A DNA stretch of 64,000 nucleotides from Phycisphaerales bacterium (GTDB lineage: Bacteria > Planctomycetota > Phycisphaerae > Sedimentisphaerales > Anaerobacaceae), in assembly GCA_030602885.1 (NCBI GenBank), contig JAUVYV010000002.1, positions 62,001-126,000 of the forward strand, given 5' to 3'. The notes under the pieces are model-generated. The model saw nothing but the letters and a program-made list of their open reading frames with translations. It was not told where the DNA came from and ran no database searches. This document shows, piece by piece, positions 1-64,000 of the stretch (its first letter is position 1; every line of letters starts with the position of its first letter). Both the position numbers and the translations under genes were made by a program.

Positions 1-1
1 A

Positions 2-160
2 ACAATCGCCGGTGACAAGCGATTCTTCGAGCCGATATCCGAAATCGACGACGCCGCAACAGACCACAACTACAACGATAACACCGAATTGGTCGAAGCT
101 ATAAAAGCCGGCGCACGCGGCGCATACTGGGACATCCTCCGCAAACTCAGAACCGCCTAA
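2..160 (+). CDS. C-terminal end of an unknown protein (5'-truncated by window edge)
   Basis: An open frame runs in from the left edge and ends at TAA 158-160. It encodes 52 residues, rich in acidic residues and ending in a basic helix (DILRKLRTA). No domain is recognised. It is convergent with the metallo-beta-lactamase gene, and the two stop codons overlap (CTAA at 157-160), so there is no room for separate terminators. Codon use (C-ending codons such as CGC, AAC, GAC) suits a real gene. The product cannot be named without the upstream sequence. Confidence 0.6.
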   Translation, partial: TIAGDKRFFEPISEIDDAATDHNYNDNTELVEAIKAGARGAYWDILRKLRTA

Positions 161-1566
161 TCAAGCATAACTTCCTGCTGATATTCCGGCACCGTGACCT
201 GCCAGTTGCCGTTCTCTTCCAGAAAGCCGCCGAACGCCTTGGCGCTATCCGTCTCGCCGTGAACAACAAAGATACCCTTAGGGGGCTGCTCGAATTCCTT
301 TAGCCATTCCAACAGCTCATTTTTGTCGGCGTGGGCGCTGAAGCCGCGAACCTGTACAATCCTCGCCCTGACAGGCCGCTTTTCTCCTAATATCCTCACC
401 TCTTTTATTCCATCTACAATGGACCTGCCCAACGTCCCCACCGCCTGGTATCCCACGAACATTATCGTATTCTCAGAATCGCTGATATTGTTGACCAAAT
501 GGTGTTTGACTCTGCCGCCCGTGCACATACCGGACCCGGCGATTACCATTATGGGAGTGCTGATGTTGTTAATGGCCTTGGACTCGTCCGTTGTGGAAGA
601 TATCCGCAATCCGGGAAAAGTGAAGGGATTGTTGTTATTGCTGAGCCGCTCGTTCATTTCTTCGTCGAACATCTCAGGGTGCTTCTTAAAGACTTCGGTG
701 ATACGAATCGCCATAGGACTGTCGAGGAACACCGGCAGCTGCGGTATGGCGTTCTCTTCGAGAAGCTCGCTGAGATAAAACAGAATCTCCTGTGAACGTT
801 CGAGCGCAAAGCTCGGAATGATGATATTGCCGCCCGCCTCGACCGTCGAGTTCACTACTTTGGCGATTGTCTTTTTCACGTCGGCCGTCTCATGGTGGAC
901 CCTGTCACCATACGTCGATTCGACAATAACATAATCAATATCATCCCTGGGTATATTGGGATCGCGCACAATAGGCCTGTCGGGCCTGCCCAAATCACCC
1001 GAAAACAATACTGCCCTGTCCTCACCGTCCTTGCTGACGTTAACACGTATCATCGATGAGCCGAGCACGTGACCCGCATCGCAGAACGTCGCCTCGATAC
1101 CGTCGGCAATCTTAACGGTCTGCTTATACTTCACCGGTGAAAAATGCGGAAAAGTCGCCTCGGCATCCTCGACCGTATAAAGCGGCTCATACGGATGAGG
1201 ACCTTTCCTGCCCTGCCTCTCATGCCGTTTGCGTTTGCGCTCGGCATCATATTGCTGTATCCTCGCCGAATCCAGCAGAATAATCTTCACAATTTCCGCC
1301 GTCGCACCCGTGCAGTATATCTTCCCTTTGAACCCCTCCCGAACAAGCTTGGGAAGCAGCCCGCAGTGGTCCAGATGGGCGTGCGTCAACAAAACCGCGT
1401 CTATCTGGTTTGGCGGCACCGGAAACGGGTCCCAGTTCCTGGAGACAAACTGCCGTTCCTGATAGAGACCGCAATCGACAAGCAGCTTCGTCCCGTTCGC
1501 CTCAAGCATATGACGCGAACCGGTGACGTTCTGTGCCGCCCCGAGAAACCGCAGCTTTATTTGCAT
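157..1566 (-). CDS. Beta-CASP metallo-beta-lactamase-fold RNA-processing nuclease
   Basis: A cytosolic two-zinc hydrolase of the CPSF73/YSH1-like branch, expected to cut RNA as an endo- and/or 5' exonuclease. Metallo-beta-lactamase motifs are clear in order: THAHLDHCG (motif 2), GHVLGSS (motif 3 His) and SGDLGR (motif 4 Asp). The beta-CASP cap follows with ESTYGDR (motif A Glu), PSFALERSQE, SGMCTGGR and a final FSAHAD (motif C His), so all catalytic ligands are present. I chose the ATG at 1566 because the protein from MQIKLRFLG begins directly on the first beta strand and a GGGGCAGGG stretch lies just upstream. The frame stays open to 1689, and an ATG at 1605 is an alternative. About 469 residues, normal for the family. 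The RNA substrate is unknown. Confidence 0.92.
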   Translation of the reverse strand: MQIKLRFLGAAQNVTGSRHMLEANGTKLLVDCGLYQERQFVSRNWDPFPVPPNQIDAVLLTHAHLDHCGLLPKLVREGFKGKIYCTGATAEIVKIILLDSARIQQYDAERKRKRHERQGRKGPHPYEPLYTVEDAEATFPHFSPVKYKQTVKIADGIEATFCDAGHVLGSSMIRVNVSKDGEDRAVLFSGDLGRPDRPIVRDPNIPRDDIDYVIVESTYGDRVHHETADVKKTIAKVVNSTVEAGGNIIIPSFALERSQEILFYLSELLEENAIPQLPVFLDSPMAIRITEVFKKHPEMFDEEMNERLSNNNNPFTFPGLRISSTTDESKAINNISTPIMVIAGSGMCTGGRVKHHLVNNISDSENTIMFVGYQAVGTLGRSIVDGIKEVRILGEKRPVRARIVQVRGFSAHADKNELLEWLKEFEQPPKGIFVVHGETDSAKAFGGFLEENGNWQVTVPEYQQEVMLD

Positions 1567-1749
1567 ACCCTGCCCCAGCGATTTGATTTTCTTCCAAAAT
1601 GACATTGCACCATCTATTGTAACCGAAACCGCTCCACAAAACAAGCCGCAATACCGGCAAAAAAGGTTGCCGCAAAAACAGAAATGCACTAAACTTTCGT
1701 TTTGTAATAGCGCCTTAGGACCTTAAATGCTCGCAGTTTAGGAGGCATT

Positions 1750-2073
1750 ATGAAAAGAACAGCGGTTCTTCTGTCATTATGCGTCGCCTGCCTTGTTGTA
1801 GGCACATTCTCAGGTTGTGGCAGGAAAGCAGGCCGGGCAAAGGTCCTAAAGCTCGCCCACGGCCTCGATACAACACATCCCGTTCACAAGGCGATGGTGT
1901 TCATGGCCGAAAAGGTAAAGCAAAAATCCGCCGGCCGACTCCGAATCGACATCTACCCGAGCGAGCAATTGGGCAGCGAACGAGAATGCATCGAGCAGTT
2001 GCAGATAGGTGCGCTCGCAATGACAAAAACCTCTTCGTCGCCGCTCGAGGTGACAATGTTATGGATTCGCTAA
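1750..2073 (+). pseudogene. Truncated TRAP transporter solute-binding protein (DctP family)
   Basis: It starts with a strong ribosome site (TTAGGAGGCATT before ATG 1750) and a lipoprotein signal (lipobox FSGC). It continues as a normal DctP protein (KLAHGLDTTHPVHKAM, then YPSEQLGSERE and IEQLQIGALAMTK) for about 107 residues. DctP proteins are usually around 320-340 residues, so roughly the C-terminal two thirds is missing. The frame stops four bases into the 3' end of the oppositely oriented membrane-protein gene, which suggests that a rearrangement joined the two. No TRAP permease (DctQ/DctM) is nearby. A full ligand-binding fold cannot form, so I call it a gene remnant, although the expression signals look intact. 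Confidence 0.8.
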
Positions 2074-2840
2074 CGTGGGGCGAGTAGTTTTTCTATTCGC
2101 TGTTTTTCCCTGATGAAGAGGAGTAGGACGCCTGGGCCGAAGGCCCAGAGCAGGACTGTTCCGCCGAAGACTAGGCCTGCATAGGAGCCCCTTGCGCAGT
2201 AGCATTCCTCCTGACGCGTTGCGTATATGGGGACTGAGACGAACAGCTCCAGGACGCTTCCGGCGATAAGTGCCCGGATGAGACGGCCTGTTCTGCTGTA
2301 GTGGTCGGACTGTCGGAAGTAGATGCAAAAGAGAACGGACCAGGCGCACCACAGAATCAAAGGTATCAGCAAGAACGCATAGCGGAGAAGCAGGTTCGAG
2401 GACTCAGACATATCCGCGACAGCCGTATCCGCAACAGCTGTATCCGCGACAGTGGAATCGCCAAAGAGGTCTAAAACGGAATAAAGGAGACCGACGGAGA
2501 GCAGGGTAACGGCGAATGCGGCGGCGAGTGCGGCTCGTTTCATCGGTCGGGCTGAGTGGGCGAGCTTTATCTTCCAGAGATGACGTGGGCTCAGGAACAG
2601 CCACTGTGTCATCAGAAACAAGCCCAAATAGACGACAGCAAGTACTGTGTAGCCCCAATTCGAATCGTCAAACAAGTACGCCGCCGGTCCGAAGACGGCA
2701 ATGTTCGGAGTGCCGGCCAAACCGGCTCCATAATGAAAGAGCGGGGCGAAGAGCCATACGGCGCCACAGGCGAGGCACAAGAGCCAAAGGATAAATAGAG
2801 ACCACCGTAACAGACATGCAGTTTTTTTGGCATGTGTCAT
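2070..2840 (-). CDS. Multi-pass membrane protein of unknown function
   Basis: 256 residues with about six hydrophobic segments: near 13-35, 62-82, 105-127, 150-175, 188-210 and 222-245. No family is recognised. A loop after the third segment carries a threefold VADTA/VADM repeat (residues about 131-145), encoded by a 15-bp tandem repeat around 2404-2452, a likely site of length variation. The C-terminus is basic (REKQRIEKLLAPR), so it probably faces the cytoplasm. The gene converges on the truncated DctP gene, overlapping it by four bases, and stands alone. Start ATG 2838-2840 follows AAAGGAG. Function unknown. Confidence 0.7.
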   Translation of the reverse strand: MTHAKKTACLLRWSLFILWLLCLACGAVWLFAPLFHYGAGLAGTPNIAVFGPAAYLFDDSNWGYTVLAVVYLGLFLMTQWLFLSPRHLWKIKLAHSARPMKRAALAAAFAVTLLSVGLLYSVLDLFGDSTVADTAVADTAVADMSESSNLLLRYAFLLIPLILWCAWSVLFCIYFRQSDHYSRTGRLIRALIAGSVLELFVSVPIYATRQEECYCARGSYAGLVFGGTVLLWAFGPGVLLLFIREKQRIEKLLAPR

Positions 2841-3260
2841 ATCAACTCCTTTCGATTAGGCCGGCGATTGCTCCACAATCCGGTGTGTTGGCCGGGATTG
2901 ACGGCCGGACTCTGTGAAGTTACGTTAATACTTTACCGGCGAGGCCGTCGAATACAATGGGGAATCTAGAGCCTATCCTAAAACCCGCTCTATTACGGCC
3001 TGCTGCAAAGCCCGATGCTTGCGTTGTCGGGACAAAATCGTCCTCGACGTAGCTTTGGCTACGCCTGTGGCAATTTTGCCCCTGCCGCCTTGGCCTCAGT
3101 CTTTTCGCTCGGCCTCATAACGAGCCGATTATCAGGATAGGCTCTTAGAATGGAAGGCATCTTTAGGGATTGAGTTCGGGTGTGGATTCGGTTATAAATT
3201 TGGGGGAACCCCAGGGCAGCTTGGGGACTAAATAATGAAGTGCGCGAAAGGTGAGGTAAG
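2841..3260. other. Intergenic region holding a short inverted-repeat element
   Basis: No convincing gene. The left part is unremarkable spacer upstream of the membrane-protein gene. The central part is the terminal-inverted-repeat element at 2967-3149. The right part leads into the DUF1080 gene, with a purine-rich ribosome site (AAAGGTGAGGTAAG) just before 3261. Confidence 0.7.
2967..3149. mobile_element. MITE-like element with inverted ends AGAGCCTATCCT
   Basis: The left end TAGAGCCTATCCTAAAACCC (from 2967) and the reverse complement of the right end (TAAGAGCCTATCCTGATAAT, read from 3149 inwards) match over most of about 27 bases. Each end also contains its own small dyad (AGAGC...GCTCT on the left). 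The 180-bp interior has no open frame of note. A further copy of the same end lies at 57736-57765. This is what a non-autonomous transposable element looks like, but I see no transposase for it here and no clear target duplication. Confidence 0.55.
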
Positions 3261-4088
3261 ATGAGAACGAATAGTTGTGGGTTGCGAGTTGCGAGTTGCG
3301 TGTTAAAAGGCCTGGCACTTATGGGTGTTGTGGTGACGGCTCTGGCGGGTTGTGCGGGAGAGCAGGGAGCGAAGAGGCAATGGGTCGAGACGGACAGTGG
3401 CAGGTGGTTAGTGCATGATATGAATCGACCTGCGCCGGCGGTGGTGTGGGCCGGCGATGAGGTGGCCGAGGCGCCGTCGGATGCCGTGGTTTTGTTTGAC
3501 GGGGGAGATTTGTCGAAGTGGGAGTCGGCGAAAAGGAAAGGCAGGCCGGCGCCGTGGAAGATGGGCGATGGGTACTTCGAGACGGTCAAAGATACGGGAT
3601 ACATTCGGACGAAGGAGAAGTTCGGGTCGTGTCAGCTTCATATCGAGTTTGCGACGCCGGCGAAGGTCGAGGGTCGCAGCCAGGGCAAAGGCAACAGCGG
3701 TGTGTTTTTGATGGAGCGGTACGAGGTTCAGGTTCTGGATTCGTATAACAACCGGACGTATCCGGACGGGCAGTGCGGGGCGCTGTACGGGCGTGCGGTT
3801 CCTTTGGTGAATTCGTCGAGGAAGCCGGGGCAGTGGCAGAGCTACGATATTATTTTTCATCGGCCGGTCTTTAAGGGAAACAAGGTCGTTCGCAAGGCAA
3901 GCTTTACGGTGTTCCATAATGGTGTGCTGATCCACGACAATGTGGAGCTGGACGGCGGGACGGGGTGGATAAACGAGCATGCAGTGACGAGCTATAAGCC
4001 GCATGAGGACAAAGGGGCGATTGCGCTTCAGGACCACGGCAACCCGGTTCGGTATCGGAACATCTGGGTGCGCGAGCTTGAAGACTGA
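3261..4088 (+). CDS. DUF1080 (3-keto-disaccharide hydrolase-like) lipoprotein
   Basis: 275 residues. An N-terminal signal ends in a lipobox (LAGC, Cys near residue 30), so it is probably an outer-face lipoprotein. From about residue 75 it has the DUF1080 concanavalin-like fold: VVLFDGGDLSKWES, GYIRTKEKFGSCQLHIEF, GNSGVFLMERYEVQVLDS and GAIALQDHGNPVRYRNIW, the standard landmarks in the standard order. Members act on 3-keto sugars or glycosidic bonds and are very abundant in Planctomycetota. Immediately downstream, in the same direction, lies the ResB-CcsA pair after a 53-bp gap; no functional link is evident. Confidence 0.9.
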   Translation: MRTNSCGLRVASCVLKGLALMGVVVTALAGCAGEQGAKRQWVETDSGRWLVHDMNRPAPAVVWAGDEVAEAPSDAVVLFDGGDLSKWESAKRKGRPAPWKMGDGYFETVKDTGYIRTKEKFGSCQLHIEFATPAKVEGRSQGKGNSGVFLMERYEVQVLDSYNNRTYPDGQCGALYGRAVPLVNSSRKPGQWQSYDIIFHRPVFKGNKVVRKASFTVFHNGVLIHDNVELDGGTGWINEHAVTSYKPHEDKGAIALQDHGNPVRYRNIWVRELED

Positions 4089-4141
4089 ACGATATTTGTC
4101 GAAACATGAAAGATGCTGTCGGCTGAGTTCTGAAAAAAGGT

Positions 4142-5245
4142 ATGGCGACAAAGCGCCCATCTAAAACGAAGGTAAGACGTTTTCTGCTTTGGGTGGGGCT
4201 GGCGGCGGTAGTGCTTCTTGCCGTGCTGAGCGTTTACGGGGCGTTTGTGGGTGCGGAACGTGCGGAGGGGATTTTCAATTCGCTTCCTCTGGCGGTGTAT
4301 TGGGTCGGGTTTTCGGTATTGCTTGGTGTTTCGTTTTGGGTATTTCCTCGTTTTACAGACCGGCCCGGGGCGGCGTCGATACATTTAGGGTGTGTGTTTG
4401 TCCTTTTGGGCGGGATGGTCGGGTCGCAATGGGGACATGATTTGCAGAGGGTGGTTTTGGGGACAGAGAAGATACGGCGGGGGCGGATGGTGATTTACGA
4501 GGGGGCGAGTGAGAACAGGGTATATCCGGCATCTGGCGAGGCGAAGGAGCTTGGGTTTTCACTTCGGCTGAAGGACTTTCGGATGGAGCATTACGAGCCG
4601 GGTGTTTTGCAGATAGAGAGCAGGGACGGTGCGGGGTGGCGCGTGGCGGCTGAGGCGGGGACGGAGTATGAGCTGGGCGGTGAGTACGGCAAGGTAAGGG
4701 TTTTGCGGAAGTTTGAGAACTTCAAGCTGGTGCTGGAAGGTGATGAGCGGGTGGCGGTGGATGCGCCGGGGCCTGATTCGAATCCTGCGGTGGAGGTGGA
4801 GTTGATTGGGCCGGACGGGTCGTCGAGTGTGAAGTACGTGTTCGAGCGGTTTCGGGGACATGCCGGGGCTGGTGAGCGCTTTGCACTTTCGTATTTTCGG
4901 ATGGTGCGGGACTATGTAAGCGAAATCGAGGTGGTTGCGGACCCCTGCCTGCAACACGCGGGGGCAGGCGGGGAGGTGGTGGCATCGAAGGATATCGAGG
5001 TGAATCATCCGCTGCATTGGGGAGGATATCGGTTTTATCAAAGCAGTTACGACGACAAGGAAGGTAAATTTACCGTTCTGCAGGTGGTTTCGGATACGGG
5101 ACTGGCGGTTGTATGGTTCGGATACGCGCTGCTTTGTTTGGGCGTGTTTGTGCAGATGTGGGGCAAACTCGCAAAACCGCAAAAAACTAATTTCACGGTG
5201 ACAGAAGCAAAATGGCGATTAAGTGGACAATCCAGGGACTGCTGA
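4142..5245 (+). CDS. resB: ResB-family cytochrome c maturation protein
   Basis: One half of the system II cytochrome c synthetase, which with CcsA moves haem across the membrane and attaches it to apocytochrome c. 367 residues. There are three N-terminal membrane helices (about 15-37, 48-68 and 78-95), a large extracytoplasmic region (about 110-310) and a last helix near 322-345. The late motif NHPLHWGGYRFYQSSYD is the characteristic ResB signature before the final helix. It overlaps ccsA by 34 bases, so the two are translationally coupled. It is shorter than the ResB of Gram-positives, as usual in this phylum. Confidence 0.88.
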   Translation: MATKRPSKTKVRRFLLWVGLAAVVLLAVLSVYGAFVGAERAEGIFNSLPLAVYWVGFSVLLGVSFWVFPRFTDRPGAASIHLGCVFVLLGGMVGSQWGHDLQRVVLGTEKIRRGRMVIYEGASENRVYPASGEAKELGFSLRLKDFRMEHYEPGVLQIESRDGAGWRVAAEAGTEYELGGEYGKVRVLRKFENFKLVLEGDERVAVDAPGPDSNPAVEVELIGPDGSSSVKYVFERFRGHAGAGERFALSYFRMVRDYVSEIEVVADPCLQHAGAGGEVVASKDIEVNHPLHWGGYRFYQSSYDDKEGKFTVLQVVSDTGLAVVWFGYALLCLGVFVQMWGKLAKPQKTNFTVTEAKWRLSGQSRDC

Positions 5246-6000
5246 TTTACACGGCGCTTGCGATGTATGTGCTTGCGTTCGTGGCGAGACTATTTCGGGT
5301 CAGACGAGCGGGACAGGCGCTCTACTTTTTGGGTTTTGCAGTTGCGGGCGTCGCTGTTGTGTATCGCTGGTGGCATGTGTGGCATGTACCGATGCAGAAT
5401 TTGTTCGAGGTGTTTTTGTGTCTTGGGGTGCTGATTTGGCCAATCTCACTGTTGTGCCGACGTCGGCTGGGCGTTGGTGGCGTGGCGGGTGATATGGTTA
5501 TCGCGGCGATAGTGCTTTTTCCGGCGGGCTTAATATTCAGCGCGGAGCCGCAGCAGTTGCCGCCTGCTTTGCAGAGCGGGCTCTTCGGGCCGCACGTTTT
5601 TGTGTATATGTTAGCGTACATTTTTATGGCGAAGGCGAGTGTGCAGGCGGCGGCGCAGTTGGCGGGGAAGGAGTTCGGGGAGGGGTTTGCCGAGACCGAG
5701 GAGGGGACATACCGGATGGTGTGTGCGGGGTTTCCTCTGCTGACGCTTGGGCTTGTTCTGGGCAGTGTTTGGGGACAGCAGGCGTGGGGCGACTGGTGGG
5801 GCTGGGACCCGAAGGAGCTGTGGTCGCTGGCGAGCTGGTTAGTGTATGTGGGTTATCTTCACTGGCGGTATATGCAGGGCAGGCGTTATCCGCGTGTGAA
5901 TAGTGTGTGGGTTGTCGTGGGGATGGCGGTGATATTGGTGACGCTGTTGTGGGTGAATCTGTCGCGGTTGTTCGAGGGGCTTCACAGTTACGCAAGATGA
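5212..6000 (+). CDS. ccsA: CcsA/CcmC-type cytochrome c assembly protein
   Basis: Haem-handling partner of ResB. 262 residues with about eight membrane helices. The tryptophan-rich haem-binding signature is intact (WGDWWGWDPKELWSLASW, about residues 189-206), and histidines likely to be haem ligands occur in the helices before and after it (HVWHVPMQN near 57, FGPHVFVY near 126, and HSYAR at the C-terminus). The start lies inside resB. Together the pair implies a periplasmic c-type cytochrome in this organism. The DsbD-like protein at 22390 could supply the reductant. Confidence 0.93.
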   Translation: MAIKWTIQGLLIYTALAMYVLAFVARLFRVRRAGQALYFLGFAVAGVAVVYRWWHVWHVPMQNLFEVFLCLGVLIWPISLLCRRRLGVGGVAGDMVIAAIVLFPAGLIFSAEPQQLPPALQSGLFGPHVFVYMLAYIFMAKASVQAAAQLAGKEFGEGFAETEEGTYRMVCAGFPLLTLGLVLGSVWGQQAWGDWWGWDPKELWSLASWLVYVGYLHWRYMQGRRYPRVNSVWVVVGMAVILVTLLWVNLSRLFEGLHSYAR

Positions 6001-6088
6001 AAGGGAGCGGCGCTGCCTCGACGGCCTCGGGGCGGGTCGCTTGAATTGGGTTTGTTTGGGTTTGAATTGGGCTGATCTGCCCCCGCTC

Positions 6089-9000
6089 CTACGGCGCAGG
6101 CCAAAGCTCGTAATCCAGCCAACCCTCCGCCAGCAACGCAAAATCCTTAAAGTCCACGATCCTCTGTCCACGCGGTTCCTCTTCATAAATCTCCGCAGGC
6201 GAGACAATCGGATAATACCACGTCGGTGCACCATCGGTAGCTAAGTACTTAATCTCCGTTTCATTCAACGGCCGATTGTAAATCCGAATATCGTCCAGAT
6301 GACCCGTGAAATAGTGCTCATACTCCGGTACCCAGTAAGGCGTATGCCGTGCACCTATCAGAACGTTCGCCTCGTCCCAGTAATACTCCTCAGGCCAGCC
6401 CCACACAGCAGCTTCCAGACGCCCGTTTAGGTAAATCTCCACGTAATCCCAATCAGCATCGTAAAACGCCGCAACATGATACCACCTGCCCGCCTCAAGC
6501 GCGTTGTAGGTTATGTACCCATATAGGTGCGTCGCAAAGTGAACCGCCGATGATACGTGAAGCAACTGGAGCTTCCACGCATATTCGCCCTTCGTCACAA
6601 AGCACCCCCAGGGCTCATATTCCATCATCTTAACCCACGAACTCAAAGTAAACGAATTCGGCAGATCAGCCCACGTCTCCGGATATCCGCCACCACAGTC
6701 AACATAGTCATTCGAATCAACCTGTGGCAGGCTCAAAACATAACTGCCCCGCTTGGAGTCATACACTATATCAGCATTGCCTTGCGGCGTACCGTCCCCT
6801 AAACTGCCCGCTATCGAACTGTCGTTGTTGTCATACGTCTGATCGTCGAAATCCCATTGTGCCACCAGTCCGCTCGTACCCGGGTTTGATAAAGGCAATA
6901 CGAAATCACTCTTAAGCCACCCGTCTGCAAATTCCTCAACGTCCTGCAAATCCACAATACAGTCACCAACATTCGATTCGATACCCCCTGCAATATCACC
7001 CAACTGCCGATAACCTTCCAGACCCACACACCGCGGTATATACAACCGAATATCGTCATACAAAACCGTCCCCTCTCCGCCGACCGCTCCGCCTTCAGGA
7101 TTACCTCGCAAACCAAACCCGATATACAGCTTCACCACATGCTCAAGGTCAACTACGCAGGGCTCATCAAAATCTCGCAAATCTATATTCCACTGCGCCC
7201 AGCTTGTTGCCCACGCCGCATTCGCATCCGGATGCTCCACTATCGCAATATTCCCGTCCGCGTCCTCCAGTCCCACATACATCCGGTCGTACACCGCATC
7301 AGTCGCATTGTCCTCATCACCCTTGAACGATAGCGTCAGCGCCTTAACATCCAATGTCGTATCGCCCAAAGTAAAATCTATTCCACCAACCCACTCCCGG
7401 CTGATCTCCGAATAGTAATCATCGCCCGAACCTGTCCCGTTGTTGTCATATACATAATTCATCGAGCTGCCCGACATCGATATCCGCGAACCTGTCCCGT
7501 TGCTCGTCCCGTCCGTCCATTGCCCTAAAAGAGCACTGTCACCCGAGTACGAATCAAAATCCTCCACCACACGATAGTTCTCAACAGTGAAATTCCATAC
7601 CACTCCGGGCCATATACACGGATCGTTTACCTCATCTATACGCCAGTAGTAAGTCGTATCAAGATGCAATTCATTCACCTCATAGACCGGGTCCGTCACA
7701 GTATCCATATAAACACCCAAGCTGTTACTCCGGTTCGCATCCGTTACAGCCGACTCATCCGTCCCGAAGTAAACATCATGCCCGTCCACATCTGCCGCAG
7801 TAAGTCCTGCAACCCAGCTCAGCTCTATTGCCGCCGACGCCCCCGACTCAAACGCTACGCTCACCCCCGAAGCCGGGCTCGGCCCGCTCGCTTCTGGACT
7901 CGCCGTCGTAAAGCTCCATATATCACCTCTCCAGATACAAGGGTCGCTCTCGTTTACCTCATCTATACGCCAGTAATAAATCGTCCCCAGCTCTATCCCG
8001 TCAAAAGGAACAAAACTGCTCGAATCCTGCCTCCCGTAATACGGGCTCACCGGCACATTCGAATGCAGGGGCCAGCCGCTGTGAGCATCCTCTATATAAT
8101 CCCTTCTCGTGCCGAAATAAACATCGTGCCCGTTCACGTCACCGGCAAAATCGCCCGCCGTCCAGCTAAGAACTACATTAGGATTCACCCCCATCACGCC
8201 GTTCGAAGGGTACGGGGCCTTCGCCTTCTCCGAGGGCGGCAGAAAATTCCACACATACCCACCACCGCGAACCGCCATCGCTAAGCTGTAAACCTTATCC
8301 TGACATGTTATATACAGCGTCTTGCCCTCAGCTCCACCAAATGTCACATTCGAGGCAAACTGCGGCACCGAAATAAACCGCAAAAGCTCGCCCTGCGGCG
8401 ACACTATCCATACACCGCCCCGACCGCAAAAATACAGGTTCCCACGCTCGTCAATCGTCATCCCGTCCGGGTCGTTCATATTAGGCGTACTCGGATTAAA
8501 AAACACCGCCCCTGCCCCGACGCTCCCGTCCGGATTAATCGGATAAACCTTCCACAGCTTATCAGTGCTGTCACCAACATAAAGCTTGCTCCCGTCGTCC
8601 GATGCTATTATCCCGTTCGGCTGAGTCATATCTGTAATAACCTCCGTCACCGTCCCGTCCGATGCAAGCCGATACACCACACAGTCCGCCGCAGGCCACG
8701 ATGGCCCCGTAAAGTAAATGTCCCCACGACGTGTCTGGCATAAATCGTTGGGCTGCTTCAATATCCCGTCGCTCGCGTCCGCCAGCGTCTTCGGCTCTTC
8801 CGCTCCGCTGGCGCCTATCTTATAACTCACTATCCCCTTCGGGTCCTCCTCCGCACACAAAAGCCGACCGTCCAATGAGATAAACATCCCGTTCACATTA
8901 TTCGTATCATCCATCCATACCGTCGCAGTCCCCGGCCCGTCGAGCCGTAAAACCTGCATCGGTGTCCCCCGCGCCGAGAAATACAGCTTCTCGCTCGCAC

Positions 9001-10783
9001 GGTCCCAGCTCGGCCCCTCAAAGAACACCGTATCAGAATACTCCTCCACTAAACTCGCTCCCGGCTCAATCAGCACCTCCGATACCGCCACTAACTCAAT
9101 CCCCGTCCCATTTACAGGGTCCAGATTCCGCGAATACTGCTTCAAATTCGCATCGTTCCAATGCTCATGCACCCCGAGACTCGCCAACCCGGCTCCGTCG
9201 TCGTTCGGATCATACAACGTGCCCGATGGTGGATTGTCCGCCAGCGCCGCTTCGTGAAGATAATCGTCCGACCCCATCGTATTAGGCCCCGTCGGATTAT
9301 CGACCGTCCCGTCACCGTTCTTAGGCCACTCCGCCAAAAGAAAATCAAACCCAACAGAATCAATCGCAACGGCATCCTGCGAAACGAAAATACTCGAAGG
9401 CCAGTCTCCCCCGAACGGCTCCATCTCCCACTTCACAGGCACGGCATTCCACCACTCACCCGCAAAAAGACCGTCAATCATATACAAAACCGTCTTGCCC
9501 CCTAATTCCGGATGCCCTCCCAAATCAACTATCGCCCGGTACTTGCCCATTCCCGGCGACTCACCATCCAAAATCCTCGACAAATGCATATTGTACCACT
9601 CACTCGTGTTCGGCAGCTCCCACGCCTGCGGATTTCGTATCAGTGAGCCGTAATGGTTCTTCCCGCAAAGTGTCACCCCCGACTGGCTGTGCGTCTTCAA
9701 AATCGCAAAGTTTATCACATAGTCCGCCTGGGCAAACGAAACCGGTATATGGTCCGTCTCCGTCACACCCGAAAAATGCGCAACACACGGATCGCTCCAG
9801 TTCATCACCACACTCGACCACTGTGACTGCGTCCGCCCCTTACCCCCGACCCTCGCTAAATACGCCACGTTCGGACAGTTCGCCTCCACCATATCGTACC
9901 AGTAGTTCGGCATTATCCTGCCCGGGTCGCCTATCGTAATATCGCACGGGTCAACGCCTATTACATCCGTCAACTGCTTCAGCAGCGCAATAGAAAGCTG
10001 CGGCGAGTTATCAATCCAGTTCAAATACACCTCCCCCCAGGGCGGATTCTTATCCATCGTTGTCGGATTAGAGCTGTGCGTCAGTGTAAAGTTAATCTTA
10101 ATCGCTATCTTCTCACCTGCCGTGTACCCCACATCACCCTTGCCGTGCTGCTGATTGAAATATCTGAAAATCGCATCCCACGCATCCGCATCCACCCCCT
10201 CATCCGCCAGCGACCGAATCGCCCGCGACATCATCTGGCTCACCACCGTCTGGTCCGTATGCTCACTCTCATACCAGTGCTCGCTCTGCTCCTGGCTCAC
10301 ATACTCCCAGTCCGTCGCATTCGGATCATGCACCCACACAACCCGACCCGTATGAATACCCCTCGCCGTCCCCATCGGCTCTAAGCTCGCCTGCGCCGCA
10401 CGCTCTTCCTCCGCTAAGCTCGCACGCTGGCTCGATACGCTCAATGAAAAATAGATAAAGCCAACACTAACCAGAATACAAACAACAGCTAAGACATACC
10501 GCGCACGCGATAAATACACCCTCGCCCTACGATAAGCTGCCACCGACCCCAACAAGCCCATCAGCCAAACGATAAATCCACTCGCCAACGGAAACGCCAC
10601 CCGCTGACACGGATACGTCGCACGAGAAGGCTTCGGTATCACCCGAATCAGAAACCACACCAGCGCCGCCAGCCCCGTAATCGGAAACAGCCACCTCAAC
10701 CAGCCGTACCATCTGGGCCGCTCGGCAATCTTACCCGTTTTGGGACATACCTTCTCGATGTGCTCACCGTTTGAGAATTGCAT
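6089..10783 (-). CDS. Giant DUF362 / SMP-30 / LamG multidomain protein
   Basis: 1564 residues, starting at ATG 10781-10783 behind a strong GGAGGTGCGGTA. Visible order: three N-terminal membrane helices (about 30-50, 63-85, 96-117); a DUF362 region (about 150-560; landmarks GEKIAIKINFT, DITIGDPGR, YVINFAILKTHSQSG, LCGKNHYGSL); an SMP-30/gluconolactonase-like beta-propeller (about 570-830; FFEGPSWDRASEKLYFS, PNGIIASDDGSKLYVGDS, NDPDGMTIDERGNLYFCGRG); two fibronectin-like units (about 845-960 and 965-1070), each with DVNGHDVYFG/DVDGHDVYFG and YYWRIDEVN; a jelly-roll-like segment (VVEDFDSYSGD); a dockerin-like VDLQDVEEFADGWL; a LamG domain (about 1300-1515, ending HLDDIRIYNRPLNETEI); and a terminal dockerin-like DFKDFALLAEGWL. 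DUF362 has no settled role, so the overall function is unknown. Most of the chain is probably outside the cytoplasm. Confidence 0.88.
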   Translation of the reverse strand: MQFSNGEHIEKVCPKTGKIAERPRWYGWLRWLFPITGLAALVWFLIRVIPKPSRATYPCQRVAFPLASGFIVWLMGLLGSVAAYRRARVYLSRARYVLAVVCILVSVGFIYFSLSVSSQRASLAEEERAAQASLEPMGTARGIHTGRVVWVHDPNATDWEYVSQEQSEHWYESEHTDQTVVSQMMSRAIRSLADEGVDADAWDAIFRYFNQQHGKGDVGYTAGEKIAIKINFTLTHSSNPTTMDKNPPWGEVYLNWIDNSPQLSIALLKQLTDVIGVDPCDITIGDPGRIMPNYWYDMVEANCPNVAYLARVGGKGRTQSQWSSVVMNWSDPCVAHFSGVTETDHIPVSFAQADYVINFAILKTHSQSGVTLCGKNHYGSLIRNPQAWELPNTSEWYNMHLSRILDGESPGMGKYRAIVDLGGHPELGGKTVLYMIDGLFAGEWWNAVPVKWEMEPFGGDWPSSIFVSQDAVAIDSVGFDFLLAEWPKNGDGTVDNPTGPNTMGSDDYLHEAALADNPPSGTLYDPNDDGAGLASLGVHEHWNDANLKQYSRNLDPVNGTGIELVAVSEVLIEPGASLVEEYSDTVFFEGPSWDRASEKLYFSARGTPMQVLRLDGPGTATVWMDDTNNVNGMFISLDGRLLCAEEDPKGIVSYKIGASGAEEPKTLADASDGILKQPNDLCQTRRGDIYFTGPSWPAADCVVYRLASDGTVTEVITDMTQPNGIIASDDGSKLYVGDSTDKLWKVYPINPDGSVGAGAVFFNPSTPNMNDPDGMTIDERGNLYFCGRGGVWIVSPQGELLRFISVPQFASNVTFGGAEGKTLYITCQDKVYSLAMAVRGGGYVWNFLPPSEKAKAPYPSNGVMGVNPNVVLSWTAGDFAGDVNGHDVYFGTRRDYIEDAHSGWPLHSNVPVSPYYGRQDSSSFVPFDGIELGTIYYWRIDEVNESDPCIWRGDIWSFTTASPEASGPSPASGVSVAFESGASAAIELSWVAGLTAADVDGHDVYFGTDESAVTDANRSNSLGVYMDTVTDPVYEVNELHLDTTYYWRIDEVNDPCIWPGVVWNFTVENYRVVEDFDSYSGDSALLGQWTDGTSNGTGSRISMSGSSMNYVYDNNGTGSGDDYYSEISREWVGGIDFTLGDTTLDVKALTLSFKGDEDNATDAVYDRMYVGLEDADGNIAIVEHPDANAAWATSWAQWNIDLRDFDEPCVVDLEHVVKLYIGFGLRGNPEGGAVGGEGTVLYDDIRLYIPRCVGLEGYRQLGDIAGGIESNVGDCIVDLQDVEEFADGWLKSDFVLPLSNPGTSGLVAQWDFDDQTYDNNDSSIAGSLGDGTPQGNADIVYDSKRGSYVLSLPQVDSNDYVDCGGGYPETWADLPNSFTLSSWVKMMEYEPWGCFVTKGEYAWKLQLLHVSSAVHFATHLYGYITYNALEAGRWYHVAAFYDADWDYVEIYLNGRLEAAVWGWPEEYYWDEANVLIGARHTPYWVPEYEHYFTGHLDDIRIYNRPLNETEIKYLATDGAPTWYYPIVSPAEIYEEEPRGQRIVDFKDFALLAEGWLDYELWPAP

Positions 10784-11047
10784 TACCGCACCTCCATCAA
10801 TTCCGGCTCTCTGCCCCAGCCAACCCTAACCTGTCTCCTCCACGCCCGGCAGAAATAGCACAGTTACAAAAGAAACCTCCCGAATCCGACCGCCAGGACG
10901 TTTCCCGCCTCGACAGTATTATACCCGAACCACCCCAATTTGTCAAATCCCCCCACAGTATGTCATTGCCAGGCCGTAGAATGTGGTAATTCCGAAGCGA
11001 AGCGGAGGTCCCGAGCGGAGGCGAGGGATCGGGGCGATTCTGGACGG

Positions 11048-11128
11048 CTGGATAATCGACCAAGAAAATCGCTTGGCTTTTTGACACCCAATGAAGTATT
11101 TTATGAACGGAAGAAATTAACAGGATAA
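11048..11128 (+). pseudogene. IS30-family transposase, C-terminal remnant
   Basis: The frame ending at TAA 11126-11128 reads LDNRPRKSLGFLTP followed by NEVFYERKKLTG. This is the hallmark C-terminus of IS30-family transposases (NxRPRKxLGxxTPxEVF). The match begins abruptly at 11048, directly after repeat sequence, and nothing upstream in any frame resembles the integrase core, so only about 26 codons survive. It marks an old insertion in this gap. Confidence 0.72.
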
Positions 11129-11231
11129 CAAAACAGGATTTGACTCAGTTGCACTTGGGAGTTGAATCCGCCTATCTAAACAGGTCGCTTGCTTTGCAAG
11201 CGATTAGGGTAAGTGATCCTTGCGTTTGCAA

Positions 11232-11282
11232 CCGGGGCCGAAGACCCCGGCTAAATATCTGGATTCCCGCTTTCGCGGGAAT
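11232..11282. repeat. Two adjacent hairpins, second of the ATTCCCGC-TTTC-GCGGGAAT type
   Basis: CCGGGG/CCCCGG (11232-11250) and ATTCCCGC/GCGGGAAT (11263-11282) form compact hairpins 30 bp downstream of asnA on its strand. They could help end the asnA transcript, but no T-run follows. The second matches the widespread 'ATTCCCGCGAAAGCGGGAAT' type of dispersed palindrome, so a repeat is the safer call. Confidence 0.6.
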
Positions 11283-11313
11283 GACATAATCAAGTGCGGA
11301 ATGACATGTCGCG

Positions 11314-12444
11314 TCATTCTATTACGTGGATATTTTTCTTTTTGCACATGTCCTTTAGTATCTTCGGCCAGACGGTGGCGGAGACCTCGCCGATGTGTGC
11401 TTTTTTCAAAAGGAGCATGAAGGTTCGTGACTGGCCTATTCCACCGCCGATGCTCAGTGGGATATCGTTGTTGATAATGGCCTTGTGATAGGGGAAGTTG
11501 AGGAAATCGAGCTGGCCGGTCATTTCGAGCTGGACCTTGAGCGTGTCGGCATTGACGCGGATGCCCATAGAAGTGAGCTCGTGGCGACGTTTGGTGACGT
11601 GGTTCCAGACGAGGATGTCGCCGTTCAGGCCGTGGGTGTCTCGACCGGTTTCGGCGGATGTGTCGGTGACCCAGTCGTCGTAGTCTGCGGCACGCAGCTC
11701 GTGGGGGTAGCCGTCCTTTAGCGTCCAGCCGATGCCGATGATGAACAAAGCGCGGTATTCCTTCGCGATTTCTGTTTCGCGCTGCTTTCGCGGCAGGTCG
11801 GGATAGCGATCGAGGATTTCCTCGGCGTGCAGGAATGTAAGCTCGTCGGGCATGTCGGGGTACTTGTCGGTTTTGAGCTGCGGGAACATTGCCTGGACAT
11901 GGTTTTCAGCGCCTTTGAGGACCTTCCAGAGCTTGCCGACGATTTCTTTCAGGAGTTTGAGGTTTCGCTGCTCTTCTGTTATGGCCAATTCCCAGTCCCA
12001 CTGGTCAACGTAGGCGGAGTGGTCGTGGTCGAGGAAGTAGTCTTTTCGGATGGCCCGCATGTCGGTCAGCAGGCCCTGGCCGATTCCCATGCCGAACTGC
12101 TTCAGTGCCATTCGTTTCCACTTTGTGGCGGCCTGGACGACCTGGGCGTCGATGGGGTTCTTGTCGTTGTCGTTCGAGATGTGAAACTGAATCGGCGTGC
12201 GTGAGCCGTCACGGTCGAGCAGGTCGTTGACGCCGCTTTCGACATCGACGATGAGCGGGACGGTGACACGAATCAGATTCAACTCTTTGCAGAGGTTCTG
12301 CTCGATGTAGTCCTTTGCGGCGTAGGTGGCGAGCTGAGTATCCCTGGCTGAGAGCAGTGAGGTGTAGTCTGCGGGGAGGATTTTTTCGAGTTCGGCGTAG
12401 TCACCGATTCCGGGCCCGGCGAGGTCGGCTTCTTTGTCAGCCAT
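11314..12444 (-). CDS. asnA: Aspartate--ammonia ligase (asparagine synthetase A)
   Basis: Makes L-asparagine from aspartate, ammonia and ATP in the cytosol; the fold is related to class II aminoacyl-tRNA synthetases. 376 residues, longer than the roughly 330 of the Escherichia coli enzyme; the surplus is split between an N-terminal leader and internal loops. Landmarks: LCKELNLIRVTVPLIVDVES, GVNDLLDRDGSRTPIQFHIS, the active-site stretch HSAYVDQWDWE, and the C-terminal motif-3-like SIGGGIGQSRTFMLLL. Start ATG 12442-12444 follows TTAGGAGAAAACGCA, a good ribosome site. It stands alone between two non-coding stretches. No tRNA-dependent amidotransferase genes are visible in the window. Confidence 0.95.
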   Translation of the reverse strand: MADKEADLAGPGIGDYAELEKILPADYTSLLSARDTQLATYAAKDYIEQNLCKELNLIRVTVPLIVDVESGVNDLLDRDGSRTPIQFHISNDNDKNPIDAQVVQAATKWKRMALKQFGMGIGQGLLTDMRAIRKDYFLDHDHSAYVDQWDWELAITEEQRNLKLLKEIVGKLWKVLKGAENHVQAMFPQLKTDKYPDMPDELTFLHAEEILDRYPDLPRKQRETEIAKEYRALFIIGIGWTLKDGYPHELRAADYDDWVTDTSAETGRDTHGLNGDILVWNHVTKRRHELTSMGIRVNADTLKVQLEMTGQLDFLNFPYHKAIINNDIPLSIGGGIGQSRTFMLLLKKAHIGEVSATVWPKILKDMCKKKNIHVIE

Positions 12445-14114
12445 TGCGTTTTCTCCTAAACAAGTGATTTATGCGGGCGACTGGGAGCCGCAGCGGCGAT
12501 GCTCAACTCACGATTGCCGCAGGAGGCGGGATCATGCCGGCTTCGCAGCGTATCTTAGTGGCACAACAGTCCGTATTCAGTCATTTGTCTTGTTGGCGTC
12601 AAATGTTAGGTCACCTGGCCAGCATGTCAAGGACAATCTGCCGAGACGGCAAGGGGTTACAAGCTGAGGAAGGTAATTAGGGTTCGGGGGCCAGATCCCC
12701 ACCGAAGGCGGGTAAAGGTTGGGGGGGTAGTATAAGTATAGCTTATAGTGTTTTGGAAAAGGGGTTAGAGGGGGGGGTGGAGGAATGGGCGGAAAGGGCG
12801 AATTCGGGGTCGAGAGGGGCCAACGGGACGGGTTTTCGCGTGCGGCGAAACGTGCGAAAGTGTGAAAAAAATTGAAAAAATCTGTGAAAAATGGCAGTGA
12901 AAAGGCAAAAAAACGCAAGAAAAAGGGGGTTTTGAGAGAATTCTTCGGAAGATTTGGGGGCCTTACTATTAGAAAAACTAATAGTATAAAGTCGTCTCTC
13001 GTCGCTCGTATCTCGTCGTTCGTATTTCGTTGGTTGAGGCGTGCTATGCACGCGGTGTTTTTATGACCCCGGCCTCGTAGGGCCGAGGTTAATTTAGGCG
13101 GGTCAAGATGGAATCGAGTGGTCATTTTTAGGCTTCCGAGTTTTTTCATTCACTATTTAGTTTCTGTATCTGCGCTTCATCGGGGGCTAAAGCGCCCCCC
13201 CATAATTAGGTTCGAGTTGCGCGTTTGGTGCGAAAATTCGCCCTTTTCGGCGCAGCCGATTTGCGTAAGTGCTTATGCAAACAAGAGTAAAAAAAGTTTT
13301 GGAATTTGGATTTTAGCGTGCAGGTACATGCGCGTTTGCGCTAAACGATCGTTTGAATTTCGCCTTTTCGGGGGCCAGTTCCTTCGACTTCGGCCCTTGG
13401 GGCCTTCGCTCAGGACCTCCGCTTTGCCCGCCGAATGGACGGCGGGCAAGCTCCGGCTTGCGCATTTGCGCCAAACGAACGGCGGGTAAATTTCAGTAGA
13501 TGGCAATGAGACCTAGCGCCAGGGGGAGGGAGAAATATCGGGCAGGTGAAGAGTGAGGTGAAGAGTTTTTAATCGCGGATTTTCACCACTAAGACGCGAA
13601 GTAACAAAAAAAGGTTCAAACCACGGATTGACACGGATTATCACGGATTAAGGATAGATTATAGCCACAGAGATCACAGAGACCACAGAGAGGTTTTTTC
13701 TTGGACGCAGATTAACACAGATTAACCCAGATTTTTTGCTAAGTGAAGTCTGAGCCAAGAGTTCGCTAAGAGGGATGGGCCGAGGGGGCTTGAAACCGCT
13801 AAATACTAACGAGTAAAAAAGGGTTGCAATCTCGGGCTATTTAGATATTATTTGGGCACGGATTTGGTTCGTATTGCGTATAGCGTATTGCTTGTTTGGC
13901 GGGGGGATCCGGCTTCGCCAGGGGCTACGCCGCGACAAGGGTCGATATACTCAATGAAGGCTCTCTTAGACGAGCGAAAAAGTCAAGATAGAGAAGGAAA
14001 ATTGACTGTCCCTAGTTTGACAGTTTGACGTGAAATGCGGCCGCTCAACTTGACTTTCGGCCTCGGTGGATTTGTTTTGAGAAAAGGAAAACACGATTTG
14101 ATGGGATCAAGTTA
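12445..14114. other. 1.7-kb repeat-rich non-coding region at the left edge of the accessory island
   Basis: I see no believable gene. Low-complexity tracts (poly-G near 12721-12780, A/T tracts near 12860-12980) generate proline- and phenylalanine-rich open frames on the minus strand that look spurious. Palindromic GGCGGGTAAA-type repeats lie at 12697-12718, 13426-13450 and 13470-13490. A CTTCGACTTCGGCCCTTGGG block lies at 13382. Short 'CACGGATT/CACAGAGA/CACAGATT' repeats fill 13588-13738. The composition becomes AT-rich towards 14100, where the next genes begin. Confidence 0.65.
13588..13738. repeat. Clustered short direct repeats (CACGGATT, ACCACAGAGA, ACACAGATTA)
   Basis: Three small families sit side by side: CACGGATT-type units at 13623-13650, CACAGAGA-type units at 13662-13692, and CAGATTAA-type units at 13707-13732. 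A related text (CACTGATTAACACTGATACGCAGATAG) occurs before dsbD at 22343. Such simple repeats are often scattered between genes in this phylum. No function is evident. Confidence 0.55.
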
Positions 14115-14609
14115 ATGAATTCAAAAGAACAATCAATAACCATAACAGTTTTAAGATGGTTGGCAGTCGTGCCCGGTGCGATACTTTTTCCAATTCTAAT
14201 TGATTTTCCAATCCACTGGCTTGTGCAACTAAAATTTTACTTTCTACCGCCGGATGAACCACATTTATTTGGATTTGTGTATTTTGATAATCCTGCTGAG
14301 TTTGAATATTTAATGTACGCGTTCTTTAATCCTTTGGCGATGATTTTAGCGGTAGCTTATATTACTCCCCATAAAAAGCTTATTGCCTCTGTGATTGCTT
14401 CAGTGCTATGTGTCGGTTTTATTGCAATTTCTTACTACTCCGTAATTGCAAGCGATGTCGGTATTGGTTTTAAGGACATTTTTGTAAAGTCAATCCTAAA
14501 CATAGCAGGTCTCACGTTGGCTTTAATATATGCTTACAGAAAAAACATAACACAAGAAATTATTGATAGCTCAAGGAAGTTAAGAAGGAAACAAGCAACA
14601 AGTACCTAA
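14115..14609 (+). CDS. Small multi-pass membrane protein of unknown function
   Basis: 164 residues with four hydrophobic segments (about 12-32, 60-80, 90-112 and 122-143) and a polar, lysine/arginine-rich C-terminus (SSRKLRRKQATST). No family is recognised. Base composition is clearly richer in A/T than the core genes on both sides, which suggests acquisition. It is followed by two more unknown genes in the same direction; no function can be assigned. Confidence 0.65.
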   Translation: MNSKEQSITITVLRWLAVVPGAILFPILIDFPIHWLVQLKFYFLPPDEPHLFGFVYFDNPAEFEYLMYAFFNPLAMILAVAYITPHKKLIASVIASVLCVGFIAISYYSVIASDVGIGFKDIFVKSILNIAGLTLALIYAYRKNITQEIIDSSRKLRRKQATST

Positions 14610-14641
14610 TCCTCTGGTTAGTGTAAATTCTGTTAAGCCCT

Positions 14642-14761
14642 GTGTATTTATTGCTTGCGGTTGGCGCTATATTGGTCACCATTAGCTTTATACTGCCTGT
14701 ATGTTGTTGTTTGATGATTTCTAAGATATTTAAGCGAAAGAAAGTAAATGAAATTCCTTAA
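14642..14761 (+). CDS. Possible 39-residue membrane micro-protein
   Basis: From GTG 14642 to TAA 14759-14761 the frame encodes VYLLLAVGAILVTISFILPV, then three cysteines and a basic tail (KIFKRKKVNEIP). This is a classic single-span profile with positive-inside charge. It overlaps the first 14 bases of the next gene. There is no ATG and no good ribosome site, and an in-frame stop lies a few codons upstream, so it may be chance or the end of a degraded gene. Confidence 0.28.
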   Translation: MYLLLAVGAILVTISFILPVCCCLMISKIFKRKKVNEIP

Positions 14762-15155
14762 AAAGATATTTGCTTCAAAGGAAGTCAATACTGCATTGGG
14801 AGTTCTTGATGAATTAGACTATATATGCGACAGTCCTGCCTTCCAATTGGCAAGAAAAGTCGTCGAGTCAACTATTTTAGCACGGCAGGAGAAGTTTGCT
14901 ATTGCCCTTAAAAAACAAGGTAGAACTCCACGTCAGAAAGTGTATTCAATGCTGGAGAGTGTTGTAGGAGACGACTTGGAAAGCGGGTATCACGATTTTT
15001 TCGTTTATAGAGGAGTGCTTACTCCAACTGGTGAGGAACTTCTTAAAGTATATGACCGCATCATAGATCAGATGAGAGAAATTGATTATATAAGCGAAGA
15101 AGAGGCGCAGAGGCAAAAAAGCAACATCAGAGACCGTATCAAAGAGGCAGGATAA
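14748..15155 (+). CDS. Small helical protein of unknown function
   Basis: 135 residues, predicted mostly helical and highly charged (many Lys/Arg and Glu), with no signal or membrane segment. The C-terminal half (EISEEEAQ-like acidic/basic helices) could be coiled coil. No family is recognised. It lies in the AT-rich island between a membrane protein and the Abi-alpha gene, on the same strand. Gene status rests on composition and ATG placement only. Confidence 0.6.
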   Translation: MKFLKKIFASKEVNTALGVLDELDYICDSPAFQLARKVVESTILARQEKFAIALKKQGRTPRQKVYSMLESVVGDDLESGYHDFFVYRGVLTPTGEELLKVYDRIIDQMREIDYISEEEAQRQKSNIRDRIKEAG

Positions 15156-15282
15156 TGTAATGTTTGATGGAAAAGGAATATTTGTTTGGTTGGGTAGCAT
15201 GTGCAATTGGACGAGTCCGCCGTCCCGCCAAACAAGCGGCGGGTAAAAGGCGGATAAATATTGAAGAAGCAACGGGAACTTC

Positions 15283-15299
15283 TTATACAGACTGTATAA
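15283..15299. promoter_or_regulatory. Perfect 17-nt palindrome, candidate operator of the Abi-alpha gene
   Basis: TTATACAG-A-CTGTATAA, 29 bp before the ATG at 15328. Its right arm overlaps a consensus -10 box (TATAAT at 15295-15300). A dimeric repressor binding here would cover the promoter, which is a common way to keep a toxic defence gene silent. No regulator gene is adjacent, and a convincing -35 box is not seen. Confidence 0.45.
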
Positions 15300-15327
15300 T
15301 CATTGTTATACCTACGAAAGGAGTCCA

Positions 15328-16029
15328 ATGAGTGAAACTGAAGAAATAGCAAAAGCGATACAGGAATCTGCAAAGCTAGGAGAGAAAGGTTTAGAAATTG
15401 CCGATAAAGCAGGCAGGTTTTTTGCTAAAGTCTTCAAAGAGCCCGTTAACGAAATTTCGGGAATTATTACCGACAAATTGCGCTTCATTAGATGGAGGCG
15501 CATGGTTCAAATGGCAGATGAGGTCAATAAGATTTTAGACGAAAAGAAAGTTGAAGATACAAGAGCGGTTCAGCCTAAAATTGCATTGCCGATTCTTGAA
15601 GAGTCATCGTTAGAAGATGACCCAAATCTTCAATATCTTTGGAATCATTTATTGGCAAATGCAATGAACCCAAACTTTAATGATGAAATCAGGTATGGCT
15701 TCACTGAAATGATTAAGAATATTACAGGCATTGAAGCCCTAATTCTAAGCGAGTTCTACAAAATATTGGAAAAAGAAAATCGGCTCACACCCCTTTCTGA
15801 AATTCACAATTATAGCTTAAAGAAAGAGCAACTAATCGATGGACTAAAAATGTCTCCAGATCAATATGCTGTATCTGCAAATAATTTGATGAGAATGCAG
15901 TTATTAGGCCCTGCTGTATTGAAAGGTGGGGTTAAAATGGGTTCAGAACCGTTGACAATTTTTAAGGGTATTGACGCTGTAACATTAACACCTCTTGGTG
16001 TAAAATTTATTGAAGCCTGCATGAAATAA
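15328..16029 (+). CDS. Abi-alpha family (DUF4393) protein, candidate phage-defence gene
   Basis: 233 residues, no signal or membrane segment. The DUF4393/Abi-alpha signature is visible: KPKIALPILEESSLED-like text around residues 84-100 (PKIALPILEESSLEDDPNL) followed by LQYLWNHLLANAMNPNF. The family is named after an abortive-infection gene; its mechanism is not established. An amphipathic N-terminal stretch (IAKAIQESAKLGEKGLEIA) is typical. Ribosome site GAAAGGAGTCCA precedes ATG 15328. A palindrome overlaps the promoter, and an integron-type attC-like site starts one base after the stop codon, the normal place for a cassette recombination site. AT-rich composition supports transfer. Confidence 0.78.
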   Translation: MSETEEIAKAIQESAKLGEKGLEIADKAGRFFAKVFKEPVNEISGIITDKLRFIRWRRMVQMADEVNKILDEKKVEDTRAVQPKIALPILEESSLEDDPNLQYLWNHLLANAMNPNFNDEIRYGFTEMIKNITGIEALILSEFYKILEKENRLTPLSEIHNYSLKKEQLIDGLKMSPDQYAVSANNLMRMQLLGPAVLKGGVKMGSEPLTIFKGIDAVTLTPLGVKFIEACMK

Positions 16030-16030
16030 G

Positions 16031-16139
16031 GGCTAACAAGGCGCTGCACCTGACCGCTGTTCAGCGATAAATAAAGCGGGCGAAGGCGAGCCGAGTAACA
16101 CTGAAATGGTTGTGCTGTGAAAAAAGCGGCTTGTTATGC
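16031..16139 (+). repeat. attC-like (59-base element) recombination site
   Basis: The left core GGCTAAC (16031-16037) and right core GTTATGC (16133-16139) fit the RYYYAAC/GTTRRRY pattern with one or two departures. The arms TAACAAGGCGCT (16034-16045) and AGCGGCTTGTTA (16125-16136) pair at 11 of 12 positions with a single central mismatch, as in folded attC sites. Total length is 109 bp, within the usual 57-141. It begins directly after the stop codon of the Abi-alpha gene. No integrase gene and no second attC are visible, so this would be a lone cassette. Confidence 0.6.
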
Positions 16140-16153
16140 GGAAAGGAGCAGAA

Positions 16154-16852
16154 ATGACTGAGCAGATATCGCCAAAAGTCTGCAAGATGAAGACCAAGAA
16201 ACACATTGTGCTTCTTATCATAGGCATCATTGCGACAATCACCGCCCAATGTTTCAAAATGCATAATCCCAGCGCATACACGCTCGGTGGCCTCCTTGCT
16301 TTCATTCTGATTCAGCCGGTTTCATATTTTGTGATTCTTAGCATCATCGGCCTAATTGTTGCCGCAATTCGCAGAAACATCAGAAAATTCTGGTTTCCTA
16401 TCTTGGCTTGGCTGTTCCTTGTAGCTGGTCTCTTTGACATCGTTGTCGGTGGATTTACTGAATTTGTTCTACGGCCGAAAGCTAATCAAGCTATTGAGGA
16501 ATTAGTTCGAAGTGGTAAAATCGAAGAACTTACTAAATTTGATCCCAGAGAACGTATATTAGGACATTGGTCATCTGAAGATGATTTGACCCATCAATAT
16601 TTTGGCCCAAACAATCATTTGATAATTGTAAATCTTGGCCAGCAGAAAGCTGTAAAATACTCTATTGAAAATTTCAGTGTGATTGAGAGGTGGATAAAAT
16701 TTAATGTTTCAGGTGCAGATTATGATCCTCATACAAGAACAATGTATTTTCTTAGTGACGGGACCGCATGGCAAACCATAGAGTCCTCTTTTGGTAAGTT
16801 CAAGTCGAAATTAAAGCATGTGGGACCAGAGCAGTCTCCGGGTGGGAATTAG
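16154..16852 (+). CDS. Membrane-anchored protein of unknown function
   Basis: About 232 residues from ATG 16154, chosen because GGAAAGGAGCAG precedes it; an upstream in-frame ATG at 16136 lies inside the attC-like site. Three hydrophobic segments (about 20-38, 43-70 and 82-105) are followed by a soluble C-terminal domain. In that domain, FDPRERILGHWSSEDD resembles small lipocalin-like or 'META-type' beta domains that begin with a GxW motif, but no family can be named. It lies just after the attC-like site, in the position of a following cassette, yet no attC follows it. Confidence 0.62.
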   Translation: MTEQISPKVCKMKTKKHIVLLIIGIIATITAQCFKMHNPSAYTLGGLLAFILIQPVSYFVILSIIGLIVAAIRRNIRKFWFPILAWLFLVAGLFDIVVGGFTEFVLRPKANQAIEELVRSGKIEELTKFDPRERILGHWSSEDDLTHQYFGPNNHLIIVNLGQQKAVKYSIENFSVIERWIKFNVSGADYDPHTRTMYFLSDGTAWQTIESSFGKFKSKLKHVGPEQSPGGN

Positions 16853-17363
16853 AGTTGTCCGGCCTTTCAACTGGTAAATGATTATTGATTATTGTGGGGC
16901 GGCCCCGGTGAGATAGGCAAAGGCGGCCATCTCACGGGGTAAACGTGGGGAAATAGTCGCCTGCGGGGCAGGCGAGGAGGGGAATGACAAAGTCGTTGTG
17001 AAGGTGTCAGCGTCTTCGGATGTGCCCTCGGCCAAAGGCCGAGGCTATATAGGTCGCCTGCGGGGCAGGCGAAGAGGGGAATGACAAAGTCGTTGTGAAG
17101 GTGTCAGCATCTTCGGATGTGCCCTCGGCCAAAGGCCGAGGCTATATAGGTCGCCTGCGTCCGGATTCGGCGGGATGTGGAAGCAAGCAGAGCTTGCGGT
17201 TTTTTTGCCTTGTTTCTTGGTTTGCATAGTATCGAAGAGGGGGTATAATGCGGGGGATTCCCCATCACAGGGGTGGGGGTTAAATATGGGTTGCAGGTTG
17301 TAAGTTGGGTCCCCTGTTGCGGGATCAAGGAAGCAGGCACTCGGGGATTCGGCGAAGATAGGA
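16853..17363. other. Intergenic region with hairpins and a 97-bp tandem repeat
   Basis: No gene is seen. A hairpin formed by CCGGTGAGAT and ATCTCACGG lies near 16904-16937. The 97-bp tandem repeat follows (16956-17159), then a stretch leading into the TPR gene. This looks like the right border of the AT-rich island, where GC content rises again. Confidence 0.65.
16956..17159. repeat. 97-bp tandem repeat, two copies plus a 10-nt third start
   Basis: Units start at 16956, 17053 and 17150 with GTCGCCTGCG, an exact period of 97 bp, and the two full copies differ at only a few positions. Each unit contains two hairpins (GCCTGCGGGGCAGGC and CCTCGGCCAAAGGCCGAGG) and the text GGGAATGACAAAGTCGTTGT. 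Near-identical text (GGGAATGACAGAGTCGTTAT) recurs at 34580, so this is a local amplification of a dispersed repeat. Confidence 0.8.
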
Positions 17364-18371
17364 ATGGGAAAGAGAAAAGGCAAAATGCGGTATGTGGCGA
17401 TAGTGTTGGTGGGTTTGGTGTTGGCTGCCTCGGCAGCCATCGGGGCGGAGGTGTATCGGTTAGGTGAAGGGGGCGAGTTAGAGCAGGTTGGGCAGAGCGA
17501 GGAGGAGCAGTATCTATTGCGTGTGGCGGAGGTGAAGCGATTTGTGAATGAGGGGAATGCGAAGGCGGCTAAAGAGGCGGCGGAGCAGTTGAAGGAAGAG
17601 CGGCCTGGGGCAGCGGGGGAGGATTTTGATGCGTATATTGAGGCGGAGCTGCTGCTCTGCAAGGGTAAGCTGACGAAGGCGGCGAGGCGGTATGATAAGC
17701 TGTTGGATGATGAGCCGGAGAGCGGGCTGAGAGATGCGGCGATGGAGAGGTTGTTCGAGATAGGGACGGATTATTTGGGCGGGCGCAAGAAGCGGGTGCT
17801 GAAGATATTCAAGGTCCGCGGGTATGCGGAGGGTGTGAGGATAATGGAGAAGATAAGCGACCGGGCGGGGACGGGGGAGATATCGCAGAGGGCGGCGGTG
17901 GCGGTGGTGAGGCATTATGAGAGGCGGGGCAAATGGGAGGATGCGTATTTGAAGTGGTCTGAAATTTCGACACTGTGGCCTTTGGGTGATTTGGGCAGGG
18001 AGTCGCTGCTGGGAATGGCGAGGGCGAAGTATGCGGCGTACAAGGGGTCTGAGTACGATACGTCGGGCATAGTTAGTGCGAAGAGCTATTACGAAAATTT
18101 CCGGCTGCGTTATTCCGATGAGGCGGGGGAAATCGGGGTTGACAGGATAATCGAAGAGATAGATGCCAAGCTTGCGGTGAAGGAGCTTGATACGGCGAGG
18201 TATTATGCGAGGACGGGCGGCAGGGAGGCGGCGAATATGTATTATCAGATGGTAATAGATAAATGGCCCGTCAGCGAGGCGGCGGCTGCGGCGCGAGAAG
18301 AGATGGCTAAGCCGGAGCCAAAGAAGAAGGAAGATACGTGGCTGAAGAAGTTAAAAAGATTAGTGTTGTAG
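17364..18371 (+). CDS. Secreted TPR-type protein, BamD-like
   Basis: 335 residues with an N-terminal signal peptide (VAIVLVGLVLAASAAIGA), so periplasmic or envelope-attached. There is no clear lipobox. Helical repeats fill the rest: residues about 45-110 and 120-300 contain TPR-like pairs (AKRYDKLLDDEPESGLRDAA, ANMYYQMVIDKWPVSEAA). The last repeats resemble the 'YYQ.I...P.S..A..A' pattern of BamD/YbgF proteins. The C-terminus is basic. It overlaps the LptE-like gene by 34 bases, so a role in outer-membrane assembly is plausible but inferred. An in-frame ATG at 17385 is an alternative start. Confidence 0.68.
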   Translation: MGKRKGKMRYVAIVLVGLVLAASAAIGAEVYRLGEGGELEQVGQSEEEQYLLRVAEVKRFVNEGNAKAAKEAAEQLKEERPGAAGEDFDAYIEAELLLCKGKLTKAARRYDKLLDDEPESGLRDAAMERLFEIGTDYLGGRKKRVLKIFKVRGYAEGVRIMEKISDRAGTGEISQRAAVAVVRHYERRGKWEDAYLKWSEISTLWPLGDLGRESLLGMARAKYAAYKGSEYDTSGIVSAKSYYENFRLRYSDEAGEIGVDRIIEEIDAKLAVKELDTARYYARTGGREAANMYYQMVIDKWPVSEAAAAAREEMAKPEPKKKEDTWLKKLKRLVL

Positions 18372-18865
18372 TTTTCGCTGCAGCGGCGATTTGCTTAGCG
18401 GTGTGCGGGTGCGGCGGCATCGGCGGGTACATGAATGAGTCGCTGTATCCGGCGGGGATTCGGAGCGTCTATATCGAGATGTTCGATAATCAGAGTTTTC
18501 GGCGTGGGATAGAGTATGAGCTGACGGACGCGCTGGCGAAGCGGATTGAGGCGCAGACGCCTTACAAGATTGTATCGGACCGGAGCAGGGCGGATACGGT
18601 GATAAGCGGGCAGATAGTTCGTGCGGGTGAATCTGTTTTGAGCACGGAGCGTCAGACGGGTCGGGCACTGGAAAGGGAGGTTTTGCTTCGTGCGGTGGTG
18701 AGCTGGAAGAATCAGGAGACGGGTGAGCTGTTGATAAACGACGGGCAGGTGAGTGCATCTGCGAGCTATTCGGAGTGGCAGAATCAGGGATTTGCGTACG
18801 GGTCGGCACTTGCGGCAAACAATTTGGCGGAGAAAATCGTAGAGTTGATGGAGGTTGGGTGGTAA
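18338..18865 (+). CDS. lptE: LptE-like outer-membrane lipoprotein
   Basis: 175 residues. A lipoprotein signal ends in VCGCGG; a further Cys lies two residues on. The mature part shows the LptE fold pattern: GIRSVYIEMFDNQSFRRGIE, then a helix with LTDALAKRIEAQTPYKIV and SRADTVISGQIV. LptE plugs the LptD barrel that delivers lipopolysaccharide to the outer leaflet, so this implies an outer membrane with LPS-like lipid. The start lies inside the preceding TPR gene, so they are coupled. LptD itself is not in the window. Confidence 0.75.
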   Translation: MAEEVKKISVVVFAAAAICLAVCGCGGIGGYMNESLYPAGIRSVYIEMFDNQSFRRGIEYELTDALAKRIEAQTPYKIVSDRSRADTVISGQIVRAGESVLSTERQTGRALEREVLLRAVVSWKNQETGELLINDGQVSASASYSEWQNQGFAYGSALAANNLAEKIVELMEVGW

Positions 18866-19207
18866 GTAACTCAAACTGACCGATGGTCAGTTTGAGAGTG
18901 TAAAAATCAAAATGCAAAATGCAAAATTGTTGAATCCGCCTGTGGCGGACGGCTGGTTTTATTATATTTTTTGTAACGCAGGACATATTAGCGAATAAAA
19001 AGTTAGGTTAATTTTTGTCTGCAAAGCGGTCAGTTTGAGTAAGTAAGAGCGTAAGTGTTGCAGGGTGCAGAGTGTCCGTCAAACGGCCGGCAGAGCTTCG
19101 CCCGCCAAACAGAGTGGCGGATAAACTGCGCTACGATGGGTTGTAAGGGCGGGAGTCCGCGGGCCCGCCAAAGGCGGGTAAACTGAGGTTGGTAAGTAAG
19201 AGGTGCT
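18866..19207. other. Repeat-filled gap between the lptE-like gene and ftsH
   Basis: No gene is seen. It holds the TCAAACTGACCG palindrome (18870-18896), a half copy of it at 19025-19036, and three GGCGG/CCGCC dyads (18934-18953, 19100-19126, 19164-19183). The text GAGGTTGGGTGGTAAGTAA at the left edge (18850) recurs as GAGGTTGGTAAGTAA at 19186, as if the block between them had been inserted. Confidence 0.6.
18870..18896. repeat. Palindrome CTCAAACTGACC-GAT-GGTCAGTTTGAG
   Basis: A 12-bp perfect stem with a three-base loop, five bases after the lptE stop codon. It could stop transcription, but no U-run follows. An almost identical palindrome sits at the end of dsbD (24151-24175), so it is a repeated element. 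Confidence 0.75.
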
Positions 19208-21262
19208 ATGAGTAACGGTCGGGAAAAAAGGAATGTTGGCAGGCGTCCGGGTCCTGCGGGCAGAGGCGGGAAGAGGCCGCCGCCGGTTTACGGTGGTGGT
19301 TTTTTCAAGTTAGTGCTGGTCGGGTTCGGGGTTTTTGCGTTGATGCTGCTGATTCAGCAGTGGCAGCGGACGGATACTATCAGGTATGACGAGTTTGTGG
19401 CGTATTTGAATGAGGGCAAGATTGAGGAGGTGCTGGTCGGTGAGACGGATATTCGAGGGCAGTTTAACGAGGAGGGTCTGGCGAACCGCGGGGAGGGTGC
19501 GGTGAAGTCGTTTGTGGTGGATTACAAACCGGAGGTGGTTCGCGAGCGGCTTATTGAGCGTTTAGAGCAGAGCGGTGTGAAGTGGAAATTCACGAGACAG
19601 CGCATATGGCTGTGGAACCTGATAAGCTTGTTTTTGCCGCTGCTTTTGATTGGGGTTTTTATCTATATAATATTCATTCGGAATATGCGAAGCGGGGCTG
19701 GGGGGATGCTGATGAGTTTCGGTCGGAGCAAGCACAAGCTTCACAGCAAGGACCGGGAGAAGGTGACATTCGAGGACGTGGCCGGTGTTGAGGAGGCGAA
19801 GGAAGAGGTAGCAGAGATAATCGAGTTTTTGAAGAACCCGAAGAAGTTTCAGCGTTTAGGGGGTCGGATACCGCGAGGTGTTCTTTTGATAGGGCCTCCG
19901 GGGTGCGGGAAGACTCTTTTGGCGAAGGCGATAGCGGGTCAGGCGGACGTTCCATTTTTCAGCATATCGGGCAGTGACTTCGTTGAGATGTTCGTGGGTG
20001 TTGGAGCGTCTCGTGTGCGTGATTTGTTCAAGCAGGCGAAGGACAATTCGCCGTGTATTATTTTTCTCGATGAGGTTGACGCGGTTGGTCGGCGTCGGAG
20101 CGCGAGCTTTGCCGGCGGGGGACACGATGAGCGTGAGCAGACGCTGAATGCGATTTTAGTTGAGATGGACGGTTTTGAGACGAACGACCAGGTGATAGTG
20201 ATAGCGGCGACGAACCGTTCTGATATTCTGGACCATGCGTTGACTCGGCCCGGGCGGTTCGACAGGCAGGTGATAGTTCCGCTGCCTGATTTGCGGGGCA
20301 GGGCGGAGATATTGAAGGTTCACGCGAAGAAAGTGAAGCTCGGGCCTGATGCAAACCTGGAGCGGCTTGCGCGTGGTACGCCGATGTTCAGCGGGGCGGA
20401 TTTGGCGGCGATTATCAATGAGGCGGCGCTGGCGGCGACGATGGCGAACAAGGATTACGTTGAATTAGCGGACCTTGAGGAGGCGAGGGACAAGGTGCGG
20501 TGGGGACGGGCGAAGAAGAGCAGGGTAATCGATAAGAAGGAGCAGGAGATAACGGCTTATCACGAGGCGGGTCATACGTTAGTTCAGTCGCTTTTGAAGG
20601 AAGCGGACCCGCTTCACAAGGTGAGTATCATACCGAGGGGGCCGATGGGAGGGGCGACGTTTGCGCTGCCGGAGAAGGACCGGACAATGTTTACGAAGCG
20701 ATATTGTATGGCGTTGATGCAGGTGTGCTTTGCTGGGCGTATAGCGGAGGAGATGTTCTGCGACGATATATCGAGCGGGGCACAGTCGGACATACAGCAG
20801 GCGACGAACATAGCGAAGCAAATGGTTCTGACGTGGGGGATGAGCGAGCAATTAGGGCTAATCAGTTACGAACCGGATAATGTCAAGGACGCATTTTATA
20901 TGATACCGGGTGAGAAAGAGTATTCGGAGAAGACGGCGGAGACGATAGACAGCGAGGTGAAGAGGATTACGGACGAGGCGTACGGCAAGGCGAAGGTGCT
21001 GATAGAGGCGAATAAGGACAAGCTCGAGGGGATAGCAAAGGCCCTTCTGAAATACGAGACATTGGATGCGGACGACGTGAAGGCGATTCTGGATGGGGGT
21101 ATGCTGGACAAGCCGACGGTGACGGATTTATTAGCCGCCGAGCAGGCGAAAGATAAGCAGGCGAAGGGTAAGCAGGCGAAAAATAAGCAGGCGAAGAGTG
21201 AGCAGGACGAAAGCGATAAGGCGGAAGATGAGCCGGAGCACAGGCAGAAAGAACAGAAGTAG
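19208..21262 (+). CDS. ftsH: ATP-dependent zinc metalloprotease FtsH
   Basis: Membrane-anchored hexameric AAA+ protease that degrades misfolded membrane proteins and short-lived regulators. 684 residues: first membrane helix about 33-51, an extracytoplasmic domain, second helix about 137-157, then the AAA domain with Walker A GPPGCGKT, Walker B IIFLDEVDAVGR and second region of homology TRPGRFDRQ. The protease domain has HEAGH (zinc) and a downstream acidic ligand (EEMFCDDISSGAQSDI). The C-terminal tail (about 640-684) is unusual: it is built of QAKxK pentads (KDKQAKGKQAKNKQAK) followed by an acidic run. Ribosome site AAGAGGTGCT precedes ATG 19208. SppA follows 41 bp downstream, forming a membrane quality-control pair. 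Confidence 0.97.
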   Translation: MSNGREKRNVGRRPGPAGRGGKRPPPVYGGGFFKLVLVGFGVFALMLLIQQWQRTDTIRYDEFVAYLNEGKIEEVLVGETDIRGQFNEEGLANRGEGAVKSFVVDYKPEVVRERLIERLEQSGVKWKFTRQRIWLWNLISLFLPLLLIGVFIYIIFIRNMRSGAGGMLMSFGRSKHKLHSKDREKVTFEDVAGVEEAKEEVAEIIEFLKNPKKFQRLGGRIPRGVLLIGPPGCGKTLLAKAIAGQADVPFFSISGSDFVEMFVGVGASRVRDLFKQAKDNSPCIIFLDEVDAVGRRRSASFAGGGHDEREQTLNAILVEMDGFETNDQVIVIAATNRSDILDHALTRPGRFDRQVIVPLPDLRGRAEILKVHAKKVKLGPDANLERLARGTPMFSGADLAAIINEAALAATMANKDYVELADLEEARDKVRWGRAKKSRVIDKKEQEITAYHEAGHTLVQSLLKEADPLHKVSIIPRGPMGGATFALPEKDRTMFTKRYCMALMQVCFAGRIAEEMFCDDISSGAQSDIQQATNIAKQMVLTWGMSEQLGLISYEPDNVKDAFYMIPGEKEYSEKTAETIDSEVKRITDEAYGKAKVLIEANKDKLEGIAKALLKYETLDADDVKAILDGGMLDKPTVTDLLAAEQAKDKQAKGKQAKNKQAKSEQDESDKAEDEPEHRQKEQK

Positions 21263-21303
21263 TTTGTTAATCGTCAGATTCATATTGTGAAAGCGAGGGA
21301 AAG

Positions 21304-22311
21304 ATGCGGGAGAGGGCAAGTCCAGCACTGTTTTTGGTTCTGTTTTTTTTCTGTGCGGTGGTTTGCGGGTGCGGGCCTACGGCGTTTGTGGTTCAGCCGA
21401 TCCCGGCAGAAAGGGCATTGAGGGAGACGGAGATAGAGCGGGATGATGGTTTTTTTGTTCGGGACAAGATAGCCGTGATAGATGTTGACGGGATTTTGAT
21501 GAACAGGAGGAGCAGGGGATTTTTGAACAGCGGCGATAATCCGGTTAGTGTTTTTGTGGAGAAGCTGGACAAGGCGAGGAAGGACAAGGATGTCAAGGCA
21601 GTTGTGCTCAGGCTTAATTCGCCGGGGGGTACGGTAGCGGCGAGTGAGGCGATGTATCATGCTTTGTGGGAATTCAGGAAGGAGACGGGTAAGCCGGTGG
21701 TTGCGTGTATGTTAGACGTGGGCGCGAGCGGGGCATATTATCTTGCGTGCGGGTGCGACGGGATAATGGCTCAGCCGAGCACGGTGACGGGTAGCATCGG
21801 GACAATAATGCAGACAGTGAGCTTTGCCGGGACGATGGGCAAACTTGGTATCAGGGCGGAGGCGATTAAGAGCGGTGAGCTGAAGGATATTGCGTCGCCG
21901 CTGCGTGATATGAGCGAGGAGGAGCGGGAGATACTGCAGGGTATCATAACGGAATTTCACGAGCAGTTTGTGGCGGTAGTGGAGCAGGGCCGGGCGGAAT
22001 TAGGCGTCGAGGAGGTTCGTGAGCTTGCCGACGGGCGGATTTTCACGGGAGCGGCGGCGGTAGAGGCGGGTCTTGTTGACCGGACGGGTTATCCGGCGGA
22101 CGGTATTGCGTGGGCGAAGGAATTGGCGGGCGTGGAGCAGGCGCGGGTGGTTATGTATCATCGTCCGCTCGGTTATAAGCCGAACTTTTACGCTTCGGAT
22201 ATGAGCGGCGTGGGGGAAGCAGGTCTTCTGGTTAATGTGGAGCTGCCTGACTGGCTGAGCGGGGAGGGGGCACAGTTTTTGTATTTGTGGCAACCCGGGG
22301 CGGGGCAATAG
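21304..22311 (+). CDS. sppA: Signal peptide peptidase SppA (S49 family)
   Basis: Membrane-bound serine protease that degrades cleaved signal peptides. 335 residues, the short (single-domain) form. An N-terminal hydrophobic anchor is followed by CGCGP, which may be a lipobox. The catalytic pair is visible: Ser in VGASGAYYLACGCD and Lys in KSGELKDIASPLRDM, with the oxyanion/structural motif LNSPGGTVAASEAM before them. It lies directly downstream of ftsH in the same orientation, so co-expression is likely. Confidence 0.93.
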   Translation: MRERASPALFLVLFFFCAVVCGCGPTAFVVQPIPAERALRETEIERDDGFFVRDKIAVIDVDGILMNRRSRGFLNSGDNPVSVFVEKLDKARKDKDVKAVVLRLNSPGGTVAASEAMYHALWEFRKETGKPVVACMLDVGASGAYYLACGCDGIMAQPSTVTGSIGTIMQTVSFAGTMGKLGIRAEAIKSGELKDIASPLRDMSEEEREILQGIITEFHEQFVAVVEQGRAELGVEEVRELADGRIFTGAAAVEAGLVDRTGYPADGIAWAKELAGVEQARVVMYHRPLGYKPNFYASDMSGVGEAGLLVNVELPDWLSGEGAQFLYLWQPGAGQ

Positions 22312-22389
22312 CGTAGATACATGGAATGAAAGGTTTTTTTAGACACTGATTAACACTGATACGCAGATAGGATTTTCAGGGAGTCTTCG

Positions 22390-24159
22390 ATGGATTCGAG
22401 AAGGTGTTTGACGGTCGGTTTTTTTTTCGTTGTTTTTGGGTTTTTCGTTTTGCCTGTTTTTGGGGCGGAGTCGGTTGAGATTGGGCGCAGCGAGGGGGAA
22501 TTCTCGAAGGCGCATCTCGAGCCGGTGCGGATGGGGGACAAGGCGGGCGTTGCGGTTGTCTTTAAGGGGACGGAGGATTTTCACTACTATGCGAGTGGCG
22601 AAACTGCACCTGCGCCGGGGCTCGAACTGAAGATAGAAGGTGAGAGTGACAGTATCGATTTCGCGGAGACGGTTTTTCCTAAGTGGGGAACAATTACAGA
22701 TCCGTTAGGGAAAACCGTGGAGGTGTATGCCGGGGAGTTTGCCGTCTTTTTGCCGTTTGAGGGTGACATCGCAGGGAAGGGTGCGGCAGAGGTTTCGGCG
22801 ACGATAAGCGGGATTGCGTGTACGACCAAGGTATGTCTTGCGCCGTTTGAGAAGAAGCTGTCGGTAAAGGTTGACTTGAGCAAGTCAGCCTCGTGGCGGG
22901 AGATTAAGTTTGAGAAGGCGGCGACCGGTACGACGGAAACTGCGGCGGCGATGGAGGTTCCGAGTTATACGGTGGCGGTTGCGCTTGGATTAGCATTATT
23001 AGCGGGGCTGAGCTTGAACATTATGCCGTGCGTGTGGCCTGTACTGCCGATTATTGTGATGCGATTGGTGGAGCAGGCAAAGGAGGGTAAGGGCAAGAGC
23101 TTTACACTGGGCTTAGCGTTTTGTGTTGGGATACTGCTTTTCTTCACAGCGCTTGCGGGGGTGAATATAGTTTTGCAGGTGTTCTACGGGACGGTTCTGC
23201 AGTGGGGCGATCAGTTCAGGGACCCGCGATTTGTGGCGGGGATGGCGCTGCTGTTGGTTGTATTAGCGTTGTTTATGTTCGGATTGTTTACGATAACGGT
23301 GCCATCATCGATATCGAGCAAGAGCGGCAGCGGCAGCGGGTACAGCGGAGCTGTTGGGATGGGGTTTTTGGCGGCGATACTGAGTACGCCGTGCAGCTTT
23401 GCGATATTGGCGGCGGTATTTTTGTGGGCGCAGGCGCAGCCGTTGGCGCTGGGGACATTGACGATAATGGTGATTGGGGTGGGGATGGCGGTTCCGTATC
23501 TGGTGCTGGTATCGGTGCCGGGATTGCTTTCGAGGACGCCGAAGCCGGGACGGTGGATGGAGCTGTTCAAGCAGGCGGTCGGGTTTATTTTGTTGGTTAT
23601 AGCGGCCAAGCTGATAGCGGCACTGCCGGGTGAGCAGCGGATGGGAGCGGTGCTGTATGCGGTGGCGCTTTCGTTTTGCGTCTGGATGTGGGGAAGCTGG
23701 GTAGGGTTCGGGACGAAGGCGGTTAAGAAGTGGACGATACGGGCGATTGCGGTGGCGCTGGCGGTGTGGTCGGGATTTGCTTTGCTTGGCGTTAAGGAAT
23801 CGCTGATAGCGTGGGAGCGTTACGATGCGGGCGTGATTGCGAGCGCTCGTGAGGAAGGTCGGGGTGTATTGATTAAGTTTACGGCGGACTGGTGCATGAC
23901 GTGTACGGTGGCAGATGTGCGGGTATTTTCGCGTGAGGATATAGCGGATTTGATAGAGGAGAAGGCAGTGGTGGCAATCAAGGCGGATACGACGGTTGCG
24001 GACTATCAGGCAACAAAGGATATGCGGAGTATCTATGGCGAGCCGGGGGTGCCGGTGACGATACTGTTTCGGCCGGGTAAGGAGGGAGATATTCGCTGGC
24101 GTGGGATGAACTTCGGAGAGGAGCTGAAAGCGGAGTTGGAGAAACTTTACTCAAACTGA
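22390..24159 (+). CDS. dsbD: DsbD/ScsB-type thiol:disulfide interchange protein
   Basis: Transfers electrons from cytoplasmic thioredoxin to periplasmic thiols. 589 residues: signal peptide, an N-terminal DsbD-alpha-like domain (about 30-165; ISGIACTTKVCLAPF holds the redox cysteines), a membrane domain of eight or so helices starting with SLNIMPCVWPVLPI and including LAAILSTPCSFAIL (the paired membrane cysteines), and a C-terminal thioredoxin-like domain (about 480-589) with WCMTC. Such proteins feed reductant to cytochrome c maturation, which fits the ResB-CcsA pair in this window. The stop codon lies inside a repeated palindrome, so the last residues may have been altered by that element. 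ATG 22390 follows AGGGAGTCTTCG. Confidence 0.93.
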   Translation: MDSRRCLTVGFFFVVFGFFVLPVFGAESVEIGRSEGEFSKAHLEPVRMGDKAGVAVVFKGTEDFHYYASGETAPAPGLELKIEGESDSIDFAETVFPKWGTITDPLGKTVEVYAGEFAVFLPFEGDIAGKGAAEVSATISGIACTTKVCLAPFEKKLSVKVDLSKSASWREIKFEKAATGTTETAAAMEVPSYTVAVALGLALLAGLSLNIMPCVWPVLPIIVMRLVEQAKEGKGKSFTLGLAFCVGILLFFTALAGVNIVLQVFYGTVLQWGDQFRDPRFVAGMALLLVVLALFMFGLFTITVPSSISSKSGSGSGYSGAVGMGFLAAILSTPCSFAILAAVFLWAQAQPLALGTLTIMVIGVGMAVPYLVLVSVPGLLSRTPKPGRWMELFKQAVGFILLVIAAKLIAALPGEQRMGAVLYAVALSFCVWMWGSWVGFGTKAVKKWTIRAIAVALAVWSGFALLGVKESLIAWERYDAGVIASAREEGRGVLIKFTADWCMTCTVADVRVFSREDIADLIEEKAVVAIKADTTVADYQATKDMRSIYGEPGVPVTILFRPGKEGDIRWRGMNFGEELKAELEKLYSN

Positions 24160-24175
24160 CCGACGGTCAGTTTGA
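24151..24175. repeat. Palindrome TCAAACTGACCG-A-CGGTCAGTTTGA at the dsbD stop
   Basis: A 12-bp perfect stem with one loop base, same family as 18870-18896. The TGA stop of dsbD (24157-24159) is part of the left arm, so the gene ends within the repeat. Confidence 0.78.
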
Positions 24176-24528
24176 AAACGCAAAAATCAAAGTGTAAAAT
24201 GCAATCCGCCTTCGCATAAAGCTACGGCGGACAAGGGGAGTTCGGAGGTTGTCCACGCACCAAATTTAAAAAACAAAATTGGTGCGGGATCTGCGCTCAT
24301 TCTGAGCTTGAGAAATTCTGGAGAGAATCCGAAGCAATTCAACGTGAAAGAAAAAGTACCGGACACCTTTAATTTCCCGGACATCTTTAATTTTCCCCAT
24401 GCGAACCGCAAACCCTTACCAACAGGTCATCCTTACCGCAAAGATATGTAGCAGTACTACTCCAACGATATCGATCAGGACGCTTTGCCAGACCAGATTT
24501 CAAGAAATTAGTATGGTGTCCCCAGATT
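24160..24528. other. Gap after dsbD with repeats and a transposase remnant
   Basis: It contains an ATCCGCC...GGCGGAC dyad (24203-24233), a 19-bp near-duplicate (CGGACACCTTTAATTTCCC and CGGACATCTTTAATTTTCC, 24359-24397) and the transposase remnant at 24387-24509. The 'GGTGTCCGG' text often borders REP-associated transposase genes. Nothing else is recognised. Confidence 0.65.
24387..24509 (-). pseudogene. REP-associated (Y1/IS200-like) transposase, C-terminal remnant
   Basis: The minus-strand frame reads NFLKSGLAKRPDRYRWSS and continues TATYLCGKDDLL before TAA at 24387-24389. The pattern N-x-x-R/K-x-GL-x-x-RP-x-x-Y-x-WSS is the C-terminal hallmark of REP-associated tyrosine transposases. The upstream HUH domain is absent: the frame is replaced by unrelated sequence and the zinc-ribbon gene begins nearby. 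About 40 codons remain. Confidence 0.65.
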
Positions 24529-24822
24529 TCAGTTCACTTGTGCGCCACACTTGCGGCAGAAACGGACTTTAGGAGCGTTGACGATGGCCTGAAACAGAGT
24601 CCAAACAACTCCAAGGCCAACTCCAAATTTGACTGAACTCCAACGTATCCATCCTAAGTACGCGACTAAACTGGCGATCAATCCGAAACCAACGGCTATG
24701 GCGATACCTACGAGAAGCATTGTGAGAATGAATCGCAGCCCAGCACCGCGTATGTCCGTCGAGCCACATTTGGGACAATGCGGTGAAGTCGTGTTGCTAT
24801 CCTTTTTTTCCTCCGTAGCCAT
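24529..24822 (-). CDS. Zinc-ribbon membrane protein of unknown function
   Basis: About 97 residues from ATG 24822, preferred because GGAGG lies eight bases upstream; an earlier ATG (24837) overlaps the stop of the preceding gene as TAATG. A CPKC knuckle near the N-terminus and a CRKC knuckle at the C-terminus would together bind one zinc, bringing the two ends of the protein side by side. Two hydrophobic segments lie between them (about 25-53 and 60-82). It is coupled to the larger TPR membrane protein upstream, so the two probably act together. Function unknown. Confidence 0.72.
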   Translation of the reverse strand: MATEEKKDSNTTSPHCPKCGSTDIRGAGLRFILTMLLVGIAIAVGFGLIASLVAYLGWIRWSSVKFGVGLGVVWTLFQAIVNAPKVRFCRKCGAQVN

Positions 24823-24836
24823 GTTTTGTTCCTCCA

Positions 24837-26732
24837 TTAGTCCTTTGATTTGATCTTAACAGACTGCACGACCTTTTCTCTGTCCTTGGCTCCAGATTGC
24901 ATATGACTTCTGTTCTTGTAGATGAACATTAATGTGTAGACGTATCCTTCGTTGAGAAACTCGAGTGCTACCGCCACTTCACCGTTTGCTTTCTCTCCGT
25001 ATTCAGACAGAGCCTGAACATTCCCGGATAACTGGGTCTTATCGACTGTGAATTTCGTGTACTGATATCCCATTACGTTAACTCCACCTTTGTTGATTTC
25101 GTCGGCGAGCGAGCTCTTCTCTTCATACAATGCGTCGATCGATGTGTCCCTCTTTGTTCTTGCCACCTGGATCATTGTGCTCATGTCCGCCGACATCATG
25201 ATAGTGAGGATTTCCACACCCGAAGGCCTCAGCATCTCTCGAACTTTCTCGACATCAAATTTCGTCTTGTCCGGGGTCGTCAACGCCGAGGGGTAGTCGA
25301 AGACGATACTATCACGCGCAAAGTGCCTGTCGGGTTGTTGCTCGCTTGCGTTGCTTCCGGTGCTGGATTGCCTCTGAGATAGTGTGTGGTAGTATCGGTA
25401 GGATGCGATGGAAAAGAAAATGCTCAATGCCAAAACGATGGGATAGGCAAGTGCCGTCATCTTCAAGCGGCGTCTCCAGCAAGTTGGCCTGTTAGTCCCG
25501 AACAAGGCGTCATATGACCCTTTCCACAGAACAGCGGTAATCCCCGTTCCCATCGCCCCAAGAAATGAAGCCAAAGTGATTATGATGCCAAGAAAGGCAA
25601 AGTCGTCCAAGCCGCACCAAAACAGCACATTGATTGCTACCACACCAACAATTACAATGATCCCGCAGATGGCAAAGGCAGTCGCAGGAACGTGTACTGC
25701 TCGGTCAAAAACGGTGTGCACCATTTGCCAACCAGGGTCGGACACACCCCCAGGAATGGCATCCAGAACCTGTTGGACTTCTTTCTTCGGCATGTTCTGA
25801 AAGACGCCCTGCTTCAAATATTCGCGCCACTTACGTTCGGGCAGGAGGCGCAGAGCAGAGAGGGTGGCAGTGGGTGACCCTATAATATAGTCCTTCAACT
25901 TGCCTTGAGTGAAGGCTTCCGTGACACTCTCTGACGTAAGTGATGTCGTCGCAACTTCGCGCATTGTTTGGAGGCGATGGATTGACTTCTTGGCCAATTC
26001 TTGGAATCTCGGCTCACCTCCAAGTTCTTGGACATGTTGCCATGAGGAGATAGCACGCTCGTTAAAGTGGCGCTTTTCCAACGCTTGGGCTTGAAGCATG
26101 GCGTATTGAACATCGGTGGGATTTTGCGTGATCAGAATCTCGATAGCCGCAAGTGCTTCATCATAGGCACCTGCTTGGAAAAGGCAGGAAGCTATCTCGA
26201 ATTTCAGGTCATCGCTTGGATCGTAGATTTCAATGAGGTTGCGATAACATCTTATGGCTGAGTCAAGATGCTCGGATCGAGCGTCTTCAATCCCGCTCAG
26301 TAGTTCATGAGATAGGCCTTTCGCCAATACGATTGAGGGTGGGGCCGAGTTTATATCTATTCGCGATAATTGCCTTGCCGCTGTGTTGATTGGGTTCCGA
26401 ACGCTATCTGGTTTGCCCATTCCAGTGACGAGAATATAAAGCCAGTCACCGGGAAGGAAGAGAGCACGTCCAATTGCCCGAGCGCCATACGCTAACAACA
26501 CACCTATACCCGCAATCACTCCAGCCAATACACACCCGACAAAAGTACGGTTGAGCATGTTGGCTGATTCGGTCAAGTCCGCACGCATAAAGGGCACAAC
26601 AGTTATGATCAAGCCGAAGGCCGCAAAGGCAAAGAGCAGGCCAGACAGTCCCATGATCACCCAGTAGACACCTCGGATTGTTGGCCGTTGGGGAACTTCC
26701 TTACAAAGTGAAAGCAGCTTCTCGATTGACAT
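24837..26732 (-). CDS. Large membrane protein with TPR region and extracytoplasmic C-terminal domain
   Basis: 631 residues. Two N-terminal membrane helices (about 22-48 and 65-88), a helical-repeat region (about 130-260; SAIRCYRNLIEIYDPSDDLK and EIASCLFQAGAYDEALAAIE are clear TPR helices), further hydrophobic segments about 345-375, 380-405 and 425-450, then a C-terminal domain (about 485-631) resembling PsbP/DcrB-like lipoprotein folds (SIVFDYPSALTTPD). No named family. Start follows AAGGAGGACAAAAC, almost the same leader as the downstream zinc-ribbon gene, and a palindrome lies 51 bp upstream. The pair forms a two-gene operon. Confidence 0.72.
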   Translation of the reverse strand: MSIEKLLSLCKEVPQRPTIRGVYWVIMGLSGLLFAFAAFGLIITVVPFMRADLTESANMLNRTFVGCVLAGVIAGIGVLLAYGARAIGRALFLPGDWLYILVTGMGKPDSVRNPINTAARQLSRIDINSAPPSIVLAKGLSHELLSGIEDARSEHLDSAIRCYRNLIEIYDPSDDLKFEIASCLFQAGAYDEALAAIEILITQNPTDVQYAMLQAQALEKRHFNERAISSWQHVQELGGEPRFQELAKKSIHRLQTMREVATTSLTSESVTEAFTQGKLKDYIIGSPTATLSALRLLPERKWREYLKQGVFQNMPKKEVQQVLDAIPGGVSDPGWQMVHTVFDRAVHVPATAFAICGIIVIVGVVAINVLFWCGLDDFAFLGIIITLASFLGAMGTGITAVLWKGSYDALFGTNRPTCWRRRLKMTALAYPIVLALSIFFSIASYRYYHTLSQRQSSTGSNASEQQPDRHFARDSIVFDYPSALTTPDKTKFDVEKVREMLRPSGVEILTIMMSADMSTMIQVARTKRDTSIDALYEEKSSLADEINKGGVNVMGYQYTKFTVDKTQLSGNVQALSEYGEKANGEVAVALEFLNEGYVYTLMFIYKNRSHMQSGAKDREKVVQSVKIKSKD

Positions 26733-27235
26733 GTTTTGTCCTCCTTATATCGTGAATTCTTGCCCAACATTGTTTAGATTGATCCGCATAAGATGCGGAA
26801 CTTTGATTTCCTATCCATATAAAACGCTACTTCTTTGCCTAAAAACCTCATTTTTTCGTCTAACATCCTTGAAATAAACAGCTTATATCATTTTCTTCAA
26901 TCGTTATGAGCGTTTTGCTAATTTACTTTGCGACAGGTAAAGCTTCATCTGCGACATATCACACTTACTTTGTCATAGCTAAAGCCTACTATAAGCTCTA
27001 TTCTAACAAATTATATTTCCTTTGCACCGCTTTATCTGGGAAATCCGGTTTTAGTTCTTCAACGCTTCTTACTACAAAGACATGCTGGTTATTGACAAAG
27101 CGGCGGTTGTATTATACCAAAAGAGGTTAGGAATCACGGGCAGGATGCCCGTGCTACAAACAGGGTAAAATCACGGGCAGTCCACAGGACGCCTCACGGC
27201 GGATGCCCGTGCCACCTGGGGAAGGAAGGCAGGAT
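26733..27235. other. AT-rich divergent gap with promoter-type sequence and hairpin repeats
   Basis: It separates two divergent genes. The left 400 bp are A/T-rich and probably carry the promoters. A short open frame at 26906-27130 has no family resemblance. The right end holds hairpins of the CACGGGCA-GGA-TGCCCGTG type (27135-27153, with a second, longer-looped pair at 27172-27211), a dispersed repeat style. Confidence 0.6.
26783..26799. promoter_or_regulatory. Palindrome TCCGCAT-AAG-ATGCGGA upstream of the membrane/TPR operon
   Basis: A 7-bp perfect dyad with a three-base centre, about 51 bp before the start of the leftward operon. It may be a repressor site or a small RNA hairpin in the leader. 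No matching regulator is nearby. Confidence 0.35.
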
Positions 27236-29266
27236 ATGAAGAGAAAAGGTGTCTTGTCATTGTTGTTGTGTGGTGTGATATTGGGGGGAGGTGTTTTTGC
27301 GGCGGATGGGGAGATTAAGAGTGAGAGGCAAATAGTTTTAGATGCGATGGGGGAGCGGGCCGACGACCCGTGGCCTCGCGGGGACGGTCATGTTGTATTG
27401 GCCGAGCCGGGTAGTCCGAGGACACAAAAGGCATATCATGAGCCGGGGGGTAGTTTCAGTCCTTCGGTGGGGAGTTTCGGGGTATCGTTCTGGGTGGTTG
27501 ACAAAGACGGCGAGATAGTAACGACGAGTGACGGGATACCGCTGGATAAAATAGAGCAGCGATATGACTGGAGGGACGGGGAGGCAATTGCGGGGATTCT
27601 TACCAAGACGGCTTATTACGAAAGCCGGTGGTCTTATGTCAGTGAAGGGCGGTGGCAGCTCGATTTAAGAGTCGCGAATAGTTCCGACTATACGGTCGAT
27701 GTTGTTATACGGAGCGTAGGGCCTGCGGGCGGGCCGATTGAAATGACGGACTGGGATGGGGAGCGGCTATTAGTGAACCACCGATGGGTCATCAATGTTG
27801 AACCTGAGGCCAAAGGGGTTTACTCAGGGGTTGAAGGTAAGCGCGGCTGGCTGAGTGCCAAGTCCATTCGGAAGAGGTGCCGAAGTGAATCGGGATGGTG
27901 TTATGCGCGAATTGAAGCTGGTGACACAGGCAAGTTGAAGCTGAGGATACGAGATACGCAGCCGCAGTTTAAGAGCCCGTTAGCGTATTCGGGGACACGG
28001 TCAACTGTTTCGTGCGATTTGCCGGATGAGCGGTTCGAGGCGTCGCTGCAGGCGCAGGTGGCTAATCTGATGATGGCGTATATGGGTCGGCAGACGTGCC
28101 CGGGTGAGCCGACGAATTATCCGTTGGCGTGGGAGCGTGACGGTGCGTATTCGGTAATGGCGATGGGGCGATGCGGGCAGTTGGGGACGGCGAGGGACCT
28201 ATCGGTTTATTTTGCCGAGAATGATTTCTTTGGCGGGTTCGGGGCAGAGGGAGATGCGCCGGGTTCGCAGATTAGTGTTTTGGTGGAGGTTGCGTCGCTC
28301 TTGAACGATGTGGAATACAACCGTTGGATATGGCCTCACGTTGAGAGGAAGGTCGGGACAATTCTGGCGATGCTCAATGCGAAGGGGCCGATTGCGAGGG
28401 AATGGGTTGGTCCGGTACTGGCTAATGCCGCCGATGCGCAGATTATATGCAAGGCGGCTCGGAACGGTCTGATTTATGGTTCGATGGACCATCATTTTCC
28501 GATTCTATACATCAATGCGGTTTCGTATCGGGGCCTGATGCAGGCAGCGAAATTAGCGGATTGGTTAGGCAAGAGAGAGCAGGCGAAGAGCTATCGGGAT
28601 GTTGCGTCGAAGATTCGCGAGGCGTGGCTGAAGGGTTTTGAGACGAGTGAGGCGGAGAACGAGAGGACTTATATGTCGGGGATTTGGCCGAGCTGGATAG
28701 TGAAGCCGGATTTCGAGCCGTATATCGAAGCGATGAGGAAACGCAACTTCGGAAAAAGTGCAACGCTTTCGGAGCGGCCGCTCTGGACTTACTTTATAGT
28801 GGCTGAGGCGCATCAATGGCTGTTTATTGGCAGGACGGAGCCAATCTGGCGGACACTTCATTACTTCTGGGACAATCAGTGTTCGCCGGGGCTTTATACG
28901 TATTGGGAGGGCAGTGGGGAAGAGAATACGTTTGGTCTGTGGCCGAACTATCGGGGATGGGTGCGGCCTCGATACGTGACGCCGCATTACTGGACGGCAT
29001 CGGAGATGCTGCTGCTGCAGTTGGATATGCTTGCTTATGTGGATGAATCGGGTGACGAGCCGGTGCTTGTGGTCGGGGGCGGTGTGCCGCCTGAATGGAC
29101 GGGACAGGCGATGAGTGTGAAGGGACTTCATACAAGTATCGGTCGGGTGGACTGGCGGTATGATGGGGACACGATGGTTGTGGATTTCTACACGCGGGGT
29201 AAATATGCGGTTCGGTGCGAGCCTGCGTTTGGGAAAGACGTGAAGAAAGAAGTAAATTATCATTGA
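27236..29266 (+). CDS. Secreted six-hairpin glycosidase-like protein
   Basis: About 676 residues from ATG 27236; the frame is open to 27203 but the signal peptide (VLSLLLCGVILGGGVFA) starts here. An N-terminal beta-rich region (about 30-285) is followed by an (alpha/alpha)6 barrel of the six-hairpin glycosidase superfamily (about 290-640). Landmarks: PTNYPLAWERDGAYSVMAMG (a probable catalytic acidic pair, Glu-Arg-Asp), GAEGDAPGSQISVLVEVASL, YGSMDHHFPILYINAVSY and TYWEGSGEENTFGLWPNYRG. The substrate is unknown; related barrels act on glucans, rhamnosides or uronates. Exported, so likely used on extracellular polysaccharide. Confidence 0.75.
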   Translation: MKRKGVLSLLLCGVILGGGVFAADGEIKSERQIVLDAMGERADDPWPRGDGHVVLAEPGSPRTQKAYHEPGGSFSPSVGSFGVSFWVVDKDGEIVTTSDGIPLDKIEQRYDWRDGEAIAGILTKTAYYESRWSYVSEGRWQLDLRVANSSDYTVDVVIRSVGPAGGPIEMTDWDGERLLVNHRWVINVEPEAKGVYSGVEGKRGWLSAKSIRKRCRSESGWCYARIEAGDTGKLKLRIRDTQPQFKSPLAYSGTRSTVSCDLPDERFEASLQAQVANLMMAYMGRQTCPGEPTNYPLAWERDGAYSVMAMGRCGQLGTARDLSVYFAENDFFGGFGAEGDAPGSQISVLVEVASLLNDVEYNRWIWPHVERKVGTILAMLNAKGPIAREWVGPVLANAADAQIICKAARNGLIYGSMDHHFPILYINAVSYRGLMQAAKLADWLGKREQAKSYRDVASKIREAWLKGFETSEAENERTYMSGIWPSWIVKPDFEPYIEAMRKRNFGKSATLSERPLWTYFIVAEAHQWLFIGRTEPIWRTLHYFWDNQCSPGLYTYWEGSGEENTFGLWPNYRGWVRPRYVTPHYWTASEMLLLQLDMLAYVDESGDEPVLVVGGGVPPEWTGQAMSVKGLHTSIGRVDWRYDGDTMVVDFYTRGKYAVRCEPAFGKDVKKEVNYH

Positions 29267-29272
29267 TGTGCA

Positions 29273-29968
29273 ATGGCAAAAAGAACAACGAAGAAGAAAA
29301 TCAGGAGGCCCCAAGTCGATAAGGGTGAGGCGGGGGAGCGGGTAAGGAAGATTTATCCGATTCTGACGAAGCTGTATCCTGGTGCGAGAGTTGCGCTTCG
29401 GTTCGGTAATCCTCTGGAATTGCTTATTGCGACGATACTGAGTGCGCAGTGCACGGATGCGCGGGTGAATATGGTGACGCCTGGTTTGTTTGCGAAATAC
29501 AAAGGCGCGAAGGGCTGGGCGAATGCGGATTTGAGTGAGATTGAGAACGATATACGAAGCACGGGTTTTTTTCGCAACAAGGCGGTGAATATCAAGGGTG
29601 CATGTCAGGCGATTATCGAGCAGTTTGACGGGAAGGTTCCCGATACGATAGAGGAATTAGTGAAGCTGCCGGGGGTTGGACGGAAGACGGCGAACTGCGT
29701 GCTGGCAAATGCGTTTGGCAAGCCGGGGTTGATGTGTGATACGCATGTAATTCGGCTTAGTCGGCGGCTGGGATTGAGCGGCAATACGCATGATGCGGTA
29801 AAGCTTGAGTTCGATTTGGCCGAAATAGTACCTGAGAAGAACTGGACGGTTTTCAGTCATGTGCTTATCCTGCACGGTCGGAATATTTGCAGGGCGCGCA
29901 AGCCGGACTGTGAAAACTGCGCGATATCGAAATACTGCCCCTCGGCGCACAAGCCGGAATTATGGTAG
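29273..29968 (+). CDS. nth: Endonuclease III
   Basis: DNA glycosylase/AP lyase that removes oxidised pyrimidines in base-excision repair. 231 residues with a basic N-terminal extension (KKKIRRPQ). The helix-hairpin-helix LPGVGRKTANCV contains the catalytic Lys, and the Asp is in CDTHVIRLSRRLGLS. The [4Fe-4S] cluster ligands follow the standard C-x6-C-x2-C-x5-C spacing (CRARKPDCENCAISKYC). It begins six bases after the preceding glycosidase-like gene, so both may be on one transcript. Confidence 0.96.
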   Translation: MAKRTTKKKIRRPQVDKGEAGERVRKIYPILTKLYPGARVALRFGNPLELLIATILSAQCTDARVNMVTPGLFAKYKGAKGWANADLSEIENDIRSTGFFRNKAVNIKGACQAIIEQFDGKVPDTIEELVKLPGVGRKTANCVLANAFGKPGLMCDTHVIRLSRRLGLSGNTHDAVKLEFDLAEIVPEKNWTVFSHVLILHGRNICRARKPDCENCAISKYCPSAHKPELW

Positions 29969-30007
29969 GATGCACGCCCGAATTGTTTTTGAAGGAGAAT
30001 TTTGTTG

Positions 30008-30694
30008 ATGGATATGACGAGTCATTCCGTTGAGGATTTGTGGCGTATATTTCGGATAATGGCAGAGTTTGTCGAGGGTTATCAGGAGCTTTCGACGGTG
30101 GGGCCTGCGGTTTCGTTTTTTGGGTCAGCTCGGACGAAGCGAAGTGACAAATATTATAAGCTTGCGCAGGAAACGGCCCGTGATGTAGTGAAGGCGGGCT
30201 TTGCGGTAATCACGGGTGGCGGCGGCGGGATAATGGAGGCGGCGAACAAGGGTGCGGCAGCGGCGGGCGGCAAGAGTATCGGTTTGAATATTGACCTTCC
30301 GCTGGAGCAGGTTCCGAACGACTATCAGAATGAATCGCTGAGTTTTCGGTACTTTTTCATTCGGAAGGTGATGTTTTTAAAGTACGCACACGGGTTTGTT
30401 GTTTTCCCGGGCGGGTACGGGACGATGGACGAGTTTTTCGAGTCGCTGGTTTTGATACAGACACTGAAGCAGGCATCGTTTCCGGTGATATTGATGTGCA
30501 GTGGGTACTGGGAGGGGCTGATTGGGTGGATGAAGGAGAAGATGCTGAAAGAGCACGGGAATATATCGGCGAAGGACCTTGATGTTTTTTCGGTGGTGGA
30601 TGAGCCGGAAGAGGCGGTGAAGATACTCGTTAAGTTCAGGGAGAGCGAGGGCCAGGCGGGTCTGCAGTTGCCGGGGGGAATGAGAAAAGAGTAG
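30008..30694 (+). CDS. LOG-family nucleotide-binding protein (TIGR00730)
   Basis: 228 residues from ATG 30008; AAGGAG at 29992 also allows a TTG start at 30002. The Rossmann-like lysine-decarboxylase-fold family has two signature motifs, both present: GGGGGIMEAANKGA and PGGYGTMDEFFE (Arg/Glu catalytic pair). Members typically hydrolyse nucleoside 5'-monophosphates to base and ribose phosphate, the best-known ones activating cytokinins; the natural bacterial substrate is often unclear. It follows nth by 39 bp in the same direction. Confidence 0.88.
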   Translation: MDMTSHSVEDLWRIFRIMAEFVEGYQELSTVGPAVSFFGSARTKRSDKYYKLAQETARDVVKAGFAVITGGGGGIMEAANKGAAAAGGKSIGLNIDLPLEQVPNDYQNESLSFRYFFIRKVMFLKYAHGFVVFPGGYGTMDEFFESLVLIQTLKQASFPVILMCSGYWEGLIGWMKEKMLKEHGNISAKDLDVFSVVDEPEEAVKILVKFRESEGQAGLQLPGGMRKE

Positions 30695-30740
30695 TCACAT
30701 CAAAAATCAAAGAGCAAATATCAGGACTACATATCAAAAC

Positions 30741-32576
30741 TCAAAGCTCTAAGACCGGGGGGTTATTTTTACTTTCGGCTGTTGCCATTGCATCGGTGAA
30801 GTGTTTTAGCAAGTATTGTTTTCGCGGGGTGGCGAGGTGGTCCCAGGGGAGGGTGTCATCGGGTTCGATTTTTTTTTGTGCCTGGGTTTCGAGGTTCATA
30901 CCGCATTTTTCAAAGGCGTCCTGCCATATTGAATAGTCGAATGATTCGGACCAGAGGTCGAATTTTGCACCGTTTTTGAAGGCGGTTTCGACGACGGGTG
31001 CGAGTCGTCTGTCGCCGCGGCCTATAGCTGATTCGAGAAGTGACTGATTGATGTCGTGGAATTTGAAGTGGAGGTATCGTGCACGGAGTTTTCTTTTTTC
31101 GTTGAGGATGAGCTGTTTTGCGTTTTCGAAGTAGTCCTTCGGCCTTTGGGCAAGGAAGGCGAAGGGGGTATGGGGTTTTGGGACGAGCCAGGAGACGGTG
31201 ATGTTGATCTGGGCTGTTTTTCGGTCGATGGTTTTTCGCAGTTTTGCAAGACTGTCGGAAAGGGTAACGATTCGGATTATGTCTTCGGGTGTTTCGCCGG
31301 GATGGCCGACCATGAAGTAGAGTTTTAGTTTTTGGTAGCCGGCTTTGTAGGCGGCTTCGACGGCGGTGAAGAGGTCTTCGTCTTTGATGGGTTTGTTTAT
31401 GATTTGTCTTAGTTTTTCGGTGGCGGCTTCGACGGCGATGGTCAGGCCACTCTTTCGGACGGAGGTGACGAGTTTGGGCAGGAGCTTTAACTGGCGGTCA
31501 ACGCGTAAGCTTGGGAGAGAGATGCCGACGTGCTTGTCTTTGAAGTAGTCGTGGAGCTTGTCGATGAGGTCTTCGAGGTCCGGGTAGTCGGCGGTTGATA
31601 AGCTGAGAAGACTTACGGTGTCGAAGCCGGTGTTGTGGTATTGGGTTTTTGCGATATCGAGGATTCTGTCGATGCTGCGGTATCTTATTGGTCTTCTGCA
31701 GAAAGAGGCCTGGCAGAATCGGCATCGGCCCGGGCAGCCGCGCATAATTTCGACGGAGACGCGTTCGTGGACGGCCTGGGTGAAGGGGACAATAGGCGCG
31801 GCGGGGACGGGGACGGTATCGAGACAATCGACGACGGCGTTTTTGAATTCGGTGCGGAGGCCGGGGACGGCGGGGGTGAAGGATTTGATTTTGTCGCCGT
31901 CGTATTTGAAGTCGTAGAATTGGGGGACGTAGGCCCAGTCGAATTGTCGTGCGGCTTTCAGGAGGATGTCTTTCCCTGAGGTGCTGTTTTTCTTTTCGGC
32001 GACGATAAGTTGAGCGAGCTGGACGACGGCGTATTCGGCTTCGCCGAGGATAAAGAGGTCGATGAACGGGGCGAGTGGTTCGCAGCAGTTGGCCATGCCG
32101 CCGCCTGCGATTATCAGGGGGTCATCTTCGGTTCTGTCGGAGCTTCGGATTTGCAGGCCCGCAAGGTCGAGAATGTTGAGCACGTTGGTGTAACAGAGCT
32201 CGGTAGTGAGACTGAAGCCGATGACATCAAAATTGCGCAATGCCGCTTTCGATTCGAGGGTAAAGAGTGGAATCTGTTTTTGGCGTAACACCTGTTCGGC
32301 ATCGAGCAAAGGTGAGAAAACACGTTCTGCGGCGACATTGGGGAGCTTGTTCAGGCAATCGTAAATGATGGCGAGGCCTGTGTGGGACATTGCGACTTCA
32401 TAGGTATCGGGGAAGCAGAGGGCGACGGTGAGGTCGCAGGCGGCGAGGTCTTTTTTGATCTGGTTGATTTCGCCGCCGATATATCGGCTGGGTCTGCGGA
32501 CGAACGGCAGGAATTCTCTATCCACTCGCCGGGTCAATATTGTCACTTGTTTTTTATTCACGGGGTCATTATACAT
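30741..32576 (-). CDS. B12-binding radical SAM protein (TIGR03960-type)
   Basis: 611 residues from ATG 32574-32576. The frame is open further, but that part overlaps the divergent apbE gene and is proline/serine-rich shadow sequence. N-terminal cobalamin-binding-like Rossmann domain (about 40-190: LTVALCFPDTYEVAMSHTGL, NVIGFSLTTELCYTN-type text), then radical SAM with the cluster motif CPGRCRFC and the companion HVGISLPSLRVD and VGHPGETPEDI. These proteins are usually paired with a DUF2344 protein and ribonuclease G, but neither is seen here. The reaction is unknown. A 62-bp divergent promoter region separates it from apbE. Confidence 0.88.
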   Translation of the reverse strand: MYNDPVNKKQVTILTRRVDREFLPFVRRPSRYIGGEINQIKKDLAACDLTVALCFPDTYEVAMSHTGLAIIYDCLNKLPNVAAERVFSPLLDAEQVLRQKQIPLFTLESKAALRNFDVIGFSLTTELCYTNVLNILDLAGLQIRSSDRTEDDPLIIAGGGMANCCEPLAPFIDLFILGEAEYAVVQLAQLIVAEKKNSTSGKDILLKAARQFDWAYVPQFYDFKYDGDKIKSFTPAVPGLRTEFKNAVVDCLDTVPVPAAPIVPFTQAVHERVSVEIMRGCPGRCRFCQASFCRRPIRYRSIDRILDIAKTQYHNTGFDTVSLLSLSTADYPDLEDLIDKLHDYFKDKHVGISLPSLRVDRQLKLLPKLVTSVRKSGLTIAVEAATEKLRQIINKPIKDEDLFTAVEAAYKAGYQKLKLYFMVGHPGETPEDIIRIVTLSDSLAKLRKTIDRKTAQINITVSWLVPKPHTPFAFLAQRPKDYFENAKQLILNEKRKLRARYLHFKFHDINQSLLESAIGRGDRRLAPVVETAFKNGAKFDLWSESFDYSIWQDAFEKCGMNLETQAQKKIEPDDTLPWDHLATPRKQYLLKHFTDAMATAESKNNPPVLEL

Positions 32577-32638
32577 TATAATCACTGTACGACGTAGTTC
32601 GTTTCGTGACGAGAAGAGGGCGCTGAGCGAAGAAACGA

Positions 32639-33733
32639 ATGGATAAGAAGCAAATTGAGAATCGACTTGGGAGCATAAAGCGGATTGTTCCGGCAATCTG
32701 TATAGCCGGCATAGTGTACTTCGTCGCCAGGAGTATCGAGCCGAAGCGGGTCGAGATTGACGGCGGGTATCGGGTGGTGATGGGGACATTTGCGCGGGTG
32801 GTGGCGGTTGCGGGGAACGGGAGGACGGCGAGGAGGTGTATCGAGGCGGGGTTTGGGGAGCTTGAGTGGATTGATGATTTGATGAGCGATTACAAGGATG
32901 ATTCGGAATTGAGCAGGGTGAATCGCCAGGCATACGAGCAGGCGGTGCCGGTCAGCAGCGAGCTGTTTGAGGTTCTTGAGAGAAGTTTAGATTTCAGCAG
33001 GGAGACGGAGGGTGCATTTGATATTACGGTTGGGCCTTTGGTTGATTTATGGCGGGCGGCGGGAGAGCGAGGAGAGGCGCCGAGCGAGGGGGAAAAAGCG
33101 GAGGCGGAGGCGAGAGTTGGGTACGAGAAGCTGATATTGGATGCGAATGCTTTGACTGTTAGATTCAAGGTGGAGGAGATGCGGATTGACTTGGGTGGGA
33201 TTGCGAAAGGGTATGCGATTGACCGGGCGGTGGAGGCGATGCGAGCACAGGGTGCGAGCGGGGGGATGGTGGATGTGGGCGGTGACATGCGGTTCTTCGG
33301 TCGGCCTACAGAGAAAGAAGAGTGGATGATTGGTCTGCAGGACCCGAGCAAGGCGGGGGAAGATACGACGGGTGAGATGACCGAGATTGGCGGCGCAGGG
33401 GTGAGGGCCGGGGCGCCGTTGATGGTTTTGAAATTGGGCGATTCGGCGGTTGCGACGAGCGGGGACTATCGGCGGTTTGTTCGAGTAGGCGGCAAGCGGT
33501 ACGGCCATATTATTGATACGAAGAAGGGGCAGGGCGCCGATAAGTTGAGCAGTGTGACTATCATCGCCCCGACTGCAATGGAGGCGGACGCTTTGGCGAC
33601 GGCGGTGAGTGTGTTAGGGGCGGAAAAGGGACTGGCGCTTATAGAGAAAAAGGAAGGTGTAGAGGCGATATTGATTTCGGCAGAAGGGAAGGTCGAGAAT
33701 AGCAGCGGGGCAGTGGGGTATATAGAGGATTGA
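32639..33733 (+). CDS. apbE: FAD:protein FMN transferase ApbE
   Basis: Attaches FMN through a phosphoester bond to threonine in target flavoproteins, using FAD, on the outer side of the membrane. 364 residues with an N-terminal membrane anchor (IVPAICIAGIVYFVARSI). Landmarks: GAFDITVGPLVDLW, RIDLGGIAKGYAIDRAVE, MVDVGGDMRFFG and AVATSGDYRRF, followed by YGHIIDTKKG, all typical of the family. The obvious targets are RnfG and RnfD, encoded 3-5 kb away, whose FMN-threonine motifs are both recognisable. The ATG at 32639 has only a weak purine-rich leader. Confidence 0.94.
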   Translation: MDKKQIENRLGSIKRIVPAICIAGIVYFVARSIEPKRVEIDGGYRVVMGTFARVVAVAGNGRTARRCIEAGFGELEWIDDLMSDYKDDSELSRVNRQAYEQAVPVSSELFEVLERSLDFSRETEGAFDITVGPLVDLWRAAGERGEAPSEGEKAEAEARVGYEKLILDANALTVRFKVEEMRIDLGGIAKGYAIDRAVEAMRAQGASGGMVDVGGDMRFFGRPTEKEEWMIGLQDPSKAGEDTTGEMTEIGGAGVRAGAPLMVLKLGDSAVATSGDYRRFVRVGGKRYGHIIDTKKGQGADKLSSVTIIAPTAMEADALATAVSVLGAEKGLALIEKKEGVEAILISAEGKVENSSGAVGYIED

Positions 33734-33792
33734 TCAGCGTATAATCTTATTGACTTGAACCGGTGCGTATGTGTTTGTAGAATGAGTGTTGT

Positions 33793-34125
33793 ATGATACG
33801 CGGCGAAGGCAAAAATCAGGAGAGGAATGGTCGGGCGAGAAAGCTGGAGGAGATTATCGCTGTCATTCGGGCGCATCAAGGCCAGATAAAGCAGTTCGGA
33901 GTGAAGCGGCTTGGGATTTTCGGGTCTTTGGTGAGAGGTGAATATCGAGGGTCGAGCGATGTTGATATCCTGGTGGAATTTTCGGGCAAGGTGGATTTGC
34001 TGGATTTTGTTGCGTTTGAGAGATACCTGTCTGAGAAGACGGGAGCGAATATCGATTTGGTATCCGCCAAGGCGCTTAGGACGGAGTTTAGAAGCGGGAT
34101 ATTAGACGAGGTTGTCTACATATGA
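33793..34125 (+). CDS. mntA: MNT-domain nucleotidyltransferase antitoxin (MntA type)
   Basis: 110 residues. The minimal nucleotidyltransferase signature GSLVRGEYRGSSDVD matches the GSX10DXD pattern exactly, with the third acidic residue likely at NIDLV. In characterised pairs this protein AMP-modifies the HEPN toxin to silence it. The stop overlaps the toxin start as ATGA (34122-34125), so the two are coupled. The N-terminal 12 residues before RKLEEI are basic and may not be essential. Confidence 0.9.
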   Translation: MIRGEGKNQERNGRARKLEEIIAVIRAHQGQIKQFGVKRLGIFGSLVRGEYRGSSDVDILVEFSGKVDLLDFVAFERYLSEKTGANIDLVSAKALRTEFRSGILDEVVYI

Positions 34126-34469
34126 AGCGGGATGTGTGCGTTTATGTTCGAGACATGCTGGAGGCATTCGCCAACACACAGGAATTCGTGGAGGGGCTAT
34201 CTTACGATGAGTTTGTGAGGGATAAAAAGACGGTCAGTGCAGTGACGCGGGAGCTGGAGGTTGCAGGGGAAGCGTGCAAGCAGGTGCCTGCATCGGTGCG
34301 GGATAGATATGGTGATATTCCGTGGTCGGATATTGCGGGTATGCGTGATAAGCTGATCCATTTTTACTTCGGTGTTGATATGGAGATTGTATGGGAGACG
34401 GTGAAGTCGCGGGTACCACAACTGATGGATTTGATTGAAGTGGTGGTAAGGGAGTTGGAGCAACAGTAA
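34122..34469 (+). CDS. hepT: HEPN-domain ribonuclease toxin (HepT type, DUF86)
   Basis: 115 residues, all helical. The active-site motif RDKLIHFY fits RX4HXY: Arg and His form the RNase site and the Tyr is the residue modified by MntA in studied systems. GEACKQVP earlier is the usual HepT landmark. Coupled to the MNT gene through ATGA. The system may serve stabilisation or phage defence; the sequence alone does not decide. Confidence 0.9.
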   Translation: MKRDVCVYVRDMLEAFANTQEFVEGLSYDEFVRDKKTVSAVTRELEVAGEACKQVPASVRDRYGDIPWSDIAGMRDKLIHFYFGVDMEIVWETVKSRVPQLMDLIEVVVRELEQQ

Positions 34470-34646
34470 ATCCGGTGGCCGGGCGAGTCTGCGTAAACCG
34501 CTGGCGCTGCGCCGGGGAGATGTGGAGGGTATAATACGCAGGGAACGCCTGGGTTGCCGTTCCCTTGGGGACAAGTTTTGCGGGAATGACAGAGTCGTTA
34601 TCATGTCATACTTTGTTCGGAGGCCCGTATGACAAGTAGCGTGGTA

Positions 34647-35540
34647 TCAGGCTTTCGCGGGTTCGGGTTTTTTTGCAGGTCTGGGGACGGGTGCTGATGG
34701 GCCGCGGTGGAGGATTACGCCGGTGGGGCATTTTTGCATGGCGGTTTCGGTTTGCTCGGAGGGGGTGTAGTTTACGTAGTCGAGTCGGGCGAGGTTGTCT
34801 TCGATAGCAAAGAGGTCGGACTGCTTTGTGCAAAGCTTGCAGGCGATGCAGCCGACGGCGCACATTTGTCGAGTGACCTTGCCGATCTCCTTATTCGAGC
34901 AGGCAACGGTGAGCATGTTTTCGTGTGCGAAGGGGACCATTTCGATGAGGTTTCGGGGACAGGCCTTTACGCAGGTTGCGCAGCCGGTGCACTTGCTGTA
35001 GTCAACGATCGCAAGGCCGTCGATGATGTGCAGGGCGTCGAATTTGCAGGCGAGGACACAGTCGCCGTATCCGAGGCAGCCGAACTTGCAGGCCTGGGCG
35101 TTCGGCAGGGCGTTCGCAGCGGTGCAGCTTTCTATGCCCTGGTACTCGCAGTAGTATGTTTTGTCGTCGGTGTGTGCTCGGCAGTGTACGATTGGTCTTC
35201 TGACCGGGCCTGATTCACTTATCTGGAGACTCAGGATTTGGGCGATGGCCTGGGCGGTTTTTGGGCCTCCGGGTGAGCACTTGCCGAGAAGGTTTGTGTC
35301 GTTGAGGACGGCCTTTGCGTATTGTGAGCAGCCCGGGAAGCCGCAGGCGCCGCAGTCGAGATTGGGCAGGGCCTTGTGGATTTGGTCGATTTTGGGGTCA
35401 ACTGTGACTCTGAGCTTTTCGCTTGCGATGAGCAGTGCGAGGGCGAATGCTGAAGCGAGGGCCAGCATGGTTACAGCGGCAGGCCAGGCGGAGTGCCATA
35501 ACGTTGTGATGTCTGCAATGATAATGTAAGAAGCCATCAT
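34647..35540 (-). CDS. rnfB: Electron transport complex subunit RnfB
   Basis: Iron-sulfur subunit of the Rnf complex, entry point for ferredoxin electrons. 297 residues. An N-terminal membrane helix (about 18-42) is followed by the CGACGFPGC motif (4Fe-4S), a second cysteine-rich set near CKFGCLGYGDC, then two ferredoxin-type clusters (CTGCATCVKACPRN and the CIACKLC region). The tail is Ala/Pro/Lys-rich. It is last in the leftward operon, separated from rnfA by 238 bp of repeat-like DNA, unlike the tight spacing of the other subunits. Confidence 0.95.
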   Translation of the reverse strand: MMASYIIIADITTLWHSAWPAAVTMLALASAFALALLIASEKLRVTVDPKIDQIHKALPNLDCGACGFPGCSQYAKAVLNDTNLLGKCSPGGPKTAQAIAQILSLQISESGPVRRPIVHCRAHTDDKTYYCEYQGIESCTAANALPNAQACKFGCLGYGDCVLACKFDALHIIDGLAIVDYSKCTGCATCVKACPRNLIEMVPFAHENMLTVACSNKEIGKVTRQMCAVGCIACKLCTKQSDLFAIEDNLARLDYVNYTPSEQTETAMQKCPTGVILHRGPSAPVPRPAKKPEPAKA

Positions 35541-35778
35541 GAGGAGCTACGTCTCCAAATCCTAAATCCTAAACTCTAAATCCTCCATAAGGAGTCCCAA
35601 GGACTAAACAAATTCAAAATTCAAATCGTGCGAGCAAGCGAAGCGTAAATCCGGATTCGGAGCCCATATCCTTCGACTTCGCGATGCTGTGCATCGCTCC
35701 GCTCAGGATGACCGTCCGAGGTCCTGCTTTGGCGGGCGTGATAGAGAGGAACGATTGTTTTGGGTAGTCTGCGGACGG
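35541..35778. repeat. Repeat-derived spacer inside the rnf operon (between rnfA and rnfB)
   Basis: It contains AAATCCTAAATCCTAAACTCTAAATCC (three near-direct repeats, 35557-35583) and a CCTTCGACTTCG...CGCTCAGGATGA block (35670-35710) resembling text at 13381-13412. No open frame of note. It may be a late insertion that splits the operon, leaving rnfB dependent on read-through or its own promoter. Confidence 0.5.
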
Positions 35779-36369
35779 TCATTTTATCATTCCTGTAAAA
35801 CCCATAAAGGCCATTGAGAGCAGACCTGCGGTAATCAGTGTAATGGGGGCGCCTTTGAGAGCATCGGGGACGTCTGCGAGGTCGAGGTTTTCTCTGATGC
35901 CGGCCATGATGCAGATGGCTATGGTGAAACCGATGCCTGCGCCGAAGCTTAGTACGACGGCTTCGAGGAGGTTGTCGATTTGCCAGAGGTTTATGAAGAG
36001 GCACAGGCCGAGTATTGCGCAGTTTGTCGTTATGAGGGGCAAAAAGATTCCGAAGCTGTCGTAGAGTGTGGGGAAGAATTTTCTCAGGTACATTTCGACT
36101 AATTGGACGGCGCCTGCGATTACAAGGATGTAGCAGACATAGCGGGTGACTTCGAGGTTCATCGGGATGAGGATGAGGTGGTCGAGAAGAAAGGTGAGGG
36201 TTCCGGCGAGGGTGACGACGAATGTAACGGCCAGTCCCATACCGAATGCCATATCGATTCGGCCTGATACGCCGAGGTAGGGACAGATTCCGAGGAACTT
36301 TGTGAAGACGAGGTTGTTTATCAGGACGATAGATATAAATGCGAGCAGTAAGGTTGTTAAGGTATCCAT
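35779..36369 (-). CDS. rnfA: Electron transport complex subunit RnfA
   Basis: Six-helix membrane subunit of Rnf. 196 residues, the normal length. It starts MDTLTTLLLAFISIVLINNL and has the conserved half-membrane cysteine motifs (KFLGICPYLGVSG and TTNCAILGLCLF) that coordinate the intramembrane iron-sulfur cluster together with RnfE. It belongs to the CDGEAB-ordered operon, 36 bp after rnfE. Confidence 0.96.
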   Translation of the reverse strand: MDTLTTLLLAFISIVLINNLVFTKFLGICPYLGVSGRIDMAFGMGLAVTFVVTLAGTLTFLLDHLILIPMNLEVTRYVCYILVIAGAVQLVEMYLRKFFPTLYDSFGIFLPLITTNCAILGLCLFINLWQIDNLLEAVVLSFGAGIGFTIAICIMAGIRENLDLADVPDALKGAPITLITAGLLSMAFMGFTGMIK

Positions 36370-36405
36370 TTTTTCGTATCTCGTATTGAGTATTGCGTAT
36401 TGCGA

Positions 36406-37041
36406 TTATTGCGCTGCACTTTTTGGTTTCCTTACTGTAATGGCGTTTACGAGTGCGAGGAGCAGGCCGAGGGTAATGAAGGCGCCGACGGGCATTCTCA
36501 TGGCGGTCCATGGTGTGAAGATGTCGGGCATAATTTTGATTTCCCAGAGGGCACCGGTTGAGAGTATTTCTCTTATGGAGGCGAGGATGCACAGGGCGAG
36601 GGTAAATCCTGCGCCCATGCTGAGTGCGTCGATGATGCTTACGGCAAGGCCATTTTTGCTTGCGCAGGCCTCGGCCCGACAGATGATGATGCAGTTTACG
36701 ATGATAAGGGGGACATAGGGGCCGAGGGTTTCACTCATTGTGGGGAAATAGGCCTGCAGAAAGAGGTCGGCGATAGTGACGAAGGTCGCTATTGTGAGGG
36801 TGAACATGAGGATTCGCAGGTGTGGCTTGAGGAGGTGCCGCATTAGTGAGACGACGATGTTCGAGCAGAGCAGGACGAAGATGACGCACAGTCCCATGGT
36901 CAGGGCGGGCTTTACGGCGGCGGTGACGGCGAGCGTTGGGCACATGCCGAGGAGGAGGCGAAAGACGGGATTTTCTCGCCATAGCCCTGCGAGAAGGGTT
37001 TGCTTGCAGATAGAAACAGAAGTCTGTGCGTTAGTTTTCAT
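36406..37041 (-). CDS. rnfE: Electron transport complex subunit RnfE
   Basis: Inverted-topology homologue of RnfA. 211 residues from ATG 37041; a TTG at 37047 is also possible. Conserved motifs LLGMCPTLAVTAA and IIVNCIIICRAEA carry the cysteines for the shared intramembrane cluster. It overlaps the 3' end of rnfG, indicating coupled translation. The last residues are basic (VRKPKSAAQ). Confidence 0.95.
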   Translation of the reverse strand: MKTNAQTSVSICKQTLLAGLWRENPVFRLLLGMCPTLAVTAAVKPALTMGLCVIFVLLCSNIVVSLMRHLLKPHLRILMFTLTIATFVTIADLFLQAYFPTMSETLGPYVPLIIVNCIIICRAEACASKNGLAVSIIDALSMGAGFTLALCILASIREILSTGALWEIKIMPDIFTPWTAMRMPVGAFITLGLLLALVNAITVRKPKSAAQ

Positions 37042-37648
37042 TGTCAATGAGTTCCTTTTGCCGCATCTGAGTTTTGACCGAAGGCAAGGTGCTGTTGATT
37101 ATAGATACGACGGCCTGGCTGGATATGGTAGCGCCTGTTATTGCGATGATATCGGAGTCGATTGTTTGTGGGTCGCCGGTTCTTTTGAGTCTAAGGAGGT
37201 CGGCGGGTACACCGGCGAACTGGTTTCGATAGTAAGGGGACTTAATCCGGTCGCCGAAGCCGGGGGTTTCATTGCTTGAGAGGACGTCGAAGCCAGTAAT
37301 TTTCGTGAAATCCTTATCGACGGCGACGACGATTTCGATTTTGTCGGCGAATCCGAATCCGGAGGCGTTGAAGGCCCAGCCGACAGTCTGTCCAGCATCA
37401 GCAATTGCCTTGTAGATGTCTGTTTCGATAGTTTTAGCGTATGGCGAGTCAATCCGGAGGTGGGCGGCAAGCTGGAATCCTTCGGCATCGGCAAGCAGGG
37501 CGGACATGAGGGTGTTTAGCTTCTCGCTTTTATTGTGCCGGATTCTCGGCGTCCACGCGGCGTCTGCGATTGCGAGGAGCAGGCCGAAGAAAAATGACGA
37601 CACGATGAGCAGCCAGGATTGCCGTATGAATAATTTTATCTTAGACAT
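37031..37648 (-). CDS. rnfG: Electron transport complex subunit RnfG (FMN-binding)
   Basis: Single-span subunit with an extracytoplasmic FMN domain. About 205 residues from ATG 37648, selected because GGAGGTAAGCCGA precedes it; that start overlaps the rnfD stop. Membrane helix about 10-30. The FMN attachment motif is clear (AITGATISSQAV, flavinylated Thr in TGAT), as is the preceding GFGDRIKSPYYRNQF. FMN would be added by the nearby ApbE. Confidence 0.95.
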   Translation of the reverse strand: MSKIKLFIRQSWLLIVSSFFFGLLLAIADAAWTPRIRHNKSEKLNTLMSALLADAEGFQLAAHLRIDSPYAKTIETDIYKAIADAGQTVGWAFNASGFGFADKIEIVVAVDKDFTKITGFDVLSSNETPGFGDRIKSPYYRNQFAGVPADLLRLKRTGDPQTIDSDIIAITGATISSQAVVSIINSTLPSVKTQMRQKELIDNEN

Positions 37649-38660
37649 TCGGCTTACCTCCTGCGGGGGTGAGCCGACAGAGCCGGTCAATCAGGGCAGT
37701 GACAGCGTTCATCAAGAGGACAGCGTACATAACACCTTCGGGATACTCGCCGACGATTCTTATGAGCATTATGAGTGAGCCGATGCCGATACCGAAAATC
37801 CACATACCTTTAGTTGAGAGAGGAGCGGTGACGGGGTCGGTGGCGATGAAGAATGCGCAGAGGAGCATACCGCCGGTAGTCAGGTGCGTGACGGGGGAAA
37901 TGTAGGCGGAGGGGTTTATTAAATATGCGATTGCGGCAAGGATGAAGGCGGAGAGCAGGACGGCGGCGGGGATATGGATAGTGATGGTCCTTCTTAGAAG
38001 TAAATAGATTCCGCCGATTATCAGGGCGACGGCGCTGGTTTCACCGAGGCATCCGCCGGTGTTGCCGGTGAAGGCGACCTTGAGCTGTTCGTTGGCGATG
38101 CTTGCAGGGGATTGTTTTTTTATGGCCTGTTTGCTCCAGGCGAGCGGTGTGGCCTGTGTTCTGGCGTCGATTTTGCTCTCTGCCGAGATGATGGGCATTT
38201 TGGTGTCGATGGTCGCGGGGACAGTCCATGTGGTCATCAGGATACCGAAGCATACTGTGAGGAAGGTTCGCCCTGCCATGGCGGGGTTGAAGATGTTGGA
38301 GCCGAGTCCGCCGAAGACCATTTTTGCTATCGCAATTGCAAAGGCGGAGCCGATGACGGCGGCCCAGGGTGGCAGTCGCGGGGGCAGTGACAGGGCAAGG
38401 ATTATTCCTGTGACGACGGCGCTGAGATCGCCGATTGATTCGAGCGGGTTCTGCGTTCTGCGGATTAGGTTGCAGAGGTATTCGGTGACGACTGCGGCCA
38501 GGACACAGGTGATTATCAGTATGAGAGCATAAAATCTGAAATAATAGAAGGCGGCGAGGATGGGGGGCGCAAGGCCTATTATGACGTCGAGCATGACGCT
38601 TCGCGTCGAATGGTCTTCGCTGATGTGCGGTGCAGGCGAAACTGTTATTTTGCTTAGCAT
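37641..38660 (-). CDS. rnfD: Electron transport complex subunit RnfD
   Basis: Membrane subunit with covalent FMN. 339 residues, about nine helices. The motif GGLGSNIFNPAMAGRTFL and the C-terminal FFIATDPVTAPLSTKG with GVMYAVLLMNAV are standard. The flavinylation segment reads ARTQATPLAW where most RnfD proteins have SGATPLA: the acceptor Thr and following Pro-Leu-Ala are kept, but the Ser-Gly before them is not. It lies between rnfC and rnfG in the operon. Confidence 0.95.
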   Translation of the reverse strand: MLSKITVSPAPHISEDHSTRSVMLDVIIGLAPPILAAFYYFRFYALILIITCVLAAVVTEYLCNLIRRTQNPLESIGDLSAVVTGIILALSLPPRLPPWAAVIGSAFAIAIAKMVFGGLGSNIFNPAMAGRTFLTVCFGILMTTWTVPATIDTKMPIISAESKIDARTQATPLAWSKQAIKKQSPASIANEQLKVAFTGNTGGCLGETSAVALIIGGIYLLLRRTITIHIPAAVLLSAFILAAIAYLINPSAYISPVTHLTTGGMLLCAFFIATDPVTAPLSTKGMWIFGIGIGSLIMLIRIVGEYPEGVMYAVLLMNAVTALIDRLCRLTPAGGKPNV

Positions 38661-38686
38661 TTAGATTTCCACCGGTTATGGCTGCG

Positions 38687-40075
38687 CTACTCGGGCATTT
38701 TTTTCTTTTGCCTTGCGAGGAATATCTTTCCCGTTTTTATGTACCCTGTCAATTCGATCTTAGCGGGACATACGTAACTGCAGCACCCGCACTCGTTGCA
38801 GGCGCTGAGAAAATAGTCCTGGGCGATGTCGAGTCGGTTGTTTTTGACGGCGTGTGCGATTTTCGTCGGGTTAAGGTGTTCTGGGCAGGCCTGGAGGCAT
38901 CGGCCACATCTGATGCAGGGAGTCTGCCGGCCTCTGAATTTGGCTTTTCCGATCTGGTGTTTGGTGAGGACGGTTACGGCACCGGTCGTTTTTGTTATGG
39001 GTGTTTCGAGGTCGGCGACGGCGATGCCCATCATAGGTCCGCCGAGAACGACTTTGGCGGACTTTTGGGTAACGCCGCCGCAGAATTCGATAAGTTCACC
39101 GACGGGCGTTCCAATAGTAACGTAGTAATTTCCCGGCTCTGCAACCGCCTCGCCGGTGACGGTGAGGACGCGGTGGGTGAGGGGCAAAGATAGTATGACT
39201 GCTTCGGCGATGGCTGCGCAGGTTGCGACGTTGAGGACGATGACGCCTATCATAGGCGGTATGCCGCCTGTTGGGACATTTCTGTTCAGCACGGCCTTTA
39301 TGAGCTGTCTTTCGCTGCCCTGCGGGTATTTTGTTTTTACGGGGACGAGGTGGATGTAGCCGGTATCGGGCCAGTTTTTGAGAGCGACTCTGACGGCCTC
39401 GATGGCTTGCGGCTTGTTGTCCTCGATAGCGACGAAGACGCGTTCGCAGCCGGATGCCTTTTTTGCGAGTATTATTCCGGCGATGATTTGTTCGGTCCAT
39501 TCGAGCATGATGCGGTAATCGCAGGTGATGTATGGTTCGCACTCGCAGCCGTTTACTATCATGGTGTGTTTCGGCAGGCGCGGGTTTGGCTCGATTTTGA
39601 CCCTTGTGGGGAAACCTGCGCCGCCCATTCCGACGATCCCGGCTTTTCGGACGGCGAGGCATATTTGCTCTGGGGAGTACTTATCGAGGAGCTCAGCGGC
39701 GTCTCGGAAGAGGTCCTGCGATTTCGGCCTGGGTCTTTTTGGCGGGATGTTGGGGTTTGGTTCAATGATGACAGCAGGGCTTCGTCCCAGGACGGGGTGT
39801 GACTGTAGTGCGACTTCTTTGACTCTTCCGTCGATAGGCGAGTGGACGGGGGCGGAGATGAAGGCGTCGGAGTCACCAATGAGCTGTCCCGGCTGGACGA
39901 TACTTCCGGGTTTGACGGTTGGCCGGCAGGGTGCGCCGGTGTGCTGGCTGAGCATAACAGCGAGTTTCTTTACGACAGGGCCGGGCTGGATTGGGCTGTC
40001 GGCGGTGAGGTCTTTGCGCTGAGGCGGGTGCGTTCCGCCGGGGAAAGTCAACTTGCCTATGAGCATGGTTTTCAT
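38687..40075 (-). CDS. rnfC: Electron transport complex subunit RnfC
   Basis: Peripheral subunit that carries NADH/FMN-binding and two [4Fe-4S] clusters. 462 residues: N-terminal barrel-sandwich domain (TFPGGTHPPQRK, ISAPVHSPIDGRV), NADH/FMN-binding loop GMGGAGFPTRVK, SLBB-like segment, then CIRCGRCLQACP and CNECGCCSYVCP near the end. The C-terminus is short, lacking the long repeat tail seen in some gamma-proteobacteria. Its start overlaps the stop of the RseC-like gene (ATGA). Confidence 0.96.
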   Translation of the reverse strand: MKTMLIGKLTFPGGTHPPQRKDLTADSPIQPGPVVKKLAVMLSQHTGAPCRPTVKPGSIVQPGQLIGDSDAFISAPVHSPIDGRVKEVALQSHPVLGRSPAVIIEPNPNIPPKRPRPKSQDLFRDAAELLDKYSPEQICLAVRKAGIVGMGGAGFPTRVKIEPNPRLPKHTMIVNGCECEPYITCDYRIMLEWTEQIIAGIILAKKASGCERVFVAIEDNKPQAIEAVRVALKNWPDTGYIHLVPVKTKYPQGSERQLIKAVLNRNVPTGGIPPMIGVIVLNVATCAAIAEAVILSLPLTHRVLTVTGEAVAEPGNYYVTIGTPVGELIEFCGGVTQKSAKVVLGGPMMGIAVADLETPITKTTGAVTVLTKHQIGKAKFRGRQTPCIRCGRCLQACPEHLNPTKIAHAVKNNRLDIAQDYFLSACNECGCCSYVCPAKIELTGYIKTGKIFLARQKKKMPE

Positions 40076-40380
40076 AATTTGTGGTGACTATTACCTTTTG
40101 TGAGCTGAGAAGCTACCGCTTTTATAATCGGTACCGAAATCAGAGTTACAGAGAGAGCCGGCAGGAGGGCAAGAGCATTTCGGATTTCGGGTGAGTTGAG
40201 GAACTTTGCGAGGATGTGGAGCGAGGCAGCGAGAGACAGGATGAAGACGGCCATTGGCAGCAGGAAGGCCTGGAGGGCCTTTGGGAGTATTGAAGGGCCC
40301 TTTTCGTTGCCGAGTTTTGTGTAAATGTCGCCGCAGCGGTCTTTACGGGAGCACTGTCGGCAGTATTTCTGCTGAGCCAT
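40072..40380 (-). CDS. RseC/SoxR-reducing-type small membrane protein heading the rnf operon
   Basis: 102 residues: an N-terminal cysteine cluster (CRQCSRKDRC) followed by two membrane helices (about 37-57 and 68-90). RseC-family proteins with Cys-x2-Cys-type clusters and two helices commonly accompany rnf genes. This one lacks the usual N-terminal beta domain, so the assignment rests on the layout and the four-base overlap with rnfC. It is the first gene of the operon, so the promoter should lie in the 97-bp gap to the divergent M48 gene. Confidence 0.6.
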   Translation of the reverse strand: MAQQKYCRQCSRKDRCGDIYTKLGNEKGPSILPKALQAFLLPMAVFILSLAASLHILAKFLNSPEIRNALALLPALSVTLISVPIIKAVASQLTKGNSHHKL

Positions 40381-40477
40381 GGTTTTGAATACCCTTGGAG
40401 TAAAACAGAGTTTATAATGAATTGCATAGAGATTTTCAAACGGAAAGTTTCTTAATGATTACGACAGGGGGTTACGG

Positions 40478-41278
40478 ATGGCAAGGAAAATAAGTATTCT
40501 GATTTGTGGTCTTTGCCTTGTCGGCGGTTGTGCGGTAAATCCGTTAACGGGTGAAGAGGAGCTGATGTTCTTCCCGGAGCAGCAGGATATCGAGATAGGC
40601 AAGGGTTATGCGCCCGAGGTTGAGAAGCAATTAGGCGGGCGGATTGAGAACGATGCGCTGCAGAACTATGTTGACAGTGTGGGCCAGAGGGTGGCGAGGG
40701 TGAGCCACAAGCCGAATTTTGATTATCATTTTGTGGCGGTCAATGACAAATCGATTAATGCGGTTGCTCTTCCGGGCGGATACGTTTTCATAACACAAGG
40801 GATGCTCAAGAAACTGACGAGTGAGGCACAACTGGCAGGTGTGCTGGCTCACGAGACGGCACACATTGTTGCGAGAGACGTGTCAAATGCCATGAGCAAG
40901 CAGATTGGGATAGAGCTTCTGCTTTCTCAACTGGCGAGCAGAACGAGCTCCCAGGGAGCGATTATATTAGCAGATTTGGCAAATCAGATTTTGAGCCTGA
41001 GGTTCAGCAGAGACGATGAGCGGACGGCGGATCTTGGTGGTATGGATTATATGGTTCGTGCGGGGTATGACCCAATGGGGATGGTGGAGACGATGCAGAT
41101 GCTGGAGGATGAGCACAGCGTCAGGCCTATTGAGTTTCTTTCAAGTCACCCGTCGCCGGACAACCGTATCGCATATCTGAGGCAGAGGACACAGACACAC
41201 TACTTCAACAGCCGGGAGAACTCGATAGTCGCAAGAGAAGATTATCAGAAGTATGTGCTGAATCAGTTGGGTGACTGA
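40478..41278 (+). CDS. M48-family zinc metallopeptidase lipoprotein
   Basis: 266 residues. A signal ends in a lipobox (VGGC), followed by the family's N-terminal hallmark VNPLTGEEELMFF. Zinc site: HETAHIVA (HExxH) with the third ligand in RDDERTADLGGMDYM. The extracytoplasmic peptidase probably takes part in outer-membrane protein quality control, like BepA/LoiP. It is divergent from the rnf operon. Confidence 0.93.
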   Translation: MARKISILICGLCLVGGCAVNPLTGEEELMFFPEQQDIEIGKGYAPEVEKQLGGRIENDALQNYVDSVGQRVARVSHKPNFDYHFVAVNDKSINAVALPGGYVFITQGMLKKLTSEAQLAGVLAHETAHIVARDVSNAMSKQIGIELLLSQLASRTSSQGAIILADLANQILSLRFSRDDERTADLGGMDYMVRAGYDPMGMVETMQMLEDEHSVRPIEFLSSHPSPDNRIAYLRQRTQTHYFNSRENSIVAREDYQKYVLNQLGD

Positions 41279-41483
41279 AAGCAGCGGTATCAAAAGAGAG
41301 CAGTGGATTTCATCGAGCCGCCGTCATATCGCAAGGGAGGGGCAGACACAAAAAGGAACGGGCCTACAATCAGACCGGAGGTTTTAGCAGCAAGTTTTGC
41401 GAGTGACAAGCGGTTTTTTTTCGGGGCCGGTTCGACAAAAAGAAAATGACCCTAAGTTAGTACATTGCTTGCCTGCTCGTTAT

Positions 41484-41879
41484 CTATTCGCCTTTTCTTC
41501 TTGATTCGAGCTTGCTGTAACCACAGTCCGGACATTTGTCCCGATAATCGCCTTCGACTGTTCCCGGGAAGAAGACTTTTCCGCATTTCTCACATTTAAC
41601 GGCCCTGAAGACACTGTCTTCGCCGCACTGCTCGCATTCCATTGGCGGCATAGTTGTGAAGCCCGGGACGGCGTTTTCCCTAATAAAGTCGAGGTAGTCT
41701 TTCTGGTCGATCTCAAATTCCGCGGCGCAGTCGGGGTTGTTGCACTTGACCCATATCATTGTACCGGGTTTCAGTGCTGAGCCGCCGCCGGACCTGGTCA
41801 TATAGGTAATAACCCCTGCGGCGGTCAGGCAGACGACAACAATGATGATCATAACGGCTTTTCTCGTGCCTTCTTCCAT
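41484..41879 (-). CDS. Membrane-anchored zinc-ribbon protein
   Basis: 131 residues: one N-terminal membrane helix (about 8-27), then three cysteine pairs, CNNPDC (about 50-55), CEQC (about 82-85) and CEKC with CPDC near the C-terminus. These can form two zinc ribbons. No enzyme motif. Similar small proteins are common in Planctomycetota but uncharacterised. It stands alone, downstream of the oxidoreductase-like gene on the same strand. Confidence 0.7.
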   Translation of the reverse strand: MEEGTRKAVMIIIVVVCLTAAGVITYMTRSGGGSALKPGTMIWVKCNNPDCAAEFEIDQKDYLDFIRENAVPGFTTMPPMECEQCGEDSVFRAVKCEKCGKVFFPGTVEGDYRDKCPDCGYSKLESRRKGE

Positions 41880-41975
41880 TTTGCAATCTCCAAAATAACA
41901 AGAGCGTGATAGTTACCACTAAGCATACGATACCGAGCGTGGGACGGTTTGTCAAACTGTTATTTAAGATTTTGT

Positions 41976-43010
41976 TCAGGGTGCGATTCGGGTCATTTTG
42001 AGTATTCTTTGAGGTTCTTCGGGCATGGCTGTGCGCGCGGAGAGGTAAGCAGACTCGATTACGGCCATATTGCGGAGGTTCTTGTCCGCGGCACCGAGGA
42101 GCTTGTTATTATCGGGCTCTAATATGGCAAGGGCGAAGTTAGTCAATTGTTTCCTGAGGGATTCGGAAAGGTCGCAGGCGCAGCGTGTGCGCCGGAGGGT
42201 TTTTCCGAGCAAATCGGTGACGGCGAAGAAGCTGTCCGCGACAGTGAGGATTTTGTCCTTTGCATAGACGGTAATTTCGTAACGGGCCGGGCCTATTGTC
42301 TTGTTTGAGATGAGAGTTCCGAACATGGTGTCCGTGAATTTCATGGTGAGCAGCGCGGTATCTTCGGTGCGGTAAAGTCGCTGCTGTCTGTCGGCGGCGG
42401 TGTTGGTGGTGAGGGCGTAGACCTGTTGAGGGGCGCCGAAGTTTTCATTGACCAGGTCGATGATTTCGTATGCGTTGTGCAGGAGTACGCCACCGCCGGC
42501 GAGTTTCGGGTCTGTCTGCCAGGTCTGGTGCCGGCGGGCGGCGGCATTGCAGATGGCTTCAATTAGAAACACATGAGTAATGTGCTGCCGGTCTAAGAGG
42601 TGTGAGAAGCTTTCGAAGCCACCGGCGAAGCGTCGTGTATTTGCTACGGCGAATTTTACGCCCTGGTCATCGGCGAGCTGTACGAATTCGGCGGCTTCTG
42701 CGAAATTTCTGGCGAGTGGCGGAAGCTTGAGAAGATGGAACTTCTTTTTGAGGGCGGCTTTTAGGTATTCGGCGCAGGTGTGGACAGGTGCGGCGACGAG
42801 CAGGCAGTCGAGCTGATTTTCAATAATGAGCCGGCGGTAATCGTCGTAGGGCGAGCAATTGTACCGAGCGGCGATTTTCTCGGCGAGGTTGGTGTCGGTA
42901 TCGGCGACGGCAATTATGGTGAGATGCTGAATTTGTGAGGCGGCTTCGAGGAGGAGCCGGCCTTTGTCGTCGAGGCCGAGGACAGCGGTTTTTAGTTTCT
43001 TGTCGGGCAT
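41976..43010 (-). CDS. Gfo/Idh/MocA-family protein with degenerate catalytic motifs
   Basis: 344 residues with the family architecture (N-terminal Rossmann domain, C-terminal alpha/beta dimer domain from about residue 125). The key motifs are altered: the dinucleotide loop reads VLGLDDKGRL instead of GxGxxG, the normally invariant EKP reads LPP (HLLKLPPLARN), and the GxHxxD helix reads NAYEIID. NAD(P)-dependent oxidation as in the parent family is therefore doubtful, and it may bind a ligand or act as a structural partner. It lies 30 bp downstream of glyA on the same strand. Confidence 0.75.
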   Translation of the reverse strand: MPDKKLKTAVLGLDDKGRLLLEAASQIQHLTIIAVADTDTNLAEKIAARYNCSPYDDYRRLIIENQLDCLLVAAPVHTCAEYLKAALKKKFHLLKLPPLARNFAEAAEFVQLADDQGVKFAVANTRRFAGGFESFSHLLDRQHITHVFLIEAICNAAARRHQTWQTDPKLAGGGVLLHNAYEIIDLVNENFGAPQQVYALTTNTAADRQQRLYRTEDTALLTMKFTDTMFGTLISNKTIGPARYEITVYAKDKILTVADSFFAVTDLLGKTLRRTRCACDLSESLRKQLTNFALAILEPDNNKLLGAADKNLRNMAVIESAYLSARTAMPEEPQRILKMTRIAP

Positions 43011-43040
43011 CCGTGGGTTCGATTTACTATTTAATATTTT

Positions 43041-44339
43041 CTATTTACTATTTTGCTGCGTTTCCAGCGCGGGCCGAGCGTCGTTGTTTTGGATAATAAA
43101 ATGGTCGGGGACGGGGAACTGTGAGCAGAGGAGCAGGACGTCTTTTGCGACCTGTTCGATTGCGGCTTCGTTGTCGATATTTTCTGCGACCCTGTTCATG
43201 AGAGCAGCGATTTGTTGCGCCTGTTCTTCCTTCATTCCTCTGGTGGTCATTGCGGGTGTGCCAATTCTCAGGCCGCTCGGGTTGAACGGTGGAGCGGGGT
43301 CGTTGGGGACGGTGTTGTAGTTTGTCACGATTCTGGCCCTGTCGAGTGCCTTGGCGAATTTTTTACCGGCGATGTTTTTGTTTCGCAGGTCGATGAGTAT
43401 GAGGTGGTTGTCGGTACCGCCTGAGACGAGGTTGAAGCCGTATTCGAGGAGTTTTTCGGCGAGGGCCTTTGCGTTTTTGACAATCTGCTTTGCGTATGCG
43501 ATAAACTCCGGAGTATCAGCCTCTGCCATAGCGACGGCAATGGCGGTGAGCGTGTGCATGTGCGGGCCTCCCTGGAGGCCCGGGAAGACGGACTTATCGA
43601 CCTTGCTGGCGTATTCAGCTTTGCAAAGGAGCATACCGCCTCTCGGCCCTCTGAGGGTTTTATGGGTGGTGGTGGAGACGATATCGGCGTATGGGACGGG
43701 GCTTGGGTGGAAGCCGGCGACGACGAGGCCTGCGATGTGGGCGATGTCGGAGACGTGGCAAGCGCCGACCTCTTTAGCGATATCGCCGAAGATACGGAAG
43801 TCGATTTGTCTTGGGTAGGCGGTGCATCCGGAGATGATGATTTTAGGTTTGTGCTTTTTTGCGAGCTTTCTGATTTGGTCGTAGTCGAATCTTCCGGTAT
43901 CGGGGTTTACTTCATACTGGACGGAATTGAAGATTTTACCTGTGATGGAGACTTTCCAGCCGTGTGTGAGGTGTCCGCCGTGCGGCAGGGCGAGTCCCAT
44001 AATGGTGTCGCTGGGCTTTGCGAGGGCGAGGTAGGCGGCGAGATTTGCGACGGAGCCGGAGTATGGCTGGACGTTGGCGTGGTCGGCCTTGAAGAGCTTT
44101 TTTGCCCTTTGCTGTGCAACGGTTTCAATCAGGTCCGTAACCTGCTGTCCTTCGTAGTATCTTTTACCGGGGTAACCTTCGGCGTATTTGTTTGTGAGGC
44201 AGCTTCCGCTGGCCTGCATAACGGCCTTTGAGACGTAGTTTTCGGATGGAATAAGGCGGATGCAGCCGCTCTGGCGGGCTGCTTCCTGGCGGAGCAATTC
44301 GTAGATTTCGGGGTCATACTGTTCGAGAGCAGTAAGCAT
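43041..44339 (-). CDS. glyA: Serine hydroxymethyltransferase
   Basis: Interconverts serine and glycine with tetrahydrofolate; PLP enzyme, cytosolic. 432 residues, usual length. PLP lysine in TTTHKTLRGPRGG; substrate and PLP motifs IRLIPSENYVS, YAEGYPGKRYYEG and NVQPYSGSVANLA, followed by HVSDIAHIAGLV, are all present. It is the first gene of a probable two-gene unit with the Gfo/Idh/MocA-like protein and divergent from the TPR gene at 44492. Confidence 0.97.
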   Translation of the reverse strand: MLTALEQYDPEIYELLRQEAARQSGCIRLIPSENYVSKAVMQASGSCLTNKYAEGYPGKRYYEGQQVTDLIETVAQQRAKKLFKADHANVQPYSGSVANLAAYLALAKPSDTIMGLALPHGGHLTHGWKVSITGKIFNSVQYEVNPDTGRFDYDQIRKLAKKHKPKIIISGCTAYPRQIDFRIFGDIAKEVGACHVSDIAHIAGLVVAGFHPSPVPYADIVSTTTHKTLRGPRGGMLLCKAEYASKVDKSVFPGLQGGPHMHTLTAIAVAMAEADTPEFIAYAKQIVKNAKALAEKLLEYGFNLVSGGTDNHLILIDLRNKNIAGKKFAKALDRARIVTNYNTVPNDPAPPFNPSGLRIGTPAMTTRGMKEEQAQQIAALMNRVAENIDNEAAIEQVAKDVLLLCSQFPVPDHFIIQNNDARPALETQQNSK

Positions 44340-44491
44340 ATTAAGTTCTCCGTAAATGGTTTCCTGACATCTCAGGGTTTATAGCAAGGTTGAGGTGCGG
44401 ATACAAGTATTTATTCGTTGACAAATTTTGGCCGAAGATTAGGATTAGCAGGTTTGAGACCCGCCGCAAAGCGGTTTATCGGTAGAGACAG

Positions 44492-45883
44492 ATGCCAGAG
44501 GAAGATAACGAAAAATACGATAAGGCGAAGGCGTTTTTTAAGCGTGCCGAGCAGGTTGCGCATGGCGAGAACTTCGACTATGCGATAGAGATGTACCTCG
44601 AGGGGATACGGTGCTGGCCCGACACCCTTGAGGAGGGTCACATACCGCTTCGGCAGCTTTCACTGTTGCGTCAGGTAAAAGGCGGCAAGAAGCCGTCGAT
44701 GATGGAAAAGATCAAGCTCTCCCGTGGTAAAACACCGCTGGAACAGATGGTAAATGCGGAGTATCTTCTGGCGAAGGACCCTGACCATTTGCCGTATGCA
44801 GAGATGCTGCTCAAGGCGGCTGTGGAGGGTGGTTATAAGCGGACGGCAAAGTGGATAGCGGACTTGTTGTTCGGGGCAAACAACGCGTCGGGACATCCGT
44901 CTGTTCACACGTATGTGCTTTTGAAAGAGAGCTACGCTGCGATAGATGAGTGGGACAGGGCTGTGGCGGCTTGCCAGCATGCAGTTAAGCTGAGGCCGCA
45001 CGATGAGGAGCTGACAGATGAGGTGCAGAGACTTTCAGCGGAGCTGACGGTGGCAAGGGGCAAATACGACCAGGCGGGTGATTTCACCAAGGCCCTCAAG
45101 GACCGTGAGGAGCAGATAAAGCTTCAATCGCAGGAGGCAGTGGTCAAGACAGAGAACTGGCGGGTATCGGCGGCGGAGGCGGCGAGGAAGATGTACGCGA
45201 CGGACCCTGATTTGCCTCGGAACATATTCAATCTTGCAGCGGCGCTGGCGGATTTGCGGACCGATGAAGCGGAGGCCGAGGCGATAGAGCTTCTTGAGGA
45301 TGCGTATGTGCGGAAGCAGGATTTCAGTTTCAAAGAGCGGGCGGGCGTGGTGCGTATAGGTCAGCTTAAGCGCAAGATTAGGGAGGTGAAGAAGCTGATT
45401 GACGCCAATCCGGAGGATGAGAGTGTGAAGTCGCAACTGGCGGCCTTGACGTCGCGGCTGGACGAGGTGGAGCTGGAACACTATGGGCTGAGCGTGCGAA
45501 ATTACCCGACTAACCTCAAGGCGAAGTATGAATACGGTGTTCGGCTGATTCGGAATAACCGCTATGACGAGGCGATACCGTTGCTTCAGGAGGCCCGGCG
45601 GGACCCGAGGCATAAGATATCGGCGATGGGCAAGGTTGGGATGTGCTTTTTCCTGAAGGGCTGGTACGCAGACGCTGTGGACGTTTTTACGCGTACTTTG
45701 AATGAAGTAGAAAAAAAAGATGACGACACAGCGAAGGAATTGCGGTATAATCTCGCCCGGGCCTATGAAGAGCAGGACGATAAGGCCAAGGCCCTGGAGA
45801 TGTTCCGCAAGATTGCCCAGCTTGACTTTGGGTATAAGGATGTATCGGGCCGAGTGGATAAGCTGAGGCAGGAGACAGAGTGA
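44492..45883 (+). CDS. TPR-repeat protein
   Basis: 463 residues, no signal peptide, so probably cytosolic. It starts with an acidic/basic helix (EEDNEKYDKAKAFFKRAEQV) and a TPR (NFDYAIEMYLEGIRCWPDTL), with more repeats at about 150-190 and 345-450 (RYDEAIPLLQEARRDPRHK, GWYADAVDVFTRTL). The centre (about 185-330) is a long charged helical region. It lies 57 bp upstream of rpsT, but a separate role is likely. The partner is unknown. Confidence 0.8.
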   Translation: MPEEDNEKYDKAKAFFKRAEQVAHGENFDYAIEMYLEGIRCWPDTLEEGHIPLRQLSLLRQVKGGKKPSMMEKIKLSRGKTPLEQMVNAEYLLAKDPDHLPYAEMLLKAAVEGGYKRTAKWIADLLFGANNASGHPSVHTYVLLKESYAAIDEWDRAVAACQHAVKLRPHDEELTDEVQRLSAELTVARGKYDQAGDFTKALKDREEQIKLQSQEAVVKTENWRVSAAEAARKMYATDPDLPRNIFNLAAALADLRTDEAEAEAIELLEDAYVRKQDFSFKERAGVVRIGQLKRKIREVKKLIDANPEDESVKSQLAALTSRLDEVELEHYGLSVRNYPTNLKAKYEYGVRLIRNNRYDEAIPLLQEARRDPRHKISAMGKVGMCFFLKGWYADAVDVFTRTLNEVEKKDDDTAKELRYNLARAYEEQDDKAKALEMFRKIAQLDFGYKDVSGRVDKLRQETE

Positions 45884-45940
45884 AACAACCTCTCAGTGAG
45901 TATAGTAAGAGAAACTGGCAGTATTACTTAGGAGAATGCA

Positions 45941-46216
45941 GTGGCACATTCGTTATCGGCGAAAAAACGGGTAAGGCAAAATGAGAAAAGGCGTACGATA
46001 AATCGTGCGCGGAAGAGCCAGGTCAAGACACAGGTCAAGCGCTTTGAGGCGGCTTTGAGCAGCGGCGATGCAGAGGCAGCGAAGGAGCAGTATCGGCTTG
46101 TTGTCAAGAAATTGGACAAGACGGCGGCGACGAGCACGATGCACAAGAAAACCGTGGCGAGGAAGAAATCGCGTCTTGCAAAGCAGCTTAATGCGCTCAA
46201 GGCAAAAAAGGTGTGA
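45941..46216 (+). CDS. rpsT: 30S ribosomal protein S20
   Basis: 91 residues, very basic and helical, binding the 5' domain of 16S rRNA. The N-terminus AHSLSAKKRVRQNEKRRTIN and the C-terminal KKTVARKKSRLAKQLNAL are diagnostic. The start is GTG at 45941, preceded by TAGGAGAATGCA; the nearby ATG at 45936 is out of frame. A hairpin with a T-rich tail follows before rnr. Confidence 0.95.
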   Translation: MAHSLSAKKRVRQNEKRRTINRARKSQVKTQVKRFEAALSSGDAEAAKEQYRLVVKKLDKTAATSTMHKKTVARKKSRLAKQLNALKAKKV

Positions 46217-46305
46217 GTGGACAGTGGAGGTGAGGCCGCGGCGGTTCGCCCGGGATGAATCGGGCAAAGGGCTGTGTGGTTTCGCCTTATTTCAGACGAA
46301 GGAGG

Positions 46306-46343
46306 CGCCCAGTCGATATATTAATGGCTGGGCGTGTTATTTT
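46306..46343 (+). terminator. Rho-independent-type terminator after rpsT
   Basis: Stem CGCCCAG (46306-46312) with CTGGGCG (46328-46334), then TGTTATTTT. It sits between rpsT and the rnr start (46355), so rnr would need read-through or a promoter of its own. Confidence 0.6.
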
Positions 46344-46354
46344 AAAGGTTAGAG

Positions 46355-48571
46355 ATGATGGAAGTTTTCAAAGACAAGATACTCAGGTTTTTGAAGCACT
46401 CGGATTATGCGCCGGTGAAGATTTCGCAGTTAGCGAAGGAGATGGGTGTAGGTTCGGCCGATTATCAGGAGTTCAAGCGTGCGTTTGATGAGCTTCGTCG
46501 GTCGGGTCAGGTTGTGCTGGCCGAGCGGAATCTGGTTGGTTTGCCTGCGCTGTCGGGCAGTGTGATAGGGACATTTCGGGGCAATCCGAAGGGGTTCGGA
46601 TTTGTAGTGCCGCTTGAGCCGAATTCTCACGGTGATTTGTTCATTCCGCCTAATGCCACCATGGAAGCGATGACAGGGGACATTGTGGTTGCGAGAGTGG
46701 TGAAAAAAGGCAGACGTGCGGGGCAGATGCGCATTGCGGGCAAGGTAGTGGATATACTGGAGCGCGGGCAGAACCGGTTTGTGGGGACGCTGTTAAACAA
46801 GGCGGAGGGATGGATTGTCCAGCCGGACGGGAAGGGATTTGTCGAGCCGATAAGCGTTGACGACGTGCGGGCGAAAAACGCCAAAGAGAAAAACAAGGTG
46901 GTAGTTGAGATAATGTCGTATCCAACGGAGCGGCATCTGGCGCGGGGGGTTATAGTCGAGGTATTAGGCAAAGCGGGACAGTATGAAAGCGAGATAAGTT
47001 CGATAATACAACAGTTTCATTTGCCGCGCGAGTTCAACGACAGTTGTATTGCACAGGCGCACAAGGCGGCGACGGAATTCGAGCCGGAGGATATTGAGGG
47101 CAGGGACGATATCACCGGCAAGGTGATAGTTACGATAGACCCGCCGGACGCAAGGGACTTTGACGATGCGATAAGCGTGGAGACAGATGAGCAGGGCAAT
47201 TGGATTTTAGGGGTTCATATAGCGGACGTGAGCTGTTTTGTCGAGGCGGGGACGGCTCTGGATTTGGAGGCGAAAGACCGCGGCAACAGCGCGTATCTGC
47301 CGGGCAGGGTCATACCGATGCTTCCGGAGATGCTGAGCAACGGCGTGTGCAGTTTGCAGCCGGAGCAGCCCAGATTCGTCAAGAGCGCGTATATTACCTA
47401 TGACAACAACGGCAATGTGGTTGGCCGGCGGTACGCAAACAGTGTTATCCGCTCGACACAGCGGCTTACCTATCAGCAGGTTGACCGCGTGCTGAAGGGA
47501 CATACGAAGGGGGTCAAGCCGGAGGTGCTGGGTCTTCTCAAGGATATGGATACTCTGGCGAAAATAATCGAAAGAAGGCGCCGCAAGGCGGGGATGCTTC
47601 ATCTTGATTTGCCGGAGACGGAGCTGATACTGGATGATGCGGGGCGAGTTGTGGATGCCGAGCCGGCGGACGACAGCTATCCGCATACGATAATCGAGAT
47701 GTTTATGGTGGAGGCAAATGAGGCGGTGGCGTCGCTTCTTGATCGGATTAACGTGCCTTTTATGCGCCGGATTCATCCCGACCCGGACAGTATGACAATG
47801 CAGAATCTGTCGCTGCTTGTCAAATCGCTGGGTTTGAGCTTGCCGAAGCTGCCCGACCGCAAAGCGATTCAACAATTGTTAGACGGCGTCAAGGGCAGTG
47901 ACAGCTCGCTCGCGATAAACCTGGTTGTGCTGCGGAGTTTCGAGCGGGCGGTGTATTCGCCGCTTCATATCGGGCATTTTGCACTTGCCTCGAAGCTTTA
48001 CTGTCACTTCACCAGTCCGATTCGGCGGTATGCGGACCTGCTGGTTCACCGGGTTCTGGATTGTCATCTGCGCCGGACACTTGATACGGCGTCGATGGAG
48101 GAGGTCTTAGATGCGCAGGACTTGACGGAGACAGGCAAGCACATCACGTTCACCGAGCAGCGGGCGGAGGATGCGGAGCGAGAGTTGAAAACGGTTTTGA
48201 TATTGCAGATGCTGGAAAAACATATCGGCGCCGAGCTTGACTGCGTTGTGACGGGTTTGACGAATTTCGGGGTGTTTGTTCAGTGCCGCAAACTTGGTAT
48301 AGAGGGTCTTGTTCAGACGACTGATTTGGGGCCTGACGTATGGAAATACAGTCATAAGGCCGGCTGTATAACAGGCAGGCACTCGGGACAGATTATCACT
48401 CTGGGCAAGCCGATGAAGGTCAAGATAGTATCGGTGAATGTGCCGGCGCGGCAGTTGAGTGTGGCGCCGGTGGAGCCGTTAGTGGGGACTGCTTCGAAAG
48501 CACGAAAGAGCAAATCGAAGAAGGTGTCCAGGGGCCGGCGTGTCGGGAGGCGCGGCAAAAAGAGAAGGTAA
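46355..48571 (+). CDS. rnr: Ribonuclease R
   Basis: Processive 3'-5' exoribonuclease that degrades structured RNA. 738 residues: an N-terminal winged helix (about 1-65), two cold-shock domains (starting GTFRGNPKGFGFVVPL), the RNB catalytic domain with DPPDARDFDDAISVE (metal-binding Asp residues), HFTSPIRRYADLLVHR and LRSFERAVYSP, an S1 domain (CVVTGLTNFGVFVQCRK) and a short basic tail (KSKKVSRGRRVGRRGKKRR) that probably binds RNA. There is a double ATG at 46355/46358. Confidence 0.96.
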   Translation: MMEVFKDKILRFLKHSDYAPVKISQLAKEMGVGSADYQEFKRAFDELRRSGQVVLAERNLVGLPALSGSVIGTFRGNPKGFGFVVPLEPNSHGDLFIPPNATMEAMTGDIVVARVVKKGRRAGQMRIAGKVVDILERGQNRFVGTLLNKAEGWIVQPDGKGFVEPISVDDVRAKNAKEKNKVVVEIMSYPTERHLARGVIVEVLGKAGQYESEISSIIQQFHLPREFNDSCIAQAHKAATEFEPEDIEGRDDITGKVIVTIDPPDARDFDDAISVETDEQGNWILGVHIADVSCFVEAGTALDLEAKDRGNSAYLPGRVIPMLPEMLSNGVCSLQPEQPRFVKSAYITYDNNGNVVGRRYANSVIRSTQRLTYQQVDRVLKGHTKGVKPEVLGLLKDMDTLAKIIERRRRKAGMLHLDLPETELILDDAGRVVDAEPADDSYPHTIIEMFMVEANEAVASLLDRINVPFMRRIHPDPDSMTMQNLSLLVKSLGLSLPKLPDRKAIQQLLDGVKGSDSSLAINLVVLRSFERAVYSPLHIGHFALASKLYCHFTSPIRRYADLLVHRVLDCHLRRTLDTASMEEVLDAQDLTETGKHITFTEQRAEDAERELKTVLILQMLEKHIGAELDCVVTGLTNFGVFVQCRKLGIEGLVQTTDLGPDVWKYSHKAGCITGRHSGQIITLGKPMKVKIVSVNVPARQLSVAPVEPLVGTASKARKSKSKKVSRGRRVGRRGKKRR

Positions 48572-48639
48572 GGGCGCCGGGCAAGTTTCACCGGGGGGTG
48601 TTACAATTCGAGAAAGTAGAACAGCATGAGGAGAAACGA

Positions 48640-48909
48640 TCACATAAACAAGTCGGAGTGGAACCCGGTTCGTTCAAGGAAGAGGGTATTTTGTTCGATG
48701 CGATAAATGAGAATCCAGTCGGGTTGTATGTGGCAATCGTGGTGGTGTTTCCAACGGCCTCGTAACGGATGGTCTTTGTATTTGGCGGGTAAGTTTCCGC
48801 CCTGAGCAAGGGTGGTCACTACATTTTTGAGGGCCTGAACGTCTTTGCCTTGGTTTTGTATGCGCTTGTAGTCTTTCTTGAATTGGCTGGTCCAGACAAT
48901 GCCTCTCAA
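48640..48909 (-). CDS. YafQ-type RelE-family mRNA interferase toxin
   Basis: 89 residues. RelE fold with YafQ features: WTSQFKKDYKRIQNQG at the N-terminus, ALKNVVTTLAQGGNLP, then PLRGRWKHHHDCHIQPDWILIY-like text that includes the likely catalytic histidines (HHHDCHI) and the strand ILIYRIE, ending in TGFHSDLF. Ribosome-dependent mRNA cleavage is the family activity. It overlaps the antitoxin by four bases (ATGA at 48906-48909). Confidence 0.9.
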   Translation of the reverse strand: MRGIVWTSQFKKDYKRIQNQGKDVQALKNVVTTLAQGGNLPAKYKDHPLRGRWKHHHDCHIQPDWILIYRIEQNTLFLERTGFHSDLFM

Positions 48910-49166
48910 CTATCAAGCTCCTCAAAAAGCTCATCAACGTTAGAGGCCTTATGCAGCCCTCGACCTTTCTCAGAATCGGCCAATACCTTCGCGGTGAGCT
49001 CGTTTGGAATCTTCACGTCGAAAGGGATGCCTCTGTGAAGAATAATCTGCCTGAAGTACAGCGATATCGCCTCAGACATAGAGACGCCCAGCGTATCAAG
49101 TATCCCCTTTGCCTTCTGCTTGGTATCCGCATCAATTCTTGCCTGTATAGTTGTGCCATTTGCCAT
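48906..49166 (-). CDS. RelB/DinJ-type antitoxin
   Basis: About 86 residues from ATG 49166, chosen for the strong AGGAGGTTAGAA just upstream. N-terminal ribbon-helix-helix (TTIQARIDADTKQKAKGILD, then LGVSMSEAISLYFRQI) binds DNA and should repress the pair; the C-terminal part (KASNVDELFEELDS) would wrap the toxin. Standard antitoxin-first order with the YafQ-type toxin. Confidence 0.9.
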   Translation of the reverse strand: MANGTTIQARIDADTKQKAKGILDTLGVSMSEAISLYFRQIILHRGIPFDVKIPNELTAKVLADSEKGRGLHKASNVDELFEELDS

Positions 49167-49802
49167 TTCTAACCTCCTGCCTAAGCCGCAGGATACCCTG
49201 CTATTGTTATGACACTGTCCATACATATACCATACGTCTTTTTTCGACAAAAGGCAAGGGGTTTTCAAGAAAAAATGTGTGCCCTATAGATAACTTCTTT
49301 GTTTGCAATATGTTATGGCACAGAAAATTTTGCGATGCTGTAACGGACCATTCCTAATCGGACCAGGCAAGCGTCGGATTCGCTAAGGCAATCAAATCAG
49401 GCACTGCTAAGAAGGCCCACGGTGGTTTTGGGCGATGGTCGCGCCGGCGGAGTAGACGGGGTGTGGGAGCTTCCTATGAATAGAACTTCTTAGGTACCAC
49501 ATCGTCCCCGCCGCATATGGGAATTCTCGACCATGTTACTGCATTGTTATGGTAAGTCACGGGGCACTCTCAGACAAAAGTTCTAACCACCGGGCGCAGC
49601 TTGGGGCCCGCGTAGCGATGCAATGATTACAGTCGCACTTTGTGTCGATGACAGCCTTTTTCTATCTGGTTTGGGTCGGGCAGGAGGGGGCAACGGTGAA
49701 GATGAGGGTTTATCGGCAATTGCGTTCTTGACAGCGACAGGGCGATTTGGGAAACTACAGGTTCAATAGTGTCTATGTTGGTGTGGATTTTTGGAGTGAA
49801 GT
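49167..49802. other. Long gap between the toxin-antitoxin pair and efp
   Basis: The left part contains the TA promoter region. The middle holds a possible structured RNA (49435-49534, listed separately). The right part leads to efp, with TTGACA at 49726 as a possible -35 box; no good -10 box at standard spacing is obvious. No protein gene or tRNA is recognised. Confidence 0.6.
49435..49534 (+). ncRNA. Candidate long nested hairpin RNA
   Basis: Complementary blocks nest concentrically: ATGGTCG (49435-49441) with CGACCAT (49528-49534), GGCGG (49446-49450) with CCGCC (49508-49512), and GGGGTGTGG (49458-49466) with CCACA/CCCC (49497-49509, four bases bulged; this competes slightly with the second helix). 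CCTA/TAGG lies near the tip. The rod-like shape is reminiscent of small regulatory RNAs such as 6S, but no conserved sequence is recognised and the strand is not determined. Confidence 0.2.
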
Positions 49803-50363
49803 ATGAGAGCGTCCGAGATGCAAAAAGGTCAGACCGTCAAGATAGACGGCAGGCTGTATGCGATTGTGGATTATCAGCACGTCAAATTAGGCAAGGGCGG
49901 GGCGATATATCAGACGAAGCTGAAAAGTTTGGCAGACGGGTCGATACAGAACATTCGGCTGCGTTCGGAAGAGACGATAGAAGAGGCGTTTCTGGACAAG
50001 CGAACGTATGAGTACCTGTATTCTCAGGGCAGTGACCATATTTTGATGGACACGACGACGTACGACCAGATCACGTTAAATGACGATGCTTTTGGTGACG
50101 GGTCTAAGTATTGTAAGCCGAACACGCAGCTTCAGGTGAGTATGTACGAGGGTAGGCCGGTTGTTGTTACGCTGCCGAATACTGTAGATCTGGAGGTTAA
50201 GGAGACGGCGCCTGAGATAAAGGGCGCCACGGCGACGAATCAGAACAAGCCGGCGACGCTTGAGACGGGTCTTGTTGTTCAGGTTCCGCCTTTTGTCAAA
50301 ATCGGTGAGGTTATTCGCGTTGATACGCGGACGAGCGAGTATGTGACGCGCGTTAAAGAATAA
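49803..50363 (+). CDS. efp: Elongation factor P
   Basis: Relieves ribosome stalling at polyproline. 186 residues with the three beta domains of the family (KOW-like about 1-62, then two OB folds ending in IGEVIRVDTRTSEYVTRV, the C-terminal signature). The tip loop reads HVKLGKGGA: the lysine that is modified in many bacteria is kept, but the residue two before it is Leu instead of the usual Pro. ATG 49803 follows TTTGGAGTGAAGT. It lies 87 bp upstream of secA on the same strand. Confidence 0.96.
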   Translation: MRASEMQKGQTVKIDGRLYAIVDYQHVKLGKGGAIYQTKLKSLADGSIQNIRLRSEETIEEAFLDKRTYEYLYSQGSDHILMDTTTYDQITLNDDAFGDGSKYCKPNTQLQVSMYEGRPVVVTLPNTVDLEVKETAPEIKGATATNQNKPATLETGLVVQVPPFVKIGEVIRVDTRTSEYVTRVKE

Positions 50364-50450
50364 AGCCGGACAAGTCATCGCCTTGATACAGGAGTTCGGC
50401 GCCGGTTGTGATAGGTTCCAAGTTTGCGCGGGAATGGCAAACATAGAACT

Positions 50451-53400
50451 ATGCCGCTCGATAGGATAAATAAAATTCTGCTGAAGATATTCGGCTCTCG
50501 TAACGAGCGTCTGGTCAAGGCGTATATGGTTGTTGCGCAGCAGGCGGGGGAGTTTGAGGAGCAGGTGCAGCAGCTCAGCGACGAGCAGCTCAAGGCCAAG
50601 ACGGTCGAGTTCAGGGAGACGCTCGGCAGAGGAGCGGATGCGGAGGACATACTGCCGGAGGCATTTGCGGTTGTACGGGAGGTGGCGCGTCGCAAGGTTG
50701 ATATGCGTCACTTCGACGTTCAGCTTGTCGGCGGCAATGTTCTGTACGAGGGCAGGATAGCCGAGATGGCAACGGGGGAGGGCAAGACTTTAGTGGCGAC
50801 TTTAGCGGCGTATCTTGTTCATCTGACGGGAAGACGTGTTCATATTGTCACGGTCAACGATTACTTGGCCAAGCGAGATGCTCAGTGGATGGGGCCTGTG
50901 TATGAGGCGCTCGGGCTTAACGTCGGTGCAATTCAGGCGGATATGGATACTGCGGGGGAAGAGCGGCGCAGCGCATACCAGTGCGACATTACGTACGGAA
51001 CGAACAACGAGTTCGGCTTTGACTACCTGCGTGACAATATGAAGGTGAGCTTAGAGCAGATGGTTCAGGGTGAGCTGGAGTACGCAATCATCGATGAGGT
51101 TGACTCGATTCTGGTTGATGAGGCGAGGACGCCTTTGATTATATCGGGGCCTGCATTTGATGACGTGAGCAGATACCGCAGCGCCGATCAGGTGGCGAGG
51201 AAGCTAATCAGTCTGCAGGGCGGTTACGACCGGATAAAGCGGCAGATTGATTCTGCGGAGAAGACATTGGCGAATGCACAGGGCGAGCTGGCCGAGGCAA
51301 AGAGGGCCAGGGACAGCGCCCGGGCAGAGAAGGCCCAGAAGGTGATAGAAAAAACACAGGCGGAGTTTGCCTCTGCGCAGGCGCGGCTGGAGGAAGCTAC
51401 ACAGTATTATGAGGTAGAGCCGGACCGCAAGAGCGCTCATCTTACACACGAGGGTGTTGGGGCGGCGCAGGAGGCAGCGGGAGTTGGGTCGTTCTTTACG
51501 GGTTCGAATATGGAGTGGCCTCATTTGCTGGAGCAGTCGCTGCGTGCATACGCGGTCTATGAGAAGGAGAAAGACTACGTGGTTATGGACAACAAGGTGA
51601 TAATCGTCGATGAGTTTACAGGGCGGCTGATGCACGGTCGGCAGTGGAGTGACGGGCTTCACCAGGCGGTTGAGGCGAAGGAGGGGGTTACGATAAAGGA
51701 AGAGAGCCAGACCTTGGCAACAATAACTCTTCAGAATTTCTTCAAGCTTTACGAGCAGATAGCCGGGATGACAGGCACCGCGGCGACGGAGTCGGAAGAG
51801 TTTATGAATATATATAAGCTCGAGGTTGTGGTGATACCAACGAACGAGCCGTGTATTCGTGAGGACAGGGACGACATCATATACAAGACGATGCATGAGA
51901 AGTTCGACGCGATAGCCGAAGAGATAAATGAGACAAGCGCAGCAGGCAAGCCGGTACTCGTGGGAACGGTAAGTGTGGAGAAGAACGAGGCGCTCTCGGC
52001 GGCGCTTGCGAAGCGGTTCGCTCTGGAGCATGAGGTGCTCAACGCCAAGCACCACGAGCGTGAGGCGACGATAATTGCCAAGGCGGGCCAGCAGCACGCA
52101 GGCCGTGACGGCAAGATGCGGGGCAACATTACCATTGCGACGAACATGGCTGGTCGCGGGACTGACATCAAGCTGGGAGAGGGGGTGGCGGAAATTGGGG
52201 GGCTGCACGTATTGGGCACCGAGCGTCACGAGGCCAGGCGAATCGATAATCAGCTTCGAGGACGCTGCGGCAGACAGGGTGACGCAGGTTCGAGCCAGTT
52301 TTTCCTGAGCTTTGACGATGATTTGATGAAGTTTTGGGCGGGGGAGAAGGTGCTGAAGTTTCTGACCTTGGTCGGGTGGGAAGAGGGGATGGCGATACAT
52401 CATCCGAGGATAAGCAAGGGCATCGCCAAGGCGCAGAAGAAGGTGGAGGAGAGGAACTTCGAGATACGCAAGAGCCTGCTCGAATACGATGAGGTAATGG
52501 ATTACCAGCGGAAGATTTTCTATTCGCGGAGGCGCAAGATTTTAGGCGGCAAAGGGCTGAAAGCGATTATCGAAGAGATGATTGAGGGAGCGATAGCGGC
52601 CAACTGCGATACGATTCTGAAGGAGGATTACCCGGCTCGGTGCATAGCGGAATGGGCGGTGAGCGATTTCGGTGTGGAGCTGAGGGCGTCCGACATTGCG
52701 GGTATTAAAGTGGATGAGATAGAGCAGTTGATTAAGGAGCAGGCGAAGGACGCGGCGGCGAACAACATTACGCTATCGCTTGGTGAGTATCTGGAGGACT
52801 ATGAAGACCCTTCGAGTTGGGACACGGCGGGTTTGTGCAAGTGGGCGATGAGTGCGTTTAGTGTGAGTTTGAGTCCGAGCAAGCTCAAGGGGCAGGAGTC
52901 CGAGCAGATAGAGGAGCAACTGATTGCGGCAGCGGCTGAGCAGATAGACAAGAAGGACTGCTCGGCTTTGGTGGAGTTTTTGAAGCCGAATTTCGCGGCA
53001 GGCAGGTTTGCCGAGTGGGCACGGGCAAAATTCGATATTCGTCTGGACGTGAACGAGCTGATGGGAACCAAGGCCGAACAGATTCGGGAGGTTTTGAAGG
53101 AGAGGACGGCGGAGAAATACAAGAGGCGTGAGATTGAATACCCGGTAGAATTTGCGATGAGCATAGTCTATGGGCCGGGCGGGACGAATGTGTATGGCTT
53201 TGAGGCCCTGGCGAGCTGGGCAAACAAAAAGTATAACGCAGAATTATCGGTAGAACGAATACAACAGCTCAATCCCCGGGCCCTGCACAAACAGCTTCTT
53301 GAACTGAGCGAGGCGTACAATGACGGCCGATTGAGAGAAGAGATAAATTCGAGGGTCGCTGAGCTTGACAGAGTGGGAGCATTGGAGTGGGCAAACGAGA

Positions 53401-53939
53401 GGTTCGGGGCAAATCTGGCTGAGGGTGACCTTGACGACGGCCGGCAGTGGGAGGAAAGACTGGTCGAGGTGGGCAGGGAGTTTTTGCGCGAGGAGCTGAG
53501 TGACCTTGAGCGGTATGTGCTCCTGCAGGTGTACGACAGTGCGTGGAAAGACCATCTTTATTTGATGGACCATTTGAAGAGCAGTATCCATCTTCGCGGC
53601 TGGGCGGAGAAGGACCCGAAGACCGAGTACAAGCGCGAAGGGTACCGGATGTTCAACGAGATGCTGGCCAACATCGAGCAGCACGTGACGGACATCATCT
53701 TCAAGGTTCATTTGGAGGCGGGAGCGCAGAGGCGAAGTGTATGGCGGGTGAGTCAGACGGCGCACGATGAGGTGGGTCAGTTTGCGATGGCCGAGCGCCA
53801 GCGGGCGGCGGCACAGGCGCCGCAGGGAGAGGTAAAGGTCAAGCAAATCAAACTCGAAGGCCCCAAGGTTGGCCGAAACGACCCATGCCCGTGCGGCAGC
53901 GGGAAAAAATACAAGAAGTGCTGCGGGAAGAACTCATAG
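50451..53939 (+). CDS. secA: Protein translocase ATPase SecA, enlarged form
   Basis: Motor of Sec protein export. 1162 residues from ATG 50451 (PLDRINKILLKIFGSRNE), against about 900 in Escherichia coli. Walker A MATGEGKTLVATLAAYL, Walker B IIDEVDSILVDEARTPLI, TGTAATESEEF, NMAGRGTDIKLGEGV and the C-terminal zinc/SecB-binding CPCGSGKKYKKCC are all intact. Two additions explain the size: a 60-residue charged coiled coil after the DEAD region (about 259-326), and a multiplied helical wing region with five units whose landmark Trp residues are 735, 798, 856, 923 and 980, before the scaffold resumes at YVLLQVYDSAWKDHLYLMDH. The gene is intact, with no frameshift. Confidence 0.95.
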   Translation: MPLDRINKILLKIFGSRNERLVKAYMVVAQQAGEFEEQVQQLSDEQLKAKTVEFRETLGRGADAEDILPEAFAVVREVARRKVDMRHFDVQLVGGNVLYEGRIAEMATGEGKTLVATLAAYLVHLTGRRVHIVTVNDYLAKRDAQWMGPVYEALGLNVGAIQADMDTAGEERRSAYQCDITYGTNNEFGFDYLRDNMKVSLEQMVQGELEYAIIDEVDSILVDEARTPLIISGPAFDDVSRYRSADQVARKLISLQGGYDRIKRQIDSAEKTLANAQGELAEAKRARDSARAEKAQKVIEKTQAEFASAQARLEEATQYYEVEPDRKSAHLTHEGVGAAQEAAGVGSFFTGSNMEWPHLLEQSLRAYAVYEKEKDYVVMDNKVIIVDEFTGRLMHGRQWSDGLHQAVEAKEGVTIKEESQTLATITLQNFFKLYEQIAGMTGTAATESEEFMNIYKLEVVVIPTNEPCIREDRDDIIYKTMHEKFDAIAEEINETSAAGKPVLVGTVSVEKNEALSAALAKRFALEHEVLNAKHHEREATIIAKAGQQHAGRDGKMRGNITIATNMAGRGTDIKLGEGVAEIGGLHVLGTERHEARRIDNQLRGRCGRQGDAGSSQFFLSFDDDLMKFWAGEKVLKFLTLVGWEEGMAIHHPRISKGIAKAQKKVEERNFEIRKSLLEYDEVMDYQRKIFYSRRRKILGGKGLKAIIEEMIEGAIAANCDTILKEDYPARCIAEWAVSDFGVELRASDIAGIKVDEIEQLIKEQAKDAAANNITLSLGEYLEDYEDPSSWDTAGLCKWAMSAFSVSLSPSKLKGQESEQIEEQLIAAAAEQIDKKDCSALVEFLKPNFAAGRFAEWARAKFDIRLDVNELMGTKAEQIREVLKERTAEKYKRREIEYPVEFAMSIVYGPGGTNVYGFEALASWANKKYNAELSVERIQQLNPRALHKQLLELSEAYNDGRLREEINSRVAELDRVGALEWANERFGANLAEGDLDDGRQWEERLVEVGREFLREELSDLERYVLLQVYDSAWKDHLYLMDHLKSSIHLRGWAEKDPKTEYKREGYRMFNEMLANIEQHVTDIIFKVHLEAGAQRRSVWRVSQTAHDEVGQFAMAERQRAAAQAPQGEVKVKQIKLEGPKVGRNDPCPCGSGKKYKKCCGKNS

Positions 53940-53979
53940 GAAAGAGGATAATCGGCTGGTGCGGTGGTTTTTTGGGCAT

Positions 53980-54035
53980 TAGCGAGGCGCAAAAAAAAGA
54001 AAACATCGAGTAACGCCTCGCTACCCGATGTTTTC
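53980..54035 (-). terminator. Terminator for the leftward RNR operon, with an overlapping competing stem
   Basis: Read on the minus strand, GAAAACATCG (54035-54026) pairs with CGATGTTTTC (54008-53999) and is followed by eight T residues, a good intrinsic terminator 200 bp after nrdJ. A second perfect 10-bp stem, TAGCGAGGCG (53980-53989) with CGCCTCGCTA (54014-54023), interleaves with the first, so the two cannot form together except as a pseudoknot. It lies 40 bp after secA and may also act on that transcript. Confidence 0.6.
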
Positions 54036-54236
54036 CGGAGGGGAGAAAAACTTTGCTCTACGTTATTATTAGCACTTTATCGGCGAAGAAGTGTTTATCA
54101 CTTTAGCCTAAATACCCCATTCTACATCGTCCTATAAAATCATACGCCAGTGGGCTGAAAATGTTCATCTTAAACGACCCTGACGAGTCGACAGCATGAA
54201 CGGGCTGAAAATGCGGTAAAGCGCGGGGGTGAATCG

Positions 54237-56093
54237 CTAACAGAGCGTCATCGGCTCGTTGGGTCGGCTGTGTCGGCGATAGATTGTAATTCCTTTGCAG
54301 CCAAGGCGATATGCGAGGCGATAGGCCTTGTCGATGCCGGTGGTTTTTGCTTTTGCGGGAAAGTTTATTGTCTTGCTGACGGCGGCGTCGCAGTGCTGCT
54401 GGAAGGCGGCCTGCATCTTGATGTGCCATTCGGGGCTGACGTCATAAGCGCATTTGAAAATCTTTCGAATGCGAGCGGGGATTTCGGTCATTGTCTGAAT
54501 GCTGCCCGTTTTGAGAATCTGCTGGGCGAGCTGGTCGGAGTAGAAGCCGCCCTGCTCGGCCACTTGTTTGAAGATGGGGTCTATCTGAAGCATTTTCCTG
54601 CCGGAGAGGACCTGGCGCAGAAAGACGAGTGAGTAGAGGGGCTCGATTCCGGCCGAGCAGTCGGCGATTATGCTGATGGTGCCCGTGGGGGCGATGCAGG
54701 TGAGGTAGGCGTTTCGCAGCTTGAGGCTCTTTTCGGTTCTCCAGGTGCTGTCGGTCCAGTTTGGGAAGGGGCCTCGCTCATTTGCGAGGGCGGCGCTGGC
54801 GTCGCGAGCTTTTTTGTTTATGAATTCGATAAGGCGGGATGCGAAATCGACGGCCTGCTGCGAGTCGTAAGCTATGCCGAGCAGGAAGAGGGCGTCGGCA
54901 AAACCCATGACGCCGAGGCCGATCTTTCGGTTGGCCTGGGTGAGTCGGGTGGTATCGGAGACGGGGTAATTGCAGGCATCGACGATGTTGTCGAGGAATC
55001 GGACGGCGAGTTTGACAGTTTCCGCCAGGGCGGGCCAGTCGATTTCAGGCTTTGGCGAGTCAGAGGTGACGAATTTGGCGAGATTGACGCTGCCGAGCGT
55101 GCAGGCCTCGTAGGGCAGGAGCGGCTGTTCGCCGCAGGGGTTGGTGGCTTCTATTTTGCCGAGCGAGGGTGTGGGATTGTCGCGGTTTATCGCATCGATG
55201 AAGGCCAGGCCGGGGTCGCCGGTCTTGTGGGCGCAACTGACAATCAGTTGCCACAGGTCGGCAACGGTATAGAACCGGCCGGTTGTCTCCGGTGTGGGGA
55301 CATTGTCATCGGGTAACTTATGTAAATCGTTTATCGTGTAAGTTTCGACGTCGAGGCCTTTGGGCAGCAGATAGCGCCGGCCTGTGCGGGGGTTCGTCAC
55401 GACGTGTAAGCTGTCGGGGGCATCTTCGAGCGTCTCCATCCATTTGTCGGTGATTTTGACGGATATGTTGAAGTTGGTAAAGGCCTTGAGGTCCTGTTTG
55501 GCGTGGAGGAATTTGAGGATATCGGGGTGGGTGACACTCATCATTCCCATATTGGCGCCCCGACGGAAGGCGCCCTGCTGGATTGCGTCGGTGGTTTCGG
55601 AAAATACCCGCCAGAAGGAGATGGGCCCTGAGGTGGTGCCGCCCGAGGATGCGACGCGGTCGCCGGTGGGGCGGAGCCGGTCGAGAGAAAAACCGGTGCC
55701 GCCGCCTGCCTTTTGAATCAGGGCGGTCTGCTTGATGGTCTCGAATATGCCTTCGATGCTGTCTTCGATGGGAAGTACAAAGCAGGCGCTGAGCATACCG
55801 GATGGCCTGCCTGCGTTCATAAGCGTCGGTGAGTTAGGCAGGAACTTGAGCGAGGCCATAAGCTCGTAATATTTCTTGTGCCAGTCTTTAATATCGTATT
55901 CGTTGGCGCCGTATTTTGATTCGACGGAGGCGACGAGCGAGGCGACTCTGCTGAACAGTTGGGCGGGCGTTTCGATGCACCGGCCGTGTTCGTTTTTTAT
56001 CAGATACCGCTCCTGAAGAACTGTCAGGGAGTTCTCACTGAGAATCGGCTCATCGCCGGGGACAGGCGGGTTATCGTATTTCGTATTTCGCAT
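54237..56093 (-). CDS. nrdJ: Adenosylcobalamin-dependent (class II) ribonucleotide reductase
   Basis: Makes deoxyribonucleotides without oxygen, using B12. 618 residues. NSPTLMNAGRPSGMLSACFV holds the first redox cysteine, GGGTGFSLDRLRPTGD and NPCGEQPLLPYEACTLGSVN carry the active-site Asn-x-Cys-x-Glu, and TGTISIIADCSAGIEP with GCKGITIYRRHS closes the barrel. The C-terminus is short (PNEPMTLC): the cysteine-rich zinc tail found in many NrdJ proteins is missing, with only a single terminal Cys. No ATP-cone domain is visible at the N-terminus. No cobalamin riboswitch is recognised upstream. Confidence 0.94.
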   Translation of the reverse strand: MRNTKYDNPPVPGDEPILSENSLTVLQERYLIKNEHGRCIETPAQLFSRVASLVASVESKYGANEYDIKDWHKKYYELMASLKFLPNSPTLMNAGRPSGMLSACFVLPIEDSIEGIFETIKQTALIQKAGGGTGFSLDRLRPTGDRVASSGGTTSGPISFWRVFSETTDAIQQGAFRRGANMGMMSVTHPDILKFLHAKQDLKAFTNFNISVKITDKWMETLEDAPDSLHVVTNPRTGRRYLLPKGLDVETYTINDLHKLPDDNVPTPETTGRFYTVADLWQLIVSCAHKTGDPGLAFIDAINRDNPTPSLGKIEATNPCGEQPLLPYEACTLGSVNLAKFVTSDSPKPEIDWPALAETVKLAVRFLDNIVDACNYPVSDTTRLTQANRKIGLGVMGFADALFLLGIAYDSQQAVDFASRLIEFINKKARDASAALANERGPFPNWTDSTWRTEKSLKLRNAYLTCIAPTGTISIIADCSAGIEPLYSLVFLRQVLSGRKMLQIDPIFKQVAEQGGFYSDQLAQQILKTGSIQTMTEIPARIRKIFKCAYDVSPEWHIKMQAAFQQHCDAAVSKTINFPAKAKTTGIDKAYRLAYRLGCKGITIYRRHSRPNEPMTLC

Positions 56094-56114
56094 TTTGTAT
56101 TTCGCTATCCGTCT

Positions 56115-56315
56115 TTAGTGTTTCTTTAGCCATTTGAATCTAAAGACATCGCGGATACGTTCGGTAAAGCGGACACCCATGCGCTGAGTGCTGGTTTTGA
56201 ATTCCATTCGGTCGATATCTTTTACAGATGGCTTCGGCCTTTGTTTGGCGAAGACCGAAAGCACGGCGGCTGCAATGGACGATACCAACGCATTGAATCT
56301 GGTATGAGCAGGCAT
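56115..56315 (-). CDS. Small basic protein of unknown function
   Basis: 66 residues. An N-terminal hydrophobic stretch (NALVSSIAAAVLSVFA) is followed by a strongly basic C-terminus (RMGVRFTERIRDVFRFKWLKKH), suggesting membrane attachment. It lies nine bases after the gene at 56325 and 21 bases before nrdJ, all on one strand, so it may be part of the RNR transcript. No family is recognised. Confidence 0.5.
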   Translation of the reverse strand: MPAHTRFNALVSSIAAAVLSVFAKQRPKPSVKDIDRMEFKTSTQRMGVRFTERIRDVFRFKWLKKH

Positions 56316-56324
56316 AACGGTCGA

Positions 56325-56906
56325 TTACCTTTGCACGGCCAATTTTGTGGCGGCGAGCAGCTCGGCGCCGGTTCGGCTTTCGATTTCTCCCTGGGCGAAC
56401 AACTGGTGCCTCTCGATGATTTCGGGCCTTGCGTCGTAGTATCCGGTGACCGATACGGCGCCGCCTTCTGCAGGGCCTTGTGTTTTGTAGTCTGCGTTGA
56501 TTAGCCAGGCGCTCATTTCGTCGTCGTACTCAGCAGGGTATATGACCGCCGTTACGAACTTGTCGTCGGAGTATTTTGCGAGGTGGACCTTGGCCCGGCA
56601 GGGGACGCTTGTCTCGACGGCCAATTTGACGAGCCGTTTGTAATCGTCGCGGGCGGTTTCGAGGTTGCTCGAGTAGAAGAACAGGCCTGCTTCGAGCTGG
56701 AAGGTTTTGGGCCGGACGCCTTTAAGCTCCATTCGACCATCCGGATAGGCATTGTGAATCTTGTAGGCCTTGCAGTGGCTGTATTTTTCACTTTCGAGCA
56801 GCTCGGCTATCTCTTGCGCGGTGAAGCCCACTCCTGCGTGGTCGCCGAAGTCGAAGACGTACAGGCCGACGTATTTATCCGGTTTTTGAAGTTTCGGCAG
56901 TTTCAT
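56325..56906 (-). CDS. Conserved-looking protein of unknown function upstream of nrdJ
   Basis: 193 residues, soluble, no signal. Mixed alpha/beta pattern (KYVGLYVFDFGDHAGVGFTA at the start; LEAGLFFYSSNLETARDDYK in the middle). Composition and start (ATG 56906) look like a real gene. It heads a compact leftward cluster with the 66-residue protein and nrdJ. No domain can be named. Confidence 0.65.
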   Translation of the reverse strand: MKLPKLQKPDKYVGLYVFDFGDHAGVGFTAQEIAELLESEKYSHCKAYKIHNAYPDGRMELKGVRPKTFQLEAGLFFYSSNLETARDDYKRLVKLAVETSVPCRAKVHLAKYSDDKFVTAVIYPAEYDDEMSAWLINADYKTQGPAEGGAVSVTGYYDARPEIIERHQLFAQGEIESRTGAELLAATKLAVQR

Positions 56907-57018
56907 ACAGCTACATTCTAAACGCGAATTACACGAATTGCACGAAATTTTTGGCCCTTGACGGAACGGCGAATCTACTTTAGATTCTGAGCAACAGTGT
57001 TTTATCCAGGAGATTGCT

Positions 57019-57318
57019 ATGACTAACGGAGCGTATGTGGGGGGAGCAGCGGGCGGGGTGGCGGCAGCGGCGGTGATTGCGCAGGCGATAAAGGCATCGG
57101 GTGCGATAGTGCGGGTCGAGCCACACGATTTCGAGGAGATTTTGCGAAGGTCTGAGCGGCCTTTGGTGGTGAGTGCTCAGGGTGGATTCATTTCCAAGAA
57201 TTATCAATACCTGACCGGATACAAGGGATTGGCTTTTTATACAAAAAGCCCAACCGAACTGATGCTCCCCGGCTCAGCAGAGGTAATTGCTGCCGGGAAG
57301 ATATGGATTCCGGGATAG
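57019..57318 (+). CDS. Small glycine/alanine-rich protein of unknown function
   Basis: 99 residues. An N-terminal Gly/Ala-rich hydrophobic segment (GGAAGGVAAAAVIAQAIKAS) may be a membrane helix. The remainder forms a compact domain (VRVEPHDFEEILRRSERPLV, YQYLTGYKGLAFYTKS). Ribosome site CCAGGAGATTGCT is strong. It is followed 43 bp later by a small lipoprotein gene. Function unknown. Confidence 0.68.
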   Translation: MTNGAYVGGAAGGVAAAAVIAQAIKASGAIVRVEPHDFEEILRRSERPLVVSAQGGFISKNYQYLTGYKGLAFYTKSPTELMLPGSAEVIAAGKIWIPG

Positions 57319-57361
57319 AGTGACGGGCAAGAGAAAAACAATATTTTGTTCGGGAGGCAGT

Positions 57362-57727
57362 ATGAGAGCCGGATTTTTACTTGTCAGTGCGTTACTGTTT
57401 TTCGCGGGTTGCGAATCAGGCGATGGGACCTCCAGCCGAGCTGCACAGGGGTCGCGCATGAAGGAGCTGCTGGATAGCGGTGTCAGATTTGAAGGAGGCA
57501 ACGGCAACTCTATCAATCAAGCCGTGATAATCAAGGCGCCCAACGAGCTCACCGGCGTTCGCGCGGAATATGAATGGATAAGGGAACATTATCCCGGCTG
57601 GGAATTAACGCAACAGGAAGTAATTTCGATTCAGGGCATAACCTACGACATGATGGCCTTTAGAACGCCCGGTGGAATAGACAGGACATTATACTTTGAC
57701 ATCACAGACTTCTTCGGCAAGCAGTAG
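57362..57727 (+). CDS. Small lipoprotein of unknown function
   Basis: 121 residues from ATG 57362, chosen for CGGGAGGCAGT just upstream and the lipoprotein signal that starts there (AGFLLVSALLFFAGC; lipobox FAGC). The mature part has a YEWIREHYPGWELTQQ segment followed by beta-strand-like sequence. No family. The gene ends eight bases before an element end of the AGAGCCTATCCT type. Confidence 0.68.
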   Translation: MRAGFLLVSALLFFAGCESGDGTSSRAAQGSRMKELLDSGVRFEGGNGNSINQAVIIKAPNELTGVRAEYEWIREHYPGWELTQQEVISIQGITYDMMAFRTPGGIDRTLYFDITDFFGKQ

Positions 57728-57735
57728 AGCAGGAT

Positions 57736-57765
57736 TAAGAGCCTATCCTAATAATCGGCTCTAAG
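57736..57765. repeat. Solo end of the AGAGCCTATCCT element
   Basis: TAAGAGCCTATCCTAATAAT followed by CGGCTCTAAG matches the inverted ends of the element at 2967-3149. No opposite end is seen within the next few hundred bases, so this is either a truncated copy or a solo end. Confidence 0.6.
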
Positions 57766-57820
57766 TGGGTGCAGCAAGTTTTCGGTGCGGCTGTTCGTAG
57801 TTCAAGTCGTCTTGAGCGTA

Positions 57821-57909
57821 GCGAATTTACGTTTTCCGACCTGGAGGGTCATACCTGATTTGGGGGTGATTTGGACGTTGGGGTCAGTGATTTTAGCACC
57901 GTCGATGGG
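57821..57909 (-). pseudogene. Duplicated 3' end of tyrS
   Basis: These 89 bases match 58521-58609, the end of tyrS, at 85 of 89 positions, with an offset of exactly 700. On the minus strand the fragment still reads IDGAKITDPNVQITPKSGMT and LQVGKRKFA, i.e. the S4 RNA-binding tail of TyrRS, then leaves the frame. It ends where unrelated sequence begins on both sides. Confidence 0.85.
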
Positions 57910-58042
57910 CTATGAATATTATGCTTGCGGCCTTTTTTGTTGGTATCTCAAGCCGACTTTGATAGAATTAACGATGCAGCGGCATTAAGGGCTGCTAAGA
58001 GTTCATAAATCAGCAGTCAATCGGTGACGAAAGGAAGAAAAA

Positions 58043-58252
58043 ATGAAAAAGTTTTTTACCCTCGAATACTGGGAAGATGATAACTGGTTTGTCGGAAAAT
58101 TAAAGGAAATCCCGGGGGTTTTCAGCCAGGGCAAAACCATAGAAGAGCTGAAGGAAAATATAATTGATGCATATCGTATGATGCTTGCCGAATCCGGTGC
58201 CGAAGCCGAGCGTGCCGATGTCAAGCACCTGGAGCTGGGAGTTGAAATGTGA
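58043..58252 (+). CDS. hicB: HicB-type antitoxin
   Basis: 69 residues of the partial RNase-H-like HicB fold (FTLEYWEDDNWFVGKLKEIP, GVFSQGKTIEELKENIIDAY). No C-terminal DNA-binding domain is present, so autoregulation may need another factor. Ribosome site GAAAGGAAGAA. The order antitoxin-toxin is the reverse of the classical hicAB. It overlaps hicA by four bases. Confidence 0.9.
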   Translation: MKKFFTLEYWEDDNWFVGKLKEIPGVFSQGKTIEELKENIIDAYRMMLAESGAEAERADVKHLELGVEM

Positions 58253-58425
58253 AACGAAAGGCCCTGATAAAAGACCTTGTTAAGGGCGGTTGCTATTTGA
58301 AAAGACACGGCAGCAGGCATGATATCTATACAAATCCGAGGAACGGCAGGCAGGCTCCTATTCCAAGACATCCCGAAATAAAGGACTCACTGGTTCGACT
58401 GATTAAGAAGCAGCTCGGGATATGA
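58249..58425 (+). CDS. hicA: HicA-type mRNA interferase toxin
   Basis: 58 residues starting at GTG 58249 inside the end of hicB (GTGA overlap). The dsRBD-like HicA pattern is clear: ALIKDLVKGGCYLKRHGSRH (catalytic His in GSRHDIY), then RQAPIPRHPEIKDSLVRLIK. HicA cleaves mRNA and tmRNA. The toxin is complete and seems functional. Confidence 0.88.
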   Translation: MKRKALIKDLVKGGCYLKRHGSRHDIYTNPRNGRQAPIPRHPEIKDSLVRLIKKQLGI

Positions 58426-58498
58426 TCGGCAGCATCGATCCGGCACGGGGTGGAGTGCACCGAGTCATAACGTATGTGACTAACATATAAAGCGCAGA

Positions 58499-59710
58499 TC
58501 AGTTGCTAAGCTTTATTTTTGCGAATTTACGTTTTCCGACCTGGAGGGTCATACCTGATTTGGGGGTGATTTGGACGTTGGGGTCGGTGATTTTTTTACC
58601 GTCGATGGCGACGGCGGACTGGGCGCACATGCGCTTTGCCTCGCCGCCTGTCGAGACGAGCTTGCAGGCAAGAAGAAGCTGCTTCACCGATAGGGGCTCT
58701 GCGGGAAGCTCAAACTCAGGTATGTCGTCGGGTAGCTGTTTTTGAGCGAAGACCTGGTCAAAGTGAGCGGCGGCGGCATCTGCTGCTCTCTCGTCATAGA
58801 ACTGCGCGACGATAGTCTTTCCCAAAAGAACCTTTGCCTCTTTGGGGTGGGTTTTGCTCGCATCTGTCAGCTCTGCGATTCTTTCGGCAGGCAGGTCGGT
58901 TAGCAGTGTGAAGTAATTTTCCATCATCTCATCGGAGATGCTCATCACCTTTCCGAACATATCGTTTGGCTCGTCGGTGACGCCGATATAGTTGCCCTTT
59001 GACTTGCTCATTTTTTCGGTGCCGTCGAGTCCGACGAGGATTGGCATAGTGATGACGATTTGCTGGGGCTGGCCGTATGCCTTTTGGATGTCTCTGCCGA
59101 CGAGATTATTAAAGGTCTGGTCCGTGCCGCCTAATTCGACGTCGCTCTTTATCGCGACCGAGTCGTAGCCCTGCATGAGCGGGTAGAGAAATTCGTGGGT
59201 ATAGACGTCGATGCCTTTTTCAAGACGGAGCTTGAAGCTGTCCCTTTGTATCATCTGGGCGATGGTCTTTTTGGCGGCAAGCTGGATGACCTCCATCAGG
59301 GTCAGTTCTGCGAGCCATTCGCTGTTGTAGCAGACCTCAAGCTTTTTTGAAGAGGTATCGAGTATTTTGCCGGCCTGGGCAAAGTACGTCTCTGCGTTTT
59401 GTTTGATTTGCTCAGGCGAGAGTATTGGTCTGGTGCTGTTCTGCCCTGATGGGTCGCCGACGCGAGCGGTATAATCGCCGATGATGAGGACGGCCTTGTG
59501 GCCGAGGTCCTGGAACTGCCGCATCTTGCGAAGCACAACGGTATGACCCAGATGTATATCGGGGCTGGTAGGGTCGAGGCCAAGCTTAATGCGGAGCTGC
59601 CTTCCGACTTTTTGGGCTTCGGTGAGCTTTTCGGCCAGTTCCGCTTCGGTAAAAACCTCGACCGTGCCGCGTTTCAATATCTTGAGTTGTTCTGTGATTT
59701 TCTCTGCCAT
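58499..59710 (-). CDS. tyrS: Tyrosyl-tRNA synthetase
   Basis: Charges tRNA-Tyr. 403 residues from ATG 59710 (AEKITEQLKILKRGTVEVF); the frame is open beyond this, but that part lies antisense to nothing useful and does not look like protein. Class I motifs HLGHTVVL (HIGH-type) and KMSKSKGNYIG are intact, with GGTDQTFNNLVGRD for tRNA/tyrosine contacts and a C-terminal S4 domain (CAQSAVAIDGKKITDPN). The last 89 bases have a second copy 700 bp downstream, beyond the HicBA module. Confidence 0.96.
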   Translation of the reverse strand: MAEKITEQLKILKRGTVEVFTEAELAEKLTEAQKVGRQLRIKLGLDPTSPDIHLGHTVVLRKMRQFQDLGHKAVLIIGDYTARVGDPSGQNSTRPILSPEQIKQNAETYFAQAGKILDTSSKKLEVCYNSEWLAELTLMEVIQLAAKKTIAQMIQRDSFKLRLEKGIDVYTHEFLYPLMQGYDSVAIKSDVELGGTDQTFNNLVGRDIQKAYGQPQQIVITMPILVGLDGTEKMSKSKGNYIGVTDEPNDMFGKVMSISDEMMENYFTLLTDLPAERIAELTDASKTHPKEAKVLLGKTIVAQFYDERAADAAAAHFDQVFAQKQLPDDIPEFELPAEPLSVKQLLLACKLVSTGGEAKRMCAQSAVAIDGKKITDPNVQITPKSGMTLQVGKRKFAKIKLSN

Positions 59711-59798
59711 GGTATTCCTCAGAGCCAAAGGAGGGATTATAGGTGCTGCCAGCCGAACAGGCAAGCTCTCGCTTGAGCTGCTGCGGCAGGTGATGGCT

Positions 59799-60281
59799 TC
59801 ACTTTTTCGGGCCTTTCCTGTGAGCGCTTTTTGCAGATGCTGTGTTTTTGTGCTTGAGTCGAAGCAGGTACTTAAGGTCTTCAACGTCTTTGGCACGACC
59901 CGCGGCCTTTTTCATCTCTATCAGGTCATCCAGCGAGGCGAACCAGACGAATGTGTCACCCAGCTTGGCCTTGACCTTGCTCGCCCAGATCGCTTCGAAG
60001 GTGACCCCCCGGACGAACGGATGAATGTCGGTCTCGACCATGTACTGACGGAGCAGCACCTTCTTTTCCAGCAGGTCATCGACGCTGACATCGGTGACAT
60101 CATAGCCGAACTCGGCCAATGCGCGCTTTGTTTTCTCGGCATTGGCACGTTTCGGCTCTATGAAGATATCGATGTCGAGGGTGGCGCGGGCATAGCCGTG
60201 GACGGGAAAGGCGGTCGCCCCGATGATGACGAACCTGACCTTATGTTCTTTTAGTAACCTGAGTAGTTTTTCGACGTCCAT
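59799..60281 (-). CDS. Nucleotidyltransferase-fold protein (DUF6036/MNT-like)
   Basis: 160 residues. The fold's signature is visible: FVIIGATAFPVHGYARATLD followed by IDIFIEPKRAN (Asp-x-Asp metal pair), with a later region VKAKLGDTFVWFASLDDLIE. Such proteins occur as antitoxin-like or AbiEii-like partners. It overlaps an upstream 60-residue gene by 41 bases. The C-terminus is basic (HRKGPKK). No HEPN toxin is adjacent. Confidence 0.8.
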   Translation of the reverse strand: MDVEKLLRLLKEHKVRFVIIGATAFPVHGYARATLDIDIFIEPKRANAEKTKRALAEFGYDVTDVSVDDLLEKKVLLRQYMVETDIHPFVRGVTFEAIWASKVKAKLGDTFVWFASLDDLIEMKKAAGRAKDVEDLKYLLRLKHKNTASAKSAHRKGPKK

Positions 60282-60423
60282 TTCTCTTCAACAAAGAAGC
60301 CATCCGGCGACTTTTCTCGAACATCATCCGGAATCGCTGCTGGGTGCTCAGCGACATCAGATAGTCCAGCTCGAATCGAACCTGCTTGTTCTCGTTTGGC
60401 TCTTTGAGCTTCAGTACAGCCAT
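60241..60423 (-). CDS. Small basic partner of the nucleotidyltransferase
   Basis: 60 residues: KEPNENKQVRFELDYLMSLS then TQQRFRMMFEKSRRMASLLK and a basic end. I recall similar short proteins preceding nucleotidyltransferases of this type, but cannot confirm it here. The 41-base overlap with the next gene indicates translational coupling. It could be the toxin, or a regulatory subunit of the pair. Confidence 0.65.
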   Translation of the reverse strand: MAVLKLKEPNENKQVRFELDYLMSLSTQQRFRMMFEKSRRMASLLKRNGRRKTTQVTKRT

Positions 60424-60607
60424 ATCAACATTACACTCCCGGACAACGCAGGATATAAGGTTCAGGTACTGATGATATCATAGAGCAGCCGGGATTTCAA
60501 GAGCTGTTTTCACTCATCGGGTCTGCTTGCCCGCAACCTATGCCCGGTTTCGATTAGGATAGTCTTTGCCGGCGGATGCGTCAAACGTTCAGGTGCCGCA
60601 GGCGCAT

Positions 60608-60634
60608 AAAAAAACCGCTCTACTCCGAGCGGTT
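60608..60634 (-). terminator. Rho-independent terminator on the minus strand
   Basis: Minus strand: AACCGCTC (60634-60627), loop GGAGTA, GAGCGGTT (60620-60613), then seven T residues down to 60608. This is a textbook terminator. The only candidate it could serve is a transcript starting to the right, where the 31-residue frame lies. Confidence 0.8.
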
Positions 60635-60663
60635 GGAAAGGAACAGAAAAGGCCGAACGCTTT

Positions 60664-60759
60664 TTAGCACAAAGCGATATATGTCGCGATCGCCAGAACC
60701 AGAATCCTCCTCTTGTTGGCTGTGAATGGCAGCCACATCTTGTAATACAATTTTCTCAT
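60664..60759 (-). CDS. Possible 31-residue membrane micro-protein
   Basis: ATG 60759 to TAA 60664-60666. The peptide starts with a basic, aromatic face (RKLYYKMWLPFTANKRR) and ends with a membrane-spanning run (ILVLAIATYIALC). It lies 30 bp before a strong intrinsic terminator with no other gene to serve, which supports a real short transcript. The ribosome site is poor (GAAGTGGTG). Confidence 0.4.
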   Translation of the reverse strand: MRKLYYKMWLPFTANKRRILVLAIATYIALC

Positions 60760-60894
60760 CACCACTTCGCCGGAGCCGGAACTTTCAAACCCTCAACTTC
60801 CATTCTATGCCCTTATTATAACCGGAAGGGCCCGTCAGGCCAAGGAAAATCGCCCTCTCAGAACGCAAGTGCTTTTTTTACAAGGAGTTATGTT

Positions 60895-61035
60895 ATGGGG
60901 ATAGCAAAGAATTTTCAGGGAGGCCGATTTGTGTTATACTGCGACTTCGGGTGTTATTATGGTTATCTTGGCGCTGCTGCATTGCGGTGGTGGCAGAACG
61001 AACTTCAACGTAATATGAGGAGACAGGTATCATGA
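60895..61035 (+). CDS. Possible 46-residue leader protein coupled to the DUF2961 gene
   Basis: ATG 60895 follows AAGGAG with seven bases spacing, the best ribosome site in this gap. The frame encodes an aromatic, Gly/Cys-rich peptide (GGRFVLYCDFGCYYGYLGAA, then LRWWQNELQRNMRRQVS). Its TGA overlaps the next gene's ATG (ATGA 61032-61035), as in coupled genes. No homology is known, and a chance frame remains possible. Confidence 0.35.
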   Translation: MGIAKNFQGGRFVLYCDFGCYYGYLGAAALRWWQNELQRNMRRQVS

Positions 61036-62255
61036 GCAAGAGTGCTATTGTGGAGGTGATTATGACAGCATTTTTGGTAAGCGCCCTCAGTTGCGCGATG
61101 GCGTATGGCGAGGGGCCGGAACTGTTTCGCAAGGGCAAGGGTGTGGTGACACGGTGGTCGAGTTTTGAGAATCCGAACGGGGTAAAGGGAAAAGGCGGTA
61201 TGGAGAACAAAGGCGCCAAAGGCCATCCGTCCGACAGCATCGAAACGAGCGAGACGAAGGTACTGCTCGATATCAAGGGTTGCGGCGTAATCAATCGTAT
61301 GTGGATGACGATTATGGACCGCTCGCCGGAGATGCTGCGGTCGCTAAAGATTGAGATGTACTGGGATGGTGCAAAGACGCCCGCTGTATCTGCGCCGTTC
61401 GGAGACTTCTTTGGCGTAGGGCTTGGCAGAAGAGTTGCATTTGAGAGTGCGTTGTTCACCGACCCGCAGGGAAAATCATTCAACTGCTTTATACCCATGC
61501 CGTTCAGGAAAGGTGCAAAGGTCACAGTCACAAACGAAGGCAAGAAAAGACTCAGTCATATCTTCTACGATATCGACTATTGTCTGACTTCCAAACATGA
61601 TGAGGATGTCCTGTACTTCCACGCGTACTGGCGGCGGGAGAATCCGACCAAACTCGGCGAAGACTTCACAATCCTGCCCAAAGTTAAAGGAAACGGGCGA
61701 TTTCTGGGAACCAATGTTGGCGTGATTGCCGGCAAAGATTACGAGGACTGCTGGTGGGGTGAGGGCGAAGTGAAGATGTATATCGACGGTGACACCGACT
61801 ATCCCACGCTAATCGGCACCGGCACCGAGGACTATATCGGCACCGGCTGGGGAATGGACTTCTTCGCACACCAGTATCAGGGCTGCCTGATAGCAGACGG
61901 CGAGAAGAAACACTACGCCTTCTATAGATACCACGTGCCGGACCCGGTCTGGTTCGACAGTGACTGTAAAATAACGATGCAGCAGATAGGCGGCAATCAA
62001 AAGAAGATAGTCATGGAGCTTCTGGAAAAGGGGGTGGCGCTGAAGCCAATCAGTCTTGACAAGGACGGCAGGCTCATCAAGCTTCTGGAGATGGAGCCGG
62101 TGCCAGGCCTGGAAGATAAGACACTACCTGAAACATGGACAAATTTCTATCGACAGGACGACTGGTCTGCGACAGCGTACTTCTATCTTGACAAGCCGGA
62201 AAATGGCCTGGGGCCGATTGCTCCGGTGGCCAAGCGTGTTGCAGGATTGAAGTAG
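61032..62255 (+). CDS. DUF2961 (GH172-like) secreted protein
   Basis: 407 residues with an N-terminal signal (IMTAFLVSALSCAMAYG). The family landmarks are present: RWSSFENPNGVKGKGGMENK, GCGVINRMWMTIMD, PFGDFFGVGLGR, FIPMPFRKGAKVTVTNEG and the TDYPTLIGTGTEDYIGTGWG strand with an acidic pair. GH172 enzymes of this family act on fructose- or arabinose-based sugars. The start at 61032 follows GAGGAGACAGGTATC. An amidohydrolase gene with a Tat signal follows. Confidence 0.85.
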   Translation: MSKSAIVEVIMTAFLVSALSCAMAYGEGPELFRKGKGVVTRWSSFENPNGVKGKGGMENKGAKGHPSDSIETSETKVLLDIKGCGVINRMWMTIMDRSPEMLRSLKIEMYWDGAKTPAVSAPFGDFFGVGLGRRVAFESALFTDPQGKSFNCFIPMPFRKGAKVTVTNEGKKRLSHIFYDIDYCLTSKHDEDVLYFHAYWRRENPTKLGEDFTILPKVKGNGRFLGTNVGVIAGKDYEDCWWGEGEVKMYIDGDTDYPTLIGTGTEDYIGTGWGMDFFAHQYQGCLIADGEKKHYAFYRYHVPDPVWFDSDCKITMQQIGGNQKKIVMELLEKGVALKPISLDKDGRLIKLLEMEPVPGLEDKTLPETWTNFYRQDDWSATAYFYLDKPENGLGPIAPVAKRVAGLK

Positions 62256-62332
62256 CTGTCAAAGCGTTCGGACTATTGTACAATGTTCCAAAAGCCATAC
62301 CGGTGCTTTTGGCGCGTATCGATGGTGATAAG

Positions 62333-63781
62333 ATGAAGAAGAAAAACATGATATCGAGAAGGACAACGCTCAAGGGGATAGGCGCCGCCGGTGTTTCAGC
62401 GATGCTGGGAAGCGGGACGGCTGAAGGGGCCGAGTGCAAGGCAGCGGAGCGCTCAGCCAAGGTGAGTTCGAAAGATGCTCGCGAGGCGATATTCAAGAAG
62501 GTCTTCGAGACGCCTTTCATCGACACGCATGAACACCTGATTGAGGAAAGCGAAAGATTAGCCGGCAAGTCTCGCAGCGTCAGGTGCGACGACTGGAGTT
62601 TCGTGCTGAGCCACTACTTTAACTCGGATATGATGGCCTGCGGTATGCCCAAGGCTTCCTATGACAAGTTCTTTTCGTCGAAGACGGACCCGCTCGAGAA
62701 ATGGCAGGTTCTCAAGCCCTGGTGGCCCGCATTGAAAAATACCGGCTACGGCCAGGCGGTACGGATTTCCCTTCGTGATCTGTACGGCGTGGATGAGCTG
62801 TCTGAAAAAACCGTTGCAAAGGTCCAGGCCGGTTATGAGAGCACCAAAAAGAAAGGATTCTATAAAAAAATTCTCTGCGAAATGGCAAATATCGAATCCT
62901 GCCAGGTAAACTGCCTTAGTAAACCCTTCGAAGAATCCGCCATGCCGACATTTCTCATGCAGGATTTGAGCCTGAACGGCATGTTCGACGGGCCCGATTT
63001 CGCCGGTTACGGCAGGCCGAGCGGGATTAAGTTCGAGTCACTATACGACTGGTATAAGGTAATCGACTGGTGGTTTGACAAATACGGTAAATATGCCGTC
63101 GCGGTAAAGAGCCAGAATGCGTACAGCAGGGACATTGACTATGAAGATATATCGGCAGAGAAGGTTGAGCCGGTGTTTAAGAAAAAGCTCGAGCGGCACT
63201 CTCTCACCGGGCCAGAGCAAAAGGCGCTCCAGGACCACCTGTTCTGGTACGCCGTTCGAAAAGCTACCGAACACAACCTGCCCGTGAAGCTGCATACCGG
63301 ATATTACGCGGGGGCCAACTACATGCCTTTGTCGCGGCTTATACGCAATCCCGGCTCTGGATGTGAACTCTGCCGAAAGGCAAGGGACACCCGCTTTGTG
63401 TTCATGCATATATGCTATCCCTATTATGAACCGATGATTGCCCTTGCCAAACAATTTTCAAATGCGTATATGGATATGTGCTGGTCATGGATCATTAATC
63501 CGATTGCAGCAAAAGATTTTCTGAAGAAATATCTCGTGACGGCTCCGGCAAATAAAATTGTCACCTTCGGCGGCGACTATACACCCGTTGAACCCGTGCT
63601 CGGTCATGCCGTCATTGCCAGACGCGGCATCGCCCTGGCTCTGTCGGAGCTGGTGGAGGAGCAATGGCTCGATCTGGATGCAGCGCTTGAATTGACAGAT
63701 ACTATAATGCACGAAAACGCGAGAAGAATCTTCGATCTCGAAAATAAGACGAAAGTTCTCAAAGAAGTCAAATGGACATAG
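62333..63781 (+). CDS. Tat-exported amidohydrolase-family protein
   Basis: About 482 residues from ATG 62333, where a twin-arginine signal begins (SRRTTLKGIGAAGVSAML). From residue about 65 it is a TIM-barrel amidohydrolase: FIDTHEHLIEE (HxH metal motif), LPVKLHTGYYAG (later His), RFVFMHICYPYYEP (His) and FGGDYTPVEP (Asp), the usual metal-ligand order. Such proteins are often called amidohydrolase 2 or uronate-isomerase-like. The natural substrate is unknown. Export through Tat suggests it folds with its metal in the cytoplasm. It follows the DUF2961 gene by 77 bp. Confidence 0.82.
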   Translation: MKKKNMISRRTTLKGIGAAGVSAMLGSGTAEGAECKAAERSAKVSSKDAREAIFKKVFETPFIDTHEHLIEESERLAGKSRSVRCDDWSFVLSHYFNSDMMACGMPKASYDKFFSSKTDPLEKWQVLKPWWPALKNTGYGQAVRISLRDLYGVDELSEKTVAKVQAGYESTKKKGFYKKILCEMANIESCQVNCLSKPFEESAMPTFLMQDLSLNGMFDGPDFAGYGRPSGIKFESLYDWYKVIDWWFDKYGKYAVAVKSQNAYSRDIDYEDISAEKVEPVFKKKLERHSLTGPEQKALQDHLFWYAVRKATEHNLPVKLHTGYYAGANYMPLSRLIRNPGSGCELCRKARDTRFVFMHICYPYYEPMIALAKQFSNAYMDMCWSWIINPIAAKDFLKKYLVTAPANKIVTFGGDYTPVEPVLGHAVIARRGIALALSELVEEQWLDLDAALELTDTIMHENARRIFDLENKTKVLKEVKWT

Positions 63782-63820
63782 TGGCTGAACACAGCAGCTG
63801 AATCTGTAGGAGACAATGGA

Positions 63821-64000
63821 ATGTTCGACGTGATTAGTGCAAAGGGCGGGATTTCGGTGTGGGGTATTGTTTTGGTTGTAGTTATTCTGCTGGCGGTGGG
63901 TACACAGGTTTTCGCCAACCTGCGAAATGTCAAGGTCGCGATGTGTCAGATATTCGTGCTGGATGGTGACCGGGAGGGCAACTTCGTTCGTATTGAAAAT
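63821..64000 (+). CDS. Carbon-nitrogen hydrolase (nitrilase superfamily), N-terminal part
   Basis: ATG 63821 follows AGGAGACAATGGA. The visible 60 residues contain a membrane anchor (VWGIVLVVVILLAVGTQVFA) and the start of a nitrilase-fold domain (VKVAMCQIFVLDGDREGNFV). The gene continues beyond the window, so the catalytic Glu-Lys-Cys triad is not seen. An extracytoplasmic member of this family, in line with the exported enzymes before it. Confidence 0.75.
   Translation, partial: MFDVISAKGGISVWGIVLVVVILLAVGTQVFANLRNVKVAMCQIFVLDGDREGNFVRIEN

What the first reader, a model, noticed from the sequence alone, without database searches (positions are those of the whole stretch)
14115..16852. AT-rich island of four small unknown genes around an Abi-alpha gene
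Five same-direction frames with lower GC than their surroundings, bounded by repeat arrays (12.4-14.1 kb and 16.9-17.2 kb). Membrane protein, helical protein, Abi-alpha and membrane/beta protein could form an uncharacterised defence cluster.
Basis: inference. Interest (0 to 1): 0.5.

Follow-up and report, generated by a model that had tools for sequence, protein, structure and literature searches.

The report
Stranded integron cassette carrying Abi-alpha gene
The AT-rich patch is real, but it does not look like a four-gene defence cluster: its one recognisable gene, a candidate phage-defence gene, looks like a mobile integron cassette left behind in a genome in which no integron enzyme was found.

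Summary
The AT-rich island (14115-16852) is real: GC 39% against 53%, about the lowest of the window. It holds four plausible same-strand genes; only ORF3 is recognisable (Pfam Abi_alpha, 81.8 bits; PADLOC candidate PDC-S47). The flanking repeats are dispersed genome-wide, not element ends.

ORF3 is best read as a former integron gene cassette. Its closest relative found (79% aa identity, Desulfobacteraceae MAG) is the first cassette of an integron with an IntI gene (440.7 bits, cut-off 265) and two attC sites. Homology with the window begins at a GTT box before ORF3 and stops just inside an attC-like start after its stop codon. The first half of that attC is canonical; the second is not, and my attC model gives the whole site only 9.2 bits, not significant. 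No IntI and no intact attC were found in the genome, with searches that scored part of their candidates.

ORF4 begins at the second boundary and may be a second cassette. ORF1, ORF2 and ORF4 are near-orphans that accompany no other Abi-alpha gene seen. Defence activity is inferred, not shown.

The parts
14115..14609 (+). ORF1, 164 aa, hydrophobic, probably membrane protein; near-orphan; a GTT lies almost directly before its start (14111-14113), of doubtful meaning
   Evidence: membrane reading is from the sequence by eye
14748..15155 (+). ORF2, 135 aa, charged, probably helical; orphan
   Evidence: helical reading by eye
15164..15304 (.). spacer without a recognisable attC; contains a 28-bp piece (15233-15260) of dispersed repeat material
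15305..15311 (+). left cassette boundary: GTT box 23 nt before the ORF3 start, matching the junction before cassette 1 of L034 (4978)
   Evidence: 16 of 23 leader bases identical, 4-9 of 20 in each of the five 20-bp blocks upstream
15328..16029 (+). ORF3, Abi_alpha (PF14337), 233 aa; 79% identical to the first cassette gene of L034
16031..16054 (+). canonical attC first half (R'' box, spacer, L'' box, extrahelical A)
   Evidence: 26.7 bits with a 24-column weight matrix, next best in the window 9.7; 1 of 200 simulated windows as high
16031..16139 (+). degenerate attC-like site between ORF3 and ORF4; second half not canonical
   Evidence: R1 model 9.2 bits, E 0.37, best of the 3.2 kb searched with filters off but not significant; not found by the default scan
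16133..16139 (+). R' box-like GTT heptamer; right boundary of the ORF3 cassette and left boundary of the ORF4 segment
   Evidence: second-half score 3.6 bits, preceded by T where the aligned attC sites have C in 90% or more
16136..16852 (+). ORF4, 238 aa as listed (likely start 16154), helical/hydrophobic N-terminal half and beta-rich C-terminal half in a low-confidence model; orphan; possible second cassette without an attC at its 3' end
12707..13961 (.). left flank: mosaic of dispersed non-coding repeats
16877..17164 (.). right flank: dispersed non-coding repeats including the 97-bp tandem pair
17364..18865 (+). conserved host genes (TPR protein, LptE; FtsH follows at 19208) that mark the native right side
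   Evidence: TPR gene in 40 of 41 genomes, own included; TPR and LptE in 15 of 15 relatives' stretches

Best explanation
ORF3 (Abi-alpha) entered this chromosome as an integron gene cassette. The cassette runs from the GTT at 15305 to the GTT at 16133; its attC lies between ORF3 and ORF4 and lacks a canonical second half. ORF4 starts at the second junction with a cassette-like leader and is probably the next cassette, now without an attC of its own. No IntI and no intact attC were found in this genome, so the cassette looks stranded: a remnant of a small attC array or an off-target insertion. Steps shown: family membership, cassette status of the closest relative, matching boundaries, canonical half attC, no IntI over cut-off among the candidates scored. 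Steps inferred: how it was inserted, that the attC decayed in place, and that ORF4 is a cassette. ORF3 most likely acts alone, as an abortive-infection gene that curbs phage multiplication by mistimed lysis, as its tested family member ef2833 does; this is inferred from family membership only. ORF1 and ORF2 are separate AT-rich acquisitions of unknown origin.
For: Closest relative found, L034 (79% aa identity), is the first cassette beside an IntI gene (TIGR02249 440.7 bits, cut-off 265) with attC sites of 41.3 and 52.9 bits. Window/L034 homology: 16 of 23 bases in the leader from the GTT, 4-9 of 20 in each block upstream; 9 of 9 bases at the attC start, then 6 of 20 and 3 of 20. The attC first half scores 26.7 bits, above 6 of 8 attC sites not used for training; 1 of 200 simulated windows reaches it anywhere, and here it begins with one base between it and the ORF3 stop codon. 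A second Abi_alpha gene of the same phylum sample (G181, L163) starts 5 bases behind an attC (30.3 bits) in an attC array. R1 attC matches occur in 11 of 24 same-family genomes and IntI over cut-off in 57 of 337 phylum genomes (own best E 3.5e-24, far below). ORF1-4 are absent beside the conserved TPR-LptE genes in 15 of 15 relatives' stretches (one has only 0.6 kb upstream).
Against: The attC model R1 does not recognise the site: 9.2 bits, E 0.37 in 3.2 kb. Hits that I take for spurious reach more: 13.6 bits at 30258-30304 in the window and 10.1 bits inside the L035 gene. The default scan of the window misses the site, as does the own-genome search (150 of 1326 candidates scored). The IntI search scored 6 of 42 own-genome candidates, so its absence is not proven. 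The second attC half scores 3.6 bits, above 2 of 8 held-out sites. Single-strand DNA folds are not better than shuffles (z -0.27 and -1.26). Beyond the first 9 bases the attC bodies of window and L034 are unrelated. No attC was found before ORF3 or after ORF4. Only 2 of 26 Abi_alpha loci scanned have an R1 match in the flank held, and L035 (51% identity) has none outside the gene that I would credit.
Confidence: 0.75

Rival explanations
1. All four genes are successive cassettes of a decayed attC array, ORF1 and ORF2 included.
For: Same strand, similar low GC and orphan status typical of cassettes; GTT just before the ORF1 start, and an R'-half-like stretch of 6.4 bits at 14625-14638 between ORF1 and ORF2, better than the 3.6 bits of the accepted site; R1 attC matches in 11 of 24 same-family genomes.
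Against: No credible attC site between ORF1, ORF2 and ORF3 with filters off; a piece of dispersed repeat lies between ORF2 and ORF3; lone GTT boxes are weak evidence.
Confidence: 0.12
2. One reading: a four-gene operon that works as one defence system.
For: Same direction, short gaps, one candidate defence gene.
Against: No co-occurrence in any locus held; ORF1, ORF2 and ORF4 match no PADLOC model; repeat piece and cassette boundaries between the genes; Abi-alpha acts as a single gene in the tested case (passages of PMC6356687).
Confidence: 0.05
3. ORF3 and ORF4 came on a prophage or plasmid remnant, and the attC-like half site is a chance or borrowed sequence.
For: Abi-alpha relatives occur in Vibrio inoviruses (3 of 50,697 phage records), one plasmid (1 of 72,556) and 5 viral-collection contigs; none of the 7 such loci scanned has an R1 attC match.
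Against: No phage, plasmid or integrase gene was recognised among the four ORFs; the relatives in phages and plasmids are far more distant (23-38% identity) than the integron one (79%); both homology ends coincide with cassette boundaries.
Confidence: 0.08

Closest known systems
Integron gene cassette / CALIN (cluster of attC sites lacking integron-integrase; passages of PMC9024848 and PMC8618304)
   Same: Single small gene with a short leader after GTT, attC start right after the stop codon, closest relative found is cassette 1 of an integron with IntI
   Different: One degenerate attC only, so below the two-site CALIN threshold of IntegronFinder 2.0; attC second half not canonical; no IntI found
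Abi-alpha, E. faecalis ef2833 (PF14337, formerly DUF4393; passages of PMC6356687)
   Same: Pfam family Abi_alpha, 81.8 bits; single gene
   Different: Cassette-like setting rather than prophage; host has an LptE gene, so probably an outer membrane, unlike Enterococcus; lysis phenotype untested; N-terminal 60 residues lie outside the Pfam match
Phage-defence cassettes of Vibrio sedentary chromosomal integrons (Darracq et al. 2025, known here only as described in passages of PMC12409362)
   Same: Small defence-type gene stored as a cassette
   Different: Those are large arrays with IntI and tested activity; here an isolated remnant with no test
PADLOC candidate PDC-S47
   Same: ORF3 matches the three models of that name listed (2.9e-12 to 2.3e-11)
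   Different: Candidate status only; partial match (within residues 47-193)

Membership tests
Integron gene cassette | attC recombination site at the 3' end of the gene (R'' and R' boxes, paired L arms) | tested here: inconclusive
   First half canonical, 26.7 bits; whole site only 9.2 bits, not significant
Integron gene cassette | Ends defined by GTT recombination points, homology to another copy stopping there | tested here: met
   against one copy (L034)
Integron gene cassette | Homologous gene found as a cassette in a real integron | tested here: met
   L034 with IntI and two attC sites
Integron gene cassette | Site can be recombined by IntI | not testable with these tools
   needs an excision assay
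Complete integron | intI gene beside attI | tested here: not met
   Own best TIGR02249 match E 3.5e-24, far below the cut-off (6 of 42 candidates scored; draft of 128 contigs)
CALIN | At least two attC sites without intI (IntegronFinder 2.0 default, passage of PMC9024848) | tested here: not met
   One degenerate site in the window, none in the own genome by R1 (150 of 1326 candidates scored)
Abi_alpha (PF14337) | Score over Pfam gathering cut-off (29 bits) | tested here: met
   81.8 bits
Abi_alpha (PF14337) | Abortive-infection phenotype with premature lysis | not testable with these tools
   seen for ef2833 (PMC6356687 passages)
Multi-gene defence system | Genes recur together in unrelated genomes | tested here: not met

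The most novel reading that the evidence does not exclude
Abi-alpha defence genes travel between distant bacterial lineages as integron cassettes, and this one has been domesticated: it lost a working attC and became fixed beside the conserved TPR-LptE-FtsH genes of a genome without an integron, together with a second cassette gene (ORF4) of an undescribed family that may itself be a defence gene.
Probability: 0.25. Interest if true: 0.5.

Novelty: new member of a known kind. Interest (0 to 1): 0.35.

Why it matters
It replaces a defence-cluster reading by a concrete origin: a single candidate defence gene carried as an integron cassette, with relatives in an integron, an attC array, inoviruses and a plasmid. 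It adds a likely case outside Vibrio to the idea that integrons stock phage-defence genes. It also shows how an orphan gene next to a known defence gene may be a neighbour by cassette order rather than by function. As to print: the 6 held papers that contain any of four names of the family are by their titles not about integrons, and I opened passages of one of them (PMC6356687) only; the integron searches listed 15 papers each of 338, 221, 28 and 45. Most subscription papers are not held.

Tried and rejected
Four-gene defence operon: rejected, no co-occurrence. Flanking repeats as element ends: rejected, they are dispersed through the genome. Further attC half sites in the own genome: the only exact pattern hit is the window's own, and all hits with up to 2 mismatches (20) are fewer than those of the reversed control pattern (37). 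Rfam: nothing over gathering score in 11000-19500. The 121-bp attC-like stretch against plasmids: six short chance-level hits. A 22-base piece of the attC-like start, exact, in viral contigs: none. Relatives of ORF1, ORF2, ORF4 in viral contigs: none by tblastn; in plasmids: none for ORF1 and ORF4, one marginal for ORF2 (E 0.05); the phage collection was searched for ORF3 only. Close ORF3 relatives in viral contigs by single sequence: none; five distant ones by alignment. Solved structures: ORF3 gives five weak hits to protein A repeats (best E 0.00023, no stretch passing on its own); ORF4 none. AlphaFold models: ORF4 mean pLDDT 54.2 and ORF3 52.6, too poor for a fold search, which I did not run. 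Promoter/terminator scan of 13900-17400: 7 promoter-like sites against 6.9 in shuffles, 5 terminator-like against 2.9.
Full report
What is there. Between 14115 and 16852 lie four same-strand ORFs (164, 135, 233, 238 aa). The stretch has GC 0.392 against 0.528 for the window; the lowest of 1226 stretches of that length (0.390) starts at about 14050. GC3 is 0.31-0.39 against 0.64-0.75 in four flanking host genes. ORF3 is Abi_alpha (PF14337, 81.8 bits against a cut-off of 29) and matches the PADLOC candidate PDC-S47. ORF1, ORF2 and ORF4 match nothing over a curated cut-off and nothing convincing in PADLOC or PHROGs.

Flanks. The repeats on both sides are not arrays that end an element. Window 12707-13961 is a mosaic of non-coding repeats (70 further matches for the 12450-15330 query), and 16877-17164 likewise (33 further matches for the 16850-17165 query). 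A 28-bp piece that recurs beside such a repeat elsewhere (15233-15260) lies between ORF2 and ORF3, which breaks the island in two. To the right follow TPR, LptE and FtsH genes, conserved in relatives (TPR gene in 40 of 41 genomes, own included). In 15 stretches fetched around the TPR gene of relatives (13 of the same family, 2 of the same order), TPR and LptE are in 15 of 15, FtsH in 13 of 15 (of the other two, one stretch ends right after LptE and one 0.7 kb after it), and ORF1-4 and asnA in 0 of 15 at E 1e-4. Fourteen of these stretches hold 6.6-10.6 kb upstream and one only 0.6 kb. The island is therefore specific to this lineage as far as sampled; no genome of the same genus was among the relatives offered.

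The key relative. A pattern scan of the collection of 84,980 species genomes for close ORF3 relatives gave two loci. L034, a Desulfobacteraceae MAG contig, encodes a 79% identical protein as the first cassette of an integron. A divergent gene scores 440.7 bits with the integron integrase model TIGR02249 (cut-off 265). The cassette begins at a GTT 23 nt before the start codon and ends in an attC directly after the stop; a second cassette with an OmpA-like gene and a second attC follows. R1 shows strong covariation (score 0.399, 0 of 500 shuffles as high), though the sites had been picked for pairing, which favours that. It finds the two L034 sites with 41.3 and 52.9 bits.

Boundaries in the window. 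Aligned to L034, the leader from the window GTT (15305) to the ORF3 start has 16 of 23 identical bases, while the five 20-bp blocks upstream have 7, 4, 9, 7 and 5 of 20. After the stop codon the nine bases of the attC start are identical, and then identity drops to 6 of 20 and 3 of 20 (full alignment). So homology spans the gene plus cassette leader plus attC start. The attC that follows in the window differs from that of L034. Its first 24 bases are canonical: 26.7 bits with a weight matrix from the 21 sites, the next best place in 64 kb scoring 9.7, and 1 of 200 simulated windows reaching it anywhere (0 of 20). It resembles attC sites of the phylum sample closely (for example L095:5292-5353 and L086:3281-3353).

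What speaks against an intact attC. The second half is not canonical: its best R' candidate (16126-16139) scores 3.6 bits, above only 2 of 8 held-out sites, and has T where 90% or more of the aligned attC sites have C before the GTT. R1 gives the whole 109-base site 9.2 bits, E 0.37 in a 3.2-kb search with filters off. It is the best hit there but not significant, and hits that I take for spurious score more: 13.6 bits elsewhere in the window and 10.1 bits inside the L035 gene. The default scan of the window does not report the site. Folding of either strand is no better than shuffles. The own genome has no R1 match at E 10 (150 of 1326 candidates scored) nor at E 0.01 (150 of 1296). In that last search 5 of 5 control genomes rang (3 of them not used for training), and 11 of 24 same-family genomes have matches. 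The own genome's best match to the IntI model (E 3.5e-24, 6 of 42 candidates scored) is far below the cut-off, which 57 of 337 phylum genomes pass. Hence I call it a stranded, degenerate cassette, not an integron and, by the two-site rule of IntegronFinder 2.0 (passage of PMC9024848), not a CALIN. A passage of PMC8618304 gives off-target insertion, loss of intI and rearrangement as origins of attC clusters without intI; I cannot choose between them.

ORF4. It begins at the second GTT, with a strong ribosome-binding site and a likely start at 16154, 21 nt after the GTT, like the 23 nt of ORF3 and of the L034 cassette (read from the sequence). That fits a second cassette. It has no attC at its 3' end and no relative found: own genome only among 343 phylum genomes, none in viral contigs or plasmids. 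Its AlphaFold model is poor (mean pLDDT 54.2). ORF1 and ORF2 have only lone GTT boxes near them, which is weak evidence of boundaries.

Other contexts of the family. PF14337 is in 16 of 343 phylum genomes, 15 over cut-off. Of 26 Abi_alpha loci scanned with R1, 2 have an attC match in the flank held: L034 and G181. These are 17 loci of the phylum sample (mostly 1.5 kb on each side), L034 and L035, five viral-collection loci and the inovirus and plasmid loci. Longer stretches of five of the 17 added only one more site in G181, and a search with filters off a third. In G181 the Abi_alpha gene starts 5 bases behind an attC (30.3 bits) and two more sites follow (35.0 and 27.7 bits); directly after the gene R1 finds none, though a long R''/R' pair can be seen by eye. 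L035 (51% identity) has no attC around the gene. More distant relatives sit in three Vibrio inovirus records (37.5%), one Pseudomonas plasmid beside methyltransferase, helicase and GIY-YIG nuclease genes, and five viral-collection contigs. In the 234 loci held, ORF2 and ORF4 have no match outside this genome at E up to 1, and ORF1 has three marginal ones (E 0.04, 0.35, 0.9), none in an Abi-alpha locus. The gene thus looks like a single mobile unit, mostly not in integrons.

Mechanism. In E. faecalis the family founder ef2833 alone causes abortive infection with lysis about 10 minutes early; its authors speculate about holin timing or membrane potential (passages of PMC6356687). I take single-gene abortive infection as the most likely function of ORF3 (about 0.5), by family membership only; the ORF3 model was too poor to add structural support (mean pLDDT 52.6). 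Expression here would depend on a local promoter, for which the scan gives no evidence.

Verdict. The likely origin is of a known kind, an integron cassette with a candidate defence gene. It is of moderate interest because I found no paper that links Abi-alpha with integrons; the 6 held papers that contain any of four names of the family were judged by title, except passages of PMC6356687.

Noticed in passing
window 12707-13961 and 16877-17164: Families of dispersed non-coding repeats with 103 further matches in the own genome (70 and 33), a number of them at contig ends, so they probably break the assembly.
   Followed up: partly
window about 10.8-11.0 kb: GC skew turns from about -0.3 to positive and stays positive in 4-kb steps to 64 kb; but the 4-kb profile is slightly positive left of 8 kb, so an origin of replication is only a possibility.
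   Followed up: no
L044/L163 (G181:C388): attC array in which another Abi_alpha gene stands right behind an attC; its last codons seem to run into the next R'' box (by eye).
   Followed up: partly
L105-L162: 58 viral-collection contigs encode relatives of the L034 integron integrase (23-64% identity in the best segment); of 20 scanned, 11 have attC matches at E 0.01.
   Followed up: partly
L173 (PQ189387.1) 6566-7285: Abi-alpha gene in a Vibrio inovirus, 37.5% identical to ORF3, one of 3 such records among 50,697 phage records.
   Followed up: partly
L034:5839-6720: The cassette after Abi-alpha in the Desulfobacteraceae integron is an OmpA-like protein that also matches ZorB (Zorya) models by its OmpA/MotB-like part (E 2.2e-13).
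   Followed up: no
window 157-1689: Beta-CASP nuclease whose best NCBIfam match by E-value is Cas14 of type VII CRISPR, but at about half the cut-off (422 of 800 bits), with aCPSF1 also below its cut-off.
   Followed up: no

Follow-up and report, generated by a model that had tools for sequence, protein, structure and literature searches.

The Abi-alpha (DUF4393) gene described here is probably a former single integron cassette that is now fixed behind a broken attC site. It was found in a window of 64,000 nucleotides (the whole stretch of DNA that was analysed; G000:C124:62001-126000) belonging to a 3.2-Mb genome of 128 contigs, which is 97.6% complete and 0.7% contaminated. The first-pass annotation had proposed that the gene was packaged like an integron cassette. 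This proposal was borne out with respect to the origin of the gene by an attC 5' arm directly behind it, its foreign composition, core sequences at both ends, and the presence of attC sites and intI genes in the family of the host, but not with respect to an intact site. The features of the region are listed in Table 1.

Table 1. Features in and around the Abi-alpha gene (positions in the window)
Feature	Position	Strand	Remarks
164-aa ORF	14115..14609	+	low-GC island; probably a membrane protein; no family
135-aa ORF	14748..15155	+	low-GC island; no family; no attC behind
Palindrome TATACAG-A-CTGTATA	15284..15298		overlaps TATAAT (15295-15300); just outside the proposed cassette
GTTATAC, proposed left cassette end (G^TTATAC)	15305..15311	+	16 nt before the abi ATG; putative boundary
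Abi_alpha (DUF4393) gene, 233 aa	15328..16029	+	PF14337, 81.8 bits; PADLOC PDC-S47, 44.9 bits; GC3 0.33
Intact attC 5' arm: R'' GGCTAAC, spacer, L'', loop start	16031..16062	+	32 nt identical to attC L036:6183-6214
Damaged trace of L', AGCGGGCgaAGGcGAGC	16075..16091	+	at the expected place
GTTATGC, possible displaced R' and right cassette end (G^TTATGC)	16133..16139	+	core of 3 of 85 attC sites
232-aa ORF after the site	16154..16852	+	N-terminal half hydrophobic; no family; no attC behind

The Abi-alpha gene and the low-GC island

The predicted 233-aa product matched the Abi_alpha profile PF14337 at 81.8 bits, well over the cut-off of 29, between residues 62 and 231, and the PADLOC candidate PDC-S47 at 44.9 bits. 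The GC content of the gene is 0.37 and its GC3 is 0.33, compared with 0.56 and 0.60-0.70 in the flanking asnA and TPR genes, and the gene is foreign in composition. Both the family assignment and the AT-richness reported for it earlier were confirmed. The Abi-alpha protein of E. faecalis (DUF4393; EF2833 of prophage 6) aborts infection via premature lysis (PMC6356687), a phenotype that has been demonstrated for EF2833 only (PMC6356687). By membership in the same family, the window protein is most likely an abortive-infection factor that causes too-early lysis of infected cells. An AlphaFold model of the protein computed without an alignment was discarded (pLDDT 37), and its PDB sequence matches, which were weak and helical (protein A and a designed protein), were rejected as low-complexity likeness.

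Homologues at this level of similarity are rare and were found in 4 of the 392 genomes of the phylum, the own genome included. The closest homologues (37.5%) are encoded by three Vibrio filamentous phages, and the single plasmid homologue (27.6%) lies beside tni-type transposition genes. No attC adjoined the homologues in the phages, the plasmid and the other genomes searched. The DUF4393 gene at L075:6566-7285, 37.5% identical to the window protein, is an accessory gene of Vibrio filamentous phages of 8.6-10.9 kb.

The Abi-alpha gene is located in a low-GC island of 2.9 kb (about 14.0-16.85 kb), which has a GC content of roughly 0.35-0.45 in surroundings of mostly 0.48-0.58. The flanks of host composition are the gene for the aspartate-ammonia ligase AsnA and the gene for a TPR protein, after which comes an FtsH-like gene (identified by reading). 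The island holds four ORFs, and the three besides Abi-alpha matched no family in Pfam, PADLOC, NCBIfam or PHROGs. Plasmid homologues were found for none of these three, a search of viral contigs with two of them gave no homologue either, and none of the ORFs of the island was recognised as a gene of phage, plasmid or transposition type. The idea that the adjoining small ORFs are partners of the Abi-alpha gene gained no support, as they are without attC and without detectable homologues in the collections searched.

Two near-exact copies of a 23-nt hairpin repeat (CCGCCAAACNANCGGCGGGTAAA) were observed at 13468-13490 and 15225-15247, the latter inside the island between the ORF at 14748 and the abi gene, and 14 nt of this repeat recur inverted at 13890-13903. 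Separately, a tandem duplication of 97 bp (16956-17149; two copies 98% alike) stands directly before the TPR gene.

The low GC content that the three neighbouring ORFs share without any attC speaks against the cassette reading, and the island may therefore have been acquired whole, as a larger unit. In a rival account, the attC half and the abi gene are of separate origin, the island being the remnant of a phage, satellite or plasmid and the arm a stray piece of a cassette array. The composition common to the four ORFs, the closest homologue in filamentous phages, the plasmid homologue next to tni-type genes and the homologues lacking an adjoining attC would all fit such a history. However, the arm follows the abi stop after 1 nt and in cassette orientation, which would be rare by chance placement, and the ORFs of the island include no phage, plasmid or transposition gene that could be found. 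Separate origins are considered unlikely, and the arrival of gene and site together as a single cassette is preferred.

The attC 5' arm and related sites in other genomes

The stop codon of the abi gene ends at 16029 and GGCTAACAAGGCGCTGCACCTGACCGCTGTTC/GGCTAAC begins at 16031, with 1 nt between them. The cores GGCTAAC (16031) and GTTATGC (16133-16139) were both present as the first-pass annotation had described them. The 24-mer TAACAAGGCGCTGCACCTGACCGC (16034-16057) occurs as a single copy in the own genome, even when 3 mismatches are allowed, and is found exactly in 40 other stretches (genome contigs) from many bacterial and archaeal phyla, with carriers including Campylobacterales, Heimdallarchaeota, Spirochaetales, Omnitrophota, Chloroflexi, Planctomycetota and Nitrospirae. 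Over its opening 32 nt, the site in the window is identical to a Chloroflexi site (L036:6183). The R'' and L'' boxes thus stand directly after the candidate cassette gene, with 24 of 24 nt matching. As judged from its sequence, the stretch that begins 1 nt behind the abi stop is a genuine attC 5' arm, and the site is identified as attC because of the identity and position of this arm, not because of its covariance score.

The same 24-nt attC arm recurs without a mismatch in an Asgard archaeon and in many bacterial phyla, among genomes as well as MAGs (L009-L048). This sharing across phyla is a sign of wide cassette exchange, or of binning contamination in some of the MAGs.

The elements that share the 24-mer have the properties of attC sites. 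In nearly all carriers, the 24-mer forms the start of a palindrome about 72 nt long (consensus GCCTAACAAGGCGCTGCACCTGACCGCTATTCCGCTGCGCTCCATAGCGGCAGGTGAGCTTGGTCGTTAGG), and compensatory changes were found in 11 of the 22 pairs of its arms, a count reached by none of 500 shuffles. Two covariance models were used, namely R1, which was built from 40 sites sharing the 24-mer and is biased to it because its training sites were chosen by it, and the broader R2, built from 85 sites. R1 revealed further copies in the same orientation at distances of 0.5-5.7 kb; L029, for example, has six, and L031 and L041 have five each. A same-strand stop codon lies at most 60 nt from the start of the site in 65 of the 80 testable cases, compared with 25% of random points. 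An IntI match (E < 1e-40) was obtained in half of the host genomes searched (15 of 30), and 11 of those were over the cut-off. Among 60 genomes comprising the own genome and relatives, R1 matches were detected in 20 and IntI over the cut-off in 4; an R1 match and an IntI match were located on one contig in G026:C193 and G059:C170. These results show that the taxonomic family of the host includes members with attC sites and with intI genes.

No IntI was found in the own genome at its completeness of 97.6%, the best of 35 tyrosine-recombinase matches reaching 85.8 bits against a cut-off of 265. The tyrosine recombinases of the genome were rejected as IntI on profile score, and the two best matches read as XerC/XerD-like. 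No second attC was detected in the genome with R1 or R2, nor in the island with filters off too. The check suggested in the first-pass annotation, a search for more attC sites or an intI gene elsewhere in the genome, accordingly yielded neither. The intI gene of a complete integron was not found, and the genome has one match where a CALIN has at least two attC sites within 4 kb. Two attC sites are the usual minimum for a CALIN (PMC9024848), and single sites can still be true (PMC9024848). An attC site without an integrase can arise in three published ways, through off-target insertion, intI loss or rearrangement (PMC8618304).

Many short contigs of the own genome (3-9 kb), among them C28, C4, C105, C58 and C21 (L111-L115), each encode a tyrosine recombinase of about 200 aa. 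DNA similarity among the five that were compared is 65-79%, and most of them have further small ORFs in common, in some cases with a protein of tail-collar-like type. These contigs resemble small elements of phage or satellite type that form one family present in multiple copies.

The 3' half of the site and the cassette boundaries

The window site was scored by R1 at 22.7 bits over 16031-16101 (E of 2e-4 in the window and 0.011 genome-wide), whereas other sites with the same 24-mer scored 44-99.6 bits. R2 gave 16.3 bits (E of 0.1 in the window and 5 genome-wide). In both covariance alignments, the 5' arm was perfect and the 3' arm poor, and the match ended at 16101. The sequence GAGTAACAC stands at the standard place of R', and neither complementary L' and R' boxes nor a covariance score like those of known sites was found. 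The single-strand DNA fold had a z value of 0.35 for the 71-nt version and -0.08 for the 109-nt version, neither of which beats shuffles, compared with -2.3 to -3.7 for four of five control attC sites, each folded as one strand (the top strand for L029). The fifth control, L033 (131 nt, with a long loop), reached a z value of -0.68, so that folding alone is not decisive for long sites. An Rfam scan of the region and the window gave nothing relevant, and a plasmid match to the 109-bp site, consisting of 23 nt inside a fimbrial gene, was taken as chance.

Therefore, the 109-bp attC-like site reported by the first-pass annotation holds for its 5' arm but not as a whole. A covariance score far below threshold had been named there as a result that would speak against the site, and this was found in part, since the score lies far below those of intact sites and the 3' arm is decayed. 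The site is thus probably a fossil.

The score of the complete site, marginal genome-wide when taken alone, would be compatible with an attC likeness that arose by chance. However, the identity over 24 of 24 nt (32 nt to L036) is to an attC arm found across phyla and present once in this genome, and it appears in the correct orientation 1 nt after a stop codon. Chance is hardly credible as an explanation of the likeness; for the 5' arm it is refuted in practice, and the 3' part alone could have arisen in this way.

A damaged trace of L' may be seen in the 3' half. When 16063-16102 was compared with 34 attC 3' halves, the mean similarity was reached by 6 of 500 shuffles and the best single alignment by 408 of 2000. 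An unconstrained local test of the L' trace was not significant (566 of 2000), and its match to the L036-type box (1 of 2000) was chosen after the fact. Of the positions in the 15-mer ending in GTTATGC, 12 of 15 can pair with the opening 15 nt of the site, and 18 of 20000 dinucleotide shuffles did as well. Both traces would be accommodated most simply by a canonical attC whose damaged L' is set apart from R' by about 35 nt of extra sequence; the end of the site would be either 16101 or 16139. An abrupt replacement of the 3' arm at the hairpin apex was also considered and is weakened by the L' trace.

Alternatively, 16031-16139 might be an attC that is intact though atypical, its loop being long and its outer stem running through the spacer, and the cassette would still be mobile if an integrase were supplied. 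The outer-arm pairing, the R' core GTTATGC 14 nt before the next ATG and the similarly poor fold of L033 are consistent with such a site. On the other hand, the perfect L'' finds no partner in L' that extends over the expected length, the match to either covariance model stops at 16101, and an outer pairing of 12 of 15 positions occurs in only 2 of the 85 real sites, in which the spacer is normally unpaired. An intact atypical site appears quite improbable. Less probable still is a lone Abi-alpha cassette placed at an attG-type site by an integrase in trans, whose 109-bp site would be a new attC variant with its outer stem through the spacer and would still be able to recombine. A decayed canonical attC is the reading followed below.

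The proposed left core, GTTATAC, is the R' core in 4 of the 85 real attC sites, and GTTATGC in 3. The plus strand of 13500-17300 has GTTAT[AG]C at two positions only, 15305 and 16133, and both cores are followed by the Shine-Dalgarno sequence GAAAGGAG. A cassette of about 15306-16133 is plausible on the evidence of these cores. No attC, attI or attC 3' end was recognised before 15305, and a left end without attC would mean, if the boundary is right, that the insertion was of the non-attC (attG) type or that a neighbour was lost. A search for the empty site by way of the conserved TPR gene gave no readable one, and the upstream synteny is not conserved between genera. The palindrome previously placed over the -10 box of the gene does overlap TATAAT; however, no acceptable -35 was found with it, and the promoter scan made no call there.

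Proposed origin and comparison with known systems

In summary, the abi gene and its attC (about 15306-16133) would have arrived as one integron cassette. Its insertion may have been the work of an integron integrase acting in trans, which would have placed it at a genomic site other than attC or as part of a small array that was lost later. The 3' arm of attC would then have decayed through damage to L' and through loss of the R' core or its shift by about 35 nt, and the cassette would thereby have become fixed in the chromosome. For a single-cassette insertion at 15305/16133, the empty site would read ...AATCATTG/TTATGCGGAAAGG... We infer the insertion event, its boundaries and the loss of function of the site from these features. 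The earlier proposal that cassettes move into this genome can be maintained for a past event; present mobility of the cassette is not supported, with no intI or other attC found here.

If this reading is right, the locus would be a natural example of cassettes seeding chromosomal defence genes without an integron and becoming fixed upon attC decay, and Abi-alpha would join the defence families that travel as cassettes. Default integron searches omit single or broken attC sites, and cassette-derived defence genes may be undercounted. Abi-alpha as an integron cassette was not found in the open literature searched.

The E. faecalis Abi-alpha EF2833 belongs to the same Pfam family (DUF4393/PF14337), of which the window protein is a distant member; EF2833 is a prophage gene, whereas the window gene has a cassette-like setting. 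Defence genes in integrons are the subject of Getz 2025 and Kieffer 2025, going by their titles as cited in PMC12444791, and integron defence cassettes likewise consist of a cassette-borne defence gene, although the window gene lies outside an active array. Similarly to CALINs and lone integrase-less attC sites, the locus comprises a gene followed by an attC arm, with no intI, a foreign composition, and relatives that have attC and intI. It differs from a CALIN in having one site only, below the two-attC minimum, and in the degraded 3' half of that site. Insertion of cassettes at attG sites has been described by Loot et al. 2024, as cited in PMC12901181 and PMC12444791. Cassettes inserted in this manner are likewise lone and are bounded on the left by neither an attC nor an attI, and the window cassette would resemble them if its presumed insertion is correct. 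Lone cassettes, off-target insertion, decayed sites and defence cassettes are all of known kinds.
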